A stretch of 64,000 nt of DNA from assembly GCA_902578545.1 (NCBI GenBank), contig CACHDI010000001.1:124001-188000 (forward strand), given 5' to 3'. Source of the stretch: an uncultured Alphaproteobacteria bacterium (lineage in GTDB: Bacteria; Pseudomonadota; Alphaproteobacteria; Rhodobacterales; Rhodobacteraceae). This document shows positions 1 to 64,000 of this stretch, one piece after another. The first letter of the stretch is position 1; each line of letters starts with the position of its first letter. The translations under genes and the position numbers were made by a program. A model generated the notes under the pieces. That model was given only the letters and a program-made list of their open reading frames with translations. It made no database searches and was not told the origin of the DNA.

Positions 1-105
1 GAATTATTAGCCATAGTGCTTGTTCGATGTTTAAACGTAGAAGTAACTAAACCTAGCCTAGCTAACTTAAGAATTCAAATCATTAAAATGTTTATGAATT
101 CTTAA
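1..105 (+). CDS. possible 3' end of an unidentified gene entering from the left edge
   Basis: Frame 1 is open from base 1 to a TAA at 103-105 (34 codons, rich in Leu, Ile and Val and ending in FMNS). It would converge on the sugar kinase that ends at 117. No motif identifies it, and a 34-codon open stretch in one frame is weak evidence. The alternative is plain intergenic DNA. The stop codon falls inside the inverted repeat at 67-105. Confidence 0.2.
   Translation, partial: ELLAIVLVRCLNVEVTKPSLANLRIQIIKMFMNS
67..105. terminator. 11-bp perfect inverted repeat downstream of the rhamnose operon
   Basis: TTAAGAATTCA (67-77) is repeated in inverted orientation as TGAATTCTTAA (95-105) around a 17-nt loop. 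Inside the loop a further CATT/AATG pairing is possible. It lies 11 bp beyond the stop of the leftward D-ribulokinase gene. It may also overlap the end of a gene coming from the left, which would suit a bidirectional transcript end. There is no U-run on either side, so it is not a textbook intrinsic terminator. It could also be a protein-binding site. Confidence 0.4.
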
Positions 106-116
106 TAAAATTCTTA

Positions 117-1391
117 CTATCCAAACAAAAATGGAATCTTGGCAGTTCCAACAGCTGCCTCTATATTTTTTCCAGATGAAATTTTTGTTTTTATAACATT
201 TATCCTAATTTGCTCCCATACTTTGTTATTAGCGCCGCCACCGACAGTTAAAATATGTTTTGGAAAACTACCACCTAATTTATAAATGGATTCATAAGAT
301 TTTTTTTCTATTTTAGCCATAGACTCAAATAATCCATGAAGAAAAAAGGAATCACTTTGAGGTCGGGGTGTTAGGCGCGGCTTAAGTTTAGGGTCATTTA
401 TTGGAAATCGTTCCCCCATTTTTAATAAAGGGTAGTATTCTAATCCACTTGAACTATTTGGATCTATATCCTTACTCAAATTTACTATCTGATTTTCATT
501 AAAAAACTTTTTTAATACATTTCCACCTGTGTTTGATGCTCCACCAGCAAGCCAATATTGTCCTATTTTATGTGAATATAGACCTATTTCTGCATTTTCT
601 ATTTGATTTTTTGATAATACCTTTATGGCTAATGTGCTACCTAGAGAAGATACGGCTGATCCTATTTCAAAATTTGTACAAGACAAGAATCCAGCATTAC
701 TATCAGTGGTACCAGCATATATAATAGTATTTTTATCCAAACCAAGTTCTGAAGCTACAGTTTCATTTATTTTCCCAAGTTTAGTTCCAACGGGAAATAC
801 TTTAGGCAACAAGTTTTTTTTCAAACCTGTCTTAAATATCCATTCAGGCCAATAGTTTTTTTCAACATTATACCCTAACTTAAGGGTGTTATTATGATCT
901 GAAAATCCACCTTTTTTTAAAAAATTAGCAACAATAAAATCAGCCTGATGCATTAAAAACTTGGCTGCCCTTTTCTTATCTTCTGCTATTAATTTAAGTG
1001 CTCTGGCAAGAGTTGAATTTTGACCTTTAGCAATATGTTGTTCAGGTGAATATTTTTCAATTATTTTTGCCTCTTTTCTAAATCCAGTAGTATCATACAT
1101 AAGAGCTCTAGTTACAGGTTGTAATCTTTCATTTGCAAGTAATATGGTTCCGGAAGTCCCGTCCACTGCTAGCTTTTTTATTTCAAAAGAATTTATTCCT
1201 TTTTTATTAAGATTAATAAGATTTAATTTTATTGCGTGTTTGACTGTTTCCCACCAGTAAGAAGGATTAATCTTATCAGAATTTTGTTTTATGTGTTTAA
1301 TATTTGAAGTACTGAATATTTCACATTCAGCATTTAAGGTCGCAGTTTTCACACCAGATGTACCAATGTCTATACCCAATGAAAAAGTCAT
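117..1391 (-). CDS. FGGY-family kinase, plant/cyanobacterial D-ribulokinase type
   Basis: Predicted cytoplasmic ATP-dependent sugar kinase of 424 residues. The N-terminal phosphate-binding motif DIGTSGVKT lies at 8-16, the catalytic-base region GTTDSNAG at 227-234 (likely Asp230), followed by SLGSTLAIK, GGASNTGG, YYPLLKMGERFP and a C-terminal VGGGANNKVW. From memory, this motif chain matches the short kinases characterised as D-ribulokinases in plants and cyanobacteria rather than xylulokinase or RhaK. The length is normal for that subfamily and does not indicate truncation. It is the last gene of the leftward operon, and its ATG directly follows the stop of the upstream class II aldolase, so the two are probably translationally coupled. 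By family the product would be D-ribulose 5-phosphate. The true substrate in this deoxysugar context is unknown. Confidence 0.75.
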   Translation of the reverse strand: MTFSLGIDIGTSGVKTATLNAECEIFSTSNIKHIKQNSDKINPSYWWETVKHAIKLNLINLNKKGINSFEIKKLAVDGTSGTILLANERLQPVTRALMYDTTGFRKEAKIIEKYSPEQHIAKGQNSTLARALKLIAEDKKRAAKFLMHQADFIVANFLKKGGFSDHNNTLKLGYNVEKNYWPEWIFKTGLKKNLLPKVFPVGTKLGKINETVASELGLDKNTIIYAGTTDSNAGFLSCTNFEIGSAVSSLGSTLAIKVLSKNQIENAEIGLYSHKIGQYWLAGGASNTGGNVLKKFFNENQIVNLSKDIDPNSSSGLEYYPLLKMGERFPINDPKLKPRLTPRPQSDSFFLHGLFESMAKIEKKSYESIYKLGGSFPKHILTVGGGANNKVWEQIRINVIKTKISSGKNIEAAVGTAKIPFLFG

Positions 1392-2354
1392 TTATTCATT
1401 ACTTAAAGATTTTCTATATTTTTCAGCATCCCAATCCAAAAGTTCGGCTTCAGCTTTTTCACCAATAGGTTCAGGAACCCAATCTAGTGGAAGTCTTAAA
1501 AGAATATTAGATAAACATTGAAGCATAGATTTCTGTGTTTTGGATGCTTTTGATTTTATAAAAATCCCAATTCTTTTTTTTAAAAAAACTGGACTTGCTC
1601 TTGTGGGCTCAAAAGATATTTTTGGGCCTAAAAAAACGACATGATCAGGATAATAGGAGCCAGAAGAAACTATATCAATAGTATGATCATCAAAAGCAAT
1701 CCAGCTTTCTGGACACAATTTGTAGTTTGGAATATTTTCTGATTCAAATAATTGATTAATCTTTCTTATTATAGGCATTTTAAGTCTGAGTTCTACTTTA
1801 CGAATTAGGTTGGATACTTCCTTTACACTATTTCCACAACATATTAAGCCATGATTTTTTAAAATAAAAACCTGAGTTTTAGGATTTAAGTTATCCATAA
1901 TTTCTTTTGTTAGGTCTATACCGGGCTTGATATATTTGATAACTGATAAAGGCATATCATTTAATTTTTCTTTTGCTATTTTTATACCTTTTTCACTTAT
2001 TGCATGCACTAATGTTGATACAGAGTGAGTATGAGCTACAATTGACCAATTTAGGCAGGCATGAAAAGTTGTCTCAATAGACGGCCTCAACTTTATATTT
2101 TTATCCATAACAGCTTTCATTATATCTTGATTGTTATCAGTAGAAACACTATCTCTAATCAAATTAATATTAACTGGTACAAATATATTATCTGAAATTG
2201 AATCCGATAGCTCTTTTCCAGAGGCTTTTACCCACATATAGTTTTCATTTTTTATTGATGTATTTCCTCCTGCCCCTTGAACTTGCAAAGGGTCATTTCC
2301 TAATCTGTTAGAAAATTGAAGGAATTCTCTGTCATAAAGTTTGAAGTTAGACAT
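1392..2354 (-). CDS. class II aldolase/adducin-family protein
   Basis: 320-residue protein with an aldolase II domain over about residues 8-225. The sugar-phosphate-binding segment GAGGNTSI is near 28-35, SGKEL follows, the metal-binding pair lies in the segment AHTHSVS, and a third His is in KNHGLI. Such enzymes cleave ketose 1-phosphates, usually to DHAP and an aldehyde, using a divalent metal. It has no dehydrogenase domain and differs from both rhamnulose-1-phosphate aldolases in this window. It starts 13 bp after the rhamnose isomerase gene and abuts the D-ribulokinase-like gene, suggesting a kinase-aldolase pair. Substrate unknown. Decarboxylases and epimerases of the same superfamily are alternatives. 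Confidence 0.7.
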   Translation of the reverse strand: MSNFKLYDREFLQFSNRLGNDPLQVQGAGGNTSIKNENYMWVKASGKELSDSISDNIFVPVNINLIRDSVSTDNNQDIMKAVMDKNIKLRPSIETTFHACLNWSIVAHTHSVSTLVHAISEKGIKIAKEKLNDMPLSVIKYIKPGIDLTKEIMDNLNPKTQVFILKNHGLICCGNSVKEVSNLIRKVELRLKMPIIRKINQLFESENIPNYKLCPESWIAFDDHTIDIVSSGSYYPDHVVFLGPKISFEPTRASPVFLKKRIGIFIKSKASKTQKSMLQCLSNILLRLPLDWVPEPIGEKAEAELLDWDAEKYRKSLSNE

Positions 2355-2367
2355 AATTTTTAAATGT

Positions 2368-3660
2368 TTAAACTATTCCAGATGAACCTGGCGCTATAAT
2401 TGGACGAACTTCTGAAACTATTGAACGATATTTTGATTTTCTATAACAATATAAGGGGTCGATTGGTCCATTTGAATTTAATCTAGCTTTCTCCAAGATT
2501 GGAGTAACATCTGTCCTAAAAGCATTTTTTAAAATTTCTGAGGCCATCAAGGCATCGTTTTCTACTTGAGCAACTTTAAGGGCTTCTCTATCAACTATAT
2601 GAGCTTGAATAAATGCACGCTGAGTTTCAATTGCGCTAATTATCAAACTTTCAATAGGGTCAGTTATATTGTGAGATTGATCTAACATAAAAGCTGGTTT
2701 AAAATTATGATCTTCCAAATTAGCTTGAACCAATTCATTAAAAACTAAAAATAATTGATAAGGATTAATTGATCCGCTATCTAAATCATCATCCCCATAT
2801 TTGGAATCATTAAAATGAAAACCACCTAATTTTTTAAATTGTATAAGTCTTGAAACAATCATTTCAATATTTACAGTAGGTGCATGATGCCCCAAGTCTA
2901 CCAAACATTGTGCTTTATTACCTAATTCTGTAGCTGCTAAATAATTTGAACCCCAATCTTGAATGACTGTTGAATAAAAAGCAGGTTCATAAATTTTGTG
3001 TTCTAAGAACATCAGCCAATCATCTGGTAAATTTGTATATATTTTTGAGGTAGAATCCAAATATCTTTCAAATGATTTCTGAAAGTTACTTTGTCCTGGA
3101 AAGTTAGAGCCATCACCGATCCAAACAGTTAATGCTTTGGATCCTAATATTTTACCTAGTTCAATACATTCAATATTGAGTTCAATTGCCTGATTTCTAG
3201 TATCTAGATTAGTATGAGAAAGACTTCCATATTTATAAGAATGCTTTTGACCTACTTGATCTTGAAAAGTATTTGAATTCATAGCATCAAAACACATACC
3301 TCTATTTTGAGCATAGTCTTTGAGTTTATTGGGGTCCTTTGGTCTGTCCCATGGAATATGTATTGATATCGATGGAGTACACGCACTTAATTGGTTAATT
3401 ACCGAACAATCATCTACTTTATCAAATATATCTCGTGGTTCTCCTTTTCCAGGATATCTTGCAAATCTAGTTCCACCTGTACCAGTACCCCATGACGGAA
3501 TAGCAACATTATAATTTGAAGCTTTGGATACCAAATCTGAAATGGATAAACTTTTTCTATCTAGTAAAATAGCCAATTTTTCAAAGTCTTCTTCATGTGA
3601 TTTGGCACTTATTTCATTGCACTGAGTAATTAAATCATTGGATATAAGAAATTCAGACAT
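2368..3660 (-). CDS. rhaI: L-rhamnose isomerase, rhizobial type
   Basis: Converts L-rhamnose to L-rhamnulose, the first catabolic step after uptake. The protein has 430 residues with a TIM-barrel xylose-isomerase-like fold. Probable metal ligands are Glu220 (FLEHKIYEP), Asp255 (VDLGHHAP), His282 and the acidic cluster in HFNDSKYGDDDLD (282-294). The VDLGHHAPTVNIE and GGFHFNDSKYG blocks are typical of the rhizobial/Bacillus RhaI family rather than E. coli RhaA. It begins only 4 bp after the fused RhaD gene in the same operon, which supports a shared pathway. Confidence 0.88.
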   Translation of the reverse strand: MSEFLISNDLITQCNEISAKSHEEDFEKLAILLDRKSLSISDLVSKASNYNVAIPSWGTGTGGTRFARYPGKGEPRDIFDKVDDCSVINQLSACTPSISIHIPWDRPKDPNKLKDYAQNRGMCFDAMNSNTFQDQVGQKHSYKYGSLSHTNLDTRNQAIELNIECIELGKILGSKALTVWIGDGSNFPGQSNFQKSFERYLDSTSKIYTNLPDDWLMFLEHKIYEPAFYSTVIQDWGSNYLAATELGNKAQCLVDLGHHAPTVNIEMIVSRLIQFKKLGGFHFNDSKYGDDDLDSGSINPYQLFLVFNELVQANLEDHNFKPAFMLDQSHNITDPIESLIISAIETQRAFIQAHIVDREALKVAQVENDALMASEILKNAFRTDVTPILEKARLNSNGPIDPLYCYRKSKYRSIVSEVRPIIAPGSSGIV

Positions 3661-3664
3661 TTTT

Positions 3665-5767
3665 TCACCTGGTAAACGATTGAATATTTCCAGAATCTAC
3701 ATTGATAATATTACCTGTTGATTTTGAAGAAAGATCTGATGCCATAAAGTAAGCCGCCTCTGCGATATCTACAGGTAAAACAGATTTCTTAAGTAGAGAA
3801 CGTTGTTTATAATGTTCTTCCAAGTCCTCTTTATTTTTTTTGTTATAAGCAGACATCCTTTCATCAAGCCATTTTCCAGACCAAATTTTTGATCCTTGAA
3901 GTACAGCATCAGGATTAATTACATTTACTCTTATACCTGATGGGGCAGTTTCTAGTGCCAAACACCTGGCCAAGTGAATTTCACTAGCTTTTGCAGTGCA
4001 ATAAGCTGAAGCTAGAGGTGAAGCAGTTAGGCCATTTTTAGAAGCAATAAAAACTATGGATCCTCCCAAATTTTGAGAATACATTATTTTTATTGCTTCT
4101 CTAGAAACTAGGAAATAACCAGTGGATAATATTGACATATTTTGGTTCCAAAGTTCTAAGGAGGTTTCTTCTATTTTTGCAGAGGAAGAAATTCCAGCAT
4201 TAGAAAATAATAAATCAACACCTCCAAAAATTTCAGCTGATTCTTTATATGCATTAGTTACTGATTCTTCATTTGTGACATCCATAATTATGGAATGAAC
4301 AACATCCTCACCAAATTTGGACTGAAAATCATTTTTTACTCTATTCAGATTATTTTCGTCATTATCCGTTAGGATTACACACGCACCTTCCGATAAAACT
4401 TTATTTGCAATAGCAGAACCAATACCTCCAGCTGCTCCCGTAATTAAAGCAATTTTTCCAGCCATAGGTTTTGCCTTTGGCATTCTCTGCAATTTTAAGT
4501 CTTCTAACAACCAGTACTCAATATCAAAAGCTTCTTGTTCTGGTAAACCCATATATTCAGAAACTGAAGATGCTCCACGCATCACATTGATTGCATTGAC
4601 ATAAAACTCACTTGAAATTCTTGCTGTTGGTTTATCTTTTGCAAAAGTTATCATCCCTATTCCTGGTATTAGATAAACAACGGGATAAGGATCTCTAACT
4701 TTTGGACTATCTGAATATTTGCATCTTTCATAATAAGAAATGTAATATTTTTTATAATCTTCTAATTGGTTTGGAAGTTCCTTAATTACATTATCTAAAT
4801 TGTCTTCGTCAATTGCATCTAAAATAAGGGGCCTTATTTTGGTTCTTAAAAAATGATCAGGACAACTAGTACCTAGTGGTCCAAGTTCTTTTAATCTTGA
4901 TGAATTAACAAATTCTAAGACTTCATCACTATCATTAAAATGGCCTATTTTAAATTCATCTTTTGAAATCAAACCTCTTATATGTGGCATTAGTTCACGA
5001 ACTATTTTTTGTCGTGAGGTTTTACCTAGTGGATTATATATTTTGCCACCAAAATTTTTTGATTTATCCATGTTTTCTGAAAACCACCTTATAGACTTAT
5101 TAATGATTTCTATCGTAATCTCATAACATCTTTCAGCATCATCATCCCATGTAAATAATCCATGACTTTCCAGAACAACACCCTTTGAGGATGGGTTATC
5201 TTCACTATATTTTCCAATCCAAAGTCCAAGTTCAAAGCCAGGTCTTTTCCACGGTAACCAACCAATTTCATCACCAAATATTTGCTTAGTTAATTCTTTT
5301 GAATTTTTTGAAGCTGCTATAGCAATGATAGAATCTGCATGTACATGGTCTACATGTTTTCTTTGAACATAAGCATGCAAAGGAGTATCAATTGATGCAG
5401 CTCTGCTATTTAGATTATATGTACAATGAGGTAAATAACCAACCATTTCATCTTCAAATTCAACACCTCTATAAATAGATTTTAATTCATTCAGTTTATC
5501 CATATAAAGGGAAGCCAATCCAGATTTACTGATGGAACCTAGATCTCCCCCTGATCCTTTTACCCATAAAATCTCTACTTCATCATTGGTCAATGGATCT
5601 TTCGACATTACTTTAGCAGATGTATTTCCTCCACCATAATTTGTTACTCTTTTGTCAGCACCTAAAATGTTTGAACGATAAATCAATTTCTCAACTTCTG
5701 ACATTTCTTTGGCTTTTGTTTTGTTCCATAGATTTGGGATTTCAGGATTTTTATAATCAATTTCCAT
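3665..5767 (-). CDS. rhaD: bifunctional rhamnulose-1-phosphate aldolase / short-chain alcohol dehydrogenase
   Basis: Two-domain protein of 700 residues. The class II aldolase half (about 20-330) shows YGGGNTSAK at 44-52, a His-x-His pair at 141/143 and His202 in ESHGLFTW. It should split L-rhamnulose 1-phosphate into DHAP and L-lactaldehyde. The short-chain dehydrogenase half begins near 436, with the nucleotide-binding TGAAGGIG at 443-450 and the YxxxK motif at Tyr589/Lys593. It is expected to oxidise or reduce the lactaldehyde. This fusion is the known rhizobial/Bacillus RhaD architecture. It lies between the RhaK-like kinase (48-bp gap) and RhaI (4-bp gap). A second, unfused aldolase sits at 14790-15647. 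Confidence 0.9.
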   Translation of the reverse strand: MEIDYKNPEIPNLWNKTKAKEMSEVEKLIYRSNILGADKRVTNYGGGNTSAKVMSKDPLTNDEVEILWVKGSGGDLGSISKSGLASLYMDKLNELKSIYRGVEFEDEMVGYLPHCTYNLNSRAASIDTPLHAYVQRKHVDHVHADSIIAIAASKNSKELTKQIFGDEIGWLPWKRPGFELGLWIGKYSEDNPSSKGVVLESHGLFTWDDDAERCYEITIEIINKSIRWFSENMDKSKNFGGKIYNPLGKTSRQKIVRELMPHIRGLISKDEFKIGHFNDSDEVLEFVNSSRLKELGPLGTSCPDHFLRTKIRPLILDAIDEDNLDNVIKELPNQLEDYKKYYISYYERCKYSDSPKVRDPYPVVYLIPGIGMITFAKDKPTARISSEFYVNAINVMRGASSVSEYMGLPEQEAFDIEYWLLEDLKLQRMPKAKPMAGKIALITGAAGGIGSAIANKVLSEGACVILTDNDENNLNRVKNDFQSKFGEDVVHSIIMDVTNEESVTNAYKESAEIFGGVDLLFSNAGISSSAKIEETSLELWNQNMSILSTGYFLVSREAIKIMYSQNLGGSIVFIASKNGLTASPLASAYCTAKASEIHLARCLALETAPSGIRVNVINPDAVLQGSKIWSGKWLDERMSAYNKKNKEDLEEHYKQRSLLKKSVLPVDIAEAAYFMASDLSSKSTGNIINVDSGNIQSFTR

Positions 5768-5815
5768 TTTTTTACCTATATATTATAATATTTATAGAAG
5801 TGTTTTTTCTATTTA

Positions 5816-7171
5816 TTAAGAGACTAAACTTTTCCATTTCGTATAGTATTGTTTCATTTTATTTGATGTTTTTCCAATGATTTCTTTACATGGATTATCA
5901 AATCTACATCCATTTATATTTTCAAATGCTATTGTAGCTGCACCTAAGGAGGTGCCTTCAGCTCTTTTATTACAATAAATTTTTTGAGTGCTACATAATT
6001 CTTTCAACAACTCCATATAGTACATATTATTAGCAAAACCTCCATCAATAATTATTGTATTCTTAGAATCTAAAAGGTCTAAAATCTCTTTAGTCATACA
6101 AACTAAATAAATAGTTGCTAAGGCTGCTAAGCTTTCCCTATTTGAAATATTTTCACCTACTACTTCACCCACTTTTTTAGGGAATGGTCCTCCACTTGTA
6201 AAGCTTGGAAGTGCAAAAATATCTGATCCTAAGATATAGTCTATGCTTTCTCTATTTATTGGTGATCTGTAAGAATGTGATATGAGATCAAAGTCTCGCC
6301 CTCCCATAAATCTTGCTGTCGCAATTGGCTTATTATCGACAGTAATGTTACAAAGCATATCTCGTTCAGGATCTAATTTTTTTAGGGAAGTGTCAGTGTT
6401 AAAAATTACCACCCACGTACCTGTAGATATTAAGGTAAAACTTTTAAATCCAAGTGATCGGTAAAAATATAAACTTGAATTGCTGTCATGCAAACCATTA
6501 TAAATTTTTAGTTTTTTATCAGTTTTTAGTTCTAGAGAACCTAAAAATTCACCTGCTCGCTTAAATTTTGGAAATTTTTTATCCCAACCCTTTTTTTTGG
6601 TAAGAGAGCTTGGCTCGTTTCGCATAGGTGACCATAGATAAGAATGACATCCTATATAAGAAATTTCGGAAACTTTTTTTCCAGTAAATTTCCAGCCCCA
6701 ATATTGAGGTAGACTTAAAATGCTATCACACTCTTCAAATATTTCAGGAAATTTTTTTTGTCTCCAAAATATATGCACGGCATAATTTAAACCCATTGGA
6801 AGTCTAGGGGTATATGTTTCTGAGAAAGAAGGCTTTATATTATCGAATTCCCTATTTATTTCTATCGGTGGTTCATTTTCATAATCTAAGATTGGTAAAG
6901 CTAGTTTTTCATTTCTTATTAATGCAAAAGTACATCCATGGGCAGTTACTATTGTATGCCTAACTCCTGCTTCATCATAAAAGACTTGTAATGAATCCAT
7001 AATCCAGTTCCAATAATGATTCACATCCAACTCTGATATTCCTTTATTTACTATCCAGTTGGGTTTCAAGCGAGTATCATTAATTAAGTTACCACCTCTA
7101 TCAAAACATAAAATTTTTGCACTTGTTTTTCCAATATCTATTACGGCAAGATTGTCTTCAACTGATTGCAT
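5816..7171 (-). CDS. rhaK: rhamnulokinase-like FGGY kinase (first copy)
   Basis: 451-residue FGGY kinase resembling rhizobial RhaK, which phosphorylates L-rhamnulose. The N-terminal motif VIDIGKTSAK lies at 10-19, TAHGC at 76-80, the catalytic-base region GLHDSNSS near Asp229, then STGTWVVIF and RFMGGRDF. It is the first gene of the leftward operon and is transcribed divergently from the ABC importer across a 188-bp spacer. It shares the same block order with the second copy at 13351-14736 (DIGKT, THG, LGCHS, GTW, RFMGGR), so the two are paralogues. Which copy acts on L-rhamnulose cannot be told from sequence. Confidence 0.82.
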   Translation of the reverse strand: MQSVEDNLAVIDIGKTSAKILCFDRGGNLINDTRLKPNWIVNKGISELDVNHYWNWIMDSLQVFYDEAGVRHTIVTAHGCTFALIRNEKLALPILDYENEPPIEINREFDNIKPSFSETYTPRLPMGLNYAVHIFWRQKKFPEIFEECDSILSLPQYWGWKFTGKKVSEISYIGCHSYLWSPMRNEPSSLTKKKGWDKKFPKFKRAGEFLGSLELKTDKKLKIYNGLHDSNSSLYFYRSLGFKSFTLISTGTWVVIFNTDTSLKKLDPERDMLCNITVDNKPIATARFMGGRDFDLISHSYRSPINRESIDYILGSDIFALPSFTSGGPFPKKVGEVVGENISNRESLAALATIYLVCMTKEILDLLDSKNTIIIDGGFANNMYYMELLKELCSTQKIYCNKRAEGTSLGAATIAFENINGCRFDNPCKEIIGKTSNKMKQYYTKWKSLVS

Positions 7172-7359
7172 AAATCACACTTCCGAATTTTAAAAACCAT
7201 TAAAAAAAATCATAACAATTTATAATTATTAATACAAATTTTCAAAAAAAAACTTGCCTATTTTTTGATTCTGATGGCACGATTAAGATGTTTTGATGAT
7301 TCACTTAATTTAACTTAATTAATTAATCATTAATTCCATTTCTGAGTAATAATTTTTTA
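7172..7359. promoter_or_regulatory. divergent control region between the rhaK operon and the sugar ABC importer
   Basis: This 188-bp non-coding spacer separates two divergent operons, so both promoters must lie here or overlap it. It is extremely AT-rich. The hexamer TTAATT occurs at 7305-7310, 7315-7320, 7319-7324 and 7330-7335, and includes the perfect 12-bp palindrome TTAATTAATTAA (7315-7326). These repeats could be a regulator site or simply an AT-rich bendable stretch. I see no convincing sigma-70 -35/-10 pair. No DeoR, LacI or AraC regulator gene is found nearby. Confidence 0.5.
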
Positions 7360-8892
7360 ATGGCAAGATTTTTAATGGAAAAAATAAATCAAGATGTCAC
7401 TTTAAAAATAAAAAATGCTACTAAATCATTTGCAGGTGTTACAGTTCTTAATAATGTCAGTTTTGATTTATATAGAGGAGAAGTTCATTCTCTGTTAGGA
7501 GAAAATGGAGCAGGAAAATCTACCTTAATCAAAATATTATCTGGTGTTCATAAACCAGATCAGGGCAAGGTTATTTTAGAAAATAAAGAATTTGTATTTA
7601 ATTCTCCAAAAGAAGCATTTAAAAATGGTATTGCAACAGTTTATCAAGAACTACTCGTTTTTCCAGAATTAACAGTTGCGGAAAATATATTTCTTGGTCA
7701 TACCCCAAAAACAAAAATTGGATTAATTGATTGGAAAAAAATAAAAGCTGATTCTCGAAAAATCTTGGATAGCTTAGACAGTCATGATTTAGACGTTAAT
7801 GCCAGAGTGGGGAGCCTATCAGTTGCAAATAGGCAAAGAGTAGAGATTGCTAAAGCTCTAAGTCAGAAAACAAAAGTCTTAATAATGGATGAACCAACAG
7901 CAGCTCTTGCTGACACTGATGTTAAAAAACTTATAACCGTGGTTAAAAGGTTAAGAGAACAGGGTGTAAGTATATTATATGTAAGCCATAAAATGCCGGA
8001 AATTTTTGAACTTTCTGATAAAGTTTCAGTCTTAAGAGATGGAAATCATGTTGGTACTTTTAATATTAAGGATGTCTCTGAGGATTTGTTAGTATCAAAA
8101 ATGGTTGGTCGGCCAGTTGATAAACTCTATCCTATTTCTAAAGGTAAATTTGGAAAACCAATTCTTGAAGTTAATAATTTTACTGATGGGTTAAGATTTA
8201 AACAAGTTTCCTTTAAACTTAAGAGAGGTGAAATTTTGGGTATTGCTGGAGTGGTTGGTTCTGGAAGGTCAGAACTTGCTCAATCAATATTTGGTATAAA
8301 TCCGTCGAAAGGTGGATCAATTAAAATTGATGAAAAAGAGGTATCTATAAAAAAACCAAAAGATGCTAGAAATTTAGGTATTGCTTATATTCCTGAAGAT
8401 AGAGGCACTCAAGGTTTGGTAAAAGAAATGAAAATAAGTCATAATGTATCAATGGCTAATTTAGATCGTGAAGCAAATGGCATTTTAATAATTTTTAAAA
8501 AAGAAATGCAAAATGCTATAAATGCAATCAATAAATTAGGTATTCGAGCAAGAAACGCATTACAATTAGTTCGTCAATTGTCGGGAGGTAATCAGCAAAA
8601 AGTAGTAGTAGCAAAATGGTTACAAACCGAACCTAGAATATTAATTATGGATGAACCTACCAGGGGTATTGATGTTGGTGCAAAATCAGAAATTCATCAG
8701 TTAATGAGGAATTTGGCAGATGAAGGATTGGCTATTTTAATGATTTCAAGCGAGTTACCTGAGGTTTTAGGCATGAGCGATCGTGTATTAGTAATGAACA
8801 ATGGTACAATAACTAAAGAATTTTCGAAAGAACACGCTACTCCTGAAAATGTAGGTGCAATTATGACCCAGAAAGTTAAAGAAACCGCATGA
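7360..8892 (+). CDS. sugar ABC transporter ATP-binding protein (RbsA/RhaT type)
   Basis: 510-residue ATPase with two tandem ABC domains, energising import of a monosaccharide (here probably L-rhamnose). The first Walker A is GENGAGKSTL, followed by Walker B VLIMDEPTAAL. The second domain carries the degenerate Walker A GVVGSGRSEL, the signature LSGGNQQK and ILIMDEPTRGID. A degenerate second site is usual in this carbohydrate-uptake family. Two ATG codons are possible (7360 and 7375). Neither has a strong ribosome binding site, and the upstream one is taken here. Its stop overlaps the next start by 4 bp (ATGA), implying translational coupling. Confidence 0.88.
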   Translation: MARFLMEKINQDVTLKIKNATKSFAGVTVLNNVSFDLYRGEVHSLLGENGAGKSTLIKILSGVHKPDQGKVILENKEFVFNSPKEAFKNGIATVYQELLVFPELTVAENIFLGHTPKTKIGLIDWKKIKADSRKILDSLDSHDLDVNARVGSLSVANRQRVEIAKALSQKTKVLIMDEPTAALADTDVKKLITVVKRLREQGVSILYVSHKMPEIFELSDKVSVLRDGNHVGTFNIKDVSEDLLVSKMVGRPVDKLYPISKGKFGKPILEVNNFTDGLRFKQVSFKLKRGEILGIAGVVGSGRSELAQSIFGINPSKGGSIKIDEKEVSIKKPKDARNLGIAYIPEDRGTQGLVKEMKISHNVSMANLDREANGILIIFKKEMQNAINAINKLGIRARNALQLVRQLSGGNQQKVVVAKWLQTEPRILIMDEPTRGIDVGAKSEIHQLMRNLADEGLAILMISSELPEVLGMSDRVLVMNNGTITKEFSKEHATPENVGAIMTQKVKETA

Positions 8893-9863
8893 ATACTCAA
8901 AATGAAAATAGTAATAAATTTTTTTCGAGATTTTTAATTAACTATGGACAGGAGCTTGTTTTACTTGCCTCCATTATAATTTTATTTGTCGTTGTATCAC
9001 AGGTTAATCATAGATTTTTAGGCGGAAATAATCTTAATACGATTTTTGCAGGTAATGCTTATATCGGAGTTGCTGCTATTGGGATGTCTATACTTATAAT
9101 CACTGGTAATATTGACGTTTCAGTTGGTGCTCTTATAGGTGTTTTAGCCACAATTTGCGGAACTCTAGCTGTTTCAGGTTACCCTATTTGGTTTGCATGG
9201 ACAGCACCCATTTTGGTGGGTATTGCTGTGAATTCTCTTGTTGGAATTATTGTAGCATATGCAGGAATACCTTCTATTGTAGTTACCCTTGGTATGATGT
9301 CTATCTTAAGGGGTGGTTTAATAAGTGTTACAGGGGGTGATTGGATCACTGACATGCCAGAAGGGTTCTTTTTAGCTCAACAAGATTTTATGGGAATAAG
9401 AGTCCCGTTATTAGCATTAATATTCTTTACGATTCTTATGTTTTATATAATGAGTAACACGACATGGGGAAGATCACTTTATGCAATTGGGGGCAATCCT
9501 GAAGCAGCTAGAACATCAGGTATAGATCTAAAAAAAGGTGTTGTAATAGCTTTTGCTGTGCATGGTATGTTTGTTGGGTTATCAACTATTTTATTCGCAA
9601 CTCAACTCAATATTATTCAATCGACAGTTCCACCAAATCTTGAACTTACGGTAATTACGGCCTCTGTAATTGGGGGAGTTTCGATCATGGGAGGCACCGG
9701 TACGGTTATTGGTTCATCATTAGCTACAATTTTATTCGCTGCTATTGGGTCATCTTTAATATTTATAGGAGTTTCTGCTTATTGGCTAAGAGCTATAATG
9801 GGGATTTTGATACTATGTACAGTCTTGGCTGATATGGCTAGAAGAAGAAGAGTGGTATCATGA
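8889..9863 (+). CDS. sugar ABC transporter permease (RbsC/RhaP type)
   Basis: Integral inner-membrane permease of 324 residues with many hydrophobic helices, starting with a segment near residues 20-40. The family blocks TGNIDVSVGAL, TTWGRSLYAIGGNPEAARTSG and GGVSIMGGTGTV are clear. It pairs with the following permease to form the heterodimeric channel. It overlaps the ATPase gene and the next permease gene by 4 bp each, so the three are expected to be made in a fixed ratio. Confidence 0.87.
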   Translation: MNTQNENSNKFFSRFLINYGQELVLLASIIILFVVVSQVNHRFLGGNNLNTIFAGNAYIGVAAIGMSILIITGNIDVSVGALIGVLATICGTLAVSGYPIWFAWTAPILVGIAVNSLVGIIVAYAGIPSIVVTLGMMSILRGGLISVTGGDWITDMPEGFFLAQQDFMGIRVPLLALIFFTILMFYIMSNTTWGRSLYAIGGNPEAARTSGIDLKKGVVIAFAVHGMFVGLSTILFATQLNIIQSTVPPNLELTVITASVIGGVSIMGGTGTVIGSSLATILFAAIGSSLIFIGVSAYWLRAIMGILILCTVLADMARRRRVVS

Positions 9864-10804
9864 GGATGAAATCCATATTTAGACATGAAACAATCTTATT
9901 TTTAGTAGTTATTGTCGCTTTGGTAATTCTTTCAATACAGGCTGAACAATTCGCAACTATTGATAATTTGCTTAATCAAGGTCGTTTTTTAACCGAGGTC
10001 AGCCTTGTAGCTTTAATAATGACATTTGTTATTGTGACAGGTGGAATTGACCTATCTGTTGGTTCAATATTGGGACTTTCAGCTATAGTTTTAGGTGTTG
10101 CCTGGAAAAAGCTAGGTTTACCATTACCATTAGCTATATTAGTAGCTTTGAGTGTCGGAACTTTGGCTGGTTTATTTAATGGTATAATTATTACTCGTTT
10201 TAAAGTTCCTCCTTTGATTGCAACACTTGCAACATTAGCACTTTACAGAGGGCTAGCTGAAGGGATTAGTCAGGCTAGGTCAATTAGAGGTTATCCAGAG
10301 TGGTTTTTTATATTGGGACAAGGAGAGTTTTTTGGTATACCTACACAATTATGGATTGTAGCTTTTTTTACTCTTCTTACGGGATTTATTCTTACCTATA
10401 CAACTTGGGGTAGAGCAACTTATGCAATAGGTGCAAACGAAACTGCTGCACGATTTTCTGGCATAGCTGTGGATAAAACTAAATTATTCATTTATGCAGC
10501 CTCAGGTTTTGCTGCGTCATTAGCAGCTATTATTTTTGTTTCTAGAGTTTCAACAACTCGTTCTGATATGGGAATGGGATTAGAACTTGACGCTATAACT
10601 GCAGTAGTTCTAGGGGGGACTAGTATTTTTGGGGGTAAGGGGACAATAGTGGGTACTTTTTTTGGTTTAATACTTATACAGATACTCAAGAATGGATTAT
10701 CCTTAGCTGGGGTAAAATCAGATGGTACTTACATTGCAATAGGGTTGGTCTTAATATTAACTCTATTAATCAGTAACCTATTTAATCGAAATAGCGAGGG
10801 TTAA
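9860..10804 (+). CDS. sugar ABC transporter permease (RbsC/RhaQ type)
   Basis: Second permease subunit, 314 residues, with a hydrophobic N-terminal helix, the block VTGGIDLSVGSILG, the motif TTWGRATYAIGANETAARFSG and LGGTSIFGGKGT. It is paralogous to the upstream permease, the usual two-permease arrangement of rhamnose and AI-2-like importers. It starts inside the end of the preceding gene (ATGA overlap). A 71-bp gap with a good ribosome binding site (GGGAG) then precedes the binding-protein gene. Confidence 0.87.
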   Translation: MRMKSIFRHETILFLVVIVALVILSIQAEQFATIDNLLNQGRFLTEVSLVALIMTFVIVTGGIDLSVGSILGLSAIVLGVAWKKLGLPLPLAILVALSVGTLAGLFNGIIITRFKVPPLIATLATLALYRGLAEGISQARSIRGYPEWFFILGQGEFFGIPTQLWIVAFFTLLTGFILTYTTWGRATYAIGANETAARFSGIAVDKTKLFIYAASGFAASLAAIIFVSRVSTTRSDMGMGLELDAITAVVLGGTSIFGGKGTIVGTFFGLILIQILKNGLSLAGVKSDGTYIAIGLVLILTLLISNLFNRNSEG

Positions 10805-10875
10805 ATATGGGAAAAATAAATCGCTATAAAATTAAGTATAGTAATTATTAACTATTTAAAAAATGGGAGAATGAT

Positions 10876-11976
10876 ATGAAAAAATACTTATTATTAATAT
10901 CAGGGTTATTATTTAGTAGCTCATTAGCTTTAGCAGGAGATTGGACAGGTGGAGATGACTTACCCACAAATCCATTGCCATGTAGTGGACCTGCACCGGC
11001 AGGTGAAGCCAAGCCATACGATGGTGGATCTCCAACTGGGGCACCTAATAGAAAAGGTAAAACAATAACAGTTGTCGATGTACCAAAACTAGTTGGTATT
11101 GGATATTTTTCTGCCACTACAAAGGGTATCTTGGATGCTGCCGCAGAAATGGGTAGTATGAATGCTAAAACAGATGGACCTTCAGAGGCTAATATAGACG
11201 ATCAAATTACTCTAATAGATAACTACATTACTCAAGGTGTTGACGGAGTTCTATTTGCAGCTAATGACCCTGGAGCAATTGCACCAGTTCTTAAGAAAGC
11301 GTTAAGCAAAGGAATTAATGTGGTCGGTTATGATGCTAACTCAGATCCTGATGCAAGACAATGGTTTGTAAATCAGGCTGAATTTAATGGTATTGCAAAA
11401 TCATTGGTTGATAATATGGCTAGAGAGATTGGTGGCTCTGGTGGAGTAGCGATTGTGACTTCTACATTTACTACTCCAAACCAAGCGAGGTGGATTGCTG
11501 AAATGGAAGCTTACAGCAATAAGTGCCATCCTAAGCTTGAATGGTTAGAGACTGTAGAGGCGCAGGAAGATAATATCCTTTCCTTTAATCAAGCCAATAC
11601 CCTTATCAATAAATATGGAAGCGATCTAAAAGGGATCTATGGTATGACAAGTGTTGCTACTCCAGCTTCTGCAGACGCAGTTACCCAAGCCAATCAATGT
11701 GGTAATATTGCTGTTGTAGGACTTGCAACTCCTAATGCTATGAAACCTTATGTTAATAGTGGTTGTGTAGAATCAGTTGTTTTATGGAATCCTGTAGACT
11801 TAGGTTATGCGGCTGCCTATGTGTTGCGAGCTGTTGCAGATGGTGACTTAAAACCTGGTGCAACTTCTGTTAATGCTGGAAAACTAGGAGAATTACAAGT
11901 CATAAATGGAAGTGAAATACTTCTTGGAGCACCTTATACTTTTAATAAGGGCAACATAAACGACTTTGATTTCTAA
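10876..11976 (+). CDS. periplasmic sugar-binding protein, RhaS/LsrB-like
   Basis: 366-residue periplasmic solute receptor. A Sec signal peptide covers residues 1 to about 21 (cleavage near ALA-GDW). The mature protein has a periplasmic-binding-protein type 1 fold. The C-terminal segment with VVLWNPVDLGYAAAYV and LLGAPYTFNKGNI resembles rhamnose and AI-2 receptors. A Gly/Pro-rich linker (about residues 25-60) precedes the first domain. It follows the two permeases in the same direction and has a GGGAG ribosome binding site 6 bp before its ATG. A stable hairpin follows its stop, which may raise the level of this message over its neighbours. L-rhamnose is the likeliest ligand from context. Confidence 0.82.
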   Translation: MKKYLLLISGLLFSSSLALAGDWTGGDDLPTNPLPCSGPAPAGEAKPYDGGSPTGAPNRKGKTITVVDVPKLVGIGYFSATTKGILDAAAEMGSMNAKTDGPSEANIDDQITLIDNYITQGVDGVLFAANDPGAIAPVLKKALSKGINVVGYDANSDPDARQWFVNQAEFNGIAKSLVDNMAREIGGSGGVAIVTSTFTTPNQARWIAEMEAYSNKCHPKLEWLETVEAQEDNILSFNQANTLINKYGSDLKGIYGMTSVATPASADAVTQANQCGNIAVVGLATPNAMKPYVNSGCVESVVLWNPVDLGYAAAYVLRAVADGDLKPGATSVNAGKLGELQVINGSEILLGAPYTFNKGNINDFDF

Positions 11977-11995
11977 AGTATAACTTTTTCAATTT

Positions 11996-12020
11996 GTGTC
12001 GGCAAATAAATTGCCGGCAC
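11996..12020 (+). other. RNA hairpin after the binding-protein gene
   Basis: GTGTCGGCAA (11996-12005) pairs with TTGCCGGCAC (12011-12020) across a 5-nt ATAAA loop. The result is a 10-bp stem with a single G-U wobble, unusually GC-rich for this genome. It starts 19 nt after the receptor stop codon and 38 nt before the epimerase start. A short T-run follows about 12 nt later, too distant for a classic terminator. It is most likely a 3' stabiliser or partial terminator giving excess binding protein. Confidence 0.6.
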
Positions 12021-12058
12021 ATACGAATGAAATTTTTTCTGTTTTTAGAGGATTTTTA

Positions 12059-12907
12059 ATGCAAGGTTTTGGTGTTCATACCAGTATGTGGACAATGAAA
12101 TGGGACAGAAATGGCGCTGAAAGTGCCATTCAGGGTGCTATTGATTATAGTATGGATTTCTTAGAAATTGCATTATTAGATGCCCCATCAGTTGATCCTA
12201 TTCATACTAGAAATCTTTTAGAAAAAAACGAAATTAAAGCTGTGTGTTCTCTGGGATTACCTGAACCTGTATGGCCTTCAAAAAATCCAGATGATGCAAT
12301 TGAATTTTTAAAAGTAGTGATAGATACTACAAAAGAAATGGGAGCAGAAGCAGTTTCTGGTGTAACTTATGGTGGGATAGGAGAAAGGTCAGGTTTCCCG
12401 CCAACAGACACAGAGATTTCAAATGTTGCTCGTTGCCTTGAAATTTCAGCAAATTATGCCAAATCAAAGGGTATTCTTTTTGGTATCGAACCAGTTAATA
12501 GATATGAAACACACATTATTAACACCGCTTGGCAGGCTAGAGAATTAATTGAAAGGATTGGTTCAGATAATATCTTCATCCATTTAGATACTTACCATAT
12601 GAATATAGAGGAAAAAGGTGCTGCAAACGGAATTTTAGCTGCCCGAGAATATCTCAAGTACATTCATCTTTCTGAAAGTGATAGAGGTACTCCAGGAGAA
12701 GGATGTTGCGATTGGGATGAAATTTTTGCAACTTTAGCAGCAATAAATTTTAAAGGAGGACTTGCAATGGAAAGCTTCATAAATATGCCTCCTGAAATTT
12801 CTTATGGATTATCTATATGGAGGCCAGTCGCTAAAAATTTTAAAGAGGTAATGGATAAAGGGCTTCCCTTTTTAAAAAATAAATCACAACAATATGGCTT
12901 AATTTGA
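12059..12907 (+). CDS. D-tagatose/D-psicose 3-epimerase-family TIM-barrel protein
   Basis: 282-residue xylose-isomerase-like TIM barrel. The metal-binding set expected for ketose 3-epimerases is present: Glu144 (FGIEPVNRYE), Asp177 (HLDTYH), His203 (IHLSES) and Glu238 (AMESF). The family interconverts free ketohexoses at C3. The ATG at 12059 is preferred. It gives the canonical N-terminus MQGFGVHTSMW and is preceded by AGAGGA, whereas a longer reading from GTG 11996 would translate the hairpin. It follows the importer genes on the same strand and converges with the mutarotase gene. The substrate is not determined. Related hydroxypyruvate or inosose isomerases are alternatives. Confidence 0.78.
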   Translation: MQGFGVHTSMWTMKWDRNGAESAIQGAIDYSMDFLEIALLDAPSVDPIHTRNLLEKNEIKAVCSLGLPEPVWPSKNPDDAIEFLKVVIDTTKEMGAEAVSGVTYGGIGERSGFPPTDTEISNVARCLEISANYAKSKGILFGIEPVNRYETHIINTAWQARELIERIGSDNIFIHLDTYHMNIEEKGAANGILAAREYLKYIHLSESDRGTPGEGCCDWDEIFATLAAINFKGGLAMESFINMPPEISYGLSIWRPVAKNFKEVMDKGLPFLKNKSQQYGLI

Positions 12908-12917
12908 GTTACTATAA

Positions 12918-13256
12918 TTAATTCATATGAAACATTAGTTTAAGATCTTTAACTTTTGGTGAATTGTCCTTATTAGTAATCATGATATCTCCCATAAAAT
13001 GCCACCATTTTTGCATAATATTATTCTTTGGTAATTCACTCATTTTGTGATTTTTCAATCTATACAAAACAGCAAACAAAACATTTTTTTCTTCATCCAA
13101 AAAAATTGAGTAATCCCTGATTCCTGTTTCTCTTAAAAGAGAAACAAGCTCTGGCCAAATTTCATCGTGCCTCTTTTTATACTCTGATTTAAATCCTGGT
13201 TTCAAATTCATTGTGAAAGCAATTTTCTCTAGATTTTCATTTTTTTTATTATTCAT
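12918..13256 (-). CDS. rhaM: L-rhamnose mutarotase
   Basis: Small cytoplasmic protein of 112 residues in the RhaM/RhaU family, which interconverts the alpha and beta anomers of L-rhamnose for the isomerase. Recognisable blocks are MNLKPGFKSEYKKRHDEIWPE, the IRDYSIFLD region and MQKWWHFMGDIM. The ATG has AAAAGG six bases upstream. It is a lone leftward gene between two rightward ones: its 3' end converges 10 bp from the epimerase stop and it diverges from the second RhaK copy. Its presence strongly supports L-rhamnose as one substrate of the island. Confidence 0.86.
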   Translation of the reverse strand: MNNKKNENLEKIAFTMNLKPGFKSEYKKRHDEIWPELVSLLRETGIRDYSIFLDEEKNVLFAVLYRLKNHKMSELPKNNIMQKWWHFMGDIMITNKDNSPKVKDLKLMFHMN

Positions 13257-13350
13257 TTTAAACCTTTTAATTTATATATTTTTTTTTTGTTTTATTATAA
13301 ATTTTATTTTTCAGATTTTTTCTTACCAAGGTTTATAAATTGAAATTTTT

Positions 13351-14736
13351 ATGAATAAAACCCAAAACATAGCCATAATTGATATAGGGAAAACTAATAT
13401 TAAAATAGTATTAGTCAATTTAAATTCTTTTACTGAATTAATTGTATTAAGTGAGCCAAACGTAGTGGCAAACAAAGGATTATACCCTCATTATGATACG
13501 GATAAATTATGGAAATTTATAAAGTCATCTTTAGGAACACTTTATAGAAGATATTCTTTTGAGGCTATAACAGTTACTACCCATGGAGCTGCAGTGGCAC
13601 TTATTGATAAAAATGGAAGATTAATTTTACCAATTATTGATTATGAATTTGATGGACCAGATACTTTATGTAAAGATTATGAAAAAATAAGACCAAATTT
13701 TAAGGAAACTGGAACTCCTAAAGCACCATTGGGAGTTGTGATTGGAGCACAAATTTTTTGGCAAAAAAAATTTTTTCCTCAAAGTTTTAAAAGTTTAAAA
13801 TCAATTATTACTTATCCGCAATATTGGGTTGGTCTTTTAACAGGTAAGTGGTGTACGGAAGTCTCTTACTTGGGTTGTCATAGCGATTTGTGGCTTCCTT
13901 TTAAAAATAGATTCTCAAGCCTAGTTACTGATCTTGGAATAAATAAAAGAATTGCTTCAATTAGAAAAGCTAATGATATAATTGGTTCCATCTTGCCTAC
14001 CATAAATGAAGAATTAGGAATAAAAAAATCTATCCCTGTTTACTGTGGAATACACGACAGTAATGCATCACTTTTTCGGCATTTAATCGAACAAGATAAA
14101 CCCTTTTCGCTTGTAACTACAGGAACTTGGGTAATAATTATGTCAGTAGGGGGAGAAAAGAAAACTTTTAATCCTAATAAAGACATTCTAATTAATGTAG
14201 ACGCATTTGGTAATCCAGTTCCTTCTGCTAGGTTTATGGGAGGAAGAGAATTTGAAATAGTAACTAAAAATATTTCTATAAAACCAACAGCAGTGGACAT
14301 TACGTCAGTATTTAATAAATCTATTTTTCTTTTTCCTGCTTTGGTCCCTCAGTACGGACCTTTTAAAGGTCGAGAATCGCATTGGTCAATTTCAGAAAAT
14401 AAGATCAATGAAGGAGAAAAAGTAGTTGCTGTTTCTTATTATCTAGCAATGGTAACTTTGGTATCTTTAGAGGCTTTAGGTGCTAAAGGTTCAATAATAA
14501 TTGAGGGTCCATTTACAAGAAATAAATTTTATCTGGATTTAATGGCAACAGTTTTGGAAGCTGATTTATATTTATCTGAGGGATCTTTAACTGGAACATC
14601 AATTGGTTCCACACTTTTAATAAATAATAATACCAGTAATTTATATAAAATTAAAAAATATAATAATCCAGAAGGTGAATATAAACAAAATTTGATAAAT
14701 TACTCAAAAAAATGGAAGCAATTAGTTAATAAATAA
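13351..14736 (+). CDS. rhaK: rhamnulokinase-like FGGY kinase (second copy)
   Basis: 461-residue paralogue of the kinase at 5816-7171. It has IIDIGKTNIK at 9-18, TTHGAAVAL near 76-84, the catalytic-base region GIHDSNAS with Asp236, TTGTWVIIM and RFMGGREF. It heads a rightward cluster with the unfused RhaD aldolase and a xylulokinase-like kinase, so it probably makes the ketose 1-phosphate cleaved by that aldolase. The 94-bp spacer to the divergent mutarotase gene is almost pure A/T. No strong ribosome binding site is close to the ATG (AAGG lies about 19 bp upstream). Confidence 0.78.
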   Translation: MNKTQNIAIIDIGKTNIKIVLVNLNSFTELIVLSEPNVVANKGLYPHYDTDKLWKFIKSSLGTLYRRYSFEAITVTTHGAAVALIDKNGRLILPIIDYEFDGPDTLCKDYEKIRPNFKETGTPKAPLGVVIGAQIFWQKKFFPQSFKSLKSIITYPQYWVGLLTGKWCTEVSYLGCHSDLWLPFKNRFSSLVTDLGINKRIASIRKANDIIGSILPTINEELGIKKSIPVYCGIHDSNASLFRHLIEQDKPFSLVTTGTWVIIMSVGGEKKTFNPNKDILINVDAFGNPVPSARFMGGREFEIVTKNISIKPTAVDITSVFNKSIFLFPALVPQYGPFKGRESHWSISENKINEGEKVVAVSYYLAMVTLVSLEALGAKGSIIIEGPFTRNKFYLDLMATVLEADLYLSEGSLTGTSIGSTLLINNNTSNLYKIKKYNNPEGEYKQNLINYSKKWKQLVNK

Positions 14737-14789
14737 CTTAATGTTTTTAGAGCTTTGGTTAATAAAGACTTAAAAAAAGGTAATATAAA

Positions 14790-15647
14790 ATGATAGGATT
14801 TAAACATCCTTTAAAGTGTGTGGAAAGCCTCGCTCCTATTACTCGGTTATGTTGGGAAATGGGTTGGAACGAAATTAATGGGGGGAATATTAGTTGGCGA
14901 TTATCAAATGAACATATTGATAATGTCCTGAAGCAAATTGTCAAAATTGATGAAGATTTTATAAAACTTTCAAAACCACAACCAACTTTAGATGGTGAAT
15001 ATTTTTTAGTTACTGGTTCAGGTAAATATTTTCGTCATGCAATTGAAAAGACTGATGAAGTTTTTGGAATTGTTCAAATTAAAGATGGTGGTAACAGTTA
15101 TCAAAAAATATGGGGATTTAAAGGGGGCGGTAAACCCACCTCTGAATTTGCAACTCATCTAACAGGGCATTCGATAAGAAAAAGACAATCTAAGGGAAGA
15201 GAAGAAGTTATTTTACATTGCCACCCACCTGAATTTATAATTTTAAGTTTTTTAATGCCACTTGACTCTTCTCTTTTAAGTTTAGCGTTATGGAAGACAA
15301 TGCCTGAATGCATTGTTTTTTTTCCTGATGGTATAAGGGTAGTTCCTCCTATATTACCGGGAACTAATAAAATAGCAGATGCGTCTGCCATTGAACTTGA
15401 GAAAAGTAGAATTATTTCTTGGAGCCATCATGGAATTTTTGTTTCTGAGGAAAGTCCAGATGCAGTATTTTCGTTAGTAGAAACTATTGAAAAGGCATCA
15501 GCTATGCAAAGAAAAATTATTGCTGCTGGTGGTGCTAAGCAGACGATAAGTTTACAATTATTAAGAGAATTAACAGATGCAACTGAAAATATTAGAGTGT
15601 GCGATCCAGATATTTTGATTAAAGAAGAAAAAAAATCAAATTTATGA
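14790..15647 (+). CDS. rhaD: rhamnulose-1-phosphate aldolase, unfused E. coli RhaD type
   Basis: 285-residue class II aldolase resembling E. coli RhaD along its length. It shows GWNEINGGNISWRL, LVTGSGKYFR, catalytic Glu119 (PTSEF), zinc ligands His143 and His145 (LHCHPP) and His214 (WSHHGIF), plus the C-terminal GAKQTIS block. It should cleave L-rhamnulose 1-phosphate, or a close 6-deoxyketose or pentulose analogue, to DHAP and an aldehyde. AAAGG stands 8-9 bp before the ATG. It lies between two FGGY kinases on the same strand. Reaction type is duplicated by the fused aldolase at 3665-5767, which has very different sequence and architecture. Confidence 0.87.
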   Translation: MIGFKHPLKCVESLAPITRLCWEMGWNEINGGNISWRLSNEHIDNVLKQIVKIDEDFIKLSKPQPTLDGEYFLVTGSGKYFRHAIEKTDEVFGIVQIKDGGNSYQKIWGFKGGGKPTSEFATHLTGHSIRKRQSKGREEVILHCHPPEFIILSFLMPLDSSLLSLALWKTMPECIVFFPDGIRVVPPILPGTNKIADASAIELEKSRIISWSHHGIFVSEESPDAVFSLVETIEKASAMQRKIIAAGGAKQTISLQLLRELTDATENIRVCDPDILIKEEKKSNL

Positions 15648-15665
15648 CTTCTTGGGAGATTTCAA

Positions 15666-17153
15666 ATGAATAAAAAATTATATCTTGGAGTAGATGTTGG
15701 TACTTATGAAACAAAAGGCGTGTTAGTTGATGCTAAAGGCATTGTTTATAGTCAAAAATCTATAAAGCATGAAATGACAATACCAAAACCTGGTTGGGCA
15801 GAGCACTCCCCCGATGATGTTTGGTGGGGCGATTTCGTAAACATAGCTAGGCAACTTTTAAATGATAAAGATATTTCTCCTGATCAAATATCAAGTGTTG
15901 CAGTGAGCGCTATAGGTCCTTGTATGTTGCCAATAGATAAAGATGCTTCTCCATTATATTCAGGCGTTCTATATGGTGTTGATACCAGAGCAACAGAAGA
16001 AATTAATTATTTAAATTACAAAATTGGAGCAGATAAAATATTTAAGTTTGGTGGGAATGCTCTTACTTCACAGTCAATAGGACCAAAAATTTTGTGGCTA
16101 AAAAATAATCACTTTGAAATTTATAATAAAGCCGCAAAAATAGTTACTTCTACTACATTCATTGTTCAAAAACTGACTGATCAATGTGTAATAGATCATT
16201 ACACTGCTGCGAATTTTACCCCTCTTTATGATAAATCATCACTTAAATGGAGCAATGAACTTTCAGAAGAGATTATTGATATTACAAAACTACCAGAACT
16301 TAAATGGTCAACTGATATTGCTGGTTATTTAACTAAAAAAGCCTCTGCAGAAACAGGCTTACCTATTGGTATACCAGTTACTGTGGGTACAATAGATGCA
16401 GCAGCGGAAGCTGTAAGCGTTGGTGTTAGGCAAGCCGGTGACATGATGGTCATGTATGGTTCAACAATGTTTTTTATTGGTATATGTGAGGGCAATAAAT
16501 CTGAACAGTCTTTATGGTCTGCTCCTTGGCTTTTTGAAAATGAATTTGCATTGATGGCAGGCACCTCAACTAGTGGGACTATTACACAATGGTTTAAAAA
16601 AGAATTTGCAAAAGACTTAGATTCAGATGAAGCTTTGCAAATATTATCAGAAATGGCTGAAAAAAGCCCAATTGGTTCAAAAAATTTAATTACACTTCCT
16701 TACTTTTCTGGAGAAAGAACTCCTATTCAAGATCCTAATGCTTGTGGAATAATATTTGGGCTCAATCTTACTCATAAGAGAGAAGATATTTATAGATCTA
16801 TAATTGAAGGAATAAGTTATGGAGCTAATCATATTATAGAAACGTTTATGCAGTCTGATTTTATACCTAATAAACTATTTGCTGTCGGTGGAGGTGTAAA
16901 AAATAAGATATGGACTAGTTCAATTTCTAACATCTCATGCCTTAGTCAGGAATTAAAATCAAAAACTATTGGTGCATCTTATGGAAATTCTTTTTTAGCT
17001 GCTTTATCTCTAGGTGATGTAGGTATTTCAGATATTGATTCCTGGAATAAAACTAAAGATATTATAAAACCTAAACCTTCTGTAATTTATGAAGAACAAT
17101 TTAAAATCTTCAAAAAATTATATGAAAATAATAAAACAATTATTTCAAAATAA
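15666..17153 (+). CDS. FGGY-family kinase, xylulokinase-like
   Basis: 495-residue carbohydrate kinase with GVDVGTYETKG at 8-18, PGWAEHSPDDVWW at 42-54, the catalytic-base region GTIDAAAEA (Asp244), MYGSTMFF, PYFSGERTP and AVGGGVKN. Length and motif order fit the xylulokinase branch, close to uncharacterised rhizobial FGGY kinases. It starts 18 bp after the RhaD-type aldolase with a GGGAG ribosome binding site. It ends the rightward cluster, followed by a long non-coding stretch. Plausible products are D-xylulose 5-phosphate or a similar pentulose phosphate. The substrate cannot be read from the sequence. Confidence 0.75.
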   Translation: MNKKLYLGVDVGTYETKGVLVDAKGIVYSQKSIKHEMTIPKPGWAEHSPDDVWWGDFVNIARQLLNDKDISPDQISSVAVSAIGPCMLPIDKDASPLYSGVLYGVDTRATEEINYLNYKIGADKIFKFGGNALTSQSIGPKILWLKNNHFEIYNKAAKIVTSTTFIVQKLTDQCVIDHYTAANFTPLYDKSSLKWSNELSEEIIDITKLPELKWSTDIAGYLTKKASAETGLPIGIPVTVGTIDAAAEAVSVGVRQAGDMMVMYGSTMFFIGICEGNKSEQSLWSAPWLFENEFALMAGTSTSGTITQWFKKEFAKDLDSDEALQILSEMAEKSPIGSKNLITLPYFSGERTPIQDPNACGIIFGLNLTHKREDIYRSIIEGISYGANHIIETFMQSDFIPNKLFAVGGGVKNKIWTSSISNISCLSQELKSKTIGASYGNSFLAALSLGDVGISDIDSWNKTKDIIKPKPSVIYEEQFKIFKKLYENNKTIISK

Positions 17154-17547
17154 TGAGTCGCAAAAATAAATAACTAAAATATCAGTACATCCATAAAGAA
17201 TGTTTTTTTAATATTTCATATTGGAATTATTTTTAAAATTGGATCAATTAAATAAATACAAAAAATGTACAGGCGCAATAAAATCTTTAAAGTTTTTCGA
17301 GGGCAGAGTTATTCTCAAACCACTGATTTAAGTTCGGATTTTTAACACTTAAATAAAACATTCACTACCTAATTTTTTGAATAAACAAATAATAAAATTA
17401 AGTTTTTTTATTAAAAATACTAGTTAAAATAGTATGCTCATTATTAGATGATGATTAACAGTGCAATAATGGTAAATAATGTTCAACATAATTTAAAATA
17501 CTAAAATAAAAAAACCTCGGTCATTTAATATTTGGGAGTTATTCATT
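17154..17547. promoter_or_regulatory. 394-bp non-coding stretch with an inverted repeat before the DenD-like gene
   Basis: No open frame, RNA gene or gene remnant is recognisable here. The clearest structure is ATACTA (17417-17422) and TAGTAT (17430-17435) as inverted arms around a 7-bp spacer, lying 113-131 bp upstream of the following gene. That distance would allow an operator or upstream activator site. The following gene has GGGAG about 9 bp before its ATG, at the right end of this stretch. Confidence 0.4.
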
Positions 17548-18519
17548 ATGAAAATTTGTATTATTGGTGCAAATGGAATGGTAGGGAAAAAATTAGTAAA
17601 AAAAATTCTTTCATCCGATTTATATCAAACACAAATAAACAAAATTTGTCTTTTTGACATAAATTTTAACCAAACAAAAGATAACTTACATTTAACACAT
17701 ATTAAAGGAAATATAGAAGATTTAACACAAATTAAAAAACTAGCCTCTGAGCGGTTTGATATTATTTTTCATCTAGCTGCTATTGTTTCGGGTGAAGCAG
17801 AAGAAAACTTTAAAAAGGGATGGGATGTAAATTTATTTTCAATGTGGAAATTGCTTGAAGCATTAAAAACAGAACATTTTAAAAGTTCAAAAACTTATAT
17901 TCCAAAATTAATTTTTACTTCATCAATTGCTGTTTTTGGTGAACCATTTCCAGAAAAGATAGATGATGAATTTCTGTGTTCTCCACAAACTAGTTATGGA
18001 GCGCAGAAAGCATCAGCAGAGCTTTTAATCTCTGATTTTAGTAGAAAAGGATTTATTAATGGTATGTCATTAAGACTTCCAACTATATGTGTAAGACCTG
18101 GTTTGCCCAATAAAGCCGCTTCTGGATTTTTTTCAAACATTATTAGAGAACCATTGAATGGTCAAAAGGCTTATTTACCTGTAGACAAATCGGTTAGGCA
18201 TTGGCATGCATCACCCAGGGCTGCAGCAGGTTTTCTAATGCATGCAGCTCTAATGGATACATCATTGTTAGAGAATAGGAAATCATTAAACTTACCTGGT
18301 GTTAGTTGCACAGTAGAAGAGCAAATAGAAGCTTTAAGATCTGTAGCTGGACAAAAGGTAGTTGATCTAATTATTTTTAAAAAAGATGAAAATATTGAGA
18401 AAATGGTTGCTGGTTGGCCAAAAGACTTTTTTCCAAAAAGAGCGTTAGAATTAGGATTTATAGCTGAAAATAATTTTGAAGAAATTATCAATATTCATAT
18501 TGCAGACGAACTGGAATAA
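17548..18519 (+). CDS. denD: NAD-dependent epimerase/dehydratase-family protein, D-erythronate dehydrogenase-like
   Basis: 323-residue extended short-chain dehydrogenase. The N-terminal Rossmann motif is GANGMVG (8-14), followed by the catalytic Ser in FTSSIAVFG and the Tyr/Lys pair SYGAQKAS. The blocks RLPTICVRPG, FFSNIIREPL and LNLPGVSCTV match DenD-type D-erythronate dehydrogenases, which oxidise the C4 sugar acid at C2. Its usual partners (the OtnK/DenK kinase, OtnC aldolase and OtnI isomerase) are absent here, so the exact substrate is uncertain. It is probably a single-gene transcript, as long non-coding DNA precedes it and the tRNA on the opposite strand follows. Confidence 0.7.
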   Translation: MKICIIGANGMVGKKLVKKILSSDLYQTQINKICLFDINFNQTKDNLHLTHIKGNIEDLTQIKKLASERFDIIFHLAAIVSGEAEENFKKGWDVNLFSMWKLLEALKTEHFKSSKTYIPKLIFTSSIAVFGEPFPEKIDDEFLCSPQTSYGAQKASAELLISDFSRKGFINGMSLRLPTICVRPGLPNKAASGFFSNIIREPLNGQKAYLPVDKSVRHWHASPRAAAGFLMHAALMDTSLLENRKSLNLPGVSCTVEEQIEALRSVAGQKVVDLIIFKKDENIEKMVAGWPKDFFPKRALELGFIAENNFEEIINIHIADELE

Positions 18520-18703
18520 TTTTTTCTTTAAAGAATTTTTTTGTCCAAATTATTTTAATTATATTTACATGCATTTTTTATATAAATTTGTAAAAAATAC
18601 ATACTGTGTTAATCCAAAATTGGGGACCTTTCTTGATTTATATAATGAAAGATATCCTTTTTCCGTGGAAATAATCCGGCTATATAAGGTTTAATAGATT
18701 AGA

Positions 18704-18779
<76 letters not shown>

Positions 18780-18846
18780 AATACCGACAACAATACTAAC
18801 CAAAAAAAAACAAATAAAAAGATAAAATTTAAAAAATTAAATGTAT

Positions 18847-19203
18847 TTAGTTTTCGTCTTCATCTTTACTTACATCAGTAATTACTCCTATTGGAGATGC
18901 GTCTTCTTCTTCTTCTTCTAACAAATTATCTTCTAAATCAATGGATGAATTAGTATCTTCTTCCAAATCTTCATCCAATATAATATCTTCTGTTTCAATA
19001 TCTTCTATCTCAGTGGAGGATGTTTGTGCTGAAGTCTTTTTTGGTGATGTTTCCTTAGGAGATTTTTTGAATACTTCCATTATAGATTCTAAACTGAATG
19101 TATGCTCGCAATTAGGACAAATTAAGGGATCTTTATTTAAATCATAAAATCGGGTATCACACTTAGGGCAGGTGCGTTTTTTCCCCCACGACTCTTTTAC
19201 CAT
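18847..19203 (-). CDS. FYDLN-acid domain protein (TIGR02300 family)
   Basis: 118-residue conserved alphaproteobacterial protein of unknown function. The N-terminal half is a zinc ribbon with CPKC and CPNC pairs flanking the signature FYDLN (about residues 12-36). The C-terminal half is low-complexity and strongly acidic (runs of Glu and Asp from about residue 65 to the end). That is the standard layout of the family. The acidic tail suggests interaction with a basic partner or nucleic-acid protein, but no function is established. It precedes tRNA-Ala. Confidence 0.85.
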   Translation of the reverse strand: MVKESWGKKRTCPKCDTRFYDLNKDPLICPNCEHTFSLESIMEVFKKSPKETSPKKTSAQTSSTEIEDIETEDIILDEDLEEDTNSSIDLEDNLLEEEEEDASPIGVITDVSKDEDEN

Positions 19204-19357
19204 CTATTTTCCTTTTATAGTTTTTTAAAATGATCTGCCATAACTAATGTGAGTTGTCAAAAAATTAAACGTATTTTTTAAAAAATATTTTATTTTTGTT
19301 TGTAAATTTTATTTCTGATATAACTATAGATCGAATAATTTAATTTTTTATTTGATA

Positions 19358-20044
19358 ATGACATTTTACAGTACTGAATTTAAAAAACCTATAACAATAA
19401 GTAGAAAAAATAATATTCGCAGGTTATCTCTTAAAGTTTGTAGAATTACTGGTAAAATTTCAATTAGTGCACCCAAGTTTTTGTCAGAATCTGAAATTCA
19501 TAAATTTTATTATTTAAATCGTAGTTGGATACATAATCAAATAAATCAATGTTTGGTTCCTAAGATTGTGAATGATGGATCATTTGTTCCAATTGAAGGT
19601 AATTTGTATGAGATAGTTGCCAAAAAAAATTGCTCCAAAATCAAATTTCTTGAGAATAATCAAATCTGCATACCTAAAAATATTTCAAACATAGGAAAAG
19701 AGGTGCAAACGTTTCTTATAGAATATTGTAAGTCTATAATGATACCAATAATATTAAAAAAACCTAATTTGATCATACAAAAAATAAAAAAAATAAATTT
19801 TAAAGATACTAAATCCAGATGGGGGTCCTGCTCCTCAACAGGTTCTATAATGCTTAATTGGCGACTTATTATGGCGCCACCTTCTGTTTACAATTATGTT
19901 ATAATTCACGAGTTAGCTCATTTAGTTCATATGAATCATGGTCCATTATTTTGGAAACTGGTGCAAGAATTATCACCCAATTATTTAAAGGATAAAGAAT
20001 GGCTTAAAAAAAATGGCAAAGAAATAAGGAGATATATTTTTTAA
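19358..20044 (+). CDS. YgjP-type zinc metallopeptidase (M48/DUF45 family)
   Basis: Predicted metal-dependent hydrolase of about 228 residues. The zinc-binding HELAH motif lies in VIIHELAHLVHMNHGPLFW, with the third ligand His a few residues further, and the preceding family block KSRWGSCSSTGSIMLNWRL is clear. Homologues include E. coli YgjP, whose physiological substrate is not settled. The ATG at 19358 is chosen over TTG 19352; neither has a strong ribosome binding site. No signal peptide is seen. The gntR gene follows 48 bp later on the same strand behind its own operator. Confidence 0.8.
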   Translation: MTFYSTEFKKPITISRKNNIRRLSLKVCRITGKISISAPKFLSESEIHKFYYLNRSWIHNQINQCLVPKIVNDGSFVPIEGNLYEIVAKKNCSKIKFLENNQICIPKNISNIGKEVQTFLIEYCKSIMIPIILKKPNLIIQKIKKINFKDTKSRWGSCSSTGSIMLNWRLIMAPPSVYNYVIIHELAHLVHMNHGPLFWKLVQELSPNYLKDKEWLKKNGKEIRRYIF

Positions 20045-20057
20045 ACTTAAATGTTGG

Positions 20058-20085
20058 TTGACAAAGAATATATTTTGTGATCACA
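20058..20085 (+). promoter_or_regulatory. gntR promoter -35 box with palindromic operator TGTGATCACA
   Basis: A consensus -35 hexamer TTGACA (20058-20063) is followed by the perfect 10-bp palindrome TGTGATCACA (20076-20085). The palindrome covers the expected -10 position and ends 7 bp before the gntR ATG. It has the GT...AC layout typical of GntR-family operators. The same 10-mer occurs twice upstream of sucC. The placement implies autorepression by blocking RNA polymerase. No clear -10 hexamer is visible at 16-18 bp spacing. Confidence 0.65.
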
Positions 20086-20092
20086 GATTTTT

Positions 20093-20746
20093 ATGAATAA
20101 AGAAAATTCTATAAATGATAAACCTTTACCAACGCATGAATTGATATATAGGGGACTTAGATCAGAAATCCTTGGGGGCCTATTAAATCCTGGACAAGTT
20201 CTAACTCTAAGGTCACTAGCAAAAAAATTTAATGTTTCAACAATGCCTGTTCGTGAAGCTGCAAGAAGGTTAGTGGCAGAAGGAGCTTTGGTAATTTCTT
20301 CTTCAGGTCGTATTTTTACACCTAAACTTACTAATGAAAAAATCGAGGAACTCGCAAGTTTAAGAGCAATTTTGGAACCAGAATTGGCTTCCAAAGCACT
20401 TCCAAGAGTTTATGATTCACTCATTGAAAGATTAGTTTTAATAAATTGTAAAATAGAGGAGATGATAGTTAAAAAAAATGCTACTGGATATATTAAGAGT
20501 AATCTTGAATTTCATAGAACATTATATTTGAGAGCTCAAGCTCCAAGCACCCTTGCATTAGTTGAAACTATATGGTTGCAATATGTTCCAATGATGCGAG
20601 CTCTTTATGATGATACCTCAAAAAGTCAAGCCCCAAATCATCATAGAAAAATATTATCTACACTAAGAGCTGGAGATGAACCAGGCTTAAAATTAGCTGT
20701 AAGGGCAGATGTTACTAATGGATTAAGAATGTTAGTAGAAATGTAA
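20093..20746 (+). CDS. GntR-family transcriptional regulator, FCD (FadR) subfamily
   Basis: 217-residue DNA-binding regulator. The N-terminal winged helix-turn-helix covers about residues 14-82 (SLAKKFNVSTMPVREAARRL). The all-helical FCD ligand domain runs from about 87 to 212. Of the four usual FCD metal ligands, His141 (EFHRTL) and His183/184 are present, but the first Asp is Asn137 and the last His is Asp206. The domain may therefore sense its ligand without a bound metal, or in an altered site. It converges with lpd, 6 bp apart, at the end of the TCA gene block. Operator-like palindromes before its own start and before sucC suggest control of the TCA genes. An organic acid is the likely effector by family. 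Confidence 0.85.
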   Translation: MNKENSINDKPLPTHELIYRGLRSEILGGLLNPGQVLTLRSLAKKFNVSTMPVREAARRLVAEGALVISSSGRIFTPKLTNEKIEELASLRAILEPELASKALPRVYDSLIERLVLINCKIEEMIVKKNATGYIKSNLEFHRTLYLRAQAPSTLALVETIWLQYVPMMRALYDDTSKSQAPNHHRKILSTLRAGDEPGLKLAVRADVTNGLRMLVEM

Positions 20747-20752
20747 TTTAAT

Positions 20753-22141
20753 TTAAGAATGTATAGCACCGTCTCCACATGCCAAAGCGGCTTCCCTTAC
20801 GGCTTCAGAAAAAGTTGGATGTGCATGACAGGTTCTGGCCAAATCTTCTGCACTTGCTCCAAATTCCATCGCTACACATATTTCGTGTATAAGATCGCCT
20901 GCTGCTGGACCAATTATATGACCACCTAGTATTCTGTCAGAATATTTATCACTTAAAATCTTAACAAAACCATCTGCAGCAAGAGCAGCTTTAGCTCTGC
21001 CATTTCCCATGAATGAAAACTTACCAACTTTAAAGTCTTTATTTTCTTTATTTAATTGTTCCTCTGTTTTACCAACAAAAGCGACTTCAGGAGATGTATA
21101 TATAACTGATGGAATAGTATCATAGTTCAAATGACCTGCTTGACCCGCAAGCATCTCTGCAATAGCTATACCTTCATCCTCAGCTTTATGTGCAAGCATA
21201 GGTCCAGAAATTACGTCTCCTATTGCATAAATTCCTTCAACATTTGTTTTTAAATTTTTGTCAGTTACAATTTGGCCCTGTTGATTTATTTCAATTCCAA
21301 CTTCTTTAAGTTTAAGTCCTTCAGTAAAAGGTTTTCTTCCAGTAGAAACCAATATAATTTCTGAATTAATTTTATTTATTTTTTCACTTCCTTTTAATAA
21401 GTAATTTACAACATTATTACTTCCTAATTTTTTTGTACTTTGAACAGCAGCACCAAGAATAAATTTAATGCCTTGTTTACTTAAAATCCTTCTAAAGAAT
21501 TTAGCAGTCTCTTTATCAAGACCAGGGGTTATTTCGTCAAGATATTCAATAACTGTAACATCTGTTCCTAATCTAGAGTATACAGAACCTAATTCTAAAC
21601 CTATAACTCCTGCACCTACTATTGTCATAGATTTAGGGATTTTTTTTAAGGATAAAGCTCCAGTAGAAGAAACAACAGTTTTCTCATCAATATTTACACC
21701 TTTGAGATCAGAAGGTTCTGATCCTGTAGCTATTATTATTGATTTAGAATTAAAAGTTTTTCCGTTAACTTCTATGACTCCAGGTTCTTTTATAGAACCC
21801 CAACCTTTTATTACGTCTATTTTATTTTTTTTAAATAGAAATTCTATACCTTTTGTATTTTGGTTGACTATATCCGATTTATAATCAAGCATTTTTTCCC
21901 AGTTTACACTTGCTTTACCAGTTACAATACCAAGTTTTGAAAATTTATGGTTTGTTTCTTCAAAAAGCTCTGAAGCATGTAACAATGCTTTTGAAGGAAT
22001 ACACCCAATATTTAAACATGTTCCACCTAATGTTTCTTTACTTTCAACGCAAGCTGTTTTTAGGCCAAGTTGGGCACACCTTATTGCACAAACATATCCA
22101 CCGGGTCCTGAACCTATTATAATTACATCATAATCTTTCAT
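20753..22141 (-). CDS. lpd: dihydrolipoyl dehydrogenase (E3)
   Basis: 462-residue FAD/NAD flavoprotein that reoxidises lipoyl groups of the 2-oxoglutarate dehydrogenase complex. It shows the FAD-binding [10 protein letters not shown] near 10-19, the redox disulfide in [13 protein letters not shown], the NAD-binding [10 protein letters not shown] near 177-186, and the C-terminal His-Glu dyad region [14 protein letters not shown]. It is the last gene of the leftward sucCD-odhAB-lpd operon, 13 bp after odhB, which assigns it to this complex. A second copy for pyruvate dehydrogenase may exist elsewhere. Confidence 0.95.
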
Positions 22142-22154
22142 TTTTTTCCCTCAC

Positions 22155-23351
22155 TTAAACATCCATAAGAAGACGATGTGGGTCTTCAAGCATTTCTTTT
22201 ACTCTAACTAAAAAAGTAACTGCTCCCTTTCCATCAACTATTCTATGATCGTAACTCAATGCTAGATACATCATAGGTTTAATAATAACATTTCCATTTA
22301 TTGCTACTGGTCTTTCTTGAATTTTATGCATACCAAGAATACCAGATTGAGGGTAATTTAAAATAGGTGAAGACATCAAAGATCCGTAAACTCCACCATT
22401 AGAAATAGTAAATGTGCCGCCCTGCATGTCTTCAATTGAAAGCTTACCTTCTCTTGCCTTCTTTCCCAATTCACCAATTGTTTTTTCAACATCTGCAAAT
22501 CCCATTGAATCAGCATTTTTAACAATTGGGACTACTAGACCTGTTGGAGTTCCTACAGCAACTCCCATGTTGATATATTTATGAAAAACTAAATCATCCC
22601 CTTCTATTTGTGCATTAACTTCGGGAACTTCTCTTAATGCATGGCAGCAAGCTTTTACAAAAAAGGACATAAAACCTAATTTTACTTGATGTTTTTTTTC
22701 AAATACCTCTTTATATTTACGTCTGATTTCCATAACACTACTCATATCAATCTCATTGTAAGTAGTGAGCATGGCAGCTGTATTTTGTGCTTCTTTTAAC
22801 CTTTTTGCTATGGTCATGCGTAATCTTGACATTTTAATTCGTTCAATTTGTTCTTTATTATTTTCTTTTACATTTTGAACTGTTTCAGACGTTTTATTTG
22901 CAGAGTCATCCTTAGTCATTTCTGAAGTTAAGACATTTAAAACATCTTCCTTCATTATTCTTCCATCTCTACCTGTACCTAATAAAGTCTGCTCATTAAT
23001 TTCATTTTCCTTCATAAGTTTTTTAGCGGAAGGAGCGTTTTCAATATCTTTGATTTTTTTATCATTTTTTGGAGCAATATTTTTTACTGATTTTTCAGTT
23101 TTTGTTTTTACAAATTCTCCTTCACTAACAATACCAAGAATTGCATCTAGTCCTACAGTATCACCTTCTTTAGCGATTATTTCTGACAATGTGCCAGAAA
23201 CTGTAGATGGTACCTCTACAGTTACTTTATCCGTTTCTAGTTCGCATAACATTTCATCAATAGCTACAGTATCCCCAGGACTTTTAAACCAAGTTGCCAC
23301 TGTAGCTTCAGTAACACTTTCTCCAAGGGTAGGTACTTTTATTTCAGTCAT
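22155..23351 (-). CDS. sucB: 2-oxoglutarate dehydrogenase E2, dihydrolipoyl succinyltransferase
   Basis: 398-residue acyltransferase core of the 2-oxoglutarate dehydrogenase complex. A single lipoyl domain (1-75) has the lipoylated Lys in [11 protein letters not shown] Lys/Glu-rich linker leads to the E3/E1-binding domain (about 108-145, including [10 protein letters not shown] and [11 protein letters not shown]). The catalytic domain (about 168-398) ends with the active-site motif [11 protein letters not shown]. It is 8 bp downstream of odhA and 13 bp upstream of lpd, forming the full complex in one operon. Confidence 0.95.
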
Positions 23352-23359
23352 TTTTTACC

Positions 23360-26311
23360 TCAATTAATAGTAAGAGCCTCGTTAATTATTGTTTCTTGTT
23401 GTTCTTTATGTTGTGTAGCTAAGCCAGTTGCAGGTGAAGCAGCGGCAGCTCTTCCTATAAACTTTGCTCTTTTACACTTTGCATTAACTCTGTTTAGTGA
23501 CCATTCTAAATTAGGTTCAACAAATGACCAACCACCTTGATTTTTGGGTTCTTCTTGGCACCATATAAACTCTGCATCTTTAAACCTATTTAATTCTTTT
23601 ATAAAAGATAATGCTGGAAATGGATAGAATTGTTCTAACCTTAATAAATATACATTAGAAATATTTCTCTTTTCTCTTTCTTCTAAGAGGTCATAATAGA
23701 TTTTACCTGAGCATATAACAACTCTCTTAATTTTAGAATCTTTTACCAGCTTAGTAGAAGAATTTCCTTTTTCGGCATCGTCCAAAAGTATTCTATGGAA
23801 AGAAGATCCATTTATAAAATCTTTTTTATTAGATATGGCTCGCTTATTTCTTAATAGGGATTTTGGACTCATAATTACCAATGGTTTTCTAAAACTTCTG
23901 TATAATTGTCTCCTTAATATGTGGAAATAATTAGAAGGAGTTGTACAATTAGCGATAATCCAATTATCTTCCGCACATGCTTGTAAAAATCGTTCTAATC
24001 TAGCAGATGAATGTTCGGGTCCTTGGCCTTCATATCCGTGAGGGAGAAGCATAACTAATCCAGACATTCTTAACCACTTCTTTTCCCCCGATGATATGAA
24101 TTGATCTATCATTATTTGGGCTCCATTTGAAAAATCTCCAAATTGAGCTTCCCAAATTGTTAATGAATTAGGTTCTGCCAAGGAATAGCCATACTCATAG
24201 CCTAAAACTGCATATTCAGAAAGCATAGAATCTATCACTTCATAATGTTTTTGATTTTTTGTAATATTATTTAGAGGATAGAAGCGTTCTTCTGTTAATT
24301 GATCAATTACAGCACTATGCCTATGACTAAATGTTCCCCTGGTGCAATCTTGCCCAGATAATCGAACAGGATAACCCTCTGTCAATAGTGATCCAAAAGC
24401 TAGAGCTTCTGCAGTAGCCCAATCAATATTTTTACCTAAAGATAATTGTTTTTGCTTATTATCGAGCATTCTTTTAACGGTCTTGTGTGCATTAATGTGA
24501 TTTGGTATTTTTGTTAAAGCTTTTCCCACTTCATTAAATTTTTCAATTGAAATTGAAGTTTTTCCTCTTTGGTACTGTCCGTCCTTTATAACGGCTTCTT
24601 TAGTATATTTCCCAAGACCAGACCATTTGCCATCCAACCAATCTGCTTTATTGGGTTTATAACTTTTTGAAACTTCGAATTCTTTAGAAAGAAATTTTTG
24701 AAAACTAATTTTTAAGTCTTCGATCTCACCTTCTGGCACCAAACCTTCCTTGCTCAGTTTTTCAGAATATTTTTGAAGAGTAGTTTTATGCTTTTTAATT
24801 TTTGCATACATTTTGGGCTGTGTAAACATAGGTTCGTCACCCTCATTATGACCAAATCTTCTATAGCAAAAAACGTCTATAACAACATCTTTATGAAACT
24901 TTTGTCTAAATTCAGTCGCTACTTTTGCTGCATGTACCACAGCTTCTGGATCATCGCCATTAACATGAAAAATTGGAGCTTCTACCATCAAAGCTATGTC
25001 AGTAGGATAAGGTGAAGATCTAGAATTATGTGGTGCAGTAGTAAATCCAATTTGATTATTAACTATTATGTGTATGGTTCCACCAGTTTTATGTCCCTTA
25101 AGTCCTGATAAACCAAAACATTCAGAAATAATTCCCTGACCGGCAAATGCTGCATCACCATGCAGAAGTACCGGCAAAACTTGTACTCTGTCTTCGTCAT
25201 TCAGTTGATTTTGCTTTGCCCTTACTTTTCCTAAAACAACAGGATTTACAGCCTCTAGGTGACTTGGGTTTGCTGTTAGAGATAAATGTATTTTATTACC
25301 ATCAAATTCTCTATCAGAAGATGCGCCTAGGTGATACTTGACATCACCTGAACCTTCTACATCCTCAGGTTTATAACTACCCCCTTGAAACTCGTTAAAT
25401 ATCGCCCTATAGGGTTTTCCCATAACATTTGCAAGAATTGACAAACGACCTCGATGAGGCATTCCAATCACAATTTCTTTTACACCTAAATTACCACCCC
25501 TTTTTATAATTTGCTCCATTGCAGGTATAACAGCCTCTCCCCCGTCTAGGCCAAACCTTTTTGTTCCCATATATTTAACATGTAAAAATTTTTCAAATCC
25601 CTCTGCTTCTATTAATTTATTAAGAATTGCTTTTCTTCCATTTTGAGTAAATTCTATTTCTTTTCCCAACCCCTCAATTCTTTCTTTTAACCAGGCTGAT
25701 TCTTCTGCATTTGAAATATGCATATATTGTAGTGCAAAAGTACCGCAGTAAGTTTTTTTTACAATTTCTGATATTTGATTCATTGATGCTTCTTGAAGTC
25801 CTAGAACATTATCAAGGAAAATCTTTCTATCCATATCTTCTTCAACAAATCCATATGTTTTTGGATCTAAAGCAGGATCTAATTTCTTTATTTCATAGTT
25901 ACTCAAAGGATCTAGATTGGCAGCTAAATGTCCTCTCACCCGGTAAGCACGAATAAACATTAAAGCTCGTATGCTATCAAGAACGGATGTTTTTATTTCA
26001 GATATTCCAGCATTGGTATTTTTATTTATCTTGAGATCACTAGTTTCAAGCCACTGTCCATCAAAAGAAGCTATTTCATCTGTTATATTGTTTGGGGGCC
26101 AATCTTTTCTAAACCATGAAGGTTTAATTTGTAATTCCTCTTCCTGAGTATTTGAAATTTGTTTTGATAGGCTTTGGAAAATTGTTGTCCATTTTTGGTC
26201 TAATTTTTGAGGATTGGATTGATAAATTTCGTACATCTTTTCAATGATATTTAGACTATTAAAATCCAGGGATTCTAATATCTCTGTTGTATTATTTGTA
26301 ATTTTATTCAT
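23360..26311 (-). CDS. sucA: 2-oxoglutarate dehydrogenase E1 component
   Basis: 983-residue thiamine-diphosphate enzyme that decarboxylates 2-oxoglutarate and succinylates E2. The N-terminal segment resembles the E2-docking region of OdhA (about 15-50). The block GMPHRGRLSILANVMGK, the ThDP/Mg motif region GDAAFAGQGI...NNQIGFTT and RRFGHNEGDEP are clear, as are the C-terminal MLPHGYEGQGPEHSSAR and the terminal CQEEPKNQG block. The length is typical for alphaproteobacteria. The gap to sucD is 27 bp, so it is likely cotranscribed with sucCD. Confidence 0.96.
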   Translation of the reverse strand: MNKITNNTTEILESLDFNSLNIIEKMYEIYQSNPQKLDQKWTTIFQSLSKQISNTQEEELQIKPSWFRKDWPPNNITDEIASFDGQWLETSDLKINKNTNAGISEIKTSVLDSIRALMFIRAYRVRGHLAANLDPLSNYEIKKLDPALDPKTYGFVEEDMDRKIFLDNVLGLQEASMNQISEIVKKTYCGTFALQYMHISNAEESAWLKERIEGLGKEIEFTQNGRKAILNKLIEAEGFEKFLHVKYMGTKRFGLDGGEAVIPAMEQIIKRGGNLGVKEIVIGMPHRGRLSILANVMGKPYRAIFNEFQGGSYKPEDVEGSGDVKYHLGASSDREFDGNKIHLSLTANPSHLEAVNPVVLGKVRAKQNQLNDEDRVQVLPVLLHGDAAFAGQGIISECFGLSGLKGHKTGGTIHIIVNNQIGFTTAPHNSRSSPYPTDIALMVEAPIFHVNGDDPEAVVHAAKVATEFRQKFHKDVVIDVFCYRRFGHNEGDEPMFTQPKMYAKIKKHKTTLQKYSEKLSKEGLVPEGEIEDLKISFQKFLSKEFEVSKSYKPNKADWLDGKWSGLGKYTKEAVIKDGQYQRGKTSISIEKFNEVGKALTKIPNHINAHKTVKRMLDNKQKQLSLGKNIDWATAEALAFGSLLTEGYPVRLSGQDCTRGTFSHRHSAVIDQLTEERFYPLNNITKNQKHYEVIDSMLSEYAVLGYEYGYSLAEPNSLTIWEAQFGDFSNGAQIMIDQFISSGEKKWLRMSGLVMLLPHGYEGQGPEHSSARLERFLQACAEDNWIIANCTTPSNYFHILRRQLYRSFRKPLVIMSPKSLLRNKRAISNKKDFINGSSFHRILLDDAEKGNSSTKLVKDSKIKRVVICSGKIYYDLLEEREKRNISNVYLLRLEQFYPFPALSFIKELNRFKDAEFIWCQEEPKNQGGWSFVEPNLEWSLNRVNAKCKRAKFIGRAAAASPATGLATQHKEQQETIINEALTIN

Positions 26312-26338
26312 CCTTTACCTTTGATTATATAACTAGTA

Positions 26339-27226
26339 TTAAAAATTTTTAATAGCAGAACTAACTGCAGTTCCAAGTTCACCAGGGCTCTCTGTAACAA
26401 TAATACCTGCAGATCTCATTGCTTCAATTTTATCAGAGGCTCCGCCTTTGCCTCCAGCGACAATCGCACCTGCATGGCCCATTCTTCTGCCTGGCGGAGC
26501 AGTTATTCCAGCAATAAATCCAGCTATAGGTTTTGCTCTTCCATTTTTTCTCTCATCTTTTATAAATTGAGCAGCTTCTTCCTCAGCTGTACCTCCAATT
26601 TCTCCAATTAAAACAATACTCTCCGTTTCAGGATCAGATAAAAATAATTCAAGAACATCTATATGTTCTGTTCCCTTTATAGGATCCCCCCCAATCCCTA
26701 CACATGTAGATTGTCCTAATCCAATTTCTGTTGTTTGAGCAACAGCTTCATAAGTTAGTGTGCCAGATCTTGAAACAACACCAACACTTCCTTTTTTGTG
26801 GATATGTCCAGGCATGATACCGATCTTGCATTCTCCAGGTGTAATTACACCGGGACAATTAGGACCAATCAATCGTGATAATGAACCATGTAAAGCTCTT
26901 TTGACTCTAACCATATCTATCACAGGTATTCCTTCTGTAATACATACAATCGTTTCTATCTCTGAATCTATAGCTTCCAGTATTGCATCTGCTGCAAATG
27001 GTGGGGGTACATAAATTACGGTAGCATTAGCTTTAGTTTTTAATTTAGCATCATAGACGGTGTCAAATACAGGTAAGTCTAAATGTTTTTCACCACCCTT
27101 TCCAGGCGTAACTCCACCAACCATATTAGTTCCATATTCAATGGCTTGTTTAGAGTGGAAAGTTCCCTGCGAACCAGTAAATCCCTGACAAATCACTTTT
27201 GTGTTTTTATTTATAATTATTGACAT
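26339..27226 (-). CDS. sucD: succinyl-CoA synthetase alpha subunit
   Basis: 295-residue CoA-binding subunit that makes succinate and nucleoside triphosphate with SucC. The N-terminal CoA-binding Rossmann domain begins [18 protein letters not shown]. The phosphohistidine lies in [11 protein letters not shown] near residue 250. The block [12 protein letters not shown] is typical. Its ATG lies directly next to the sucC stop codon, giving coupled synthesis of the two subunits. Confidence 0.96.
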
Positions 27227-28423
27227 TTAACTCCCTTTCACTGCAGTAACAATTTTCTTTGCAGCATCAGAAAGATTATCTGCAGCAATTACATTTAAAC
27301 CACTTTGATTGATAATATCTTTGCCTTTATCTACATTTGTACCTTCAAGTCTGACTACCAAAGGTACTGAAAGACCTACATTTTTAACCGCCTCGACTAC
27401 TCCCTCTGCAATAACATCACACCTCATAATTCCACCAAAAATGTTGACTAAAATTCCCTTAACATTCTTGTCAGAGGTAATAATTTTAAAAGCTTCTGTA
27501 ACCTTTTCTTTGGTAGCTCCGCCACCAACATCTAAAAAATTTGCAGGTTCAGACCCAAATAATTTTATTATGTCCATCGTTGCCATTGCTAATCCTGCAC
27601 CATTAACCATACAACCAATTTCACCATCTAAAGCAATATAATTTAAATCAAATTTAGATGCTGCTAGTTCTTTTGGATCTTCTTCAGTTTCGTCATGAAA
27701 AGCAACTACGGAAGGTTGTCGATACATGGCATTACTATCAAATCCCATTTTACAATCTAGACATATCAATTTTTCATCTTTTGTGAGAATTAGTGGGTTT
27801 ATTTCCAGCATTTCACAATCTTTTTCACTAAATAATTTAAACAGAGTTTGAATTAAATACACACATTGTTTAATCTGTTTGCCTTTAAGACCTAAGGCAA
27901 ATGCAACTCTTCTTCCGTGAAAGCCTGACAGTCCTGAAGCTGGATCAACTGTAAATTTAATGATTTTTTCAGGTGATTTAGCCGCAACTTCTTCTATATC
28001 CATACCACCTTCTTTAGAAGCTACAAAGGCTATTCTTGAAGTAGATCTATCTATTAAAACAGCCAAATAAAACTCTTTGGCTATTTGACAACCTTCTTCG
28101 ATGTAAATTCTACGTACTTCTTTTCCATCATTTCCAGTTTGTTTTGTTACTAGGGTTCTACCAAGCATTTTTTGTGCTTCTGCTGCAGCATCAGATGCTG
28201 ATGAGGCAAGTCTTACCCCACCTTGAGTTCCAGCACTCTCTTCAATAAATTTACCTTTACCTCTCCCTCCGGCATGTATTTGGGCTTTAACTACCCAAAG
28301 TGGTCCGTCTAGTTCTCCAGCTGCTGTTTTTGCTTCTTCTGCTTTGTAAATTATTCGACCATCTAAAACAGGGATTCCATATTCTCTTAAAAATTGTTTT
28401 GCTTGGTATTCATGAATATTCAT
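27227..28423 (-). CDS. sucC: succinyl-CoA synthetase beta subunit
   Basis: 398-residue ATP-grasp subunit. The N-terminal [19 protein letters not shown] and [12 protein letters not shown] motifs mark the nucleotide-binding fold. The CoA-ligase domain carries [18 protein letters not shown] and GGGATKEKV. It is the first gene of the leftward sucCD-odhAB-lpd operon. AAGGTG stands 5 bp before the ATG. The 169-bp upstream spacer carries two copies of TGTGATCACA, suggesting regulation by the GntR protein encoded at the other end of the operon. Confidence 0.96.
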
Positions 28424-28545
28424 ATTTACACCTTAAAATTAGTAAATTTAATTTTAATTATTAATAAACTAATCTTTGCAGTGAATTAAAAAATTTTGAA
28501 GTAATTTTTTTAAAAAAATTAAAAATCAAACAAAAAAATTAATTT

Positions 28546-28575
28546 TGTGATCACATTAAATTATATGTGATCACA
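28546..28575. promoter_or_regulatory. paired TGTGATCACA operators upstream of sucC
   Basis: Two perfect copies of the 10-bp palindrome lie at 28546-28555 and 28566-28575, with centres exactly 20 bp apart (about two helical turns, so the same DNA face). They are 123-152 bp upstream of the sucC start and just beyond the mdh stop. Together with the third copy before gntR they indicate a common regulator. Paired same-face sites suit cooperative binding of two dimers. They may act on a sucC promoter or hold a promoter within the mdh-sucC spacer. Confidence 0.7.
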
Positions 28576-28592
28576 AATTTATTTTATATCGT

Positions 28593-29821
<1,229 letters not shown>

Positions 29822-30187
29822 ATGAATAATCGTCCTTTATCACCACACCTTACCATTTACAGGCCACAATTAAATTCTGTACTTTCAATATTACACAGAA
29901 TTACAGGTGTGGCATTAATCATAAGTTTGTTAATGGTTATAGGTTTTTTTATTTCATTAATTTTTGGAGAGGAAACTTTTAAAGTTTTTTCAATTTTCTT
30001 TAATTCTATTATTGGAAAGATTATAATGTTTTTTTCCCTTTGTGGCATTTGGTATCACTTTTTTGCTGGATTAAGGCATTTGTTTTGGGATATGGGGTAT
30101 GGTTTTAATTTAAAATGGGTAGAATATAGTTCATATTCAATTTTGGCTTTAACGTTCTTCTTTATTTTAGCAAGCCTTTTAGTTTAA
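29822..30187 (+). CDS. sdhC: succinate dehydrogenase cytochrome b556 subunit
   Basis: Membrane anchor of complex II, 121 residues from the ATG at 29822, with three predicted transmembrane helices. The N-terminal block NRPLSPHLTIYRPQL and the HRITG segment help form the quinone site. The heme-ligand region is HFFAGLRHLFWDMG. A start at GTG 29813 is possible but would add three residues not usual in the family. It is the first gene of the sdh operon, 26 bp before sdhD. Confidence 0.92.
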   Translation: MNNRPLSPHLTIYRPQLNSVLSILHRITGVALIISLLMVIGFFISLIFGEETFKVFSIFFNSIIGKIIMFFSLCGIWYHFFAGLRHLFWDMGYGFNLKWVEYSSYSILALTFFFILASLLV

Positions 30188-30213
30188 ATTTTTGATAATC
30201 TTGGAGTTAAATA

Positions 30214-30555
30214 ATGGGGCAAAACATAGAGAGTACAAGACATTGGATAAAACAGAGAATATCCTCAATATTGCTCATTCCCTTAACAGTGCTTTTTATT
30301 TACAATTTTCTTAATGTTGCCTTTCTTCCATACAACGAAGTAATTACTAATTATGATAATATTTTTAATCTAATTATTGCTTTTTTATTTATTACAATAA
30401 GTATTTGGCATTTTTATCAAGGAATTGAAGTTGTATTAGAAGATTATATTCACAACATAGTTTTAAGAGATCTAACTCTAAAATCATTGAAATACTTGTG
30501 TTGGATATTAACTATATCAGTCTGTCTATCATTCATAATACTTTATCGCTTTTGA
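30214..30555 (+). CDS. sdhD: succinate dehydrogenase membrane anchor subunit
   Basis: 113-residue small membrane anchor with three hydrophobic segments and the heme/quinone-side motif [15 protein letters not shown]. The N-terminal [17 protein letters not shown] is typical of alphaproteobacterial SdhD. GGAG lies 7 bp before the ATG. It lies between sdhC and sdhA with short gaps. Sequence identity in this family is low, so position in the operon is part of the evidence. Confidence 0.9.
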
Positions 30556-30571
30556 AACTCGGAGAAACTTA

Positions 30572-32380
30572 ATGAATTCATACGAATATGTTGATCATAC
30601 TTACGATGTTGTAGTAGTTGGAGCAGGAGGCTCAGGTCTAAGAGCGACTTTAGGAATGGCCGAACAAGGTTTTAAAACAGCTTGTATAAGTAAAGTTTTT
30701 CCAACTAGAAGCCATACTGTAGCAGCCCAAGGTGGTATTGCCGCCTCCTTATCAAATATGGGGCCTGATCATTGGCACTGGCATATGTATGATACTGTTA
30801 AAGGTTCAGATTGGTTGGGTGATGTAGATGCTATGGAATATTTGGCTCGAGAAGCTCCAAAAGCTGTTTATGAATTAGAACATTATGGAGTACCTTTTTC
30901 TCGTACAGAGGAGGGTAAGATTTATCAAAGACCTTTTGGGGGTCATACGACTGAATTTGGTGAAGGACCACCAGTTCAAAGAACGTGTGCTGCAGCGGAT
31001 AGAACAGGTCATGCAATTTTACATACATTATACGGACAGTCACTAAAAAATAATGCTGAATTTTTCATAGAATATTTTGCGATTGATTTAATTATGACAG
31101 AAGACGGAGTGTGTCAGGGAATTATAGCATGGAAATTAGACGATGGTACAATACATAGATTTAACGCTAAGATGGTAGTATTAGCTACTGGCGGATATGG
31201 TCGAGCTTACTTTTCAGCAACTTCTGCTCATACATGTACTGGAGATGGTAATGGTATGGTTGCTAGACAAAATTTACCCTTACAGGACATGGAATTCGTA
31301 CAATTTCACCCAACAGGTATATATGGTGCTGGTTGCTTAATTACCGAAGGCGCGAGGGGTGAAGGAGGATATCTTACCAATTCTGATGGAGAAAGATTTA
31401 TGGAGAGATATGCACCTACTTACAAAGATTTAGCTAGTAGGGATGTTGTCTCAAGATGCATGACTATTGAGATAAAAGAAGGTCGTGGCGTTGGTGAGAA
31501 AGGAGATCACATTCATTTACATCTTGATCATTTACCTGAAAAAACTTTGGCGGAACGCCTTCCAGGTATTTCAGAAAGTGCTAGAATTTTTGCAGGTGTT
31601 GATTTAACGAAAGAGCCAATTCCAGTTTTACCTACTGTCCATTATAATATGGGTGGGGTTCCAACCAATTATTGGGGAGAAGTTCTAAATCCTTCAATTG
31701 ATGATGAAGATTTTGTACAACCAGGTTTAATGGCTGTCGGTGAAGCTGGGTGTGCTTCTGTTCATGGAGCTAATAGATTAGGATCTAACAGTCTAATAGA
31801 TTTAGTTGTTTTCGGTAGAGCTGCAGCTATTAGAGCTAACGAGGTAGTTGATAAGACAAGTTCAAATAGACCTTTGAATACCCATTCATGTGATCAGGCG
31901 ATGGAGAGGTTTGATAAGTTAAGACATGCAAATGGAAATACATCTACTGCAGAATTACGGAAAAAAATGCAAATAGTAATGCAGGAAGATGCAGCAGTTT
32001 TTCGTTCGAAAAAAACACTAGCTGAGGGATGTAAAAAAATGGAAATAGTAGCATCTGGTTTAGAAGACTTATCTATTAAAGATCGTTCCATGATTTGGAA
32101 TTCCGATCTCATGGAAACACTAGAATTAACGAATCTAATGCCAAACGCTTTAACAACAATATTTTCAGCTGAAGCTAGACAAGAAAGTCGAGGAGCTCAT
32201 GCTCATGAAGATTACCCTGATAGAGATGATATGAAATGGAGAAAGCATACCTTGGCAGCTGTAAATCAAAAAAATAAAGTTTTATTGAAATACAGAGGAG
32301 TTCATACCAAACCTTTAACATCGGAATCTAAAGGCGGTATCAATACAAATAAAATTGCACCAAAGGCAAGAGTTTATTAA
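30572..32380 (+). CDS. sdhA: succinate dehydrogenase flavoprotein subunit
   Basis: 602-residue catalytic subunit oxidising succinate to fumarate. The N-terminal FAD-binding motif is [11 protein letters not shown], followed by the covalent-flavin His in [13 protein letters not shown] (about residue 48) and the active-site region [14 protein letters not shown]...GARGEGG. The C-terminal block includes [14 protein letters not shown]. Length is canonical. GGAG stands 7 bp before the ATG. It is followed 4 bp later by a small lipoprotein gene. Confidence 0.97.
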
Positions 32381-32384
32381 AACC

Positions 32385-32654
32385 ATGTTTTATTTATTAA
32401 GAGCTCTTGTAATTTCAGCTATATTATTTTCAAATGGATGTGCGTCTAACCCTCCCAATCCTTTGACGGCTCAACAAATTGAGAATATTTGTCAAAAGAA
32501 AAAAAATGAAGCATCAAAACCTACTACAAATTTGTCTTTAGCTACGGGAAGTGAGGGTCCAAAGTACCAGATTGGAATAACAATGAGTAGTGACTATCTT
32601 GCTGGAAGAGATCCTAATGATGTTTATAATCAATGCAAAATGTCTTATAATTGA
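32385..32654 (+). CDS. small predicted lipoprotein between sdhA and sdhB
   Basis: 89-residue protein with a hydrophobic signal segment (about residues 2-18) ending in SNGC. Cys19 could be lipidated, although the -3 position is not the usual Leu. The mature part is polar and has two further Cys (CQKKK and QCKMSY). The ATG at 32385 lies 4 bp after the sdhA stop, indicating cotranscription with complex II genes. I do not recognise a family. A role near complex II is only suggested by position. Confidence 0.7.
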   Translation: MFYLLRALVISAILFSNGCASNPPNPLTAQQIENICQKKKNEASKPTTNLSLATGSEGPKYQIGITMSSDYLAGRDPNDVYNQCKMSYN

Positions 32655-32682
32655 TGGTTAATTTATAAAATAAGGAAAAAAA

Positions 32683-33480
32683 ATGGTTGAATTAAGGCTA
32701 CCAAAAAACTCAAGAATTTCTCCTAATGGAAAGGTATGGGACCATAAAAAGTCTTCTGCAAAAAAACTAAGAAAATTTAAAGTATATCGATATAATCCAG
32801 ATGAAAAAAGTAATCCTAGAGTAGATACTTATTTTATTGATGCAAATGAGAGTGGTCCAATGGTTTTGGATGCCCTTATTCATATAAAGGAAGAAATTGA
32901 TCCAACACTTACTTTTCGAAGATCATGTAGAGAGGGTATTTGTGGTTCTTGTGCTATGAATATTGATGGGGTAAATACCTTGGCTTGCACACGTGGTCTT
33001 AACGAAATTAAAGGTGATGTGAGAATTTATCCATTACCGCATATGCCAGTTATAAAAGATTTAATCCCTGATTTGACTAATTTTTATAAGCAACACGCAA
33101 GCATAATGCCCTGGTTGGAAACAAAGACAGAAACTCCAGAAAAAGAATGGGAACAATCAATAAACCAACGAAAAAAATTAGATGATTTATATGAGTGCGT
33201 AATGTGTGCATGCTGTTCTACATCTTGTCCGAGTTATTGGTGGAATAGTGAGAAATATCTTGGTCCTGCAGCTCTTTTACATGCTTATAGATGGTTAGTT
33301 GATAGTCGTGACGAAACTAGAGATGAAAGATTAAATGATATTGAAGATTCATTTAAATTATATAGATGCCATACAATTATGAATTGCGCCCGAACATGTC
33401 CAAAGAATTTAAATCCTGCAAAAGCAATAGCAGAAATAAAAAAAATGATGGTTGAAAAGAATAGCAGGAGCAAACAGTAA
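32683..33480 (+). CDS. sdhB: succinate dehydrogenase iron-sulfur subunit
   Basis: 265-residue electron-transfer subunit. The [2Fe-2S] cluster ligands are in [15 protein letters not shown]. The [4Fe-4S] and [3Fe-4S] ligands are in [15 protein letters not shown] and [22 protein letters not shown] precedes the ATG by 6 bp. It is the last gene of the sdh operon and is followed at once by a hairpin and T-run. Confidence 0.97.
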
Positions 33481-33522
33481 CAATAATTACAAATCAGAAA
33501 TTATTGATATTATATTTTTTTT
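33481..33522 (+). terminator. intrinsic-terminator-like hairpin after sdhB
   Basis: CAATAATT (33481-33488) and AATTATTG (33499-33506) form a perfect 8-bp stem with a 10-nt loop, starting at the base after the sdhB stop. A run of eight T lies at 33515-33522. The stem is AT-only, so it is weak. The T-run doubles as the last Lys codons of the converging gene. Confidence 0.5.
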
Positions 33523-34289
33523 CTAAAAACTAGCGAAGCTACAAAACCAAAGGTTATTGCTATTAAAATACTCATAATCCCGTATAATTGAGGTTTTTCG
33601 AAAGCTAGGTAATTGATCCAATTTTGTAAACCAATTTTTTTGACGTAAATAATATCCTGTTTTGTTGCTAAAACTTTTTGAAAGCGTATTAAATGTATTT
33701 TAACCTTATAATTTCCTTCATGTATGTTTGTAGGAAAGTCAATTTCATTTGAAAAAAGAGTATTTTCTAACAAAGTAATAGGAGTATTATTTTCATTATA
33801 TTGTTTTTTATCTTTTCCAATAAATAAAATTTGATCAATTAATTCATATTCTATTTTTTGATTTTTTGTATTTATTTGTTTAACAAGCCCAATGTCATTT
33901 GCTGTCTCAATATTATTGGGTAGTAATATATCTAACGGTTTTGTGCCGGAAATAGAATAAAAACTTGGTATGTTTTTTAAATTATCAATTTTCTTATTTA
34001 TCCAAAAACCAAACTTTTTTTCTTTCTGGAATAAATTCATTGTGATTGGAGGACCTATAACTTCGATAATTATATCAAAGGGTGGTTGATCTATTGAAGA
34101 AATTTGAGGATTATTTTTTTTAATTGCACCAAAGATATGAAATTTACTACCTGAGAAATTAACATTTATAGAAATTACTTTTTTACTTAAATCTGTAACA
34201 AGACTTGGAGAAACTTCTGTAGCATAAGAAGATATAAAAGAAAGGTTATAAAATAACAAAATTATAATTAATTTCACAATAAGTTTCAT
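33510..34289 (-). CDS. TIGR02186-like putative transmembrane protein
   Basis: 259-residue protein with an N-terminal signal/anchor helix (about 5-22), a large extracytoplasmic domain and one C-terminal transmembrane helix (about 232-254) followed by RKK. This layout and the neighbouring TauE/SafE permease fit the alphaproteobacterial TIGR02186 family of unknown function. Its start lies 1 bp from the stop of the permease gene, so the two are one transcription unit. It may assist sulfur-compound export, but that is inference from linkage only. Confidence 0.7.
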   Translation of the reverse strand: MKLIVKLIIILLFYNLSFISSYATEVSPSLVTDLSKKVISINVNFSGSKFHIFGAIKKNNPQISSIDQPPFDIIIEVIGPPITMNLFQKEKKFGFWINKKIDNLKNIPSFYSISGTKPLDILLPNNIETANDIGLVKQINTKNQKIEYELIDQILFIGKDKKQYNENNTPITLLENTLFSNEIDFPTNIHEGNYKVKIHLIRFQKVLATKQDIIYVKKIGLQNWINYLAFEKPQLYGIMSILIAITFGFVASLVFRKKI

Positions 34290-34290
34290 T

Positions 34291-35202
34291 TCATAAATCT
34301 CTTACTAAAGTAAAAATCTCTACAGGGGTAATAAAAAGCTCTAAAGTTATTTTTAAACACATGGCTAAAACTAAAATAGCTAATAATATTCTCAATTGCT
34401 CTGCTTTTAATTTGAGTCCTATCCTTACACCAAATTGTGCTCCAATTACTCCACCTACCAAAAGTAGAAAGGATAATATAATATCAACACTAAAATTTTT
34501 AACTGCATGCAAATATGTAGTAACTCCAGTAACAAAGATTATCTGAAATAAAGAAGTACCAACTACAACTTTAGTAGGCATTCCTAAAATATAAATCATA
34601 GCAGGTACTATTATGAATCCTCCTCCAATTCCCATAATTGAAGCTAGAATACCTACAAAAAAACCTATAAATACGGCGGGTATTGAACTGATATATAAAT
34701 TGGAAGTTCTAAACCTCATTTTAAGTGGAAGACCTTGAACCCAGGAATGATGACGAGTTTTTCTTACTTTTATGTTTTTTGATTTATAATTTAATGCTCT
34801 TAAACTTTCAAAAAACATTATTATTCCTATTATGCCTAGAAATAAGACATAACAAACTTTAATAATAAGCTCTAATTGACCTAAATTTTTAAATATTCTA
34901 AATAATTCAACTCCAAAAATTGAACCAATTATCCCTCCTAAAATTAAAAGAAAGCCCATTTTTATATCGACATTTTTTCTTCTGAAGTGAGCAATAGCTC
35001 CTGAAAAAGATGCACCAAGTATCTGATTTGCTTCGCTTGCAACTGCTACTGCAGGTGGTATTCCGATAAAAAACAAAAGAGGAGTCATTAAAAAACCCCC
35101 ACCTACGCCAAACATACCAGACAGAATTCCAACAATTCCACCTAATCCAATTAATAAAAAGATGTTCACTGAAATTTCCGCAATTGGAAGGTAAATCTGC
35201 AT
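34291..35202 (-). CDS. TauE/SafE-family sulfite/organosulfonate exporter-like permease
   Basis: 303-residue integral membrane protein with about eight hydrophobic helices. It has the duplicated TauE/SafE motif, seen as GIVGILSGMFGVGGGFLMTPLL near the N-terminus and GILASIMGIGGGFIIVPAMI in the second half. The family exports sulfite, sulfoacetate or related anions across the inner membrane. It is coupled to the TIGR02186-like gene. The substrate is not determinable here. Confidence 0.85.
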   Translation of the reverse strand: MQIYLPIAEISVNIFLLIGLGGIVGILSGMFGVGGGFLMTPLLFFIGIPPAVAVASEANQILGASFSGAIAHFRRKNVDIKMGFLLILGGIIGSIFGVELFRIFKNLGQLELIIKVCYVLFLGIIGIIMFFESLRALNYKSKNIKVRKTRHHSWVQGLPLKMRFRTSNLYISSIPAVFIGFFVGILASIMGIGGGFIIVPAMIYILGMPTKVVVGTSLFQIIFVTGVTTYLHAVKNFSVDIILSFLLLVGGVIGAQFGVRIGLKLKAEQLRILLAILVLAMCLKITLELFITPVEIFTLVRDL

Positions 35203-35259
35203 AATTCAAACTGAAATAGATAAGTTTAATGTATTTTTTTCAAAGCACTTACGCCTTTA

Positions 35260-36057
35260 TTACAGTTTTCGCAATAAAGATATTATAATTTTTGAAAGTT
35301 TTCTTTCACTTGATTTTGCTATTTCTTTAGTTTGTTCATGACTTATAGTTTCATTACTAAGACCAGCTGCCATATTTGTTACTACTGATATACCAGCGAC
35401 TTTAATTTTAAAAAATCTTGATAATATTACTTCTGGCACAGTAGACATACCTACTACATCTGCACCTAAAGATCTGATAGCTTTTATTTCAGCTGGAGTT
35501 TCAAAAGATGGTCCTGAAAACCATGCATATATTCCTCTTTTAATATTTATATTTTGCTCATTTCCAGCTTTTATAATCATTTCACTAATATCCTTATCAT
35601 AGGCAACTGTTAGATTCACAAATCTATCTTCTGAATTTTCTCCAATAAGAGGGTTTAAGCCTGAAAAATTAATATGATCTTCAATAACCATTAATGATCC
35701 AGTTGGTATATTTTTTCTTAAAGATCCTGATGCATTTGTTAGAACAAGCCTTTCAACACCTAAATCTTTCAAAAGTTTTAAAGGGTTTCTCATCGTATCG
35801 GCTTTACCATTTTCATAGAAGTGAGTTCTTCCACTTAAAACAGCAACCATTCTATTATGAATAGTACCTATTAAAAGTTTTCCACTATGCCCAGTAACAG
35901 ATGGAAGATTAAAACCCTTTATTTCATTATATTCAAATTCTAATTTTTTTCTTAAAGGTATAGCTTTACCCAAACCAGACCCAAGAACTAATCCTATTTC
36001 GATCTTTTTTTTTCCAATAATTTTTTGTATATCATTAATTTTTATTTTTTTAATCAC
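35260..36057 (-). CDS. purine nucleoside phosphorylase
   Basis: 265-residue cytosolic enzyme splitting purine nucleosides with phosphate into base and (deoxy)ribose 1-phosphate. Family blocks include VLGSGLGKAIP, TGHSGKLLIG, RTHFYENG, TNASGSLRKN, WFSGPSFETPAEI and VTNMAAGLS. The Asn in VTNMAAG favours 6-oxopurines such as inosine and guanosine. The start is a GTG that shares its G with the TAG stop of the upstream ABC permease gene (TAGTG), so translation is coupled. Its place in the operon marks the importer as nucleoside-specific. Confidence 0.9.
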   Translation of the reverse strand: MIKKIKINDIQKIIGKKKIEIGLVLGSGLGKAIPLRKKLEFEYNEIKGFNLPSVTGHSGKLLIGTIHNRMVAVLSGRTHFYENGKADTMRNPLKLLKDLGVERLVLTNASGSLRKNIPTGSLMVIEDHINFSGLNPLIGENSEDRFVNLTVAYDKDISEMIIKAGNEQNINIKRGIYAWFSGPSFETPAEIKAIRSLGADVVGMSTVPEVILSRFFKIKVAGISVVTNMAAGLSNETISHEQTKEIAKSSERKLSKIIISLLRKL

Positions 36058-37310
36058 TAGTTTTCCTTAACATAAGCTTGTCCGATTGCTTGGGGAGGCT
36101 TGGCATTTCCAACAATTCCTGCAACTACAATTATTGTGACCAAATATGGGGCCATAGCTAAAAACTCACTGGGGATAGGAGTCCTCAAGATTGCAAGCTT
36201 TTGTTGTAAAGAATCTGCAAAACCAAATATGAGAGCAGCAAATAGTGCTCCAACAGGATGCCAACGTCCAAAAATCATAGCAGCAAGTCCAATAAAACCT
36301 CTTCCTCCAGTCATACCTTCATCAAATCTTCCAACACTCCCTAACGTAAACCAAGCACCACCAAAACCGGCAATCATCCCACCCATAATAACATGATGAA
36401 ATCTTGTTTTTAATACGCTTATTCCAAGAGTTTCTGCAGCTTTTGGATGTTCTCCAACAGCTCTTGCTCTTAAACCATATGCGGTTTTAAATAGATAATA
36501 GGTACTTATGATTACAATAAAAATTGAAAAATAAACAAATATATTTTGTTTAAAAAGAACTGGTCCTAAAACTGGGATATCACTTAAAACAGGCAAATTG
36601 ATTGATTTAAAAACAGGAGCATCATTTAACTCTGGGTTACTTTTCAAAAGGTGGCTTGTTAAAAAGCTAGTAATTCCCAAGACAAAAATATTAATGGCTA
36701 CTCCTGCAATTATTTGATCCACACGAAATGTAACAACCAATGCTGCTAATATAAAACCAAAAAATCCACCTACTAAAACAGCCAAAATTAAACCAAAAAA
36801 ATTACCAAAAATAGAACCAAATAATGCCCCAGCAAATGCCCCAGCCAAAAGCATTCCCTCAATTCCAATATTTATCACAGCTACTCTTTCGCACAGAATT
36901 CCAGCCATTGCTGCTAAAGCTATTGGTACAGCTCTCACTACAGTAGCCTGTAACATTCCTGTAAGGGAAAATGATTTTCCAGCTGTTGCCCAAACTAAAA
37001 AAGCTGCTATTGCCAAAAAAAAACTTAAAGCAATAAACAATGTAAATTTCTTTGGTGCTTTTATAATTATTCTTCCACCAAAAAAAGCAATTAACAAAGC
37101 TGATATTCCAATAAAACTATGTGCGGGTAAGATTAAATTGGGAAGTGCAAATGGATCTGTTGGTCTAGACAACCTAAAAGTTGCATATCCTTCAATATTA
37201 AGTCCTAAAAATATATAAATTATAGAACCTAAAACTATTAAGCATAATCCTACAATTATTGATTTTTTGGTTTTTTTTTCCTCAATATTATTTTTAATTG
37301 TATTATCCAT
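36057..37310 (-). CDS. nucleoside-type ABC transporter permease
   Basis: 417-residue inner-membrane permease of the BMP/YufQ type with about ten helices. Recognisable blocks are INIGIEGMLLAGAFAGA, YGLRARAVGEHPKAAETLGI and GRGFIGLAAMIFGRWHP. It has an extended N-terminus with one extra helix (about 18-38), longer than the usual permeases of about 310 residues. It pairs with the permease encoded upstream. Gaps are 12 bp upstream and a 1-bp overlap downstream. Confidence 0.85.
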   Translation of the reverse strand: MDNTIKNNIEEKKTKKSIIVGLCLIVLGSIIYIFLGLNIEGYATFRLSRPTDPFALPNLILPAHSFIGISALLIAFFGGRIIIKAPKKFTLFIALSFFLAIAAFLVWATAGKSFSLTGMLQATVVRAVPIALAAMAGILCERVAVINIGIEGMLLAGAFAGALFGSIFGNFFGLILAVLVGGFFGFILAALVVTFRVDQIIAGVAINIFVLGITSFLTSHLLKSNPELNDAPVFKSINLPVLSDIPVLGPVLFKQNIFVYFSIFIVIISTYYLFKTAYGLRARAVGEHPKAAETLGISVLKTRFHHVIMGGMIAGFGGAWFTLGSVGRFDEGMTGGRGFIGLAAMIFGRWHPVGALFAALIFGFADSLQQKLAILRTPIPSEFLAMAPYLVTIIVVAGIVGNAKPPQAIGQAYVKEN

Positions 37311-37322
37311 AACTTAAAAATC

Positions 37323-38411
37323 TTATCTAAATATCCAAGGAAATAATTTTCTTATCAAAACTGGAGCTGCAATGAATATAATTATTAAAGCCTGAATAAC
37401 TGTAATTAGATCAAGACTTACATCCGCAGAAACTTGCATTTGTCTGCCACCTGCAATCAAAGCTCCAAATAGGATACCTGCAAACAGTACACCTATTGGG
37501 TGGGCTCTACCTAATAGAGCAACGGCTATTGCATCAAACCCAATTCCAGCAGAAAAACCAGGTGTAGCTCTGCCCAACACTCCAGCTATCTGAGATGCAC
37601 CAGCCAGACCAGCTAAAAGACCTGCAATACTCATTGCAAGTATAATTGTCATTGATGGACTTATTCCACTATATCTAGAAGCCTCTAAATTCTTTCCTAC
37701 CGCTCTAAATTCATATCCAATAGTTGTATAAAAAATTAACCAATACACAATTAAAACAGCAAATATTGCAATTAAAAACCCCATATGAACTCTGAGATTT
37801 GGATCTAAGAAATACAAAATTCTCGGTAACTCTGCAGTATCTAAAATTGACTTGGAAATAGGATCATTTCTTCCTTCTTTTTGAATAGAAGGTATTCTCA
37901 GAAAAAAATCTAGCAATCTATATGCAATTAAATTTAGCATAATAGTAGTGATAACTTCGTGAGCTCCTGTAGTGGCTTTAAGCCACCCAGATATAAATGC
38001 ATACAAAGCCCCAAATAAAGCTCCTACTAAAAGTATAAGTATTAAGTGAATAAAAAAGGGTAATTGAAAGCTAAAACCTATAATCACAGCAGCCATACCA
38101 CCCAATATAATTTGTCCCTCTGCTCCTATATTAAATAGACCAGCTTTAAAACCAACAGCTATTCCTAAAGCTGCAAAGATTAATGGTGTTGCAGCAGTTA
38201 ATGTTTCTGAAATTGAGGATATTGAACCAAAAGATCCATAAAACAAAGCTATCAATGCTTTAAGGGCAATTTCATTGCTTGATCCTGAAACAATAAGCAA
38301 TAGTAACCCAAGGAAAATAGCCAATAAAGTGGCAAAAACTGGAATTACAATAATTTCTTGAAAAGTTTCACGGTTAGAAAAGTAATTACCAAAATAATTA
38401 AAAATTTTCAA
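37323..38411 (-). CDS. nucleoside-type ABC transporter permease
   Basis: 362-residue permease of the YufP type. Family motifs are FNIGAEGQIILGGMAAV, TTGAHEVITTIMLNLIAY, IGYEFRAVGKNLEASRYSGI and GFDAIAVALLGRAHPIG. It is the second channel subunit of the importer, 2 bp after the ATPase gene and 12 bp before the other permease gene. Confidence 0.87.
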   Translation of the reverse strand: MKIFNYFGNYFSNRETFQEIIVIPVFATLLAIFLGLLLLIVSGSSNEIALKALIALFYGSFGSISSISETLTAATPLIFAALGIAVGFKAGLFNIGAEGQIILGGMAAVIIGFSFQLPFFIHLILILLVGALFGALYAFISGWLKATTGAHEVITTIMLNLIAYRLLDFFLRIPSIQKEGRNDPISKSILDTAELPRILYFLDPNLRVHMGFLIAIFAVLIVYWLIFYTTIGYEFRAVGKNLEASRYSGISPSMTIILAMSIAGLLAGLAGASQIAGVLGRATPGFSAGIGFDAIAVALLGRAHPIGVLFAGILFGALIAGGRQMQVSADVSLDLITVIQALIIIFIAAPVLIRKLFPWIFR

Positions 38412-38413
38412 TT

Positions 38414-39913
38414 TTAATTTTCCCCAGCCATTGCAAGTCCAATTATATTTGGGTCTGTATCAGATGGAAATTCTGCAATTACCTTACCTTCAAATAATAC
38501 AATTATTCGATCTGATAAAGCAATGATTTCTTCTAATTCAGTAGAATTCAATATTACTCCAATTCCTTTATTTCTAGCGAAAACAATTTGATTATGTATG
38601 TATTCTATTGAACCAACGTCTACCCCACGTGTTGGTTGAGATGCTATAAGAAGATTAATTGATCTTGACATCTCTCTACCGATCAAAAGCTTCTGTTGGT
38701 TCCCCCCGGATAATTTATTGGCACTAATATTTTCAGAGTTTGTTCTCACATCAAATTTCTCAATAATCTTTTTGGCTTCTATTTTAGCATTCGTCCAATT
38801 TAATGTGATGTTATAAGAAAATTCTTCTTCATAATAAGTATTAAGTATACTATTTTCTGTTAGAGAAAATTCACCTATTAGTCCTTGTTTTTGTCTGTCT
38901 TCTGGTATGTGTCGAACACCTAGTTGATGAATTTTTCTTGGTGAAAAATTTTTGTATTCTTTACCAAAATAAGAAATTTTTCCACTAGATACACTCCTTA
39001 ACCCAGTTAGTGCTTCTACCAATTCAGTCTGACCATTCCCTTGTACTCCTGCAATACCTAATATTTCATTTTTGTGCAGTTTTAAATCTACATTTGATAA
39101 AACATATTCTTTATTATCAGACAAAATACTTAAACCATTTACTTCTAATAATACCTCTCCCTGTTCCATTTTTTTTCGACTAGTCCTTAGATTTACTGTT
39201 CTACCAACCATTAACTCTGCTAATTTTTTCTTATCAGTTTTTTTTGGGTATTCCTCTCCAACTATTTTTCCTCTTCTCAAAACATTAATGCGGTCACATA
39301 TTTCTAATACTTCGTGTAATTTATGAGTAATAAAGATTATAGCTTTTCCAGTCTTTTTTAAGTTCTTAATTATTTCAAAAAATTCTACTACCTCTTGTGG
39401 AGTGAGGACTGCTGTAGGTTCATCAAAAATTAAGATCTCGGCATCTCGAAATAATATTTTTATAATTTCTACTCTTTGTTGTATCCCAACCGGTAATTTC
39501 TCAATAATTTGGTCAGGATCAACATCCAATTTATATTCTGAACTTATTTTTAATACTTTGTTCTTAGCATTTTCTAGGTCAATTTTATTAAATCTTTTTG
39601 TAGGTTCTTCTCCTAAAATTATGTTTTCAGTTACAGAAAAAACTGGAACCAACATAAAATGTTGATGAACCATTCCTACACCATTTTTATTAGCTTCTCT
39701 GGGATTATGAAATTCTCTTAATTGATTATCTATTAAGATCTTTCCGCTATCTGGTTTATATAAACCAGTTAATATATTCATTAACGTGGTTTTTCCTGCG
39801 CCGTTTTCTCCAAGCAAACCTAAGATTTCACCACGGTCAACAGTCAAATTAATATTAGAGTTAGCTTTAACTGGGCCGAAACTTTTACTGATTTCATGTA
39901 ATTTCAATTTCAC
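38414..39913 (-). CDS. nucleoside-type ABC transporter ATP-binding protein
   Basis: 499-residue double ABC ATPase (YufO type). The N-terminal domain has Walker A GENGAGKTTLMN and Walker B EILIFDEPTAVLTP. The C-terminal domain has the degenerate Walker A GVQGNGQTELVEAL (no Lys), the signature LSGGNQQKLLIGREM, and ASQPTRGVDVG where a DEP motif is usual. These deviations are family traits and suggest only the first site hydrolyses ATP efficiently. Confidence 0.88.
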   Translation of the reverse strand: MKLKLHEISKSFGPVKANSNINLTVDRGEILGLLGENGAGKTTLMNILTGLYKPDSGKILIDNQLREFHNPREANKNGVGMVHQHFMLVPVFSVTENIILGEEPTKRFNKIDLENAKNKVLKISSEYKLDVDPDQIIEKLPVGIQQRVEIIKILFRDAEILIFDEPTAVLTPQEVVEFFEIIKNLKKTGKAIIFITHKLHEVLEICDRINVLRRGKIVGEEYPKKTDKKKLAELMVGRTVNLRTSRKKMEQGEVLLEVNGLSILSDNKEYVLSNVDLKLHKNEILGIAGVQGNGQTELVEALTGLRSVSSGKISYFGKEYKNFSPRKIHQLGVRHIPEDRQKQGLIGEFSLTENSILNTYYEEEFSYNITLNWTNAKIEAKKIIEKFDVRTNSENISANKLSGGNQQKLLIGREMSRSINLLIASQPTRGVDVGSIEYIHNQIVFARNKGIGVILNSTELEEIIALSDRIIVLFEGKVIAEFPSDTDPNIIGLAMAGEN

Positions 39914-39944
39914 AGATTTGTTTCGCCCCAGTTTTTGTAAAAAA

Positions 39945-40973
39945 TTATTTATTCATTACGATTGAACCGGATATAATTCCCTTTCTTAGAGCTTCTACTT
40001 CTGAGGCCAATTCACTTGAAACTTCACTTGATAAGTCGTGATATGGCGCAATTCCAACACCCCCATTTTCCAAAGTTCCTACTGTTACACCTCCAGAATA
40101 AGATCCAGATTTAACTGATTCAATTACACTTAAAACTGTTACATCCATTTTCTTTAATACAGATGTTAGATAAACACTTTTTCTAGCAGGATCAGTTTGT
40201 GTCCAATCACCGTCTACACCAATAATTTTGAGTTTATCACTTCCTAGTTCGTCAGCCAAAGAAGCAGAACCTAAACCTACAGGACCTGCGACGGGCATAA
40301 CAATATCTGCTCCTTCGTCATATAGATTTTGAGCAAATGCTTTACCGTCATCAGTAGAATCAAAGTTATTAGTAAATAATCCTTCCTTGGCGTCAGGATC
40401 CCAACCTAGCACTTGAACATTTTTTCCTTTTACTTTGTTGTAATGTTTTACTCCCCATGCAAAGCCATCCATAAAGCCTGTAACTGGTGGTATATTTATT
40501 CCTCCAAAAGTTCCAACTATTCCAGTTTTACTTACTCCTGCTGATACATAACCTGCAAGAAAAGCTGCCTGATCAGTAGCAAAAACCTGTCCTAAGATAT
40601 TTGGAACTGTAGGATCATATGCAAAATCAATGATTGTGAATTTAGAGTCTTTATTAGCTTCAGCTGCATTTTTTGTAGCCTCTCCCATTAAAAATCCAAC
40701 TGCAATGATAACATCACAACCAGCATTTACCATTGAATTCAAGTGTGGCTCATAATCAGTTTCTGATTTAGATTCGAGTAATTTTGAATCAATACCGTGT
40801 TTAGCTACAGCATCTTGCACACCTTTCCAAGCTGTTTGGTTAAAACTCTTATCATCAACTCCACCTACATCAGTCACTTGACACGCAGTGAATGCATTAG
40901 CTGAGTTTATTGTCATTAGTAGCACACCAGCAAATGCTCCACTTGATATTTTTAAAAATTTCTTAAAATACAT
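39945..40973 (-). CDS. BMP-family nucleoside-binding protein
   Basis: 342-residue periplasmic receptor. A signal peptide (1 to about 26, cleavage near ANA) precedes a mature BMP/PnrA-like fold starting ACQVTDVGGVDDKSFNQTAWKG. It has no lipobox at the cleavage site, so it should be soluble. The purine nucleoside phosphorylase gene in the same operon points to purine nucleosides as ligands. GAGG lies 7 bp before the ATG and is part of an inverted repeat in the leader. Confidence 0.88.
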   Translation of the reverse strand: MYFKKFLKISSGAFAGVLLMTINSANAFTACQVTDVGGVDDKSFNQTAWKGVQDAVAKHGIDSKLLESKSETDYEPHLNSMVNAGCDVIIAVGFLMGEATKNAAEANKDSKFTIIDFAYDPTVPNILGQVFATDQAAFLAGYVSAGVSKTGIVGTFGGINIPPVTGFMDGFAWGVKHYNKVKGKNVQVLGWDPDAKEGLFTNNFDSTDDGKAFAQNLYDEGADIVMPVAGPVGLGSASLADELGSDKLKIIGVDGDWTQTDPARKSVYLTSVLKKMDVTVLSVIESVKSGSYSGGVTVGTLENGGVGIAPYHDLSSEVSSELASEVEALRKGIISGSIVMNK

Positions 40974-40980
40974 TTCTAGT

Positions 40981-41018
40981 CCTCATAAGTCTTTAAATAA
41001 TAATTGATTATGAGACTT
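40981..41018 (-). promoter_or_regulatory. leader with two mutually exclusive stems at the BMP-receptor gene
   Basis: Stem A pairs 40982-40988 (CTCATAA) with 41008-41014 (TTATGAG). It covers most of the Shine-Dalgarno GAGG at 40981-40984. Stem B pairs 40987-40992 (AAGTCT) with 41013-41018 (AGACTT). The two stems share bases at 40987-40988 and 41013-41014, so they cannot form together. Such a choice could switch ribosome access. The stems are short and AT-rich, so this is a candidate only. I recognise no known riboswitch consensus. Confidence 0.4.
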
Positions 41019-41079
41019 TTGTTAATTGTGTGCAATAAAAAGAATTAAATTGCTCTATATAAAAGCATTTAAAGTTTAA

Positions 41080-41517
41080 TCAAATTTTTTTTTTCATCAA
41101 AATAGCATTAATTTTTTTATTTTCAGAAACGGAGTAATAGTTTTTTCTTATTCCAAAGGATTTGAAGCCTAATTTATCATATAAATGAATCGCTATTAAG
41201 TTATTAGATGCGACTTCTAAAAAAACTTTATTGCAACTGATCTCTGATAATATCCCTTCAAGTTCTGTAAGAATTAAAAAACCAATACCTTGATTCTGGT
41301 ATTTAGGTAGAATTGCCATAGTAATTATTTCAGCCTCTTTCTCGTTACAACTAAAAATACAGAAACCTTTATTTTTTTTATAAATATAAGAGATATTTGG
41401 ATTTTTTAATAAGGATAAAATAAACTCTGAAGAATATTTTAAGTTTTTTTGATTAAAACTTTGAGAATGTATTTTTGCAAATTTTTCAGATAAAGATCGA
41501 ATCTTTTTATATTCCAT
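41080..41517 (-). CDS. rimI: ribosomal-protein-alanine N-acetyltransferase-like (RimI)
   Basis: 145-residue GNAT acetyltransferase. The acetyl-CoA-binding block is ILPKYQNQGIGFLIL (near 72-86), followed by LEVASNNLIAIHLYDKLGFKSFGIRKNYY. It is 4 bp downstream of tsaB, a conserved alphaproteobacterial arrangement that supports the RimI assignment over other GNAT proteins. The natural substrate would be the N-terminus of ribosomal protein S18, but GNAT substrates are hard to predict. Confidence 0.82.
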   Translation of the reverse strand: MEYKKIRSLSEKFAKIHSQSFNQKNLKYSSEFILSLLKNPNISYIYKKNKGFCIFSCNEKEAEIITMAILPKYQNQGIGFLILTELEGILSEISCNKVFLEVASNNLIAIHLYDKLGFKSFGIRKNYYSVSENKKINAILMKKKI

Positions 41518-41521
41518 TTAT

Positions 41522-42178
41522 TCATAAAATTTTTGGTGGTGGTTGTGTTGGTAATTTTGCATCAGGACCCTTCACATAAAAAGGAGATGGTAAATTTGAA
41601 TTGATATTTGAAGAATTAATGCAAATAGTTCCTATTTCGGAGGCTTTTGATAAACTATTTTTTTTGCCACATTTTAAGTCGAGTTTTTGAGAAATCATTA
41701 AAGAATTATCTCCAGATACAATTGTCTTTTTATTATATTTTTTGTTAATTATTTTTGAGAAATTTTCTTCAATTGGATCTGATATTGGTTTCATTTTTTT
41801 ATATATTTGAGTGAAATAAATATCATCCTTTATGTTTATAATAGTTAGTGTTGGACTATCATTAAAAACTAAGGTTCTAAATCTATTTATCCCAATACAT
41901 TTAATGTCAAGAGCTAAAGCAATACCTTTTGCAATGGATATTCCTATCCTTATTCCTGTAAAATTTCCTGGTCCTACTCCTACTGCTATGCAATCTAAAT
42001 CATGCAAATCAAGATTTGCTTTTCTAAGACTTTTTTCTATTAGTTCTATTAATTTTTCTGATGGTTTTTCTTCCTTTATCATATTAATTTCAGATAAAAC
42101 ACCATTAGAATTAATAATAGCCAAAGAGTAGTATGAATGTGAAGTATCTATTGCTAAAACAGTATTAAGTTTAGGCAT
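41522..42178 (-). CDS. tsaB: tRNA threonylcarbamoyladenosine biosynthesis protein TsaB
   Basis: 218-residue ASKHA-fold protein that partners TsaD and TsaE in making t6A37 of ANN-reading tRNAs. It has the N-terminal LAIDTSHSYYSLAI, the block VGVGPGNFTGIRIGISIAKGIAL and the C-terminal PFYVKGPDAKLP. It is slightly short. It lies 11 bp after nfu in the usp-nfu-tsaB-rimI series. Confidence 0.9.
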   Translation of the reverse strand: MPKLNTVLAIDTSHSYYSLAIINSNGVLSEINMIKEEKPSEKLIELIEKSLRKANLDLHDLDCIAVGVGPGNFTGIRIGISIAKGIALALDIKCIGINRFRTLVFNDSPTLTIINIKDDIYFTQIYKKMKPISDPIEENFSKIINKKYNKKTIVSGDNSLMISQKLDLKCGKKNSLSKASEIGTICINSSNINSNLPSPFYVKGPDAKLPTQPPPKIL

Positions 42179-42189
42179 TCTTATCAGGA

Positions 42190-42750
42190 TTATGCTGCTA
42201 TTGGCCTTACTTCTTGAACTTCAGGAATAAAATGTTTGAGCAAATTTTCAATACCCATTTTTAATGTCATAGTTGAAGATGGACAACCTGCACAAGCACC
42301 TTGCATATGTAAATACACAATTCCTGATTCGTAACCATGGAAAGTAATGTCACCGCCATCTTGAGCAACTGCTGGACGAACACGAGTATCTAAGAGCTCT
42401 TTGATTTTATTGACTATTTCTAAGTCAGGTCCATCATGCTCAGCATGACTTTGTTTGTTATTTTCTTCTAATAATGTAGGTTCACCCGATTGAAAATGCT
42501 CTAAGATAACACCTAATATAGCAGGTTTAATATGTTCCCAGTCAGTACTATTATTTTTTGTAACTGTAATAAAATCAGACCCAAAAAAAACTCCTGACAC
42601 GCCTTCAACACTAAAAATTCTTTTGGCCAATGGTGATTTTTCAGAATTTTCACTCGACGGAAAATCTGCTGTTCCGTTTTGTAAAACAGTATGACCTGGA
42701 AGAAATTTTAATGTCGCGGGGTTTGGCGTAGACTCTGTTTGTATGAACAT
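42190..42750 (-). CDS. Nfu-type iron-sulfur cluster carrier (NifU family)
   Basis: 186-residue iron-sulfur scaffold/carrier. The N-terminal Nfu_N domain (1 to about 88) begins MFIQTESTPNPATLKFLPG. The C-terminal NifU-like domain (about 108-180) holds the cluster-binding CxxC in GACAGCPSSTMTLK. It probably delivers [4Fe-4S] clusters to client enzymes. A perfect TTTAGAA-N3-TTCTAAA box lies 61-77 bp upstream, implying iron-dependent control by an Irr-type regulator. Confidence 0.92.
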   Translation of the reverse strand: MFIQTESTPNPATLKFLPGHTVLQNGTADFPSSENSEKSPLAKRIFSVEGVSGVFFGSDFITVTKNNSTDWEHIKPAILGVILEHFQSGEPTLLEENNKQSHAEHDGPDLEIVNKIKELLDTRVRPAVAQDGGDITFHGYESGIVYLHMQGACAGCPSSTMTLKMGIENLLKHFIPEVQEVRPIAA

Positions 42751-42810
42751 TGTGTTTATCTCCTAATTGTAATCAAATATGCTATAAAAATGATCAACAA
42801 TCAATCAAAA

Positions 42811-42827
42811 TTTAGAATCTTTCTAAA
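42811..42827. promoter_or_regulatory. Irr-box (iron control element)-like palindrome upstream of nfu
   Basis: TTTAGAA (42811-42817) and TTCTAAA (42821-42827) are perfect 7-bp inverted arms around TCT. As I recall it, the Irr/ICE consensus of alphaproteobacteria is TTTAGAA, three bases, TTCTAAA; this matches every fixed position. It sits in the 85-bp spacer between usp and nfu, 61 bp before the nfu start. Irr senses heme/iron status and commonly represses iron-consuming functions when iron is scarce. Confidence 0.75.
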
Positions 42828-42835
42828 CTTAAACA

Positions 42836-43294
42836 TTACGAGACTGAAATAATGGCTTCTTTAGTCATAGATCCTGGGACTATCGTAACAGGTACTGGCA
42901 GACTTCCACCTTGTCTTGCAACAAGTTGAGTAACAAGAGGTCCAGGACCTTCAGATGACACACCAGCACCTAGTACGATTATTCCAACTTCAGGATCATC
43001 TTCAACTTGTTTTAAAACCTGAGTTACTTTTTCTCCTTCTCTTATAACTAATTCTGGTGTTATGCCCTCTTCTTTTTCCATTATCTCAGAAAAAATTTTA
43101 AAATGTTCTTTAATTCTTTCTTTAGCCTCAAATCTCATCTGTTCTGCTACTCCAATCCAGTGTTGAAATTCTTCAGGAGCAATAATACCGAGAATTTCAA
43201 CTAGGCCACCAGTTTTCGAAGCCCTAATTGCAGCAAATCGTAGGGCATTAACAAATTCAGGGCTATCATCCATTACAACTAAAAATTTTCTCAT
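42836..43294 (-). CDS. universal stress protein family protein
   Basis: 152-residue UspA-fold protein. The N-terminal strand MRKFLVVMDDSPEFVNALRFAA and the C-terminal nucleotide-loop region IVLGAG...PVPVTIVPGSM are recognisable. The ATP-binding pattern G-2x-G-9x-G-S/T is only partly kept, so nucleotide binding is unsure. It lies upstream of nfu in a conserved alphaproteobacterial neighbourhood. Its cellular role is not established. Confidence 0.82.
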   Translation of the reverse strand: MRKFLVVMDDSPEFVNALRFAAIRASKTGGLVEILGIIAPEEFQHWIGVAEQMRFEAKERIKEHFKIFSEIMEKEEGITPELVIREGEKVTQVLKQVEDDPEVGIIVLGAGVSSEGPGPLVTQLVARQGGSLPVPVTIVPGSMTKEAIISVS

Positions 43295-43411
43295 TTTTAT
43301 ATTTCCAATAAACCTAAAATACCCACCATGCTGAGTAAAAGAATAATTTCAAATATGATTATAATATCAAAAAATTAATATGAAAGAAGATAAAAAAATC
43401 GAAGATATAAT

Positions 43412-44434
43412 TTAACTATTTTTTAAGCCTAAAATTTTATAAGTTTTATCAATTATTGGTTTTGAAATTTTTTTTGCCTGTAAAGAACCATTATACAGGA
43501 CCTTATCAATGTGGTCTTGGTGATTTAATAATTTAGTTATTTGATTTGATATTGGCTTTAGCTCATTTATAATTAATTCGGTCAATTTAGGTTTGAAAAA
43601 ACTAAAAGGTTTTCCACAAAACATATCTAAAACTTCTTGTATTTTGCATTCCTCTAATGATGAATAGATATTGATTAAGTTTTTAGCTTCGGGTCTTGTT
43701 TCAAGTCCAGATATAGCATCAGGAATGGGATCTTGGTCAGTTTTAGCTTTCCTTATTTTAAGAGCAATTTGATCTGAATTATCAGTTAGATTAATTCTGC
43801 TCATATCAGAAGTCTCTGATTTTGACATTTTTTTTGTTCCATCTCTTAAACTCATTATTCGAGGTGAATTTTTTTCTATAATTGGTTCTGGACAGGGGAA
43901 AAAATTAGGAACATTAAAATCGTTATTGAATTTTATTGCTATATCTCTAGTTAATTCTAAATGCTGTTTTTGGTCATCCCCAACAGGTACATGTGTGGCA
44001 TGATAGGCTAAAATGTCTGCTGCCATCAATGAAGGATAAACAAAAAGTCCAACAGAGGCATTTTCTCTATTTTTACCAGCTTTATCTTTAAATTGTGTCA
44101 TTCTGTTTAACCAGCCCATTCTTGTGACACAGTTAAATACCCATGCTAATTCAGAATGAGAACTAACTTGACTTTGATTAAATAAAATTGATTTCTCAGA
44201 ATCTAGTCCACAAGCAATGAATGTTGCAGCTAATTCTCTTATTGATTTTTTAAGCTCTAATGGATTTTGCCATACAGTAATAGCATGTAAATCTACAATA
44301 CAGTATAAAGTTTCATTTCCGGCACTTTGGAATTTTACAAAATTTTTAACAGCTCCTAAATAATTTCCTAGGTGAAGATTGCCAGTTGGTTGAACACCAG
44401 AAAAAATTCTTTGTTTATGATTATTATTGTCCAT
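43412..44434 (-). CDS. trpS: tryptophanyl-tRNA synthetase
   Basis: Class I aminoacyl-tRNA synthetase of 340 residues charging tRNA-Trp. The HIGH-like motif is [10 protein letters not shown] near residue 16, the tryptophan-binding block is [15 protein letters not shown], and the KMSKS motif is [10 protein letters not shown]. The ATG at 44434 is preferred over an in-frame TTG 15 bp further upstream, because it has GGAAG at proper spacing and gives the usual N-terminus. The gene is between murJ and usp as in related genomes. Confidence 0.95.
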
Positions 44435-44506
44435 TATTTTAACTTCCAAGATTAAACAAACACTTTAAAATTAATATTAAAAAAATTAGAAACTTAGAAA
44501 CTACAC

Positions 44507-46021
44507 TTATTTATTTTTTTTTAAAATACCAAGTAACCACAAAATAGTGAAATAAATAAAGCTACTTACAGATATCAGTGTAAATAAATAAATAGCATTA
44601 AATTTATTAAATACTAATAAATAAAAAAACTCTTTTTCAGCAACCAAAAGTACTAATACGAGAATTAATGTAGATAACAATACAATAAAGATTTCTTTTA
44701 TTAATTTTCTATCCAAATAAAAACCTATTTTTTTTGATTCATAATATAAAGCGAAGGCCATTATCCAACTGGAAATAGTGGTACTGAAAACAGGAGCCAA
44801 GTAACCAACAAAATTTATTAAAAACAGAGCTACTATTATGTTGGATAACATAGAAATTAGTGCAATCCTAAAAGGTGTTTTAGTGTTACCTTTTGCGAAG
44901 AACATGGGAGTAAAAATTTTATGTAATACAAAAGCTGGTAAACCGAAAGCATATATTGCAAGTGCTGAAGCTGTATTTTTGCTATCTATATTCGAAAACT
45001 CTCCTCTTTCAAATAATACTGTAATAATTGGTATAGGCAAAATAATTAAAGCCACTGTTGCAGGTAAAATCAATACAAATGCTATTTTTAAAGCATTGTG
45101 AACAACTCGATTCATTTCAGATACATTATCTAATTGGATTTTTTCTGATAATTTAGGCAAAAGTACACTTCCTAATGCTATTCCAACTACACCTAAAGGT
45201 AGTTGATATAATCTATCTGCATAATTAAGCCATGCTATAGCACCGTCATAGTAAGAGGCTATTTGTCTTCCAACTAAGAGGTTGATATGTATTACTCCAC
45301 CTGAAAGAACTACCGGTAAGGCTATTATCATTAGTTTTTTTATTTTTTCGTCTAGCTTTGGAAAATTAAGTTTTGGACTATAGCCAATTTTTCTGCAGGA
45401 TTGGACTAAAACAATTAGTTGTAAAATACCAGAAATAGGAACTGAAATTGAAAGTATTGTTCCTACTTCCCAATCAAAAACATAGGATAATATCATTGCT
45501 AAGATTAAACTAATATTTAAAAAAATGGGTGTAGCTGAAACTATCCCAAACTTACCGTAGGAATTCAGTATTCCTGCAAAAAGGGATGAAACTGAAACAA
45601 AAAAAATGTAGGGAAATGTAATACGTCCAAAAAAAACTGAAGTTTCAAATCTATTGTCATTTCCAAAGCCACTAGCCATGGCCAAAACTAATACTGGCAT
45701 TATAATAATTGAAACGATTGTGAAGATAACTAATATTAAAATCATCATAGACAAGGTGTTATTAGAAAATTTAATTGACTGTTTTTTATTACTCATACTT
45801 TTTTTAAACATTGGAATAAATGCAGCATTAAAGGCTCCTTCTGCAAAGAATCTTCGAAAGATATTGGGTAAGGAGAATGCTATAATAAAAGCTTCTCCAA
45901 TAGGACCAGAACCTAAAAAAGCAGCAAACATAATATCTCTAACAAAACCAAAAATTCGACTTACAAAAGTCCAGAAACCAACAGTTATAAAATTAATTAA
46001 AAGATTGGATTTACTAATCAT
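44507..46021 (-). CDS. murJ: lipid II flippase MurJ
   Basis: 504-residue polytopic inner-membrane protein of the MOP superfamily with about 14 helices. It moves lipid II to the periplasmic face for peptidoglycan synthesis. Typical blocks are VGFWTFVSRIFGFVRDIMFAAFLG, NIFRRFFAEGAFNAAFIPMF and LPLGVVGIALGSVLLPKLSE. It lies 12 bp after glnD, the normal alphaproteobacterial order. Confidence 0.93.
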   Translation of the reverse strand: MISKSNLLINFITVGFWTFVSRIFGFVRDIMFAAFLGSGPIGEAFIIAFSLPNIFRRFFAEGAFNAAFIPMFKKSMSNKKQSIKFSNNTLSMMILILVIFTIVSIIIMPVLVLAMASGFGNDNRFETSVFFGRITFPYIFFVSVSSLFAGILNSYGKFGIVSATPIFLNISLILAMILSYVFDWEVGTILSISVPISGILQLIVLVQSCRKIGYSPKLNFPKLDEKIKKLMIIALPVVLSGGVIHINLLVGRQIASYYDGAIAWLNYADRLYQLPLGVVGIALGSVLLPKLSEKIQLDNVSEMNRVVHNALKIAFVLILPATVALIILPIPIITVLFERGEFSNIDSKNTASALAIYAFGLPAFVLHKIFTPMFFAKGNTKTPFRIALISMLSNIIVALFLINFVGYLAPVFSTTISSWIMAFALYYESKKIGFYLDRKLIKEIFIVLLSTLILVLVLLVAEKEFFYLLVFNKFNAIYLFTLISVSSFIYFTILWLLGILKKNK

Positions 46022-46033
46022 TTTCTTTCATTA

Positions 46034-48805
46034 CTAATTAGGGCCAATTAAAGTACCTGCTTGAATTACTTCTTTGATTTTTTTTTCTAGTATTTCTCTT
46101 TTATTTTGAGAATGTAATTTTAGCCCAAAAAGATCTTTAACGTAAAATGTATCTACTGCTTGTTCTCCATAAGTAGCTATTATCGCGGATGATATAGAAG
46201 TATAGTTATCACTTAATGTTCTAGCTAAATCATAAAGTAGGCCTAGACGATCTCTTGTCTCAATTTCGATAATAGTATGTATTTCTGACCCTTCATTATC
46301 GAAAGTTATATTGGTAGGAACAATAAAGTCTTTTTCTTTCCTTTTTATTTTGCCTTTTTCTTTCAAAATATCTCTAGCAATTATTTGACCTTTCAAAGCC
46401 TCATTAATTGTTTTATTTAATTTGCTAAGCCTATTTTCTTCAAATGGTTTACCCTCATTGCTTTGTATCCAAAATACAGAAGTAGCATATCCATCTGATG
46501 TCGTATATGTTCGAGCATCAATAACATTTGCACCCGATAAAGCAATTGCGCCAGCAAGTCTTGAAAAAATTCCCGGATGATCTTCAATTAAAAAACAAAC
46601 TTTGGTTGCATCCCTACTTGTATCAGTTTGAACTTTAGAGTTCACATTTAATTTTTCATTATTTTTAGAAAGGTTAGAAAAAATAGTTTGTGTTTGTAGG
46701 GTTAATCCTAAATAAAAACCTGTGTTGTGCCTATTAATTTCATTTTCAAGTTTAGATTTTTCCCAATTTTTTAGCTCTTTTTTCAAAGCAGATTTTGCAT
46801 TTTCTATTTGTTCTGGTCTTGAAGCAGTTTCGAAATTTTCTTTTAACATATTTTGTGTTTTATAAAAAAGTGTTCTTATCATGACTGCTTTCCAATTGTT
46901 CCATACTTCTGGACCAACTCCCCTAATATCACAAACGGTTAAAACTGTTAGCAGCCTTAGTCTATTTGTGGTTTTAACAATATTAGCAAAATCACGTATG
47001 GTTTTTTCTTCTGAAAGATCTCTTTTTTGGGATATATCAGACATAAGTAAATGGTTTTTAATAAGCCATGATGTTAATTCAACTTCATGACTTTCAAAGC
47101 CTAATCTTTCAGTAACCTTAATTGCAATTTTTGATCCCAAAATACTATGGCTCTGAGTTTGTCCTTTACCTACATCATGTAACATTAGAGCTAAATAAAG
47201 AACTTTTCTATTAATTCCATCCTCTAAAATTTTTGAAGCTAAGGGCAGATCCTCTTTAAGAAAACCCTGTTCAATCTGCGATAAGATTTTTATACATTGG
47301 ATAGTATGTTCATCAACAGTATATTTATGGTACATATTAAATTGCATCATACCAACTATATTTTGAAATTCTGGGATATATTTCCCAAGAAAACCAACCT
47401 CATTCATCCTTCTTAATGCTCTTTCTGGATCTCCATAGTTAAGAAGAACATCAATAAAAATTTTTGCAGCCTCAGGATTTTTTAAGAAATTTGTATCAAC
47501 ATTATTAATATTTTTTGAAATTAAATGAAGCGAGTTAGGATGGATCAAACGTCTACTTTTAAGACCATTTTGAAATAATTTAATTTGATTTAGTGGTTTT
47601 TTTAAAAATTTATCATTATCAATTACATCAATACGGCCATTAGAAATTACAAAACCTTTATCCAGTATTAAATTATTATTGGAAATGGCAGATTTTATTT
47701 TTCTTACTAAACTAGGACTTTTTTTTACATGGATAGCTTCCATTTTTGAAAGCAGAATTCTAGTTAATTCCCCGATATTTTTTGCATGCAAAAAATATTG
47801 TTGCATAAAATTTTCAACTGCTAATAAACCTGAATCTTTTTGAAAACCCAATAATTTTGCTAGAGGAACTTGTAAATCAAAACTTAATATTTCATTTGCT
47901 CTTTTACTAAAAATATGTAGAGCACATCTTATGGTCCATAAGAAATCCTCTGCTTTAAAAAAAATTTCTAGATCATCTTTAGTAAAAATTTTATACTTTA
48001 TTAAGTCTTTTTTATTTGAAATTTTATAAACATATTTTGAAATCCAATAAAGAGTTTGTAAGTCTCTTAATCCTCCTTTACCTTCTTTTATATTAGGTTC
48101 TAATAGATATCTCTCAGCTCCTTGCTTTTGGTGTCTTAAATTTCTTTCTTCTAATTTTTTTTCAATAAATTCTGGAGCAGATTTTGAAAAAACTTCTTTC
48201 CAAAGTCTTTTATTAAGTTGATTAGCTAATTCAACGTCTCCAAAAATAAGTCTGTTTTCTAAAAGTGATGTTCTAGCAGTAATATCATTTTTGGCAATTC
48301 TTAAACTCTCATCAATGTTTCTTACAGAATGACCTATTTTTAGGCCTAAATCCCATAATATATAAAGAATTGTTTCAATGACATTTTCGCCCCAAGCTGT
48401 TTGTTTATAAGGAGTTAAGAATAACAAATCTATATCTGAGTATGGAGCCATTTCAGCTCTTCCATAACCACCGACAGCAACTATTGAAATATTTTCTCCT
48501 TTGGTTGGGCTAACAAGTGGAAACATATATTTTGATACTATTTCAGATACCGATTGTATCATAATATCATTCATAAGTGTATAAGCTGAAAGAGAATCTG
48601 GGGCTAAATATGGATCCTTGTTTAATTTTTGCTCTAATTTTTGAACTATATTTTTTTTAAATTCTTTTGACTTAATAAGGGTATTATTTCTTAACTCACT
48701 TTTGTTTTTTAAATCAATCATACTTATGATGTTTTGTTTTTTAAAAAGTGTTGTTATCGTTTGAAACGATTTATTTAATGATATTTTTTTTAATTCAGAG
48801 TTCAC
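46034..48805 (-). CDS. glnD: [protein-PII] uridylyltransferase / uridylyl-removing enzyme
   Basis: Large nitrogen sensor of about 923 residues that uridylylates PII proteins. The nucleotidyltransferase motif is VAVGGYGRAEMAPYSDIDLLFL. The HD domain is LMLHDVGKGQTQSH. Two C-terminal ACT domains (VCFLIEDHPGIFSRLAGAIA and IEIETRDRLGLLYDLARTL) should bind glutamine. The start is uncertain. GTG 48805 lies 10 bp after the upstream stop with an AAAGA element. GTG 48862 would overlap the upstream gene by 47 bp, and the first ATG is at 48721. Confidence 0.93.
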   Translation of the reverse strand: MNSELKKISLNKSFQTITTLFKKQNIISMIDLKNKSELRNNTLIKSKEFKKNIVQKLEQKLNKDPYLAPDSLSAYTLMNDIMIQSVSEIVSKYMFPLVSPTKGENISIVAVGGYGRAEMAPYSDIDLLFLTPYKQTAWGENVIETILYILWDLGLKIGHSVRNIDESLRIAKNDITARTSLLENRLIFGDVELANQLNKRLWKEVFSKSAPEFIEKKLEERNLRHQKQGAERYLLEPNIKEGKGGLRDLQTLYWISKYVYKISNKKDLIKYKIFTKDDLEIFFKAEDFLWTIRCALHIFSKRANEILSFDLQVPLAKLLGFQKDSGLLAVENFMQQYFLHAKNIGELTRILLSKMEAIHVKKSPSLVRKIKSAISNNNLILDKGFVISNGRIDVIDNDKFLKKPLNQIKLFQNGLKSRRLIHPNSLHLISKNINNVDTNFLKNPEAAKIFIDVLLNYGDPERALRRMNEVGFLGKYIPEFQNIVGMMQFNMYHKYTVDEHTIQCIKILSQIEQGFLKEDLPLASKILEDGINRKVLYLALMLHDVGKGQTQSHSILGSKIAIKVTERLGFESHEVELTSWLIKNHLLMSDISQKRDLSEEKTIRDFANIVKTTNRLRLLTVLTVCDIRGVGPEVWNNWKAVMIRTLFYKTQNMLKENFETASRPEQIENAKSALKKELKNWEKSKLENEINRHNTGFYLGLTLQTQTIFSNLSKNNEKLNVNSKVQTDTSRDATKVCFLIEDHPGIFSRLAGAIALSGANVIDARTYTTSDGYATSVFWIQSNEGKPFEENRLSKLNKTINEALKGQIIARDILKEKGKIKRKEKDFIVPTNITFDNEGSEIHTIIEIETRDRLGLLYDLARTLSDNYTSISSAIIATYGEQAVDTFYVKDLFGLKLHSQNKREILEKKIKEVIQAGTLIGPN

Positions 48806-48815
48806 TTTATTATCT

Positions 48816-49991
48816 TTATTGAAATCGGCTTTTTGCTTGTTTAAGCATTTTAGGTTTCCCACTAATTAATTGAATAATAGACAATTCTTTTTCGGCAATC
48901 CTATCATTATTAAACCTGAAAATTCCATCTATTCCAATAAAGCCATTTCTATTAAAAAGGCCATTAAATTTATCAAAATAATCATTCTTATTATTGTTAA
49001 AGTTTTTGTGAATAACACCTAAAGAAGCAACCGCGTCATAAGCTAAGTTAGATTTGGGGTGAGGTATATACCCAAATTTTTTTATAAATTTATTTTCATA
49101 AAAACTTCTAAATCTTTGATCTGGCATAGTAAACCATGCTTTTTGTAAAGCAGGTTCAGATAAAATAGAGGCAGAGTTTTCCCAGTGAGTTAAACCCATA
49201 ATTTGAATACCTTTGTCTTTTTTATTAACAGTAATATCCGCCAGTTCAGCTGCTAAGTGTGACATTCTTTTGTCAGGTTCACCTGTAAAAATAATTACAT
49301 CTGTATTAGTTTGAATTATTCTATTTTTAATATCTTGAGCTAAATCTGAAATAGCGCTTACATCATTTGAATAATAACTAGAAAAAGTTATTGTACCTCT
49401 ATGCATTAAAATCTTATTTGAAATTAGACTGAGAATTTTATTATTATCATCTTTAACTGGTCCTATTATTGCAAAGCGATATTTTTTATTATTTATAGCA
49501 TAATGGATTAAATTGTTTGCCCTATTAACCACTGTATCGCCTAATATAAATATTTTTCTCCCAACAATTGTTGGATCATCGGACAGGCTTAAAATGTTTA
49601 CACTATTAAAGGGAATTTGATTAGAAATTTCCTTAGTTACAGTGGAAAGATATGGTCCAATGATAATTTCATTTTTTTCCTCTAAAGCAACATTATAAGC
49701 TAATATACCTTTTCGGGTATTTCCATAAGTATCATAAGTTCTAATTTCTAATAAATTGTTAGCTAAATCTTCTTTAGCTAAAAAAGCAGCATCTCTAAGG
49801 CTTTTACCTAATTTTGATAAATTATTATCTTTTGAGCCAATTGGAAGTAACAATGCAATTTTAATTTTGTTATCTTTTAAATGCTTATAATCTTCTTGGA
49901 CATTTGAAATACAGGCATTTAAAATAATTATTATTGACAAAAAGAAAATAAGAAAAAAGTAGTATTTTTTTTGTCCCTTATTAATTGTCAT
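48816..49991 (-). CDS. LpoA-like penicillin-binding-protein activator lipoprotein
   Basis: 391-residue predicted lipoprotein. A hydrophobic signal (about 11-26) ends at the lipobox ILNAC. A periplasmic-binding-protein type 1 fold follows, beginning IKIALLLPIGSKDNN. In alphaproteobacteria this protein is annotated as a penicillin-binding protein activator, by similarity to the C-terminal part of LpoA, and is regularly divergent from rsmI, as here. It lacks the N-terminal repeats of E. coli LpoA. A generic amino-acid-type receptor is the alternative, but no transporter genes are adjacent. Confidence 0.78.
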   Translation of the reverse strand: MTINKGQKKYYFFLIFFLSIIIILNACISNVQEDYKHLKDNKIKIALLLPIGSKDNNLSKLGKSLRDAAFLAKEDLANNLLEIRTYDTYGNTRKGILAYNVALEEKNEIIIGPYLSTVTKEISNQIPFNSVNILSLSDDPTIVGRKIFILGDTVVNRANNLIHYAINNKKYRFAIIGPVKDDNNKILSLISNKILMHRGTITFSSYYSNDVSAISDLAQDIKNRIIQTNTDVIIFTGEPDKRMSHLAAELADITVNKKDKGIQIMGLTHWENSASILSEPALQKAWFTMPDQRFRSFYENKFIKKFGYIPHPKSNLAYDAVASLGVIHKNFNNNKNDYFDKFNGLFNRNGFIGIDGIFRFNNDRIAEKELSIIQLISGKPKMLKQAKSRFQ

Positions 49992-50092
49992 AGTTTAATA
50001 CTTTTTTTATATTTAGAATTTTAAAATCTTAAAAGTTTGTCTACAATAAATTTAATTAAATAAAAATATTAAAATTTTACTGGAATATAAGA

Positions 50093-50953
50093 TTGAAAAT
50101 TAACTTTCCCAAAATTGAAACTGCTTTATATCTAATATCAACCCCCATTGGAACAATTTCTGATATTACATTTAGAGCTGTTAACGTGTTACAAAACGTA
50201 AATATTTTATTAGCGGAAGATACAAGGATTTTAAGAAAATTAATGAATTTATTAAATATAGACTTAAAGGGAAGAAGTATTCGTTCTTATAATGATAATT
50301 CAGGAGATGAGGAAAGATCAAATTATATTCTTGAATTAGATCGAAATAAATCTATCGCCTTATGTTGTGATGCTGGAACCCCATTAATTTCAGATCCTGG
50401 ATTCAAATTAGTAAAACAAGTACTAAATAAAGGACACAAAGTAATATCAATTCCGGGCGCCTGTTCAGCTCTCGTTGCTCTATGCCAATCAGGATTATCC
50501 TCTGATAAATTTTTTTTTGCAGGGTTTCCACCAGTTAAAACAAAACAGAAAGTTGACTTTTTTAACGATTTGGTATCAATACCATCTACTATAATTTTTT
50601 TTGAGAGTCCTAAAAGGATAATTAAAACTTTAAAAGAATTAGGTAATGTTTTTGGAAGTTCTCATAATATAGCAATTTGTAGAGAATTAACTAAAAACTT
50701 TGAGGAAAACAAACGTGGGTCAATATCTTCAATCATTAATTCCTTGACTAGTGAAAATAAACTTAAAGGCGAATTTACTGTAATTGTTGACAAAAAAAAA
50801 ATCGATAAACCAGATTTAAATTTTATCAAATCTGATTTAAATAATTTACTTAAATCTAAAACATTAAAGGATTCTGTTTTAATTATTTCTCAAAAATATT
50901 CTCTATCTAGGAGAGAAGTGTATAATCTTGGGTTAGAGATTTTGAATAGTTAA
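50093..50953 (+). CDS. rsmI: 16S rRNA (cytidine-1402-2'-O)-methyltransferase
   Basis: 286-residue tetrapyrrole-methylase-fold enzyme modifying C1402 in the ribosomal decoding centre. It shows LYLISTPIGTISDITFRAV, LLAEDTRILRKLM, CCDAGTPLISDPGF and PGACSALVALCQSGL. The start appears to be TTG at 50093, since the conserved N-terminal block begins within 12 residues and no in-frame ATG precedes it. gshB follows after 22 bp; the yraN gene often found between them is absent. Confidence 0.93.
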   Translation: MKINFPKIETALYLISTPIGTISDITFRAVNVLQNVNILLAEDTRILRKLMNLLNIDLKGRSIRSYNDNSGDEERSNYILELDRNKSIALCCDAGTPLISDPGFKLVKQVLNKGHKVISIPGACSALVALCQSGLSSDKFFFAGFPPVKTKQKVDFFNDLVSIPSTIIFFESPKRIIKTLKELGNVFGSSHNIAICRELTKNFEENKRGSISSIINSLTSENKLKGEFTVIVDKKKIDKPDLNFIKSDLNNLLKSKTLKDSVLIISQKYSLSRREVYNLGLEILNS

Positions 50954-50975
50954 ATCATAATTATCGGAGTTTTTT

Positions 50976-51914
50976 ATGATAAAAGTTGGTTTTCAAATGG
51001 ATCCTTTGGATAATATAGATCCACGTTTAGATACATCTTTTCGTCTAGCAGAGGAGGCAGAGTTAAGAGGATATTCAGTATTTCATTACTTACCAAACAA
51101 TTTAACTTTTAATAAAACAAGAATAATAGCAAACGGACATTTTGTTAAATTGAATAGAAAACAAAATCCATCTTTCACAATTTTAAAAAATAAAACTATA
51201 GATATTGGACATGATCTCGATATCCTATGGTTAAGACAAGATCCTCCTTTTAATATGGATTATCTATCCTCCACCTACCTTTTGGACTTTGTAGGTAATG
51301 AAACATTGATAGTGAATAATCCGTTTTGGGTAAGGAATTTTCCAGAGAAATTATTAGTACTTAATTATCCTCAATTAATGCCTGCCACAATAATAACTAG
51401 CCGAATAGAAGTAATTCAGGAATTTAGGGAGAAATATGGTGATATTATTTTGAAACCATTATATGGAAATGGAGGTGCTGGCGTTTTTAAAATAAATTAC
51501 AATGACAAAAACTTTGTTGCCCTTTTTGAACTTTTTCAAATGAATTCGACTGAACCTTTAATTGCACAAGAATTTCTACCAGAAGTAATTAATGGAGATA
51601 AGAGAATTATTCTTTTAGATGGTGAAATTTTGGGAGCTATTAATAGAATACCACAAAAGGGAGAAATCAGATCAAACATGCATGTTGGAGGTAAGGCTGT
51701 TGCGACCGAATTGTCTATTGACGAAATAAAAATTTGCGAACAGATTGGTTCTAATCTTAAAGAACATGGACAAATTTTTGTAGGAATAGATGTGATAGGT
51801 GGCAAATTGACTGAGATTAATGTTACATCGCCTACCGGCCTTCAAGAATTAGAAAAGTTTGAAAATAAGAATTTAGCCTCCAAAGTTTGGGATAAATTAA
51901 TTTCAAAAATCTAA
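50976..51914 (+). CDS. gshB: glutathione synthetase
   Basis: 312-residue ATP-grasp ligase joining gamma-glutamylcysteine and glycine. It has the N-terminal MIKVGFQMDPLDNIDP, the ATP-binding DIILKPLYGNGGAGVFKI, AQEFLPEVINGDKRIILLDGEILGAINR and the C-terminal VGIDVIGGKLTEINVTSPTG. GGAG lies 6 bp before the ATG. It is probably cotranscribed with rsmI and followed 18 bp later by the queuosine-precursor transporter. Confidence 0.95.
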   Translation: MIKVGFQMDPLDNIDPRLDTSFRLAEEAELRGYSVFHYLPNNLTFNKTRIIANGHFVKLNRKQNPSFTILKNKTIDIGHDLDILWLRQDPPFNMDYLSSTYLLDFVGNETLIVNNPFWVRNFPEKLLVLNYPQLMPATIITSRIEVIQEFREKYGDIILKPLYGNGGAGVFKINYNDKNFVALFELFQMNSTEPLIAQEFLPEVINGDKRIILLDGEILGAINRIPQKGEIRSNMHVGGKAVATELSIDEIKICEQIGSNLKEHGQIFVGIDVIGGKLTEINVTSPTGLQELEKFENKNLASKVWDKLISKI

Positions 51915-51932
51915 AATAATTGAACTATTAAA

Positions 51933-52568
51933 ATGACACAAGACATTAAAATACTATTTATCCCAATAATTGTTATGTCATTTATAGTTTTAATTTCAAA
52001 TATTCTTGTACAATTCCTTTTAGGTAATTGGTTAACCTGGGGGGCACTAACTTATCCATTCGCTTTTCTAGTAACCGATATTACAAATCGATTTTATGGT
52101 CTAACTGCAGCTAGGAAGGTTGTTTTATTTGGTTTTGTCATAGGTCTTTTTTGTTCATTCATTGGAACTCAATTGCAAGGTGAATTTGGACCACTGGTTA
52201 CTTTAAGAATAGCGTTAGGTTCAGCAACAGCTTTTATAGTAGCTCATTTTCTGGATATTTCGATTTTTAATTATTTTAGAGAAGAAAAATGGTGGAAAGC
52301 GCCTCTAATATCCTCAATATTAGGTTCTTCTATTGACACTATCATTTTCTTTTTTATAGCCTTTTCTAGTGTTATGAGTTTTTTAGAACCATCTAATGAC
52401 GTAACTTGGGCTTCAGAACAAATTCCTATTTTAGGAATTTTAGGTACAGCACCATTATGGGTATCATTAGCTGTTGCAGATTTTTTGGTAAAGTTAAGTC
52501 TTGTTACCATTTCATTAATACCATTTAAATATTTAATCACCACTATTAAAACAAAAGAAAACATATAA
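51933..52568 (+). CDS. yhhQ: queuosine precursor transporter (YhhQ family)
   Basis: 211-residue inner-membrane protein with about six hydrophobic helices and the family block GALTYPFAFLVTDITNRFYGLTAARKVV. YhhQ/QPTR proteins import preQ0 or preQ1 for tRNA queuosine modification. No strong ribosome binding site is seen before the ATG. It may be read together with gshB. No queuosine synthesis gene lies in this window. Confidence 0.87.
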   Translation: MTQDIKILFIPIIVMSFIVLISNILVQFLLGNWLTWGALTYPFAFLVTDITNRFYGLTAARKVVLFGFVIGLFCSFIGTQLQGEFGPLVTLRIALGSATAFIVAHFLDISIFNYFREEKWWKAPLISSILGSSIDTIIFFFIAFSSVMSFLEPSNDVTWASEQIPILGILGTAPLWVSLAVADFLVKLSLVTISLIPFKYLITTIKTKENI

Positions 52569-52626
52569 TTTATTCTCATATTTCAATATTTTATTGTTTA
52601 TTTTGATAAATTTAATTTTAAAAGAG

Positions 52627-53103
52627 TTAATTTTTATTTCTTAAAAGGCGACTTTTTTGAATATTCCAATCTCTTTTCTTTTCAGTTTCTCTTTTATCCA
52701 CGTTTTTTTTCCCTTTTCCAATTCCAATTAATATTTTAGCAATTCCAGACACGTTAAAATAAAGTTTGAGAGGTATTAGTGTCATACCTTCACGACCTTT
52801 ATTTTTAATTAATCTTAATAATTCCCTTTTTTTTACGAGTAGTTTTCTTCTTCTTTTTTCTATATGGTTAAATGTCTTCGCATATTCATAATTGGGCACA
52901 TGACAATTTATTAGCCAAAGTTGGTAATCTTCAATATTTGCATAACTTTCTAAAATACTTACTCGCCCATTGCGCATACTTTTTACTTCAGATCCTTCTA
53001 GAACTATGCCACACTCAATTTCATCTTCGATAAAATAATTATAACGAGCTTTTTTATTATCAGCGATTAATTTCTGGTATTTTTGTTTCACTGATTTTTG
53101 CAT
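52627..53103 (-). CDS. smpB: SsrA-binding protein SmpB
   Basis: 158-residue small basic RNA-binding protein required for tmRNA trans-translation. Blocks include NKKARYNYFIEDEIECGIVLEGSEVKSMR, YANIEDYQLWLINCHVPNYE and the Lys/Arg-rich C-terminal tail (GKGKKNVDKRETEKKRDW) that monitors the empty mRNA channel. It lies 3 bp downstream of dapA. The tmRNA gene itself is not in this window. Confidence 0.95.
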   Translation of the reverse strand: MQKSVKQKYQKLIADNKKARYNYFIEDEIECGIVLEGSEVKSMRNGRVSILESYANIEDYQLWLINCHVPNYEYAKTFNHIEKRRRKLLVKKRELLRLIKNKGREGMTLIPLKLYFNVSGIAKILIGIGKGKKNVDKRETEKKRDWNIQKSRLLRNKN

Positions 53104-53106
53104 ATG

Positions 53107-53982
53107 TTAATTTATTAACTCAGCGTGTCTTAAAGCGTTATCCATAATTTTTTTAGTATTATCATTTACAGAAACTAAAGGTGCTCTTAATTCGTTAGAG
53201 CATTTCCCCAATTTACTTAAAGCATATTTTATTGGAGCAGGGCTTGGTTCTAAAAAAGTTGCTCTATGTAGTGGTAATAATTTATCTTGTAATATAAGAG
53301 CGTTATTATAATCACCCTGAAGCATAGCCTTTTGGAATTCTGATGATAATTTCGGTGCTACATTCGCAATTACAGATATACAGCCAACACCACCATGAGC
53401 ATTAAAACCAAGTGCGGATGCGTCTTCACCAGATAATTGTATAAAACTTTCACCACAATATTTTCTGGTGTCTGAAACTCTACTAACGTCTCCAGTTGCA
53501 TCTTTAATTCCAATTATATTTTTTAATTTTGATAATGCAGATAATGTAAAAATGTCCATATCAACAATTGATCTTCCTGGAATATTGTAAATTATGATTG
53601 GTAAATCACAACAATCATTAAGAGTACTAAAGTGTAATAATAGACCATTTTGATTGGGTTTATTATAATAAGGTGTAACAACTAGGGCTGCGTCTGCGCC
53701 TACTTTTTTTGCGAACTTCATGAGATCTATAGATTCTTTGGTATTATTTGAACCAGCTCCTGCAATAACAGGGACTCTTCCCTGAGTTTTTTTTACAATT
53801 ATTTCTATAACCTCTTGATGTTCTTCGTGGCTTAATGTTGGGCTTTCTCCTGTAGTTCCAACTGCAACTAACCCATTGCTTCCTTCATCAATTTGCCACT
53901 CTACAAGGTCTTCAAGAGCATTTTTGTCAATATCTCCGTTTTTAAAAGGAGTAATAAGCGCAGGAATGGATCCTTTTATCAT
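53107..53982 (-). CDS. dapA: 4-hydroxy-tetrahydrodipicolinate synthase
   Basis: 291-residue TIM-barrel enzyme condensing pyruvate and aspartate semialdehyde for lysine and diaminopimelate. It shows [14 protein letters not shown], the catalytic Tyr in [13 protein letters not shown], the Schiff-base Lys in [13 protein letters not shown] and the substrate Arg region YNIPGRS. AAGGAA precedes the ATG by 6 bp. It is divergent from slt across a 125-bp spacer, the common alphaproteobacterial order. Confidence 0.95.
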
Positions 53983-54107
53983 AACAAATTCCTTAGATTA
54001 ATAATTTTTATTCACAATATTAACACATCATTTTATTATGTTAAATCGTATATTTTGAATTATATGCTATCATTAATTAAGAACATTCCCTTTTAAGGTT
54101 AAATTTA

Positions 54108-56120
54108 ATGAACACTATTATGAGATATTTATTTATCATTAAATTCCTATTCTTTTTTGTGCTTTTTCAGGAGGTAATAGTTTTTAATAACAAAGTTATT
54201 GCTGAACAATTTGAATTAAAAAACTTCAAAGAATCCTTGAAATATGCAGATGCAAAAATTTGGGATAAGTCTTACTTTTATTCAAAAAAAAGTAAAAGTG
54301 ATTTAGCAATTGATTTAATAGACTGGTTAAGATTAAGGTCTGGAGATGCCGTATTCACGGATTATGTAAACTTTATATATACTAAATCAAAATGGCCCGG
54401 CATGCCTTACCTTTTTAAGCAGGCTGAAAATAGCATCACTTTAGATGAAGATCCTCAATTAATAATTAATTTTTTTCAAAATAATTTTCCATTAACAGGT
54501 CATGGATCAACAATGCTTTCTTTAGCACTTTTAAAGCTTGGTGATAGAGAAAAAGCAAAAAAAATAGCTATGATAAGTTGGTTAGACCAAAAGTTTAATA
54601 AACAAAATTTTGAGTTAATGGTTAAGAATTTTGGAAATGTTATATCAATTAATAATCATAAAAGATTAAAAAATTTACTTTGGAAAAAGGATTTAGATTC
54701 TGTTTATCAACTTAAAGGAATAATGTCAGCTGATGATTTTTTTATAGCTGAACAAAGAGTTAAACTACAAAAATATTCAAATAGTAAAAATAATATTGAA
54801 AGCTTTAATAAACTTAATATTAAGGATCCAGGGGTTTTGTTTGATTACGCTAATTATCTTCATTCAAAAAAAGAGTATAAAAAAGTTTCTAAAATAATAA
54901 CCAATTTATCAAAAAACCCTTTAAAATTTGGGTTACCATATAAATGGACTGAACTTAGAGTTTATCATGCTAGAAGAGAGTTACGTCTTGGTAATAAGAT
55001 TAAAGCTTATAAAATTAGTAGTAACCACTTCATAAAAAATAATTTTTTTGTAAATAATGATTTTAAAGAAGCTCAAAAGAACTATATTGAACTTGAATGG
55101 CTTTCTGGTTTTATTGCGTTAAACTTTCAGAATAAACCCGAAGTTGCAATAAAACATTTTTCTAATATTTCTAATCTCATTACTAATAAATATTTCTTAA
55201 GTAAAGTTCTTTATTGGCACGCTCGAGCACTGGAAAAGCTTAAAAGATTTAGTGATGCTAAAGAAAATTATCAAAAAGCATCCACATACTTAAGTACTTT
55301 CTATGGACAACTTTCGGCGGAGCGAATTAACAAAAAACCCGTAGATTTATCAAATATTGAAAAAAGAAGATATGATTGTGAAAAATTAAACATTTTGGAT
55401 AATCAAATCATAAATTTGGGTAAGAAATTATTAGATGCTGAGAGATTAGTACTGGGTGTACGCTTTTTTAAACATGCCACGGAAACTTTATCAGAAGAAA
55501 GTAGAAAATGTTTACTGGTTTATTTAGAAAAGGTAGATAATATTTCAGGAATTATTTCAATAGCAAACAAATTTAATATCAAAAGTGATTTAATTTTCAA
55601 ATTTGCTTATCCTGTAATAAGTAATTTAGACAGTTATCAGATTGATAATCTACAGCTTGTTTATTCAATTATTAGGCAGGAAAGTGGATTTTATAGTAGT
55701 GCAATCTCTAGGACTGGTGCTTTAGGTTTGATGCAAGTTATGCCAGCTACCGCAAAACAAGTAGCAAATGATTTAGGGATAAAATATAATCAAAGTAGAC
55801 TTTCTTCAGATGAAATTTATAACATAAAGATTGGTTCTTATTATTTTAATCAACTTTTAAAAAAATTTAAAGGTTCTATAGTTCTTAGTGCTGCAGCCTA
55901 TAATGCTGGACCAGGTACAATTAATAGATGGTTGAAAAATTATGGTGATCCAAGAAAATTTGGAGTTGATCCTCTTATTTGGATTGAGATGATACCTTAT
56001 CATGAAACTAGAAACTATGTAAAAAGAGTACTATCAAATGATTTAATTTACAGACATAAAATTAGTGATAATATTTTAAAATTCGATCGCGCAAGAAAAA
56101 ATTTTGGACATAAGTTTTAA
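54108..56120 (+). CDS. slt: soluble lytic murein transglycosylase
   Basis: 670-residue periplasmic enzyme. An N-terminal signal sequence (about 5-30) precedes a long alpha-superhelical U-domain and a C-terminal SLT catalytic domain from about 520. The catalytic Glu lies in IIRQESGFYSSAISRTGALGLMQ, followed by MPATAKQVA and SAAAYNAGPGTINRWL. It cleaves peptidoglycan to 1,6-anhydro products. AAGG lies about 9 bp before the ATG. A second Met at residue 5 could also be the start. Confidence 0.92.
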   Translation: MNTIMRYLFIIKFLFFFVLFQEVIVFNNKVIAEQFELKNFKESLKYADAKIWDKSYFYSKKSKSDLAIDLIDWLRLRSGDAVFTDYVNFIYTKSKWPGMPYLFKQAENSITLDEDPQLIINFFQNNFPLTGHGSTMLSLALLKLGDREKAKKIAMISWLDQKFNKQNFELMVKNFGNVISINNHKRLKNLLWKKDLDSVYQLKGIMSADDFFIAEQRVKLQKYSNSKNNIESFNKLNIKDPGVLFDYANYLHSKKEYKKVSKIITNLSKNPLKFGLPYKWTELRVYHARRELRLGNKIKAYKISSNHFIKNNFFVNNDFKEAQKNYIELEWLSGFIALNFQNKPEVAIKHFSNISNLITNKYFLSKVLYWHARALEKLKRFSDAKENYQKASTYLSTFYGQLSAERINKKPVDLSNIEKRRYDCEKLNILDNQIINLGKKLLDAERLVLGVRFFKHATETLSEESRKCLLVYLEKVDNISGIISIANKFNIKSDLIFKFAYPVISNLDSYQIDNLQLVYSIIRQESGFYSSAISRTGALGLMQVMPATAKQVANDLGIKYNQSRLSSDEIYNIKIGSYYFNQLLKKFKGSIVLSAAAYNAGPGTINRWLKNYGDPRKFGVDPLIWIEMIPYHETRNYVKRVLSNDLIYRHKISDNILKFDRARKNFGHKF

Positions 56121-56200
56121 TAATTTTACCATATCTTTGATTGTATTTTATTTTTTATCAATATATTGTGTATTAATCTTTTTTATTAAGGTTTATTAGT

Positions 56201-59200
56201 TTGAATATTACCAAATTACGTTTGAACGGTTTTAAAAGTTTTGTAGACCCAACTGAGTTTGAGATACTTCCAGGACTTACTGGAGTAGTAGGTCCAAATG
56301 GATGTGGAAAATCAAATTTATTAGATGCTTTAAGATGGGTTATGGGAGAAAATAGACCAACCTCTATGCGAGGTGATGGAATGGATGATGTTATATTTGG
56401 TGGGACGAGTTTAAGGCCTGCTAGGTCTTATGCTGAAGTAAATTTACAAATTGAAAATTTTGATCCAAAAATTTTACCTACTAAAACAAATGAAAATTCC
56501 ATTGAAATTGTTAGAAGAATTAATTTTGAATCTGGGTCCACTTACAAAATAGAGGGAAAGGAAACACTAGCCAGAGAGGTTAGATTGCTTTTTGCCGATT
56601 ATTCTTCGGGTTCTAATTCTCCTTCTTTAGTAAGGCAAGGTCAAATTTCAAATCTTATAAATGAAAACCCTAAATCTCGTAAAAGAATTTTAGAAGAGGC
56701 AGCAGGAATATCTGGACTATATCACAGAAGACATGAATCAGAATTAAAGCTTAATGCGTCTGAAAATAATCTGGAAAGAATAAATGATATTCTATCAAAA
56801 TTAGAAGAACAATTGAAGGCGTTAAAAAAACAAGCCAAACAAGCGGAGGAATATCGTGTACTAGGAGAAAAAATTAGAAAACAAGAAACACTGCTTCTAT
56901 ATGTTCGTTGGGAAAATGAATATTTAGAATTTAATAACTTGAAGATTGGGTTAGATAATATTCTAAAAGAAAGAACTGATCATGAAAAAGTCCTTAGAAA
57001 CTTTACAGACTTAAAAGAACAAAAAGAACATTTATTACCAAAAATAAGAGAGCAACAAGCTGCAGACCAAATATCTTTAAATCAATTTCATTCTCAAAAA
57101 ACTAATATCGAAGAAAAGTATAAAAATGCTTTATCAAAAATTAATGAGTTAAATCAAAGAATTTTGGAGTTAGAAAATGATTATAAAAGAGAAAATGAAT
57201 TAATTCTTGATGCAGATAGTGTTCTTAAGAATTCAGAAAATGAAAAAAACAATATCATTAATAATCAAAGTGATTTGTCGATCAAAATTAAAAGTACTAA
57301 AAAGGATTTAGATTTTTCCATTGTTGAATTTAATAAAATTGAGAAAGAATATGAAATTGAAGCCAACAGTTTTGCTGCTTCTTTAGCCAAAAAAAATAAT
57401 CTGGAAACAAATTTAGAAGAAAATCAAAAAAGTTTAAAACAATTAGAAGAGAAAATTACAAAAGTTAAAAATGATAAATCTAAGGTAATTCTTCGAAAGA
57501 AACACATTGAAAATGAGTTAATATTTATACGAAATGAGTTAGAGATATTTACAAAAGATGTAGATAAAAAATCTATAATGCTAGATAAAACAGATGATGA
57601 AGTTCAGACTTTGAGAGCTGATTTACTAAATGCTGAAGAAAAATTATCTGAAGAGAGAAGTAAATTATTAGCTATTAAATCAGAAATGAATACTTTAGAA
57701 GAGTTTTTGAATGAGCAAGAGATTTTTGAAGATGCTATTATCAATCAAGTTCAAATATCTAAAGATTTTGAAATTGTATTTAGTGTAATTTTGAATGACG
57801 ATTTAAACTATCCACCACAGTCTTCTGACAAAAAAAGTGGATGGTATTACAATGAAAATGACATACAATCTTGTTCCTTTCCTGAGGGTGTAAAAGTTTT
57901 AGCTGATTTAGTTAAGCATCCAAGAGAATTAAATAAAAGGTTAAGGAATGTTGGTTTAGTAAATTCAAAAGATGGTTATTTACTTCAATCAAAGTTAAAA
58001 AATGGTCAGTGTTTGGTATCTATGGAAGGCGATTTTTGGAGATGGGATGGATTTTCAATAACATCCAATGACTTGAATACAAGTAATACACAAAAAGTCA
58101 AAAATTTAAATAGATTACAGAATTTAAAAGTCTTACAAAAAGAAATTGAAAAAAAAGTTTTTATCCAAACTAATCATAAAACAGATCAAGAATATATAAT
58201 TAAAGAAAAAATTGAGGAATATGATAATTTAAAAAAAAATTATATTTATAAAGAAAAAAAATTGAACGAATTAAAATCAAATTTAAGTAAATTAGAAGCA
58301 GAATATGAAATTAATTGTGCACAAATTGATAGTTTGGAAGGTTATTATATCAATCTTAATGAAGATCATAGTACAATAATTAAAAATTTTGAAGAAATCA
58401 AAGATTTAGATAATCAAGAGACTGATTTTCAAAAAGAAGAAGAAAATATTAATATTAAGAAAAAAGCATTAGAGGATTTTAGGAATAAAAATCTTGATAG
58501 TAGGTTGGTTCTTGAAGAATTAATGTCTCAATTCAATTTTAGTAAAAATAGATTAATGCAAATTGATAAAGAACTACAAGATTGGTCAATTAGAAAAAAA
58601 AGATCAGTTGATCAACAGGATAATATTTTATTAAGAAAAAAAGAACTAGAATGTTTCTTAGAAAGTGCACGATTAGAACCAAAAAAAATAGAAAATGATA
58701 TTTTGCATCTTAATAAAAAAATCACTGAAGCTGAAAAGAAATGCAGTATTTCTACTGATGAATTGGTAAGTGCTGAAAAGAAACTGAGGGAAGCATTATT
58801 TAAAGAAAAAGAAGCTCTGAAGATTGCTGAGGATTTAAAAGAAAAGTATGTAAGAGCTGAAGTTTCTATTGAGGCAGCAAAAGATAATTTAATTGAACTT
58901 GAAAGTCATTTAAAGAAAGAAACCGGACTTAGTCCCAAGGTCTTTCAAGACAAATACATTGAAAAGCTTACACATAAGCTTTCAGTTGACACAATTGAAA
59001 AAAATTTGGATCACCTAATAAGAAAAAGAAATTTTGTAGGACCCGTTAATTTAAGAGCTGAAGAAGATGAAAAAGAGATCAATGCTGAATATTCAGAGTT
59101 ACTCAAACAAAAAGAAGATCTTGAGGTGGCTGTAAAAAAACTTAGAAATGCGATCTCTAATTTAAATAAAGAAGGAAGAGAAAAACTTTTAAAAGCATTT

Positions 59201-59659
59201 GATGAAGTGAATAAAAATTTTACAACTTTGTTTAATAATTTATTTGGAGGTGGGCATAGTAATTTACTACTTGTAGAAAATGATGATCCATTAGAAGCTG
59301 GACTTGAGATCATGTGTCAACCTCCAGGAAAGAAATTGTCTAATTTAGCTTTACTTTCAGGTGGAGAACAAACTCTTGCTGCCATTTCATTAATTTTTGC
59401 AGTCTTTATGGTAAATCCAAGCCCTATTTGTGTCTTGGATGAAGTAGACGCACCTTTAGATGATGCCAATATTGTTAGATTCTGTAATCTACTTGATAAT
59501 ATGAAAGAAAGAACTGATACCAGATTCATAATCATTACCCATAATCCAATTACAATGTCTAAAATGAATAGGCTATATGGTGTTACTATGGCAGAAAAAG
59601 GTGTTAGTCAGCTAGTAAGTGTTGATTTAGATAAAGCTGAACAATTAGTAGATGCTTAA
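56201..59659 (+). CDS. smc: chromosome segregation SMC ATPase
   Basis: 1152-residue SMC protein. The N-terminal Walker A is GPNGCGKSNLLDAL (about 32-45). Two long Glu/Lys-rich coiled-coil arms flank a hinge at about 515-640. The C-terminal head carries the signature LLSGGEQTLAA and Walker B ICVLDEVDAPLDD. It organises and segregates the chromosome with ScpAB. The start is TTG at 56201 with AAGG about 10 bp upstream, as the conserved LRLNGFKSF block begins five residues in. Length is typical. Confidence 0.95.
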   Translation: MNITKLRLNGFKSFVDPTEFEILPGLTGVVGPNGCGKSNLLDALRWVMGENRPTSMRGDGMDDVIFGGTSLRPARSYAEVNLQIENFDPKILPTKTNENSIEIVRRINFESGSTYKIEGKETLAREVRLLFADYSSGSNSPSLVRQGQISNLINENPKSRKRILEEAAGISGLYHRRHESELKLNASENNLERINDILSKLEEQLKALKKQAKQAEEYRVLGEKIRKQETLLLYVRWENEYLEFNNLKIGLDNILKERTDHEKVLRNFTDLKEQKEHLLPKIREQQAADQISLNQFHSQKTNIEEKYKNALSKINELNQRILELENDYKRENELILDADSVLKNSENEKNNIINNQSDLSIKIKSTKKDLDFSIVEFNKIEKEYEIEANSFAASLAKKNNLETNLEENQKSLKQLEEKITKVKNDKSKVILRKKHIENELIFIRNELEIFTKDVDKKSIMLDKTDDEVQTLRADLLNAEEKLSEERSKLLAIKSEMNTLEEFLNEQEIFEDAIINQVQISKDFEIVFSVILNDDLNYPPQSSDKKSGWYYNENDIQSCSFPEGVKVLADLVKHPRELNKRLRNVGLVNSKDGYLLQSKLKNGQCLVSMEGDFWRWDGFSITSNDLNTSNTQKVKNLNRLQNLKVLQKEIEKKVFIQTNHKTDQEYIIKEKIEEYDNLKKNYIYKEKKLNELKSNLSKLEAEYEINCAQIDSLEGYYINLNEDHSTIIKNFEEIKDLDNQETDFQKEEENINIKKKALEDFRNKNLDSRLVLEELMSQFNFSKNRLMQIDKELQDWSIRKKRSVDQQDNILLRKKELECFLESARLEPKKIENDILHLNKKITEAEKKCSISTDELVSAEKKLREALFKEKEALKIAEDLKEKYVRAEVSIEAAKDNLIELESHLKKETGLSPKVFQDKYIEKLTHKLSVDTIEKNLDHLIRKRNFVGPVNLRAEEDEKEINAEYSELLKQKEDLEVAVKKLRNAISNLNKEGREKLLKAFDEVNKNFTTLFNNLFGGGHSNLLLVENDDPLEAGLEIMCQPPGKKLSNLALLSGGEQTLAAISLIFAVFMVNPSPICVLDEVDAPLDDANIVRFCNLLDNMKERTDTRFIIITHNPITMSKMNRLYGVTMAEKGVSQLVSVDLDKAEQLVDA

Positions 59660-59689
59660 AATTATTTAAAATTAATATGATGAAAAAAT

Positions 59690-60520
59690 ATGTATTCATT
59701 TGATAATAAGTACTTTGTTTCTACAAATTGGCTGGAGCAAAGGTTAAGCGATCCTAATTTAAGAATCATAGATGCAAGCTGGTATTTGCCCAATGTTAAA
59801 AGGTCTGGGTTAAAAGAATTTGAAAACAATCATATTCCTGGTGCAAATTTTTTTGATTTAGATAAGTTTTCAGATTTTAAGTCTGAATTACCACACATGG
59901 CATTAAATGAAAAAGATTTTAGTAATAAATTTGAAATTTTTGGAATCAAACAAAATCAAAATATTATTGTTTATGATGGCTTAGGATTATTTTCTTCTCC
60001 AAGATTATTATGGTTACTCCATTTATATGGTTTTGATAATGTATTTATATTAGATGGGGGATTCCCGAAATGGTTAAGTGAAAATAAACCTACAAACAGA
60101 GAGGTAATAAATTTTAAACCTCATAAAATTAATTTTTCTTATAAAAAAGATTTGATAGTCTCTATGGATTTTGTAATGAAATACTTAAATTCAGATAATA
60201 TTCAAATAATAGATGCAAGATCTTCGAGTCGATTTAAAGGCATTGAAAAAGAGCCTAGAAAGGGGCTTAGAAGTGGCCATATTCCAAATTCAATAAACCT
60301 TTATTATGGTGACGTATTAAATACTGATTATACTTTGAAATCAAATAATTTACTTAAGAATAAAATTGAAGAGCTTGGTATTGACTTAACCAAACATTTA
60401 ATTACATCTTGTGGGTCTGGAGTGACTGCGTCAATTCTATATGTAGTCCTTAAGGGACTTGGTGCGGAAAAGGTTTCAGTTTATGATGGATCGTGGTGCG
60501 AATGGGGAAAATTCAATTAA
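59690..60520 (+). CDS. sseA: 3-mercaptopyruvate sulfurtransferase
   Basis: 276-residue protein with tandem rhodanese domains. The C-terminal active-site Cys is in SCGSGVTAS. The CGSGVTA loop type marks mercaptopyruvate sulfurtransferases rather than thiosulfate sulfurtransferases (CRxGx). N-terminal blocks STNWLEQRLSDPNLRIIDASWYLP and HIPGANFFDLD are typical. It follows smc after 30 bp and may be cotranscribed. Confidence 0.9.
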   Translation: MYSFDNKYFVSTNWLEQRLSDPNLRIIDASWYLPNVKRSGLKEFENNHIPGANFFDLDKFSDFKSELPHMALNEKDFSNKFEIFGIKQNQNIIVYDGLGLFSSPRLLWLLHLYGFDNVFILDGGFPKWLSENKPTNREVINFKPHKINFSYKKDLIVSMDFVMKYLNSDNIQIIDARSSSRFKGIEKEPRKGLRSGHIPNSINLYYGDVLNTDYTLKSNNLLKNKIEELGIDLTKHLITSCGSGVTASILYVVLKGLGAEKVSVYDGSWCEWGKFN

Positions 60521-60571
60521 AAAATTCTTTCATTTTTTCATTTAAATATAAAATATTTAGTTGGGTTAAAC

Positions 60572-61768
60572 ATGTTTGAAAATTTAAAATTACAACCAGA
60601 AGATAAAATTATGGCATTAATGTCATTATTCAGAGCCGACGAAAGAAAAGAAAAAATAGACTTAGGTGTTGGAGTTTATAAAAATAATAATGGTCAAACT
60701 CCTATTATGAGTGCAGTTCAAAAAGCTGCTATTATTCTAAACGATACACAAAAAACAAAAAGTTACGTAGGACTTTCAGGAAATTTAGGGTTTATAGATA
60801 ATGTAAGTCAATTAGTTTTAGCTGATGTTGTTGCAAAAAATCAGGTTGTGGGGGCTCAAGCACCAGGTGGAACGGGAGCATTTCATCAGTTATTACTTTT
60901 GATAAGATCTATTGGAGATGATAAGCAGGTTTGGATTTCGTCACCATCTTGGCCAAATCATGCAGCAATATTAAAACATTTAGGTATTCCATTTAATACT
61001 TATAGCTACTTTGATTATGAAACTTGTGAAGTAAACTTTTCTAGAATGATGTCTGATCTTGAAAAAACTAATTCTGGAGATGTTTTACTTTTGCATGGTT
61101 GTTGTCATAATCCAACTGGAGCAAATTTATCATTAGAACATTGGAAGGAGCTTACTAAGTTCTGTGAGAAAAAAAATATACTACCTTTGGTTGACTTGGC
61201 CTATCAAGGTTTTGGAGATGGCATAAATGATGATGTAAAAGGTTTGAGATATATGGCCTCCAATTTGCAAGAATTATGTATTGGTATATCCTGTTCAAAA
61301 AACTTTGGTTTATATAGAGATAGGGTAGGAGCTGCGTTAATGGTAGTTTCTGATAAAAAAAATCAAAAGTTAGTAGAAGAAAATTTAAAATCCTTTAATA
61401 GAGTAACTTTTTCTTTTCCCCCAGATTATGGAGCATCACTTGTTGAAATTATATTAGGAGGGAATAATTCTAAAAATAATGAACTAATACACATATGGGA
61501 AAATGAATTAAATAGCATGAGAAATGGAATGTTGGAACTGAGAAAGTCATTGTCTGCTTCTTTAAGATTAAGCACTAAATCAACTAGATTTGATTTTATT
61601 GAAAGGCATAGAGGTATGTTTTCTCTTATGGGTTTATCATCTGATCAAGTAACAAGATTAAGGGAAGAATTTGGTATCTATATGGTAGGAGACTCTAGGA
61701 TTAATATTGCAGGATTAAATAAAGATCAAATTGATTATTTCTCTTCATCAATCGCTTCAATTATTTAA
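60572..61768 (+). CDS. aromatic amino acid / aspartate aminotransferase
   Basis: 398-residue class I PLP-dependent aminotransferase of the AspC/TyrB branch. The N-terminal MFENLKLQPEDKIMALMSLFRADERKEKIDLGVGVYKN, the HGCCHNPTGANLS block, the DLAYQGFGDG segment and the PLP Lys in SCSKNFGLYRDRVGA are clear. It exchanges amino groups between aspartate or aromatic amino acids and 2-oxoglutarate. TyrB-like and AspC-like specificity cannot be told apart by eye. Confidence 0.9.
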   Translation: MFENLKLQPEDKIMALMSLFRADERKEKIDLGVGVYKNNNGQTPIMSAVQKAAIILNDTQKTKSYVGLSGNLGFIDNVSQLVLADVVAKNQVVGAQAPGGTGAFHQLLLLIRSIGDDKQVWISSPSWPNHAAILKHLGIPFNTYSYFDYETCEVNFSRMMSDLEKTNSGDVLLLHGCCHNPTGANLSLEHWKELTKFCEKKNILPLVDLAYQGFGDGINDDVKGLRYMASNLQELCIGISCSKNFGLYRDRVGAALMVVSDKKNQKLVEENLKSFNRVTFSFPPDYGASLVEIILGGNNSKNNELIHIWENELNSMRNGMLELRKSLSASLRLSTKSTRFDFIERHRGMFSLMGLSSDQVTRLREEFGIYMVGDSRINIAGLNKDQIDYFSSSIASII

Positions 61769-61828
61769 AATATCATCTTAATGTATTAAAAAAACTTTAA
61801 GATTAAAAAATTAAGAAAGAAAAATATC

Positions 61829-63772
61829 ATGGATGAAAAAATATATTATCCCGATTTAACAAATTCCAAATCATTTAAAATTGATAAAAATAAATATAAG
61901 GAAATGTATCAAGAATCTATTTCAAATCCAGAAGAATTTTGGAGAAAGATGGGAAATAGAATTGATTGGATTACTCCTTTTTCAAAAGTTAAGAATACTT
62001 CTTTTTCTCATGATGATGTTTCTATAAAATGGTATGAAGATGGATCACTTAACGTAAGTTATAATTGTATTGACCGACATCTTGAAAAAAACAGTGATAA
62101 AGTTGCTATAATTTGGGAATCAGATGAGCCAAGTTTGTCAAAAAACATTACCTACGGAGAATTGTACAAGCAAGTTTGTCGTTTATCAAATATATATAAA
62201 GAATTAGGTGTGAATAAGGGAGATCGAGTTATTCTTTATATGCCTATGATACCAGAGGCAGCATATGCAATGTTAGCTTGTGCTAGAATAGGAGCTGTAC
62301 ATTCAGTAGTTTTTGGAGGTTTTTCACCAGAAGCACTAGCAAGTAGAATAACTGATTGTGGAGCCTCTTTAGTGGTAACAGCTGATGAAGGGCCTAGAGG
62401 TGGAAAATCGGTACCTCTTAAAGAGAATGTAAATAAAGCTCTAGAAATTTCAGGGGATATAAAAACTCTAGTTGTTAAACGAACAGGAGCCAATATTTAT
62501 ATGAAAGAGAATAGAGATTTTTCATATAATGAAATGGTAGATCTCGTAAGTGAAACTAATGAACCAGAGGAGATGTCTGCTGAAGATCCTCTTTTTATTT
62601 TGTATACTTCCGGATCTACTGGAAAACCTAAAGGAGTACAGCATTCGAATGGTGGTTACATTGTGTATGCCTCTCTAACTCATGAGTATATTTTCGATTA
62701 TCATCAGGAAGATATTTATTGGTGTACTGCTGATGTTGGTTGGATTACCGGGCATAGTTATATCGTTTATGGACCTTTATCGAATGGAGCAACAACTCTA
62801 ATGTTTGAAGGTGTTCCGACATACCCTGATTGTTCTAGGTTTTGGCAAGTTTGTGAAAAACATAATGTAAATCAATTTTATACTGCTCCGACAGCAATCA
62901 GGGCATTGATGGGACAAGGGGATGATTTTGTGAATAATTGTGATTTGTCAAGTTTACGAATTTTAGGTACCGTAGGAGAGCCTATTAACCCAGAAGCATG
63001 GGAGTGGTATAATAAGGTTGTAGGTAAAGGGAAGTGCCCAATAGTTGATACATGGTGGCAAACTGAAACTGGAGGAATACTAATCACTCCTTTACCTGGT
63101 GCAACAGCTACCAAACCTGGATCAGCTACAACTCCTTTTTTTGGAATAAAGCCTGTAATTATAGACCCTAAAACTGGCCAAGAGTTAATAGGTAATAATG
63201 TTGAAGGTGTTTTAGCTTTTAAAGATAGTTGGCCTAGCCAAATGAGAACAGTTTATGGTGATCATGACAGGTTTATAAAAACTTATTTTAGTGATTTTAA
63301 AGGATATTATTTTTCAGGCGACGGCTGTAAAAGAGATAAAGATGGCTATTATTGGATAACTGGCAGAGTTGATGATGTTCTTAATGTATCTGGACACAGA
63401 ATGGGTACTGCTGAAATTGAAAGTGCATTGGTAGCTCATCCTTTAGTATCAGAAAGTGCTGTGGTGGGTTATCCTCATAAGATTAAAGGTCAAGGAATTT
63501 ATGCTTTTGTAACACTAATGGTTGGAAAAAATTCAACTCCAGAATTAACTCAAGAACTAGAGGCATGGGTTAGAAAAGAAATTGGTCCTATTGCAAAACC
63601 AGATTATATTCAATGGTCTCCGAATCTTCCTAAAACTAGATCTGGAAAAATAATGAGAAGAATATTGAGAAAAATTGCTGAGAATAAGTATGAAGACTTG
63701 GGTGATACTTCCACTTTAGCTGATCCATCAGTGGTTAAAAACCTAATCGAAAATAGGTTAAACAAATCTTGA
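61829..63772 (+). CDS. acs: acetyl-CoA synthetase
   Basis: 647-residue adenylate-forming enzyme converting acetate, ATP and CoA to acetyl-CoA. The ATP-binding motif is [16 protein letters not shown], followed by WWQTETGG and the hinge/CoA region [22 protein letters not shown]. The C-terminal [17 protein letters not shown] holds the Lys that protein acetyltransferases modify. Length is canonical. It probably stands alone transcriptionally, 60 bp after the aminotransferase gene. Confidence 0.96.
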
Positions 63773-63805
63773 ATTTATGATTAAAAAATAGGAATTATTG
63801 AAGCT

Positions 63806-64000
63806 ATGAAAAATTATATTATAATTATTTTATTTTTTTGTTTACTATCGGCCTGTAATACAACAACTCAAGGTACTTACGATGGTTATGACTTTAGTCA
63901 TGGAGGTCCCATCCCTTTAAAAATAGAAACTGAGGATAGTAAATCAAATACAACAGGTGAGTGCTTAGCAAATACTCTAAGTTTTCTAATTGGACAACCA
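63806..64000 (+). CDS. lipoprotein cut by the right edge, possibly an I78-type peptidase inhibitor
   Basis: The first 65 codons are present and the frame is open to the window end. A short signal segment ends in the lipobox LLSAC, so Cys17 is likely lipidated. A polar linker leads to CLANTLSFLIGQP, which resembles the beginning of the I78 inhibitor domain (Cys followed by LxGQP). Without the diagnostic RPxRLNV region, which would lie beyond the edge, this remains tentative. AGGAA lies about 11 bp before the ATG. Confidence 0.6.
   Translation, partial: MKNYIIIILFFCLLSACNTTTQGTYDGYDFSHGGPIPLKIETEDSKSNTTGECLANTLSFLIGQP

Follow-up and report, generated by a model that had tools for sequence, protein, structure and literature searches.

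The kinase and aldolase genes at the end of the rhamnose operon of an uncultured Rhodobacteraceae bacterium are not specific to rhamnose, but are the core of a portable cassette that is found in at least four operon types. The pair encodes a D-ribulokinase-like kinase (DRK) and a stand-alone class II aldolase (ALD) and lies within a stretch of 64,000 nucleotides (contig CACHDI010000001.1, positions 124,001 to 188,000), the whole of which is referred to here as the window. The original observation of this pair is confirmed and its first interpretation is partly supported; the cassette, which usually includes a HAD phosphatase, recurs beyond the window and is apparently undescribed, and a literature search found no published role for the ALD-DRK-HAD set. 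A plausible if tentative reading is that ALD and DRK are two of the three genes of a pentulose cassette, portable between operons, that links pentulose-1-phosphates with D-ribulose-5-phosphate (Ru5P).

The gene pair and its enzyme families

The rhamnose operon of the window runs in the order rhaK-rhaEW-rhaI-ALD-DRK on the minus strand, with ALD and DRK as its terminal genes (Table 1). ALD follows rhaI on the same strand after a gap of 13 bp and its TAA stop codon directly abuts the ATG of DRK, as the original prediction had described for the operon end. The next gene past DRK is part of an unrelated spermidine/putrescine-type ABC system, so the pair marks the end of the operon. The claim that the classical rhamnose pathway needs neither gene is likewise borne out. 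The RhaK-type kinase has 40% identity to kinases from rhizobial operons of the rhamnose and the L-ribulose-3-epimerase type, the binding protein of the rhamnose ABC transporter shares 78% identity with its counterpart in the Aminobacter rhamnose operon, and the ketose 3-epimerase-like protein retains the E...HLDTxHMNIEE...H...E active-site motifs. The assembly that contains the window is about 2 Mb in size and 83% complete. A second carbohydrate cluster is located on the plus strand at 13351-18519 and encodes an FGGY_C_2 kinase, an E. coli-type RhaD, a XylB-like kinase and a D-erythronate dehydrogenase (NF043036, 356 bits with a cut-off of 325).

Table 1 Genes of the rhamnose locus in the window
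Feature	Position	Strand	Remarks
DRK, SePSK/AtXK-1-type FGGY D-ribulokinase-like kinase	117..1391	-	424 aa ORF
ALD, stand-alone class II aldolase, RhaE/COG3347-like, Zn His triad + Glu94	1392..2354	-	320 aa ORF
RhaI, L-rhamnose isomerase, rhizobial type	2368..3660	-	TIGR02629, 672 bits, over cut-off
RhaEW, bifunctional rhamnulose-1-phosphate aldolase/lactaldehyde dehydrogenase	3665..5767	-	
RhaK-type kinase	5816..7171	-	FGGY_C_2 domain
Rhamnose ABC transporter: ATPase, two permeases, binding protein	7360..11976	+	
Ketose 3-epimerase-like TIM barrel	11996..12907	+	31% identity to Mesorhizobium L-ribulose 3-epimerase
RhaM, L-rhamnose mutarotase	12918..13256	-	

DRK comprises an FGGY_N and FGGY_C domain pair that scores above the Pfam cut-offs (56 and 37 bits). 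Among solved structures its best matches are AtXK-1 (5htr, E 3e-81) and SePSK (5htn, E 4e-75), whereas E. coli XylB is a far weaker match (2.5e-11). The curated models for XylB (TIGR01312, 110 bits, cut-off 380) and RhaB/RhaK (TIGR02627, 20.6 against 528 bits, and no match to FGGY_C_2) do not recognise it, and the scores for other curated kinase models are likewise far under their cut-offs. In a tree of 132 rows, which derives from a quick search and has long outgroup branches, DRK falls into a clade of 120 rows that includes SePSK, AtXK-1 and the cyanobacterial kinases (SH-aLRT 97) and excludes E. coli XylB, RhaB, FucK, AraB, GlpK and LyxK, as well as the RhaK-type and XylB-like kinases of the window itself. 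Phylogeny and model scores therefore agree in placing the kinase outside RhaK and XylB, as had been proposed from its motifs. A special plant or cyanobacterial origin is not supported, as the nearest neighbours of the kinase are three single-cell genomes of close relatives, followed by HTCC2255, all within a Rhodobacterales clade. This nesting rules out a transfer from plants or cyanobacteria, and DRK was inherited within the Rhodobacterales. Kinases of this type are also common in alpha- and gammaproteobacteria, beyond plants and cyanobacteria.

The SePSK residues D8, T11, S72, K163, D221 and S222 are all present in DRK (D8, T11, S80, K171, D230 and S231), which thus shares the catalytic and ribulose-contacting residues of SePSK and AtXK-1 at about 37% identity. 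ATP hydrolysis by SePSK was stimulated by D-ribulose to a much greater extent than by L-ribulose, D-/L-xylulose or glycerol, but the position that is phosphorylated was not settled in that work (PMC4880283). DRK is distinguished from SePSK and AtXK-1 by its Rhodobacterales branch and by its operonic association with an aldolase, whereas the cyanobacterial and gammaproteobacterial copies stand alone.

ALD is composed of one Aldolase_II domain (PF00596, 65.8 bits) and a C-terminal extension. Its Glu94, His108, His110 and His168 are invariant in 42 members and align with Glu73 and the three Zn-binding histidines of FucA, and by domain, histidine triad and catalytic glutamate ALD is a class II (Zn) sugar-phosphate aldolase. 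The predicted structure, for which six rows from plasmid records were left out, is confident (pLDDT 92.4, pTM 0.91) and its best solved matches are the class II aldolases 3m4r and FucA, with 6btd and E. coli RhaD lower. ALD had been described as unlike both rhamnulose-1-phosphate aldolases of the window, and this holds in so far as it forms its own clade, apart from RhaEW, in the aldolase tree, but it is nevertheless distantly homologous to the aldolase part of RhaEW (27% over 177 aa, E 2e-9). RhaEW converts rhamnulose-1-phosphate to DHAP and lactate (PMC3870299). ALD shares the class II aldolase domain with RhaE, the aldolase half of RhaEW, and with 3m4r, but differs from RhaEW in that it is a stand-alone and shorter protein (320 aa) with Glu94 in place of an Asp. 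The possibility that ALD is a misnamed RhaD or RhaEW is ruled out by its score (TIGR02632, 65 bits against a cut-off of 568), its domain content, which includes no SDR domain, and the tree. An assignment as AraD (L-ribulose-5-phosphate 4-epimerase) is argued against by Glu94, as E. coli AraD has an Asp at the position of FucA Glu73.

A cassette with several operon contexts

A search of 293 genomes from the order of the window organism gave ALD matches in 29. Where a sampled locus contains both ALD and DRK, the two are direct neighbours in 84 of 86 cases, a count that covers genome, plasmid and genome_contigs loci, and the spacing is nearly always within 20 bp. Beside them nearly always lies a third gene that encodes a TIGR01459 HAD phosphatase (83 of 88 kinase rows with cassette context), and the notion of a simple two-gene unit of kinase and aldolase is accordingly not supported. 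The sole apparent fusion of ALD and DRK (L083) is an order artefact, hence there is none.

The contexts of the kinase were surveyed in 118 rows including the window, which were picked by similarity and are no unbiased census. The largest class, with 42 rows, combines an MBL lactonase and UPF0261 with an ABC transporter, and the HAD is present in all 42. Erythritol-like polyol operons with an EryA-like kinase, a GlpD-like dehydrogenase, EryC, TpiB and RpiB account for 17 rows (HAD in 16), and a RhaK-type kinase together with an L-ribulose 3-epimerase for a further 13 (HAD in 13). The rhamnose context is found in just 9 rows including the window (HAD in seven) and other contexts with the cassette in 7 (HAD in five), while 30 rows from cyanobacteria, gammaproteobacteria and a few others have no cassette. 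This bears out the suspicion that rhamnose operons are not the usual home of the pair. In L033, L035 and other Rhodobacterales, a conserved catabolic locus comprises an ABC transporter, GntR, an MBL lactonase-like protein, HAD, ALD, DRK, UPF0261 and an AraD-like class II aldolase; literature searches on UPF0261 catabolism and on a link to erythritol found nothing useful.

The window/L094 pair and an Aminobacter/Mesorhizobium-like group fall into different well-supported clades of both the DRK and the ALD tree, and a minimum of four changes to or from the rhamnose context is needed on the kinase tree. These separate positions mean that the cassette entered rhamnose operons on at least two independent occasions. 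Of the rhamnose-context rows, the window and L094 are the two without an adjacent HAD. The only TIGR01459 HAD of the window genome is located beside ribF and was rejected as the cassette HAD, to one of which it is just 28% identical. A housekeeping-looking TIGR01459 HAD also adjoins a ribF-like gene at L080:8747-9625, and as a matter of speculation this protein is a candidate for the group's riboflavin-pathway phosphatase, which is poorly assigned.

L094 carries this locus as well, at a DNA identity of about 95% across 10 kb, although DRK is lower at 82-89%. Relative to L094, the dN/dS values of 0.12 for DRK and 0.23 for ALD place both genes under purifying selection, and this constraint, together with the conserved adjacency, marks the pair as more than a chance arrangement. 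The dS of DRK (L094:9001-10281) reaches 0.65 as against 0.10-0.20 for its operon neighbours ALD, rhaI, rhaEW and rhaK, a contrast that suggests a local recombination event at DRK. An insertion of about 5.8 kb with several genes, one of them sulfotransferase-looking, separates DRK from the ABC transporter at L094:10798-15839. In the sister single-cell genomes L095 and L096 the whole stretch between ALD and the XylB-like gene is missing, and the rhamnose operon is absent. Their DRK is intact and still constrained (dN/dS 0.25), and upstream of it 50-200 bp match the 3' end of ALD, with stops and frameshifts. This remnant (L095:8805-9000 and L096:8953-9000) marks a deletion of about 14 kb that removed the rhamnose genes. 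The kinase is therefore retained without the rhamnose genes and without ALD, and can be useful alone.

Genomic and enzymatic links to pentuloses

Of the second ketoses that the original prediction had offered, a pentulose is the one to which the neighbours point, namely an L-ribulose 3-epimerase, a phosphoribulokinase-like domain and a HAD that resembles ribulose-1,5-bisphosphate (RuBP) 5-phosphatases. The kinase family of DRK, with the D-ribulose-responsive SePSK among its members, points the same way, and the window itself encodes RhaI, a RhaK-type kinase and a ketose 3-epimerase-like protein. The L-ribulose 3-epimerase of M. loti (3vyl), which has been characterised biochemically and accepts D-ribulose as a substrate with 20% relative activity, belongs to a RhaK and epimerase operon that carries the cassette. 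Among 151 genomes of the rhizobial family, 7 out of 7 with the Mesorhizobium-type epimerase (counted at >=66% identity) have ALD about 6-7 kb away, compared with 18 of the remaining 144 (Fisher p ~1.6e-6, with the kinship of genomes ignored). A paralogue of the epimerase at 50-55% identity occurs in 10 genomes, none of which has ALD within 10 kb of it.

Six distant ALD loci are without DRK (an E. coli IncR plasmid, Hirschia, Azospirillum and genomes G302, G366 and G294). Nearby they encode a protein that ends in a phosphoribulokinase/uridine-kinase domain, together with a HAD, the best curated model of which is ribulose-1,5-bisphosphate 5-phosphatase, below the cut-off (168-191 bits against 330 for the HADs of polysaccharide clusters). 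A polysaccharide-type cluster is conserved at L064:6022-14984, L066, L068, L087, L089 and L091 and contains an ALD relative, a phosphoribulokinase-domain protein of about 660-709 aa with a long N-terminal part without Pfam match, the RuBP-5-phosphatase-like HAD, a small GDPD-like protein, an NTP transferase, GtrA and GT2. Possibly this cluster encodes a glycan pathway that uses ribulose phosphates; a search for literature on ribulose-1-phosphate (Ru1P) in polysaccharide synthesis found nothing useful.

The reactions in question have precedents. For L-rhamnose isomerases, side activity on L-lyxose and D-ribose has been reported (PMC10908623). The use of L-lyxose through RhaA-RhaB-RhaD is established, and in engineered E. 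coli pentulose-1-phosphates are cleaved by aldolases of the rhamnose or fucose pathway (PMC5727944). This route shares with the model proposed below the conversion of a pentulose-1-phosphate to DHAP and glycolaldehyde by rhamnose-pathway enzymes, but has no dedicated kinase-phosphatase pair that moves the phosphate to O5. In haloarchaea, Ru1P is cleaved by a FucA-like class II aldolase, which acts with a RuBP phosphatase in the non-carboxylating pentose bisphosphate pathway (PMC9700705). The cassette resembles this pathway in assembling a class II aldolase, a HAD and a kinase around ribulose phosphates, and the HADs that adjoin the distant ALD relatives recall it as well, but the haloarchaeal aldolase is FucA-like, and the cassette has a HAD of another subfamily and another kinase. 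From its genomic partners we infer that ALD may function as a Ru1P aldolase.

A putative relocation of phosphate and its rivals

In the proposed pentulose cassette, an enzyme of the host operon would make a ketopentose-1-phosphate. In the rhamnose and epimerase operons this would be the RhaK-type kinase, acting as a 1-kinase on L-xylulose or another pentulose that comes from RhaI or the ketose 3-epimerase, and in the polyol operons the GlpD-like dehydrogenase would supply it. ALD would catalyse a reversible aldol cleavage and condensation between pentulose-1-phosphate and DHAP plus glycolaldehyde, which would yield D-ribulose-1-phosphate; L-xylulose and D-ribulose are C4 epimers. Host operons would supply either a pentulose-1-phosphate or DHAP and glycolaldehyde. 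The HAD phosphatase would strip the C1 phosphate from D-ribulose-1-phosphate and DRK would phosphorylate the free D-ribulose, probably at O5, to give Ru5P for the pentose phosphate pathway. A kinase and a phosphatase side by side are understandable if each works at a position of its own. In the window, where the HAD gene is missing, another phosphatase may serve or the main substrate of DRK may be free D-ribulose, such as RhaI could form from D-ribose. The data establish the enzyme families, their phylogeny, the conservation of the cassette and its repeated uptake into operons, the genomic partners and the catalytic residues; the substrates, the direction of the reaction, the phosphorylation of O5 over O1 and any role of the HAD are what we infer here.

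In its fullest form this would be a phosphate-relocation shunt that L-lyxose and L-xylulose (through the rhamnose enzymes), L-ribulose and pentitols enter as pentulose-1-phosphates, and in which aldol exchange to D-ribulose-1-phosphate, dephosphorylation at C1 and rephosphorylation at C5 would deliver all carbon to the pentose phosphate pathway. Such a complete shunt is possible but doubtful. The three-step version is weaker for the window, from which the HAD has been lost, and no obvious pentulose-1-phosphate maker was found in the largest context class, the 42 Rhodobacterales-type MBL lactonase/UPF0261 loci.

The main rival, which is somewhat unlikely, is a straight catabolic route where DRK would be a 1-kinase on D-ribulose or a similar pentulose, ALD would cleave the 1-phosphate to DHAP and glycolaldehyde and the HAD would be an accessory phosphatase against stalled sugar phosphates. 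The genomic evidence for pentuloses fits this route equally, the tight coupling of kinase and aldolase follows the logic of FucK-FucA and RhaB-RhaD, and the unsettled phosphorylation site of SePSK (PMC4880283) also speaks for it. However, a phosphatase beside a kinase would be futile unless they act on different positions, and for the lone DRK of cyanobacteria and gammaproteobacteria, which occurs without ALD, a 1-phosphate would presumably be a dead end. It is the regiochemistry of DRK that decides between this route and the relocation of phosphate. We consider it unlikely that the pair of the window has no specific role for the sugars of the rhamnose operon, with DRK as a general D-ribulose salvage kinase, as is presumed for cyanobacterial DRK, and ALD as a passenger that is being lost. 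The intact DRK behind a degraded ALD 3' end in L095 and L096, which have no rhamnose operon, would agree with such a role, as would the absence of the cassette HAD from the window and L094, but the ALD of the window is intact, evolves under purifying selection (dN/dS 0.23) and lies 13 bp behind rhaI, and the cassette joined rhamnose operons independently in Rhizobiales.

Metabolite repair, in which the cassette would clear wrong ketose-1-phosphates or glycolaldehyde that arise from the promiscuity of class II aldolases in the host operon, is improbable. A second class II aldolase (RhaEW, RhaD, FucA-like or AraD-like) is often present in the host operon and the cassette is common to unrelated operons, yet no other aldolase was recognised in the sampled part of the Mesorhizobium L-ribulose 3-epimerase operons and ALD is likely to be the main aldolase there. 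A module akin to the DHAP shunt for 5-deoxypentuloses or other deoxyketoses, the other variant in the original prediction, is very improbable. It has nothing positive in its favour beyond the match of the ALD model to the 5-deoxyribose disposal aldolase of B. thuringiensis (6btd/6btg), with which ALD shares fold and superfamily, and 6btd ranks just 16th, among class II aldolases generally. Moreover, the cassette kinase is of a different family from that of the shunt, a D-ribulokinase-like enzyme would have to phosphorylate O1 of a 5-deoxypentulose, which has no O5, and neither a 5-deoxyribose kinase nor an aldose-phosphate isomerase was recognised among the annotated neighbours.

All enzyme families of the cassette are known, and the three-gene set is present in many marine Rhodobacterales and nitrogen-fixing Rhizobiales. 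The window organism is a small marine bacterium, and the pair closes its rhamnose-sugar operon. The cassette most likely feeds five-carbon sugars into central metabolism via an undescribed route. If this is true, it would explain the occurrence of a plant/cyanobacterial-type D-ribulokinase in sugar operons, provide a physiological setting for the Mesorhizobium L-ribulose 3-epimerase, which is used in rare-sugar production, and constitute a carbon-conserving alternative to the glycolaldehyde-producing cleavage of pentulose-1-phosphates. The cassette also offers a direct way to test which position is phosphorylated by kinases of the SePSK family.
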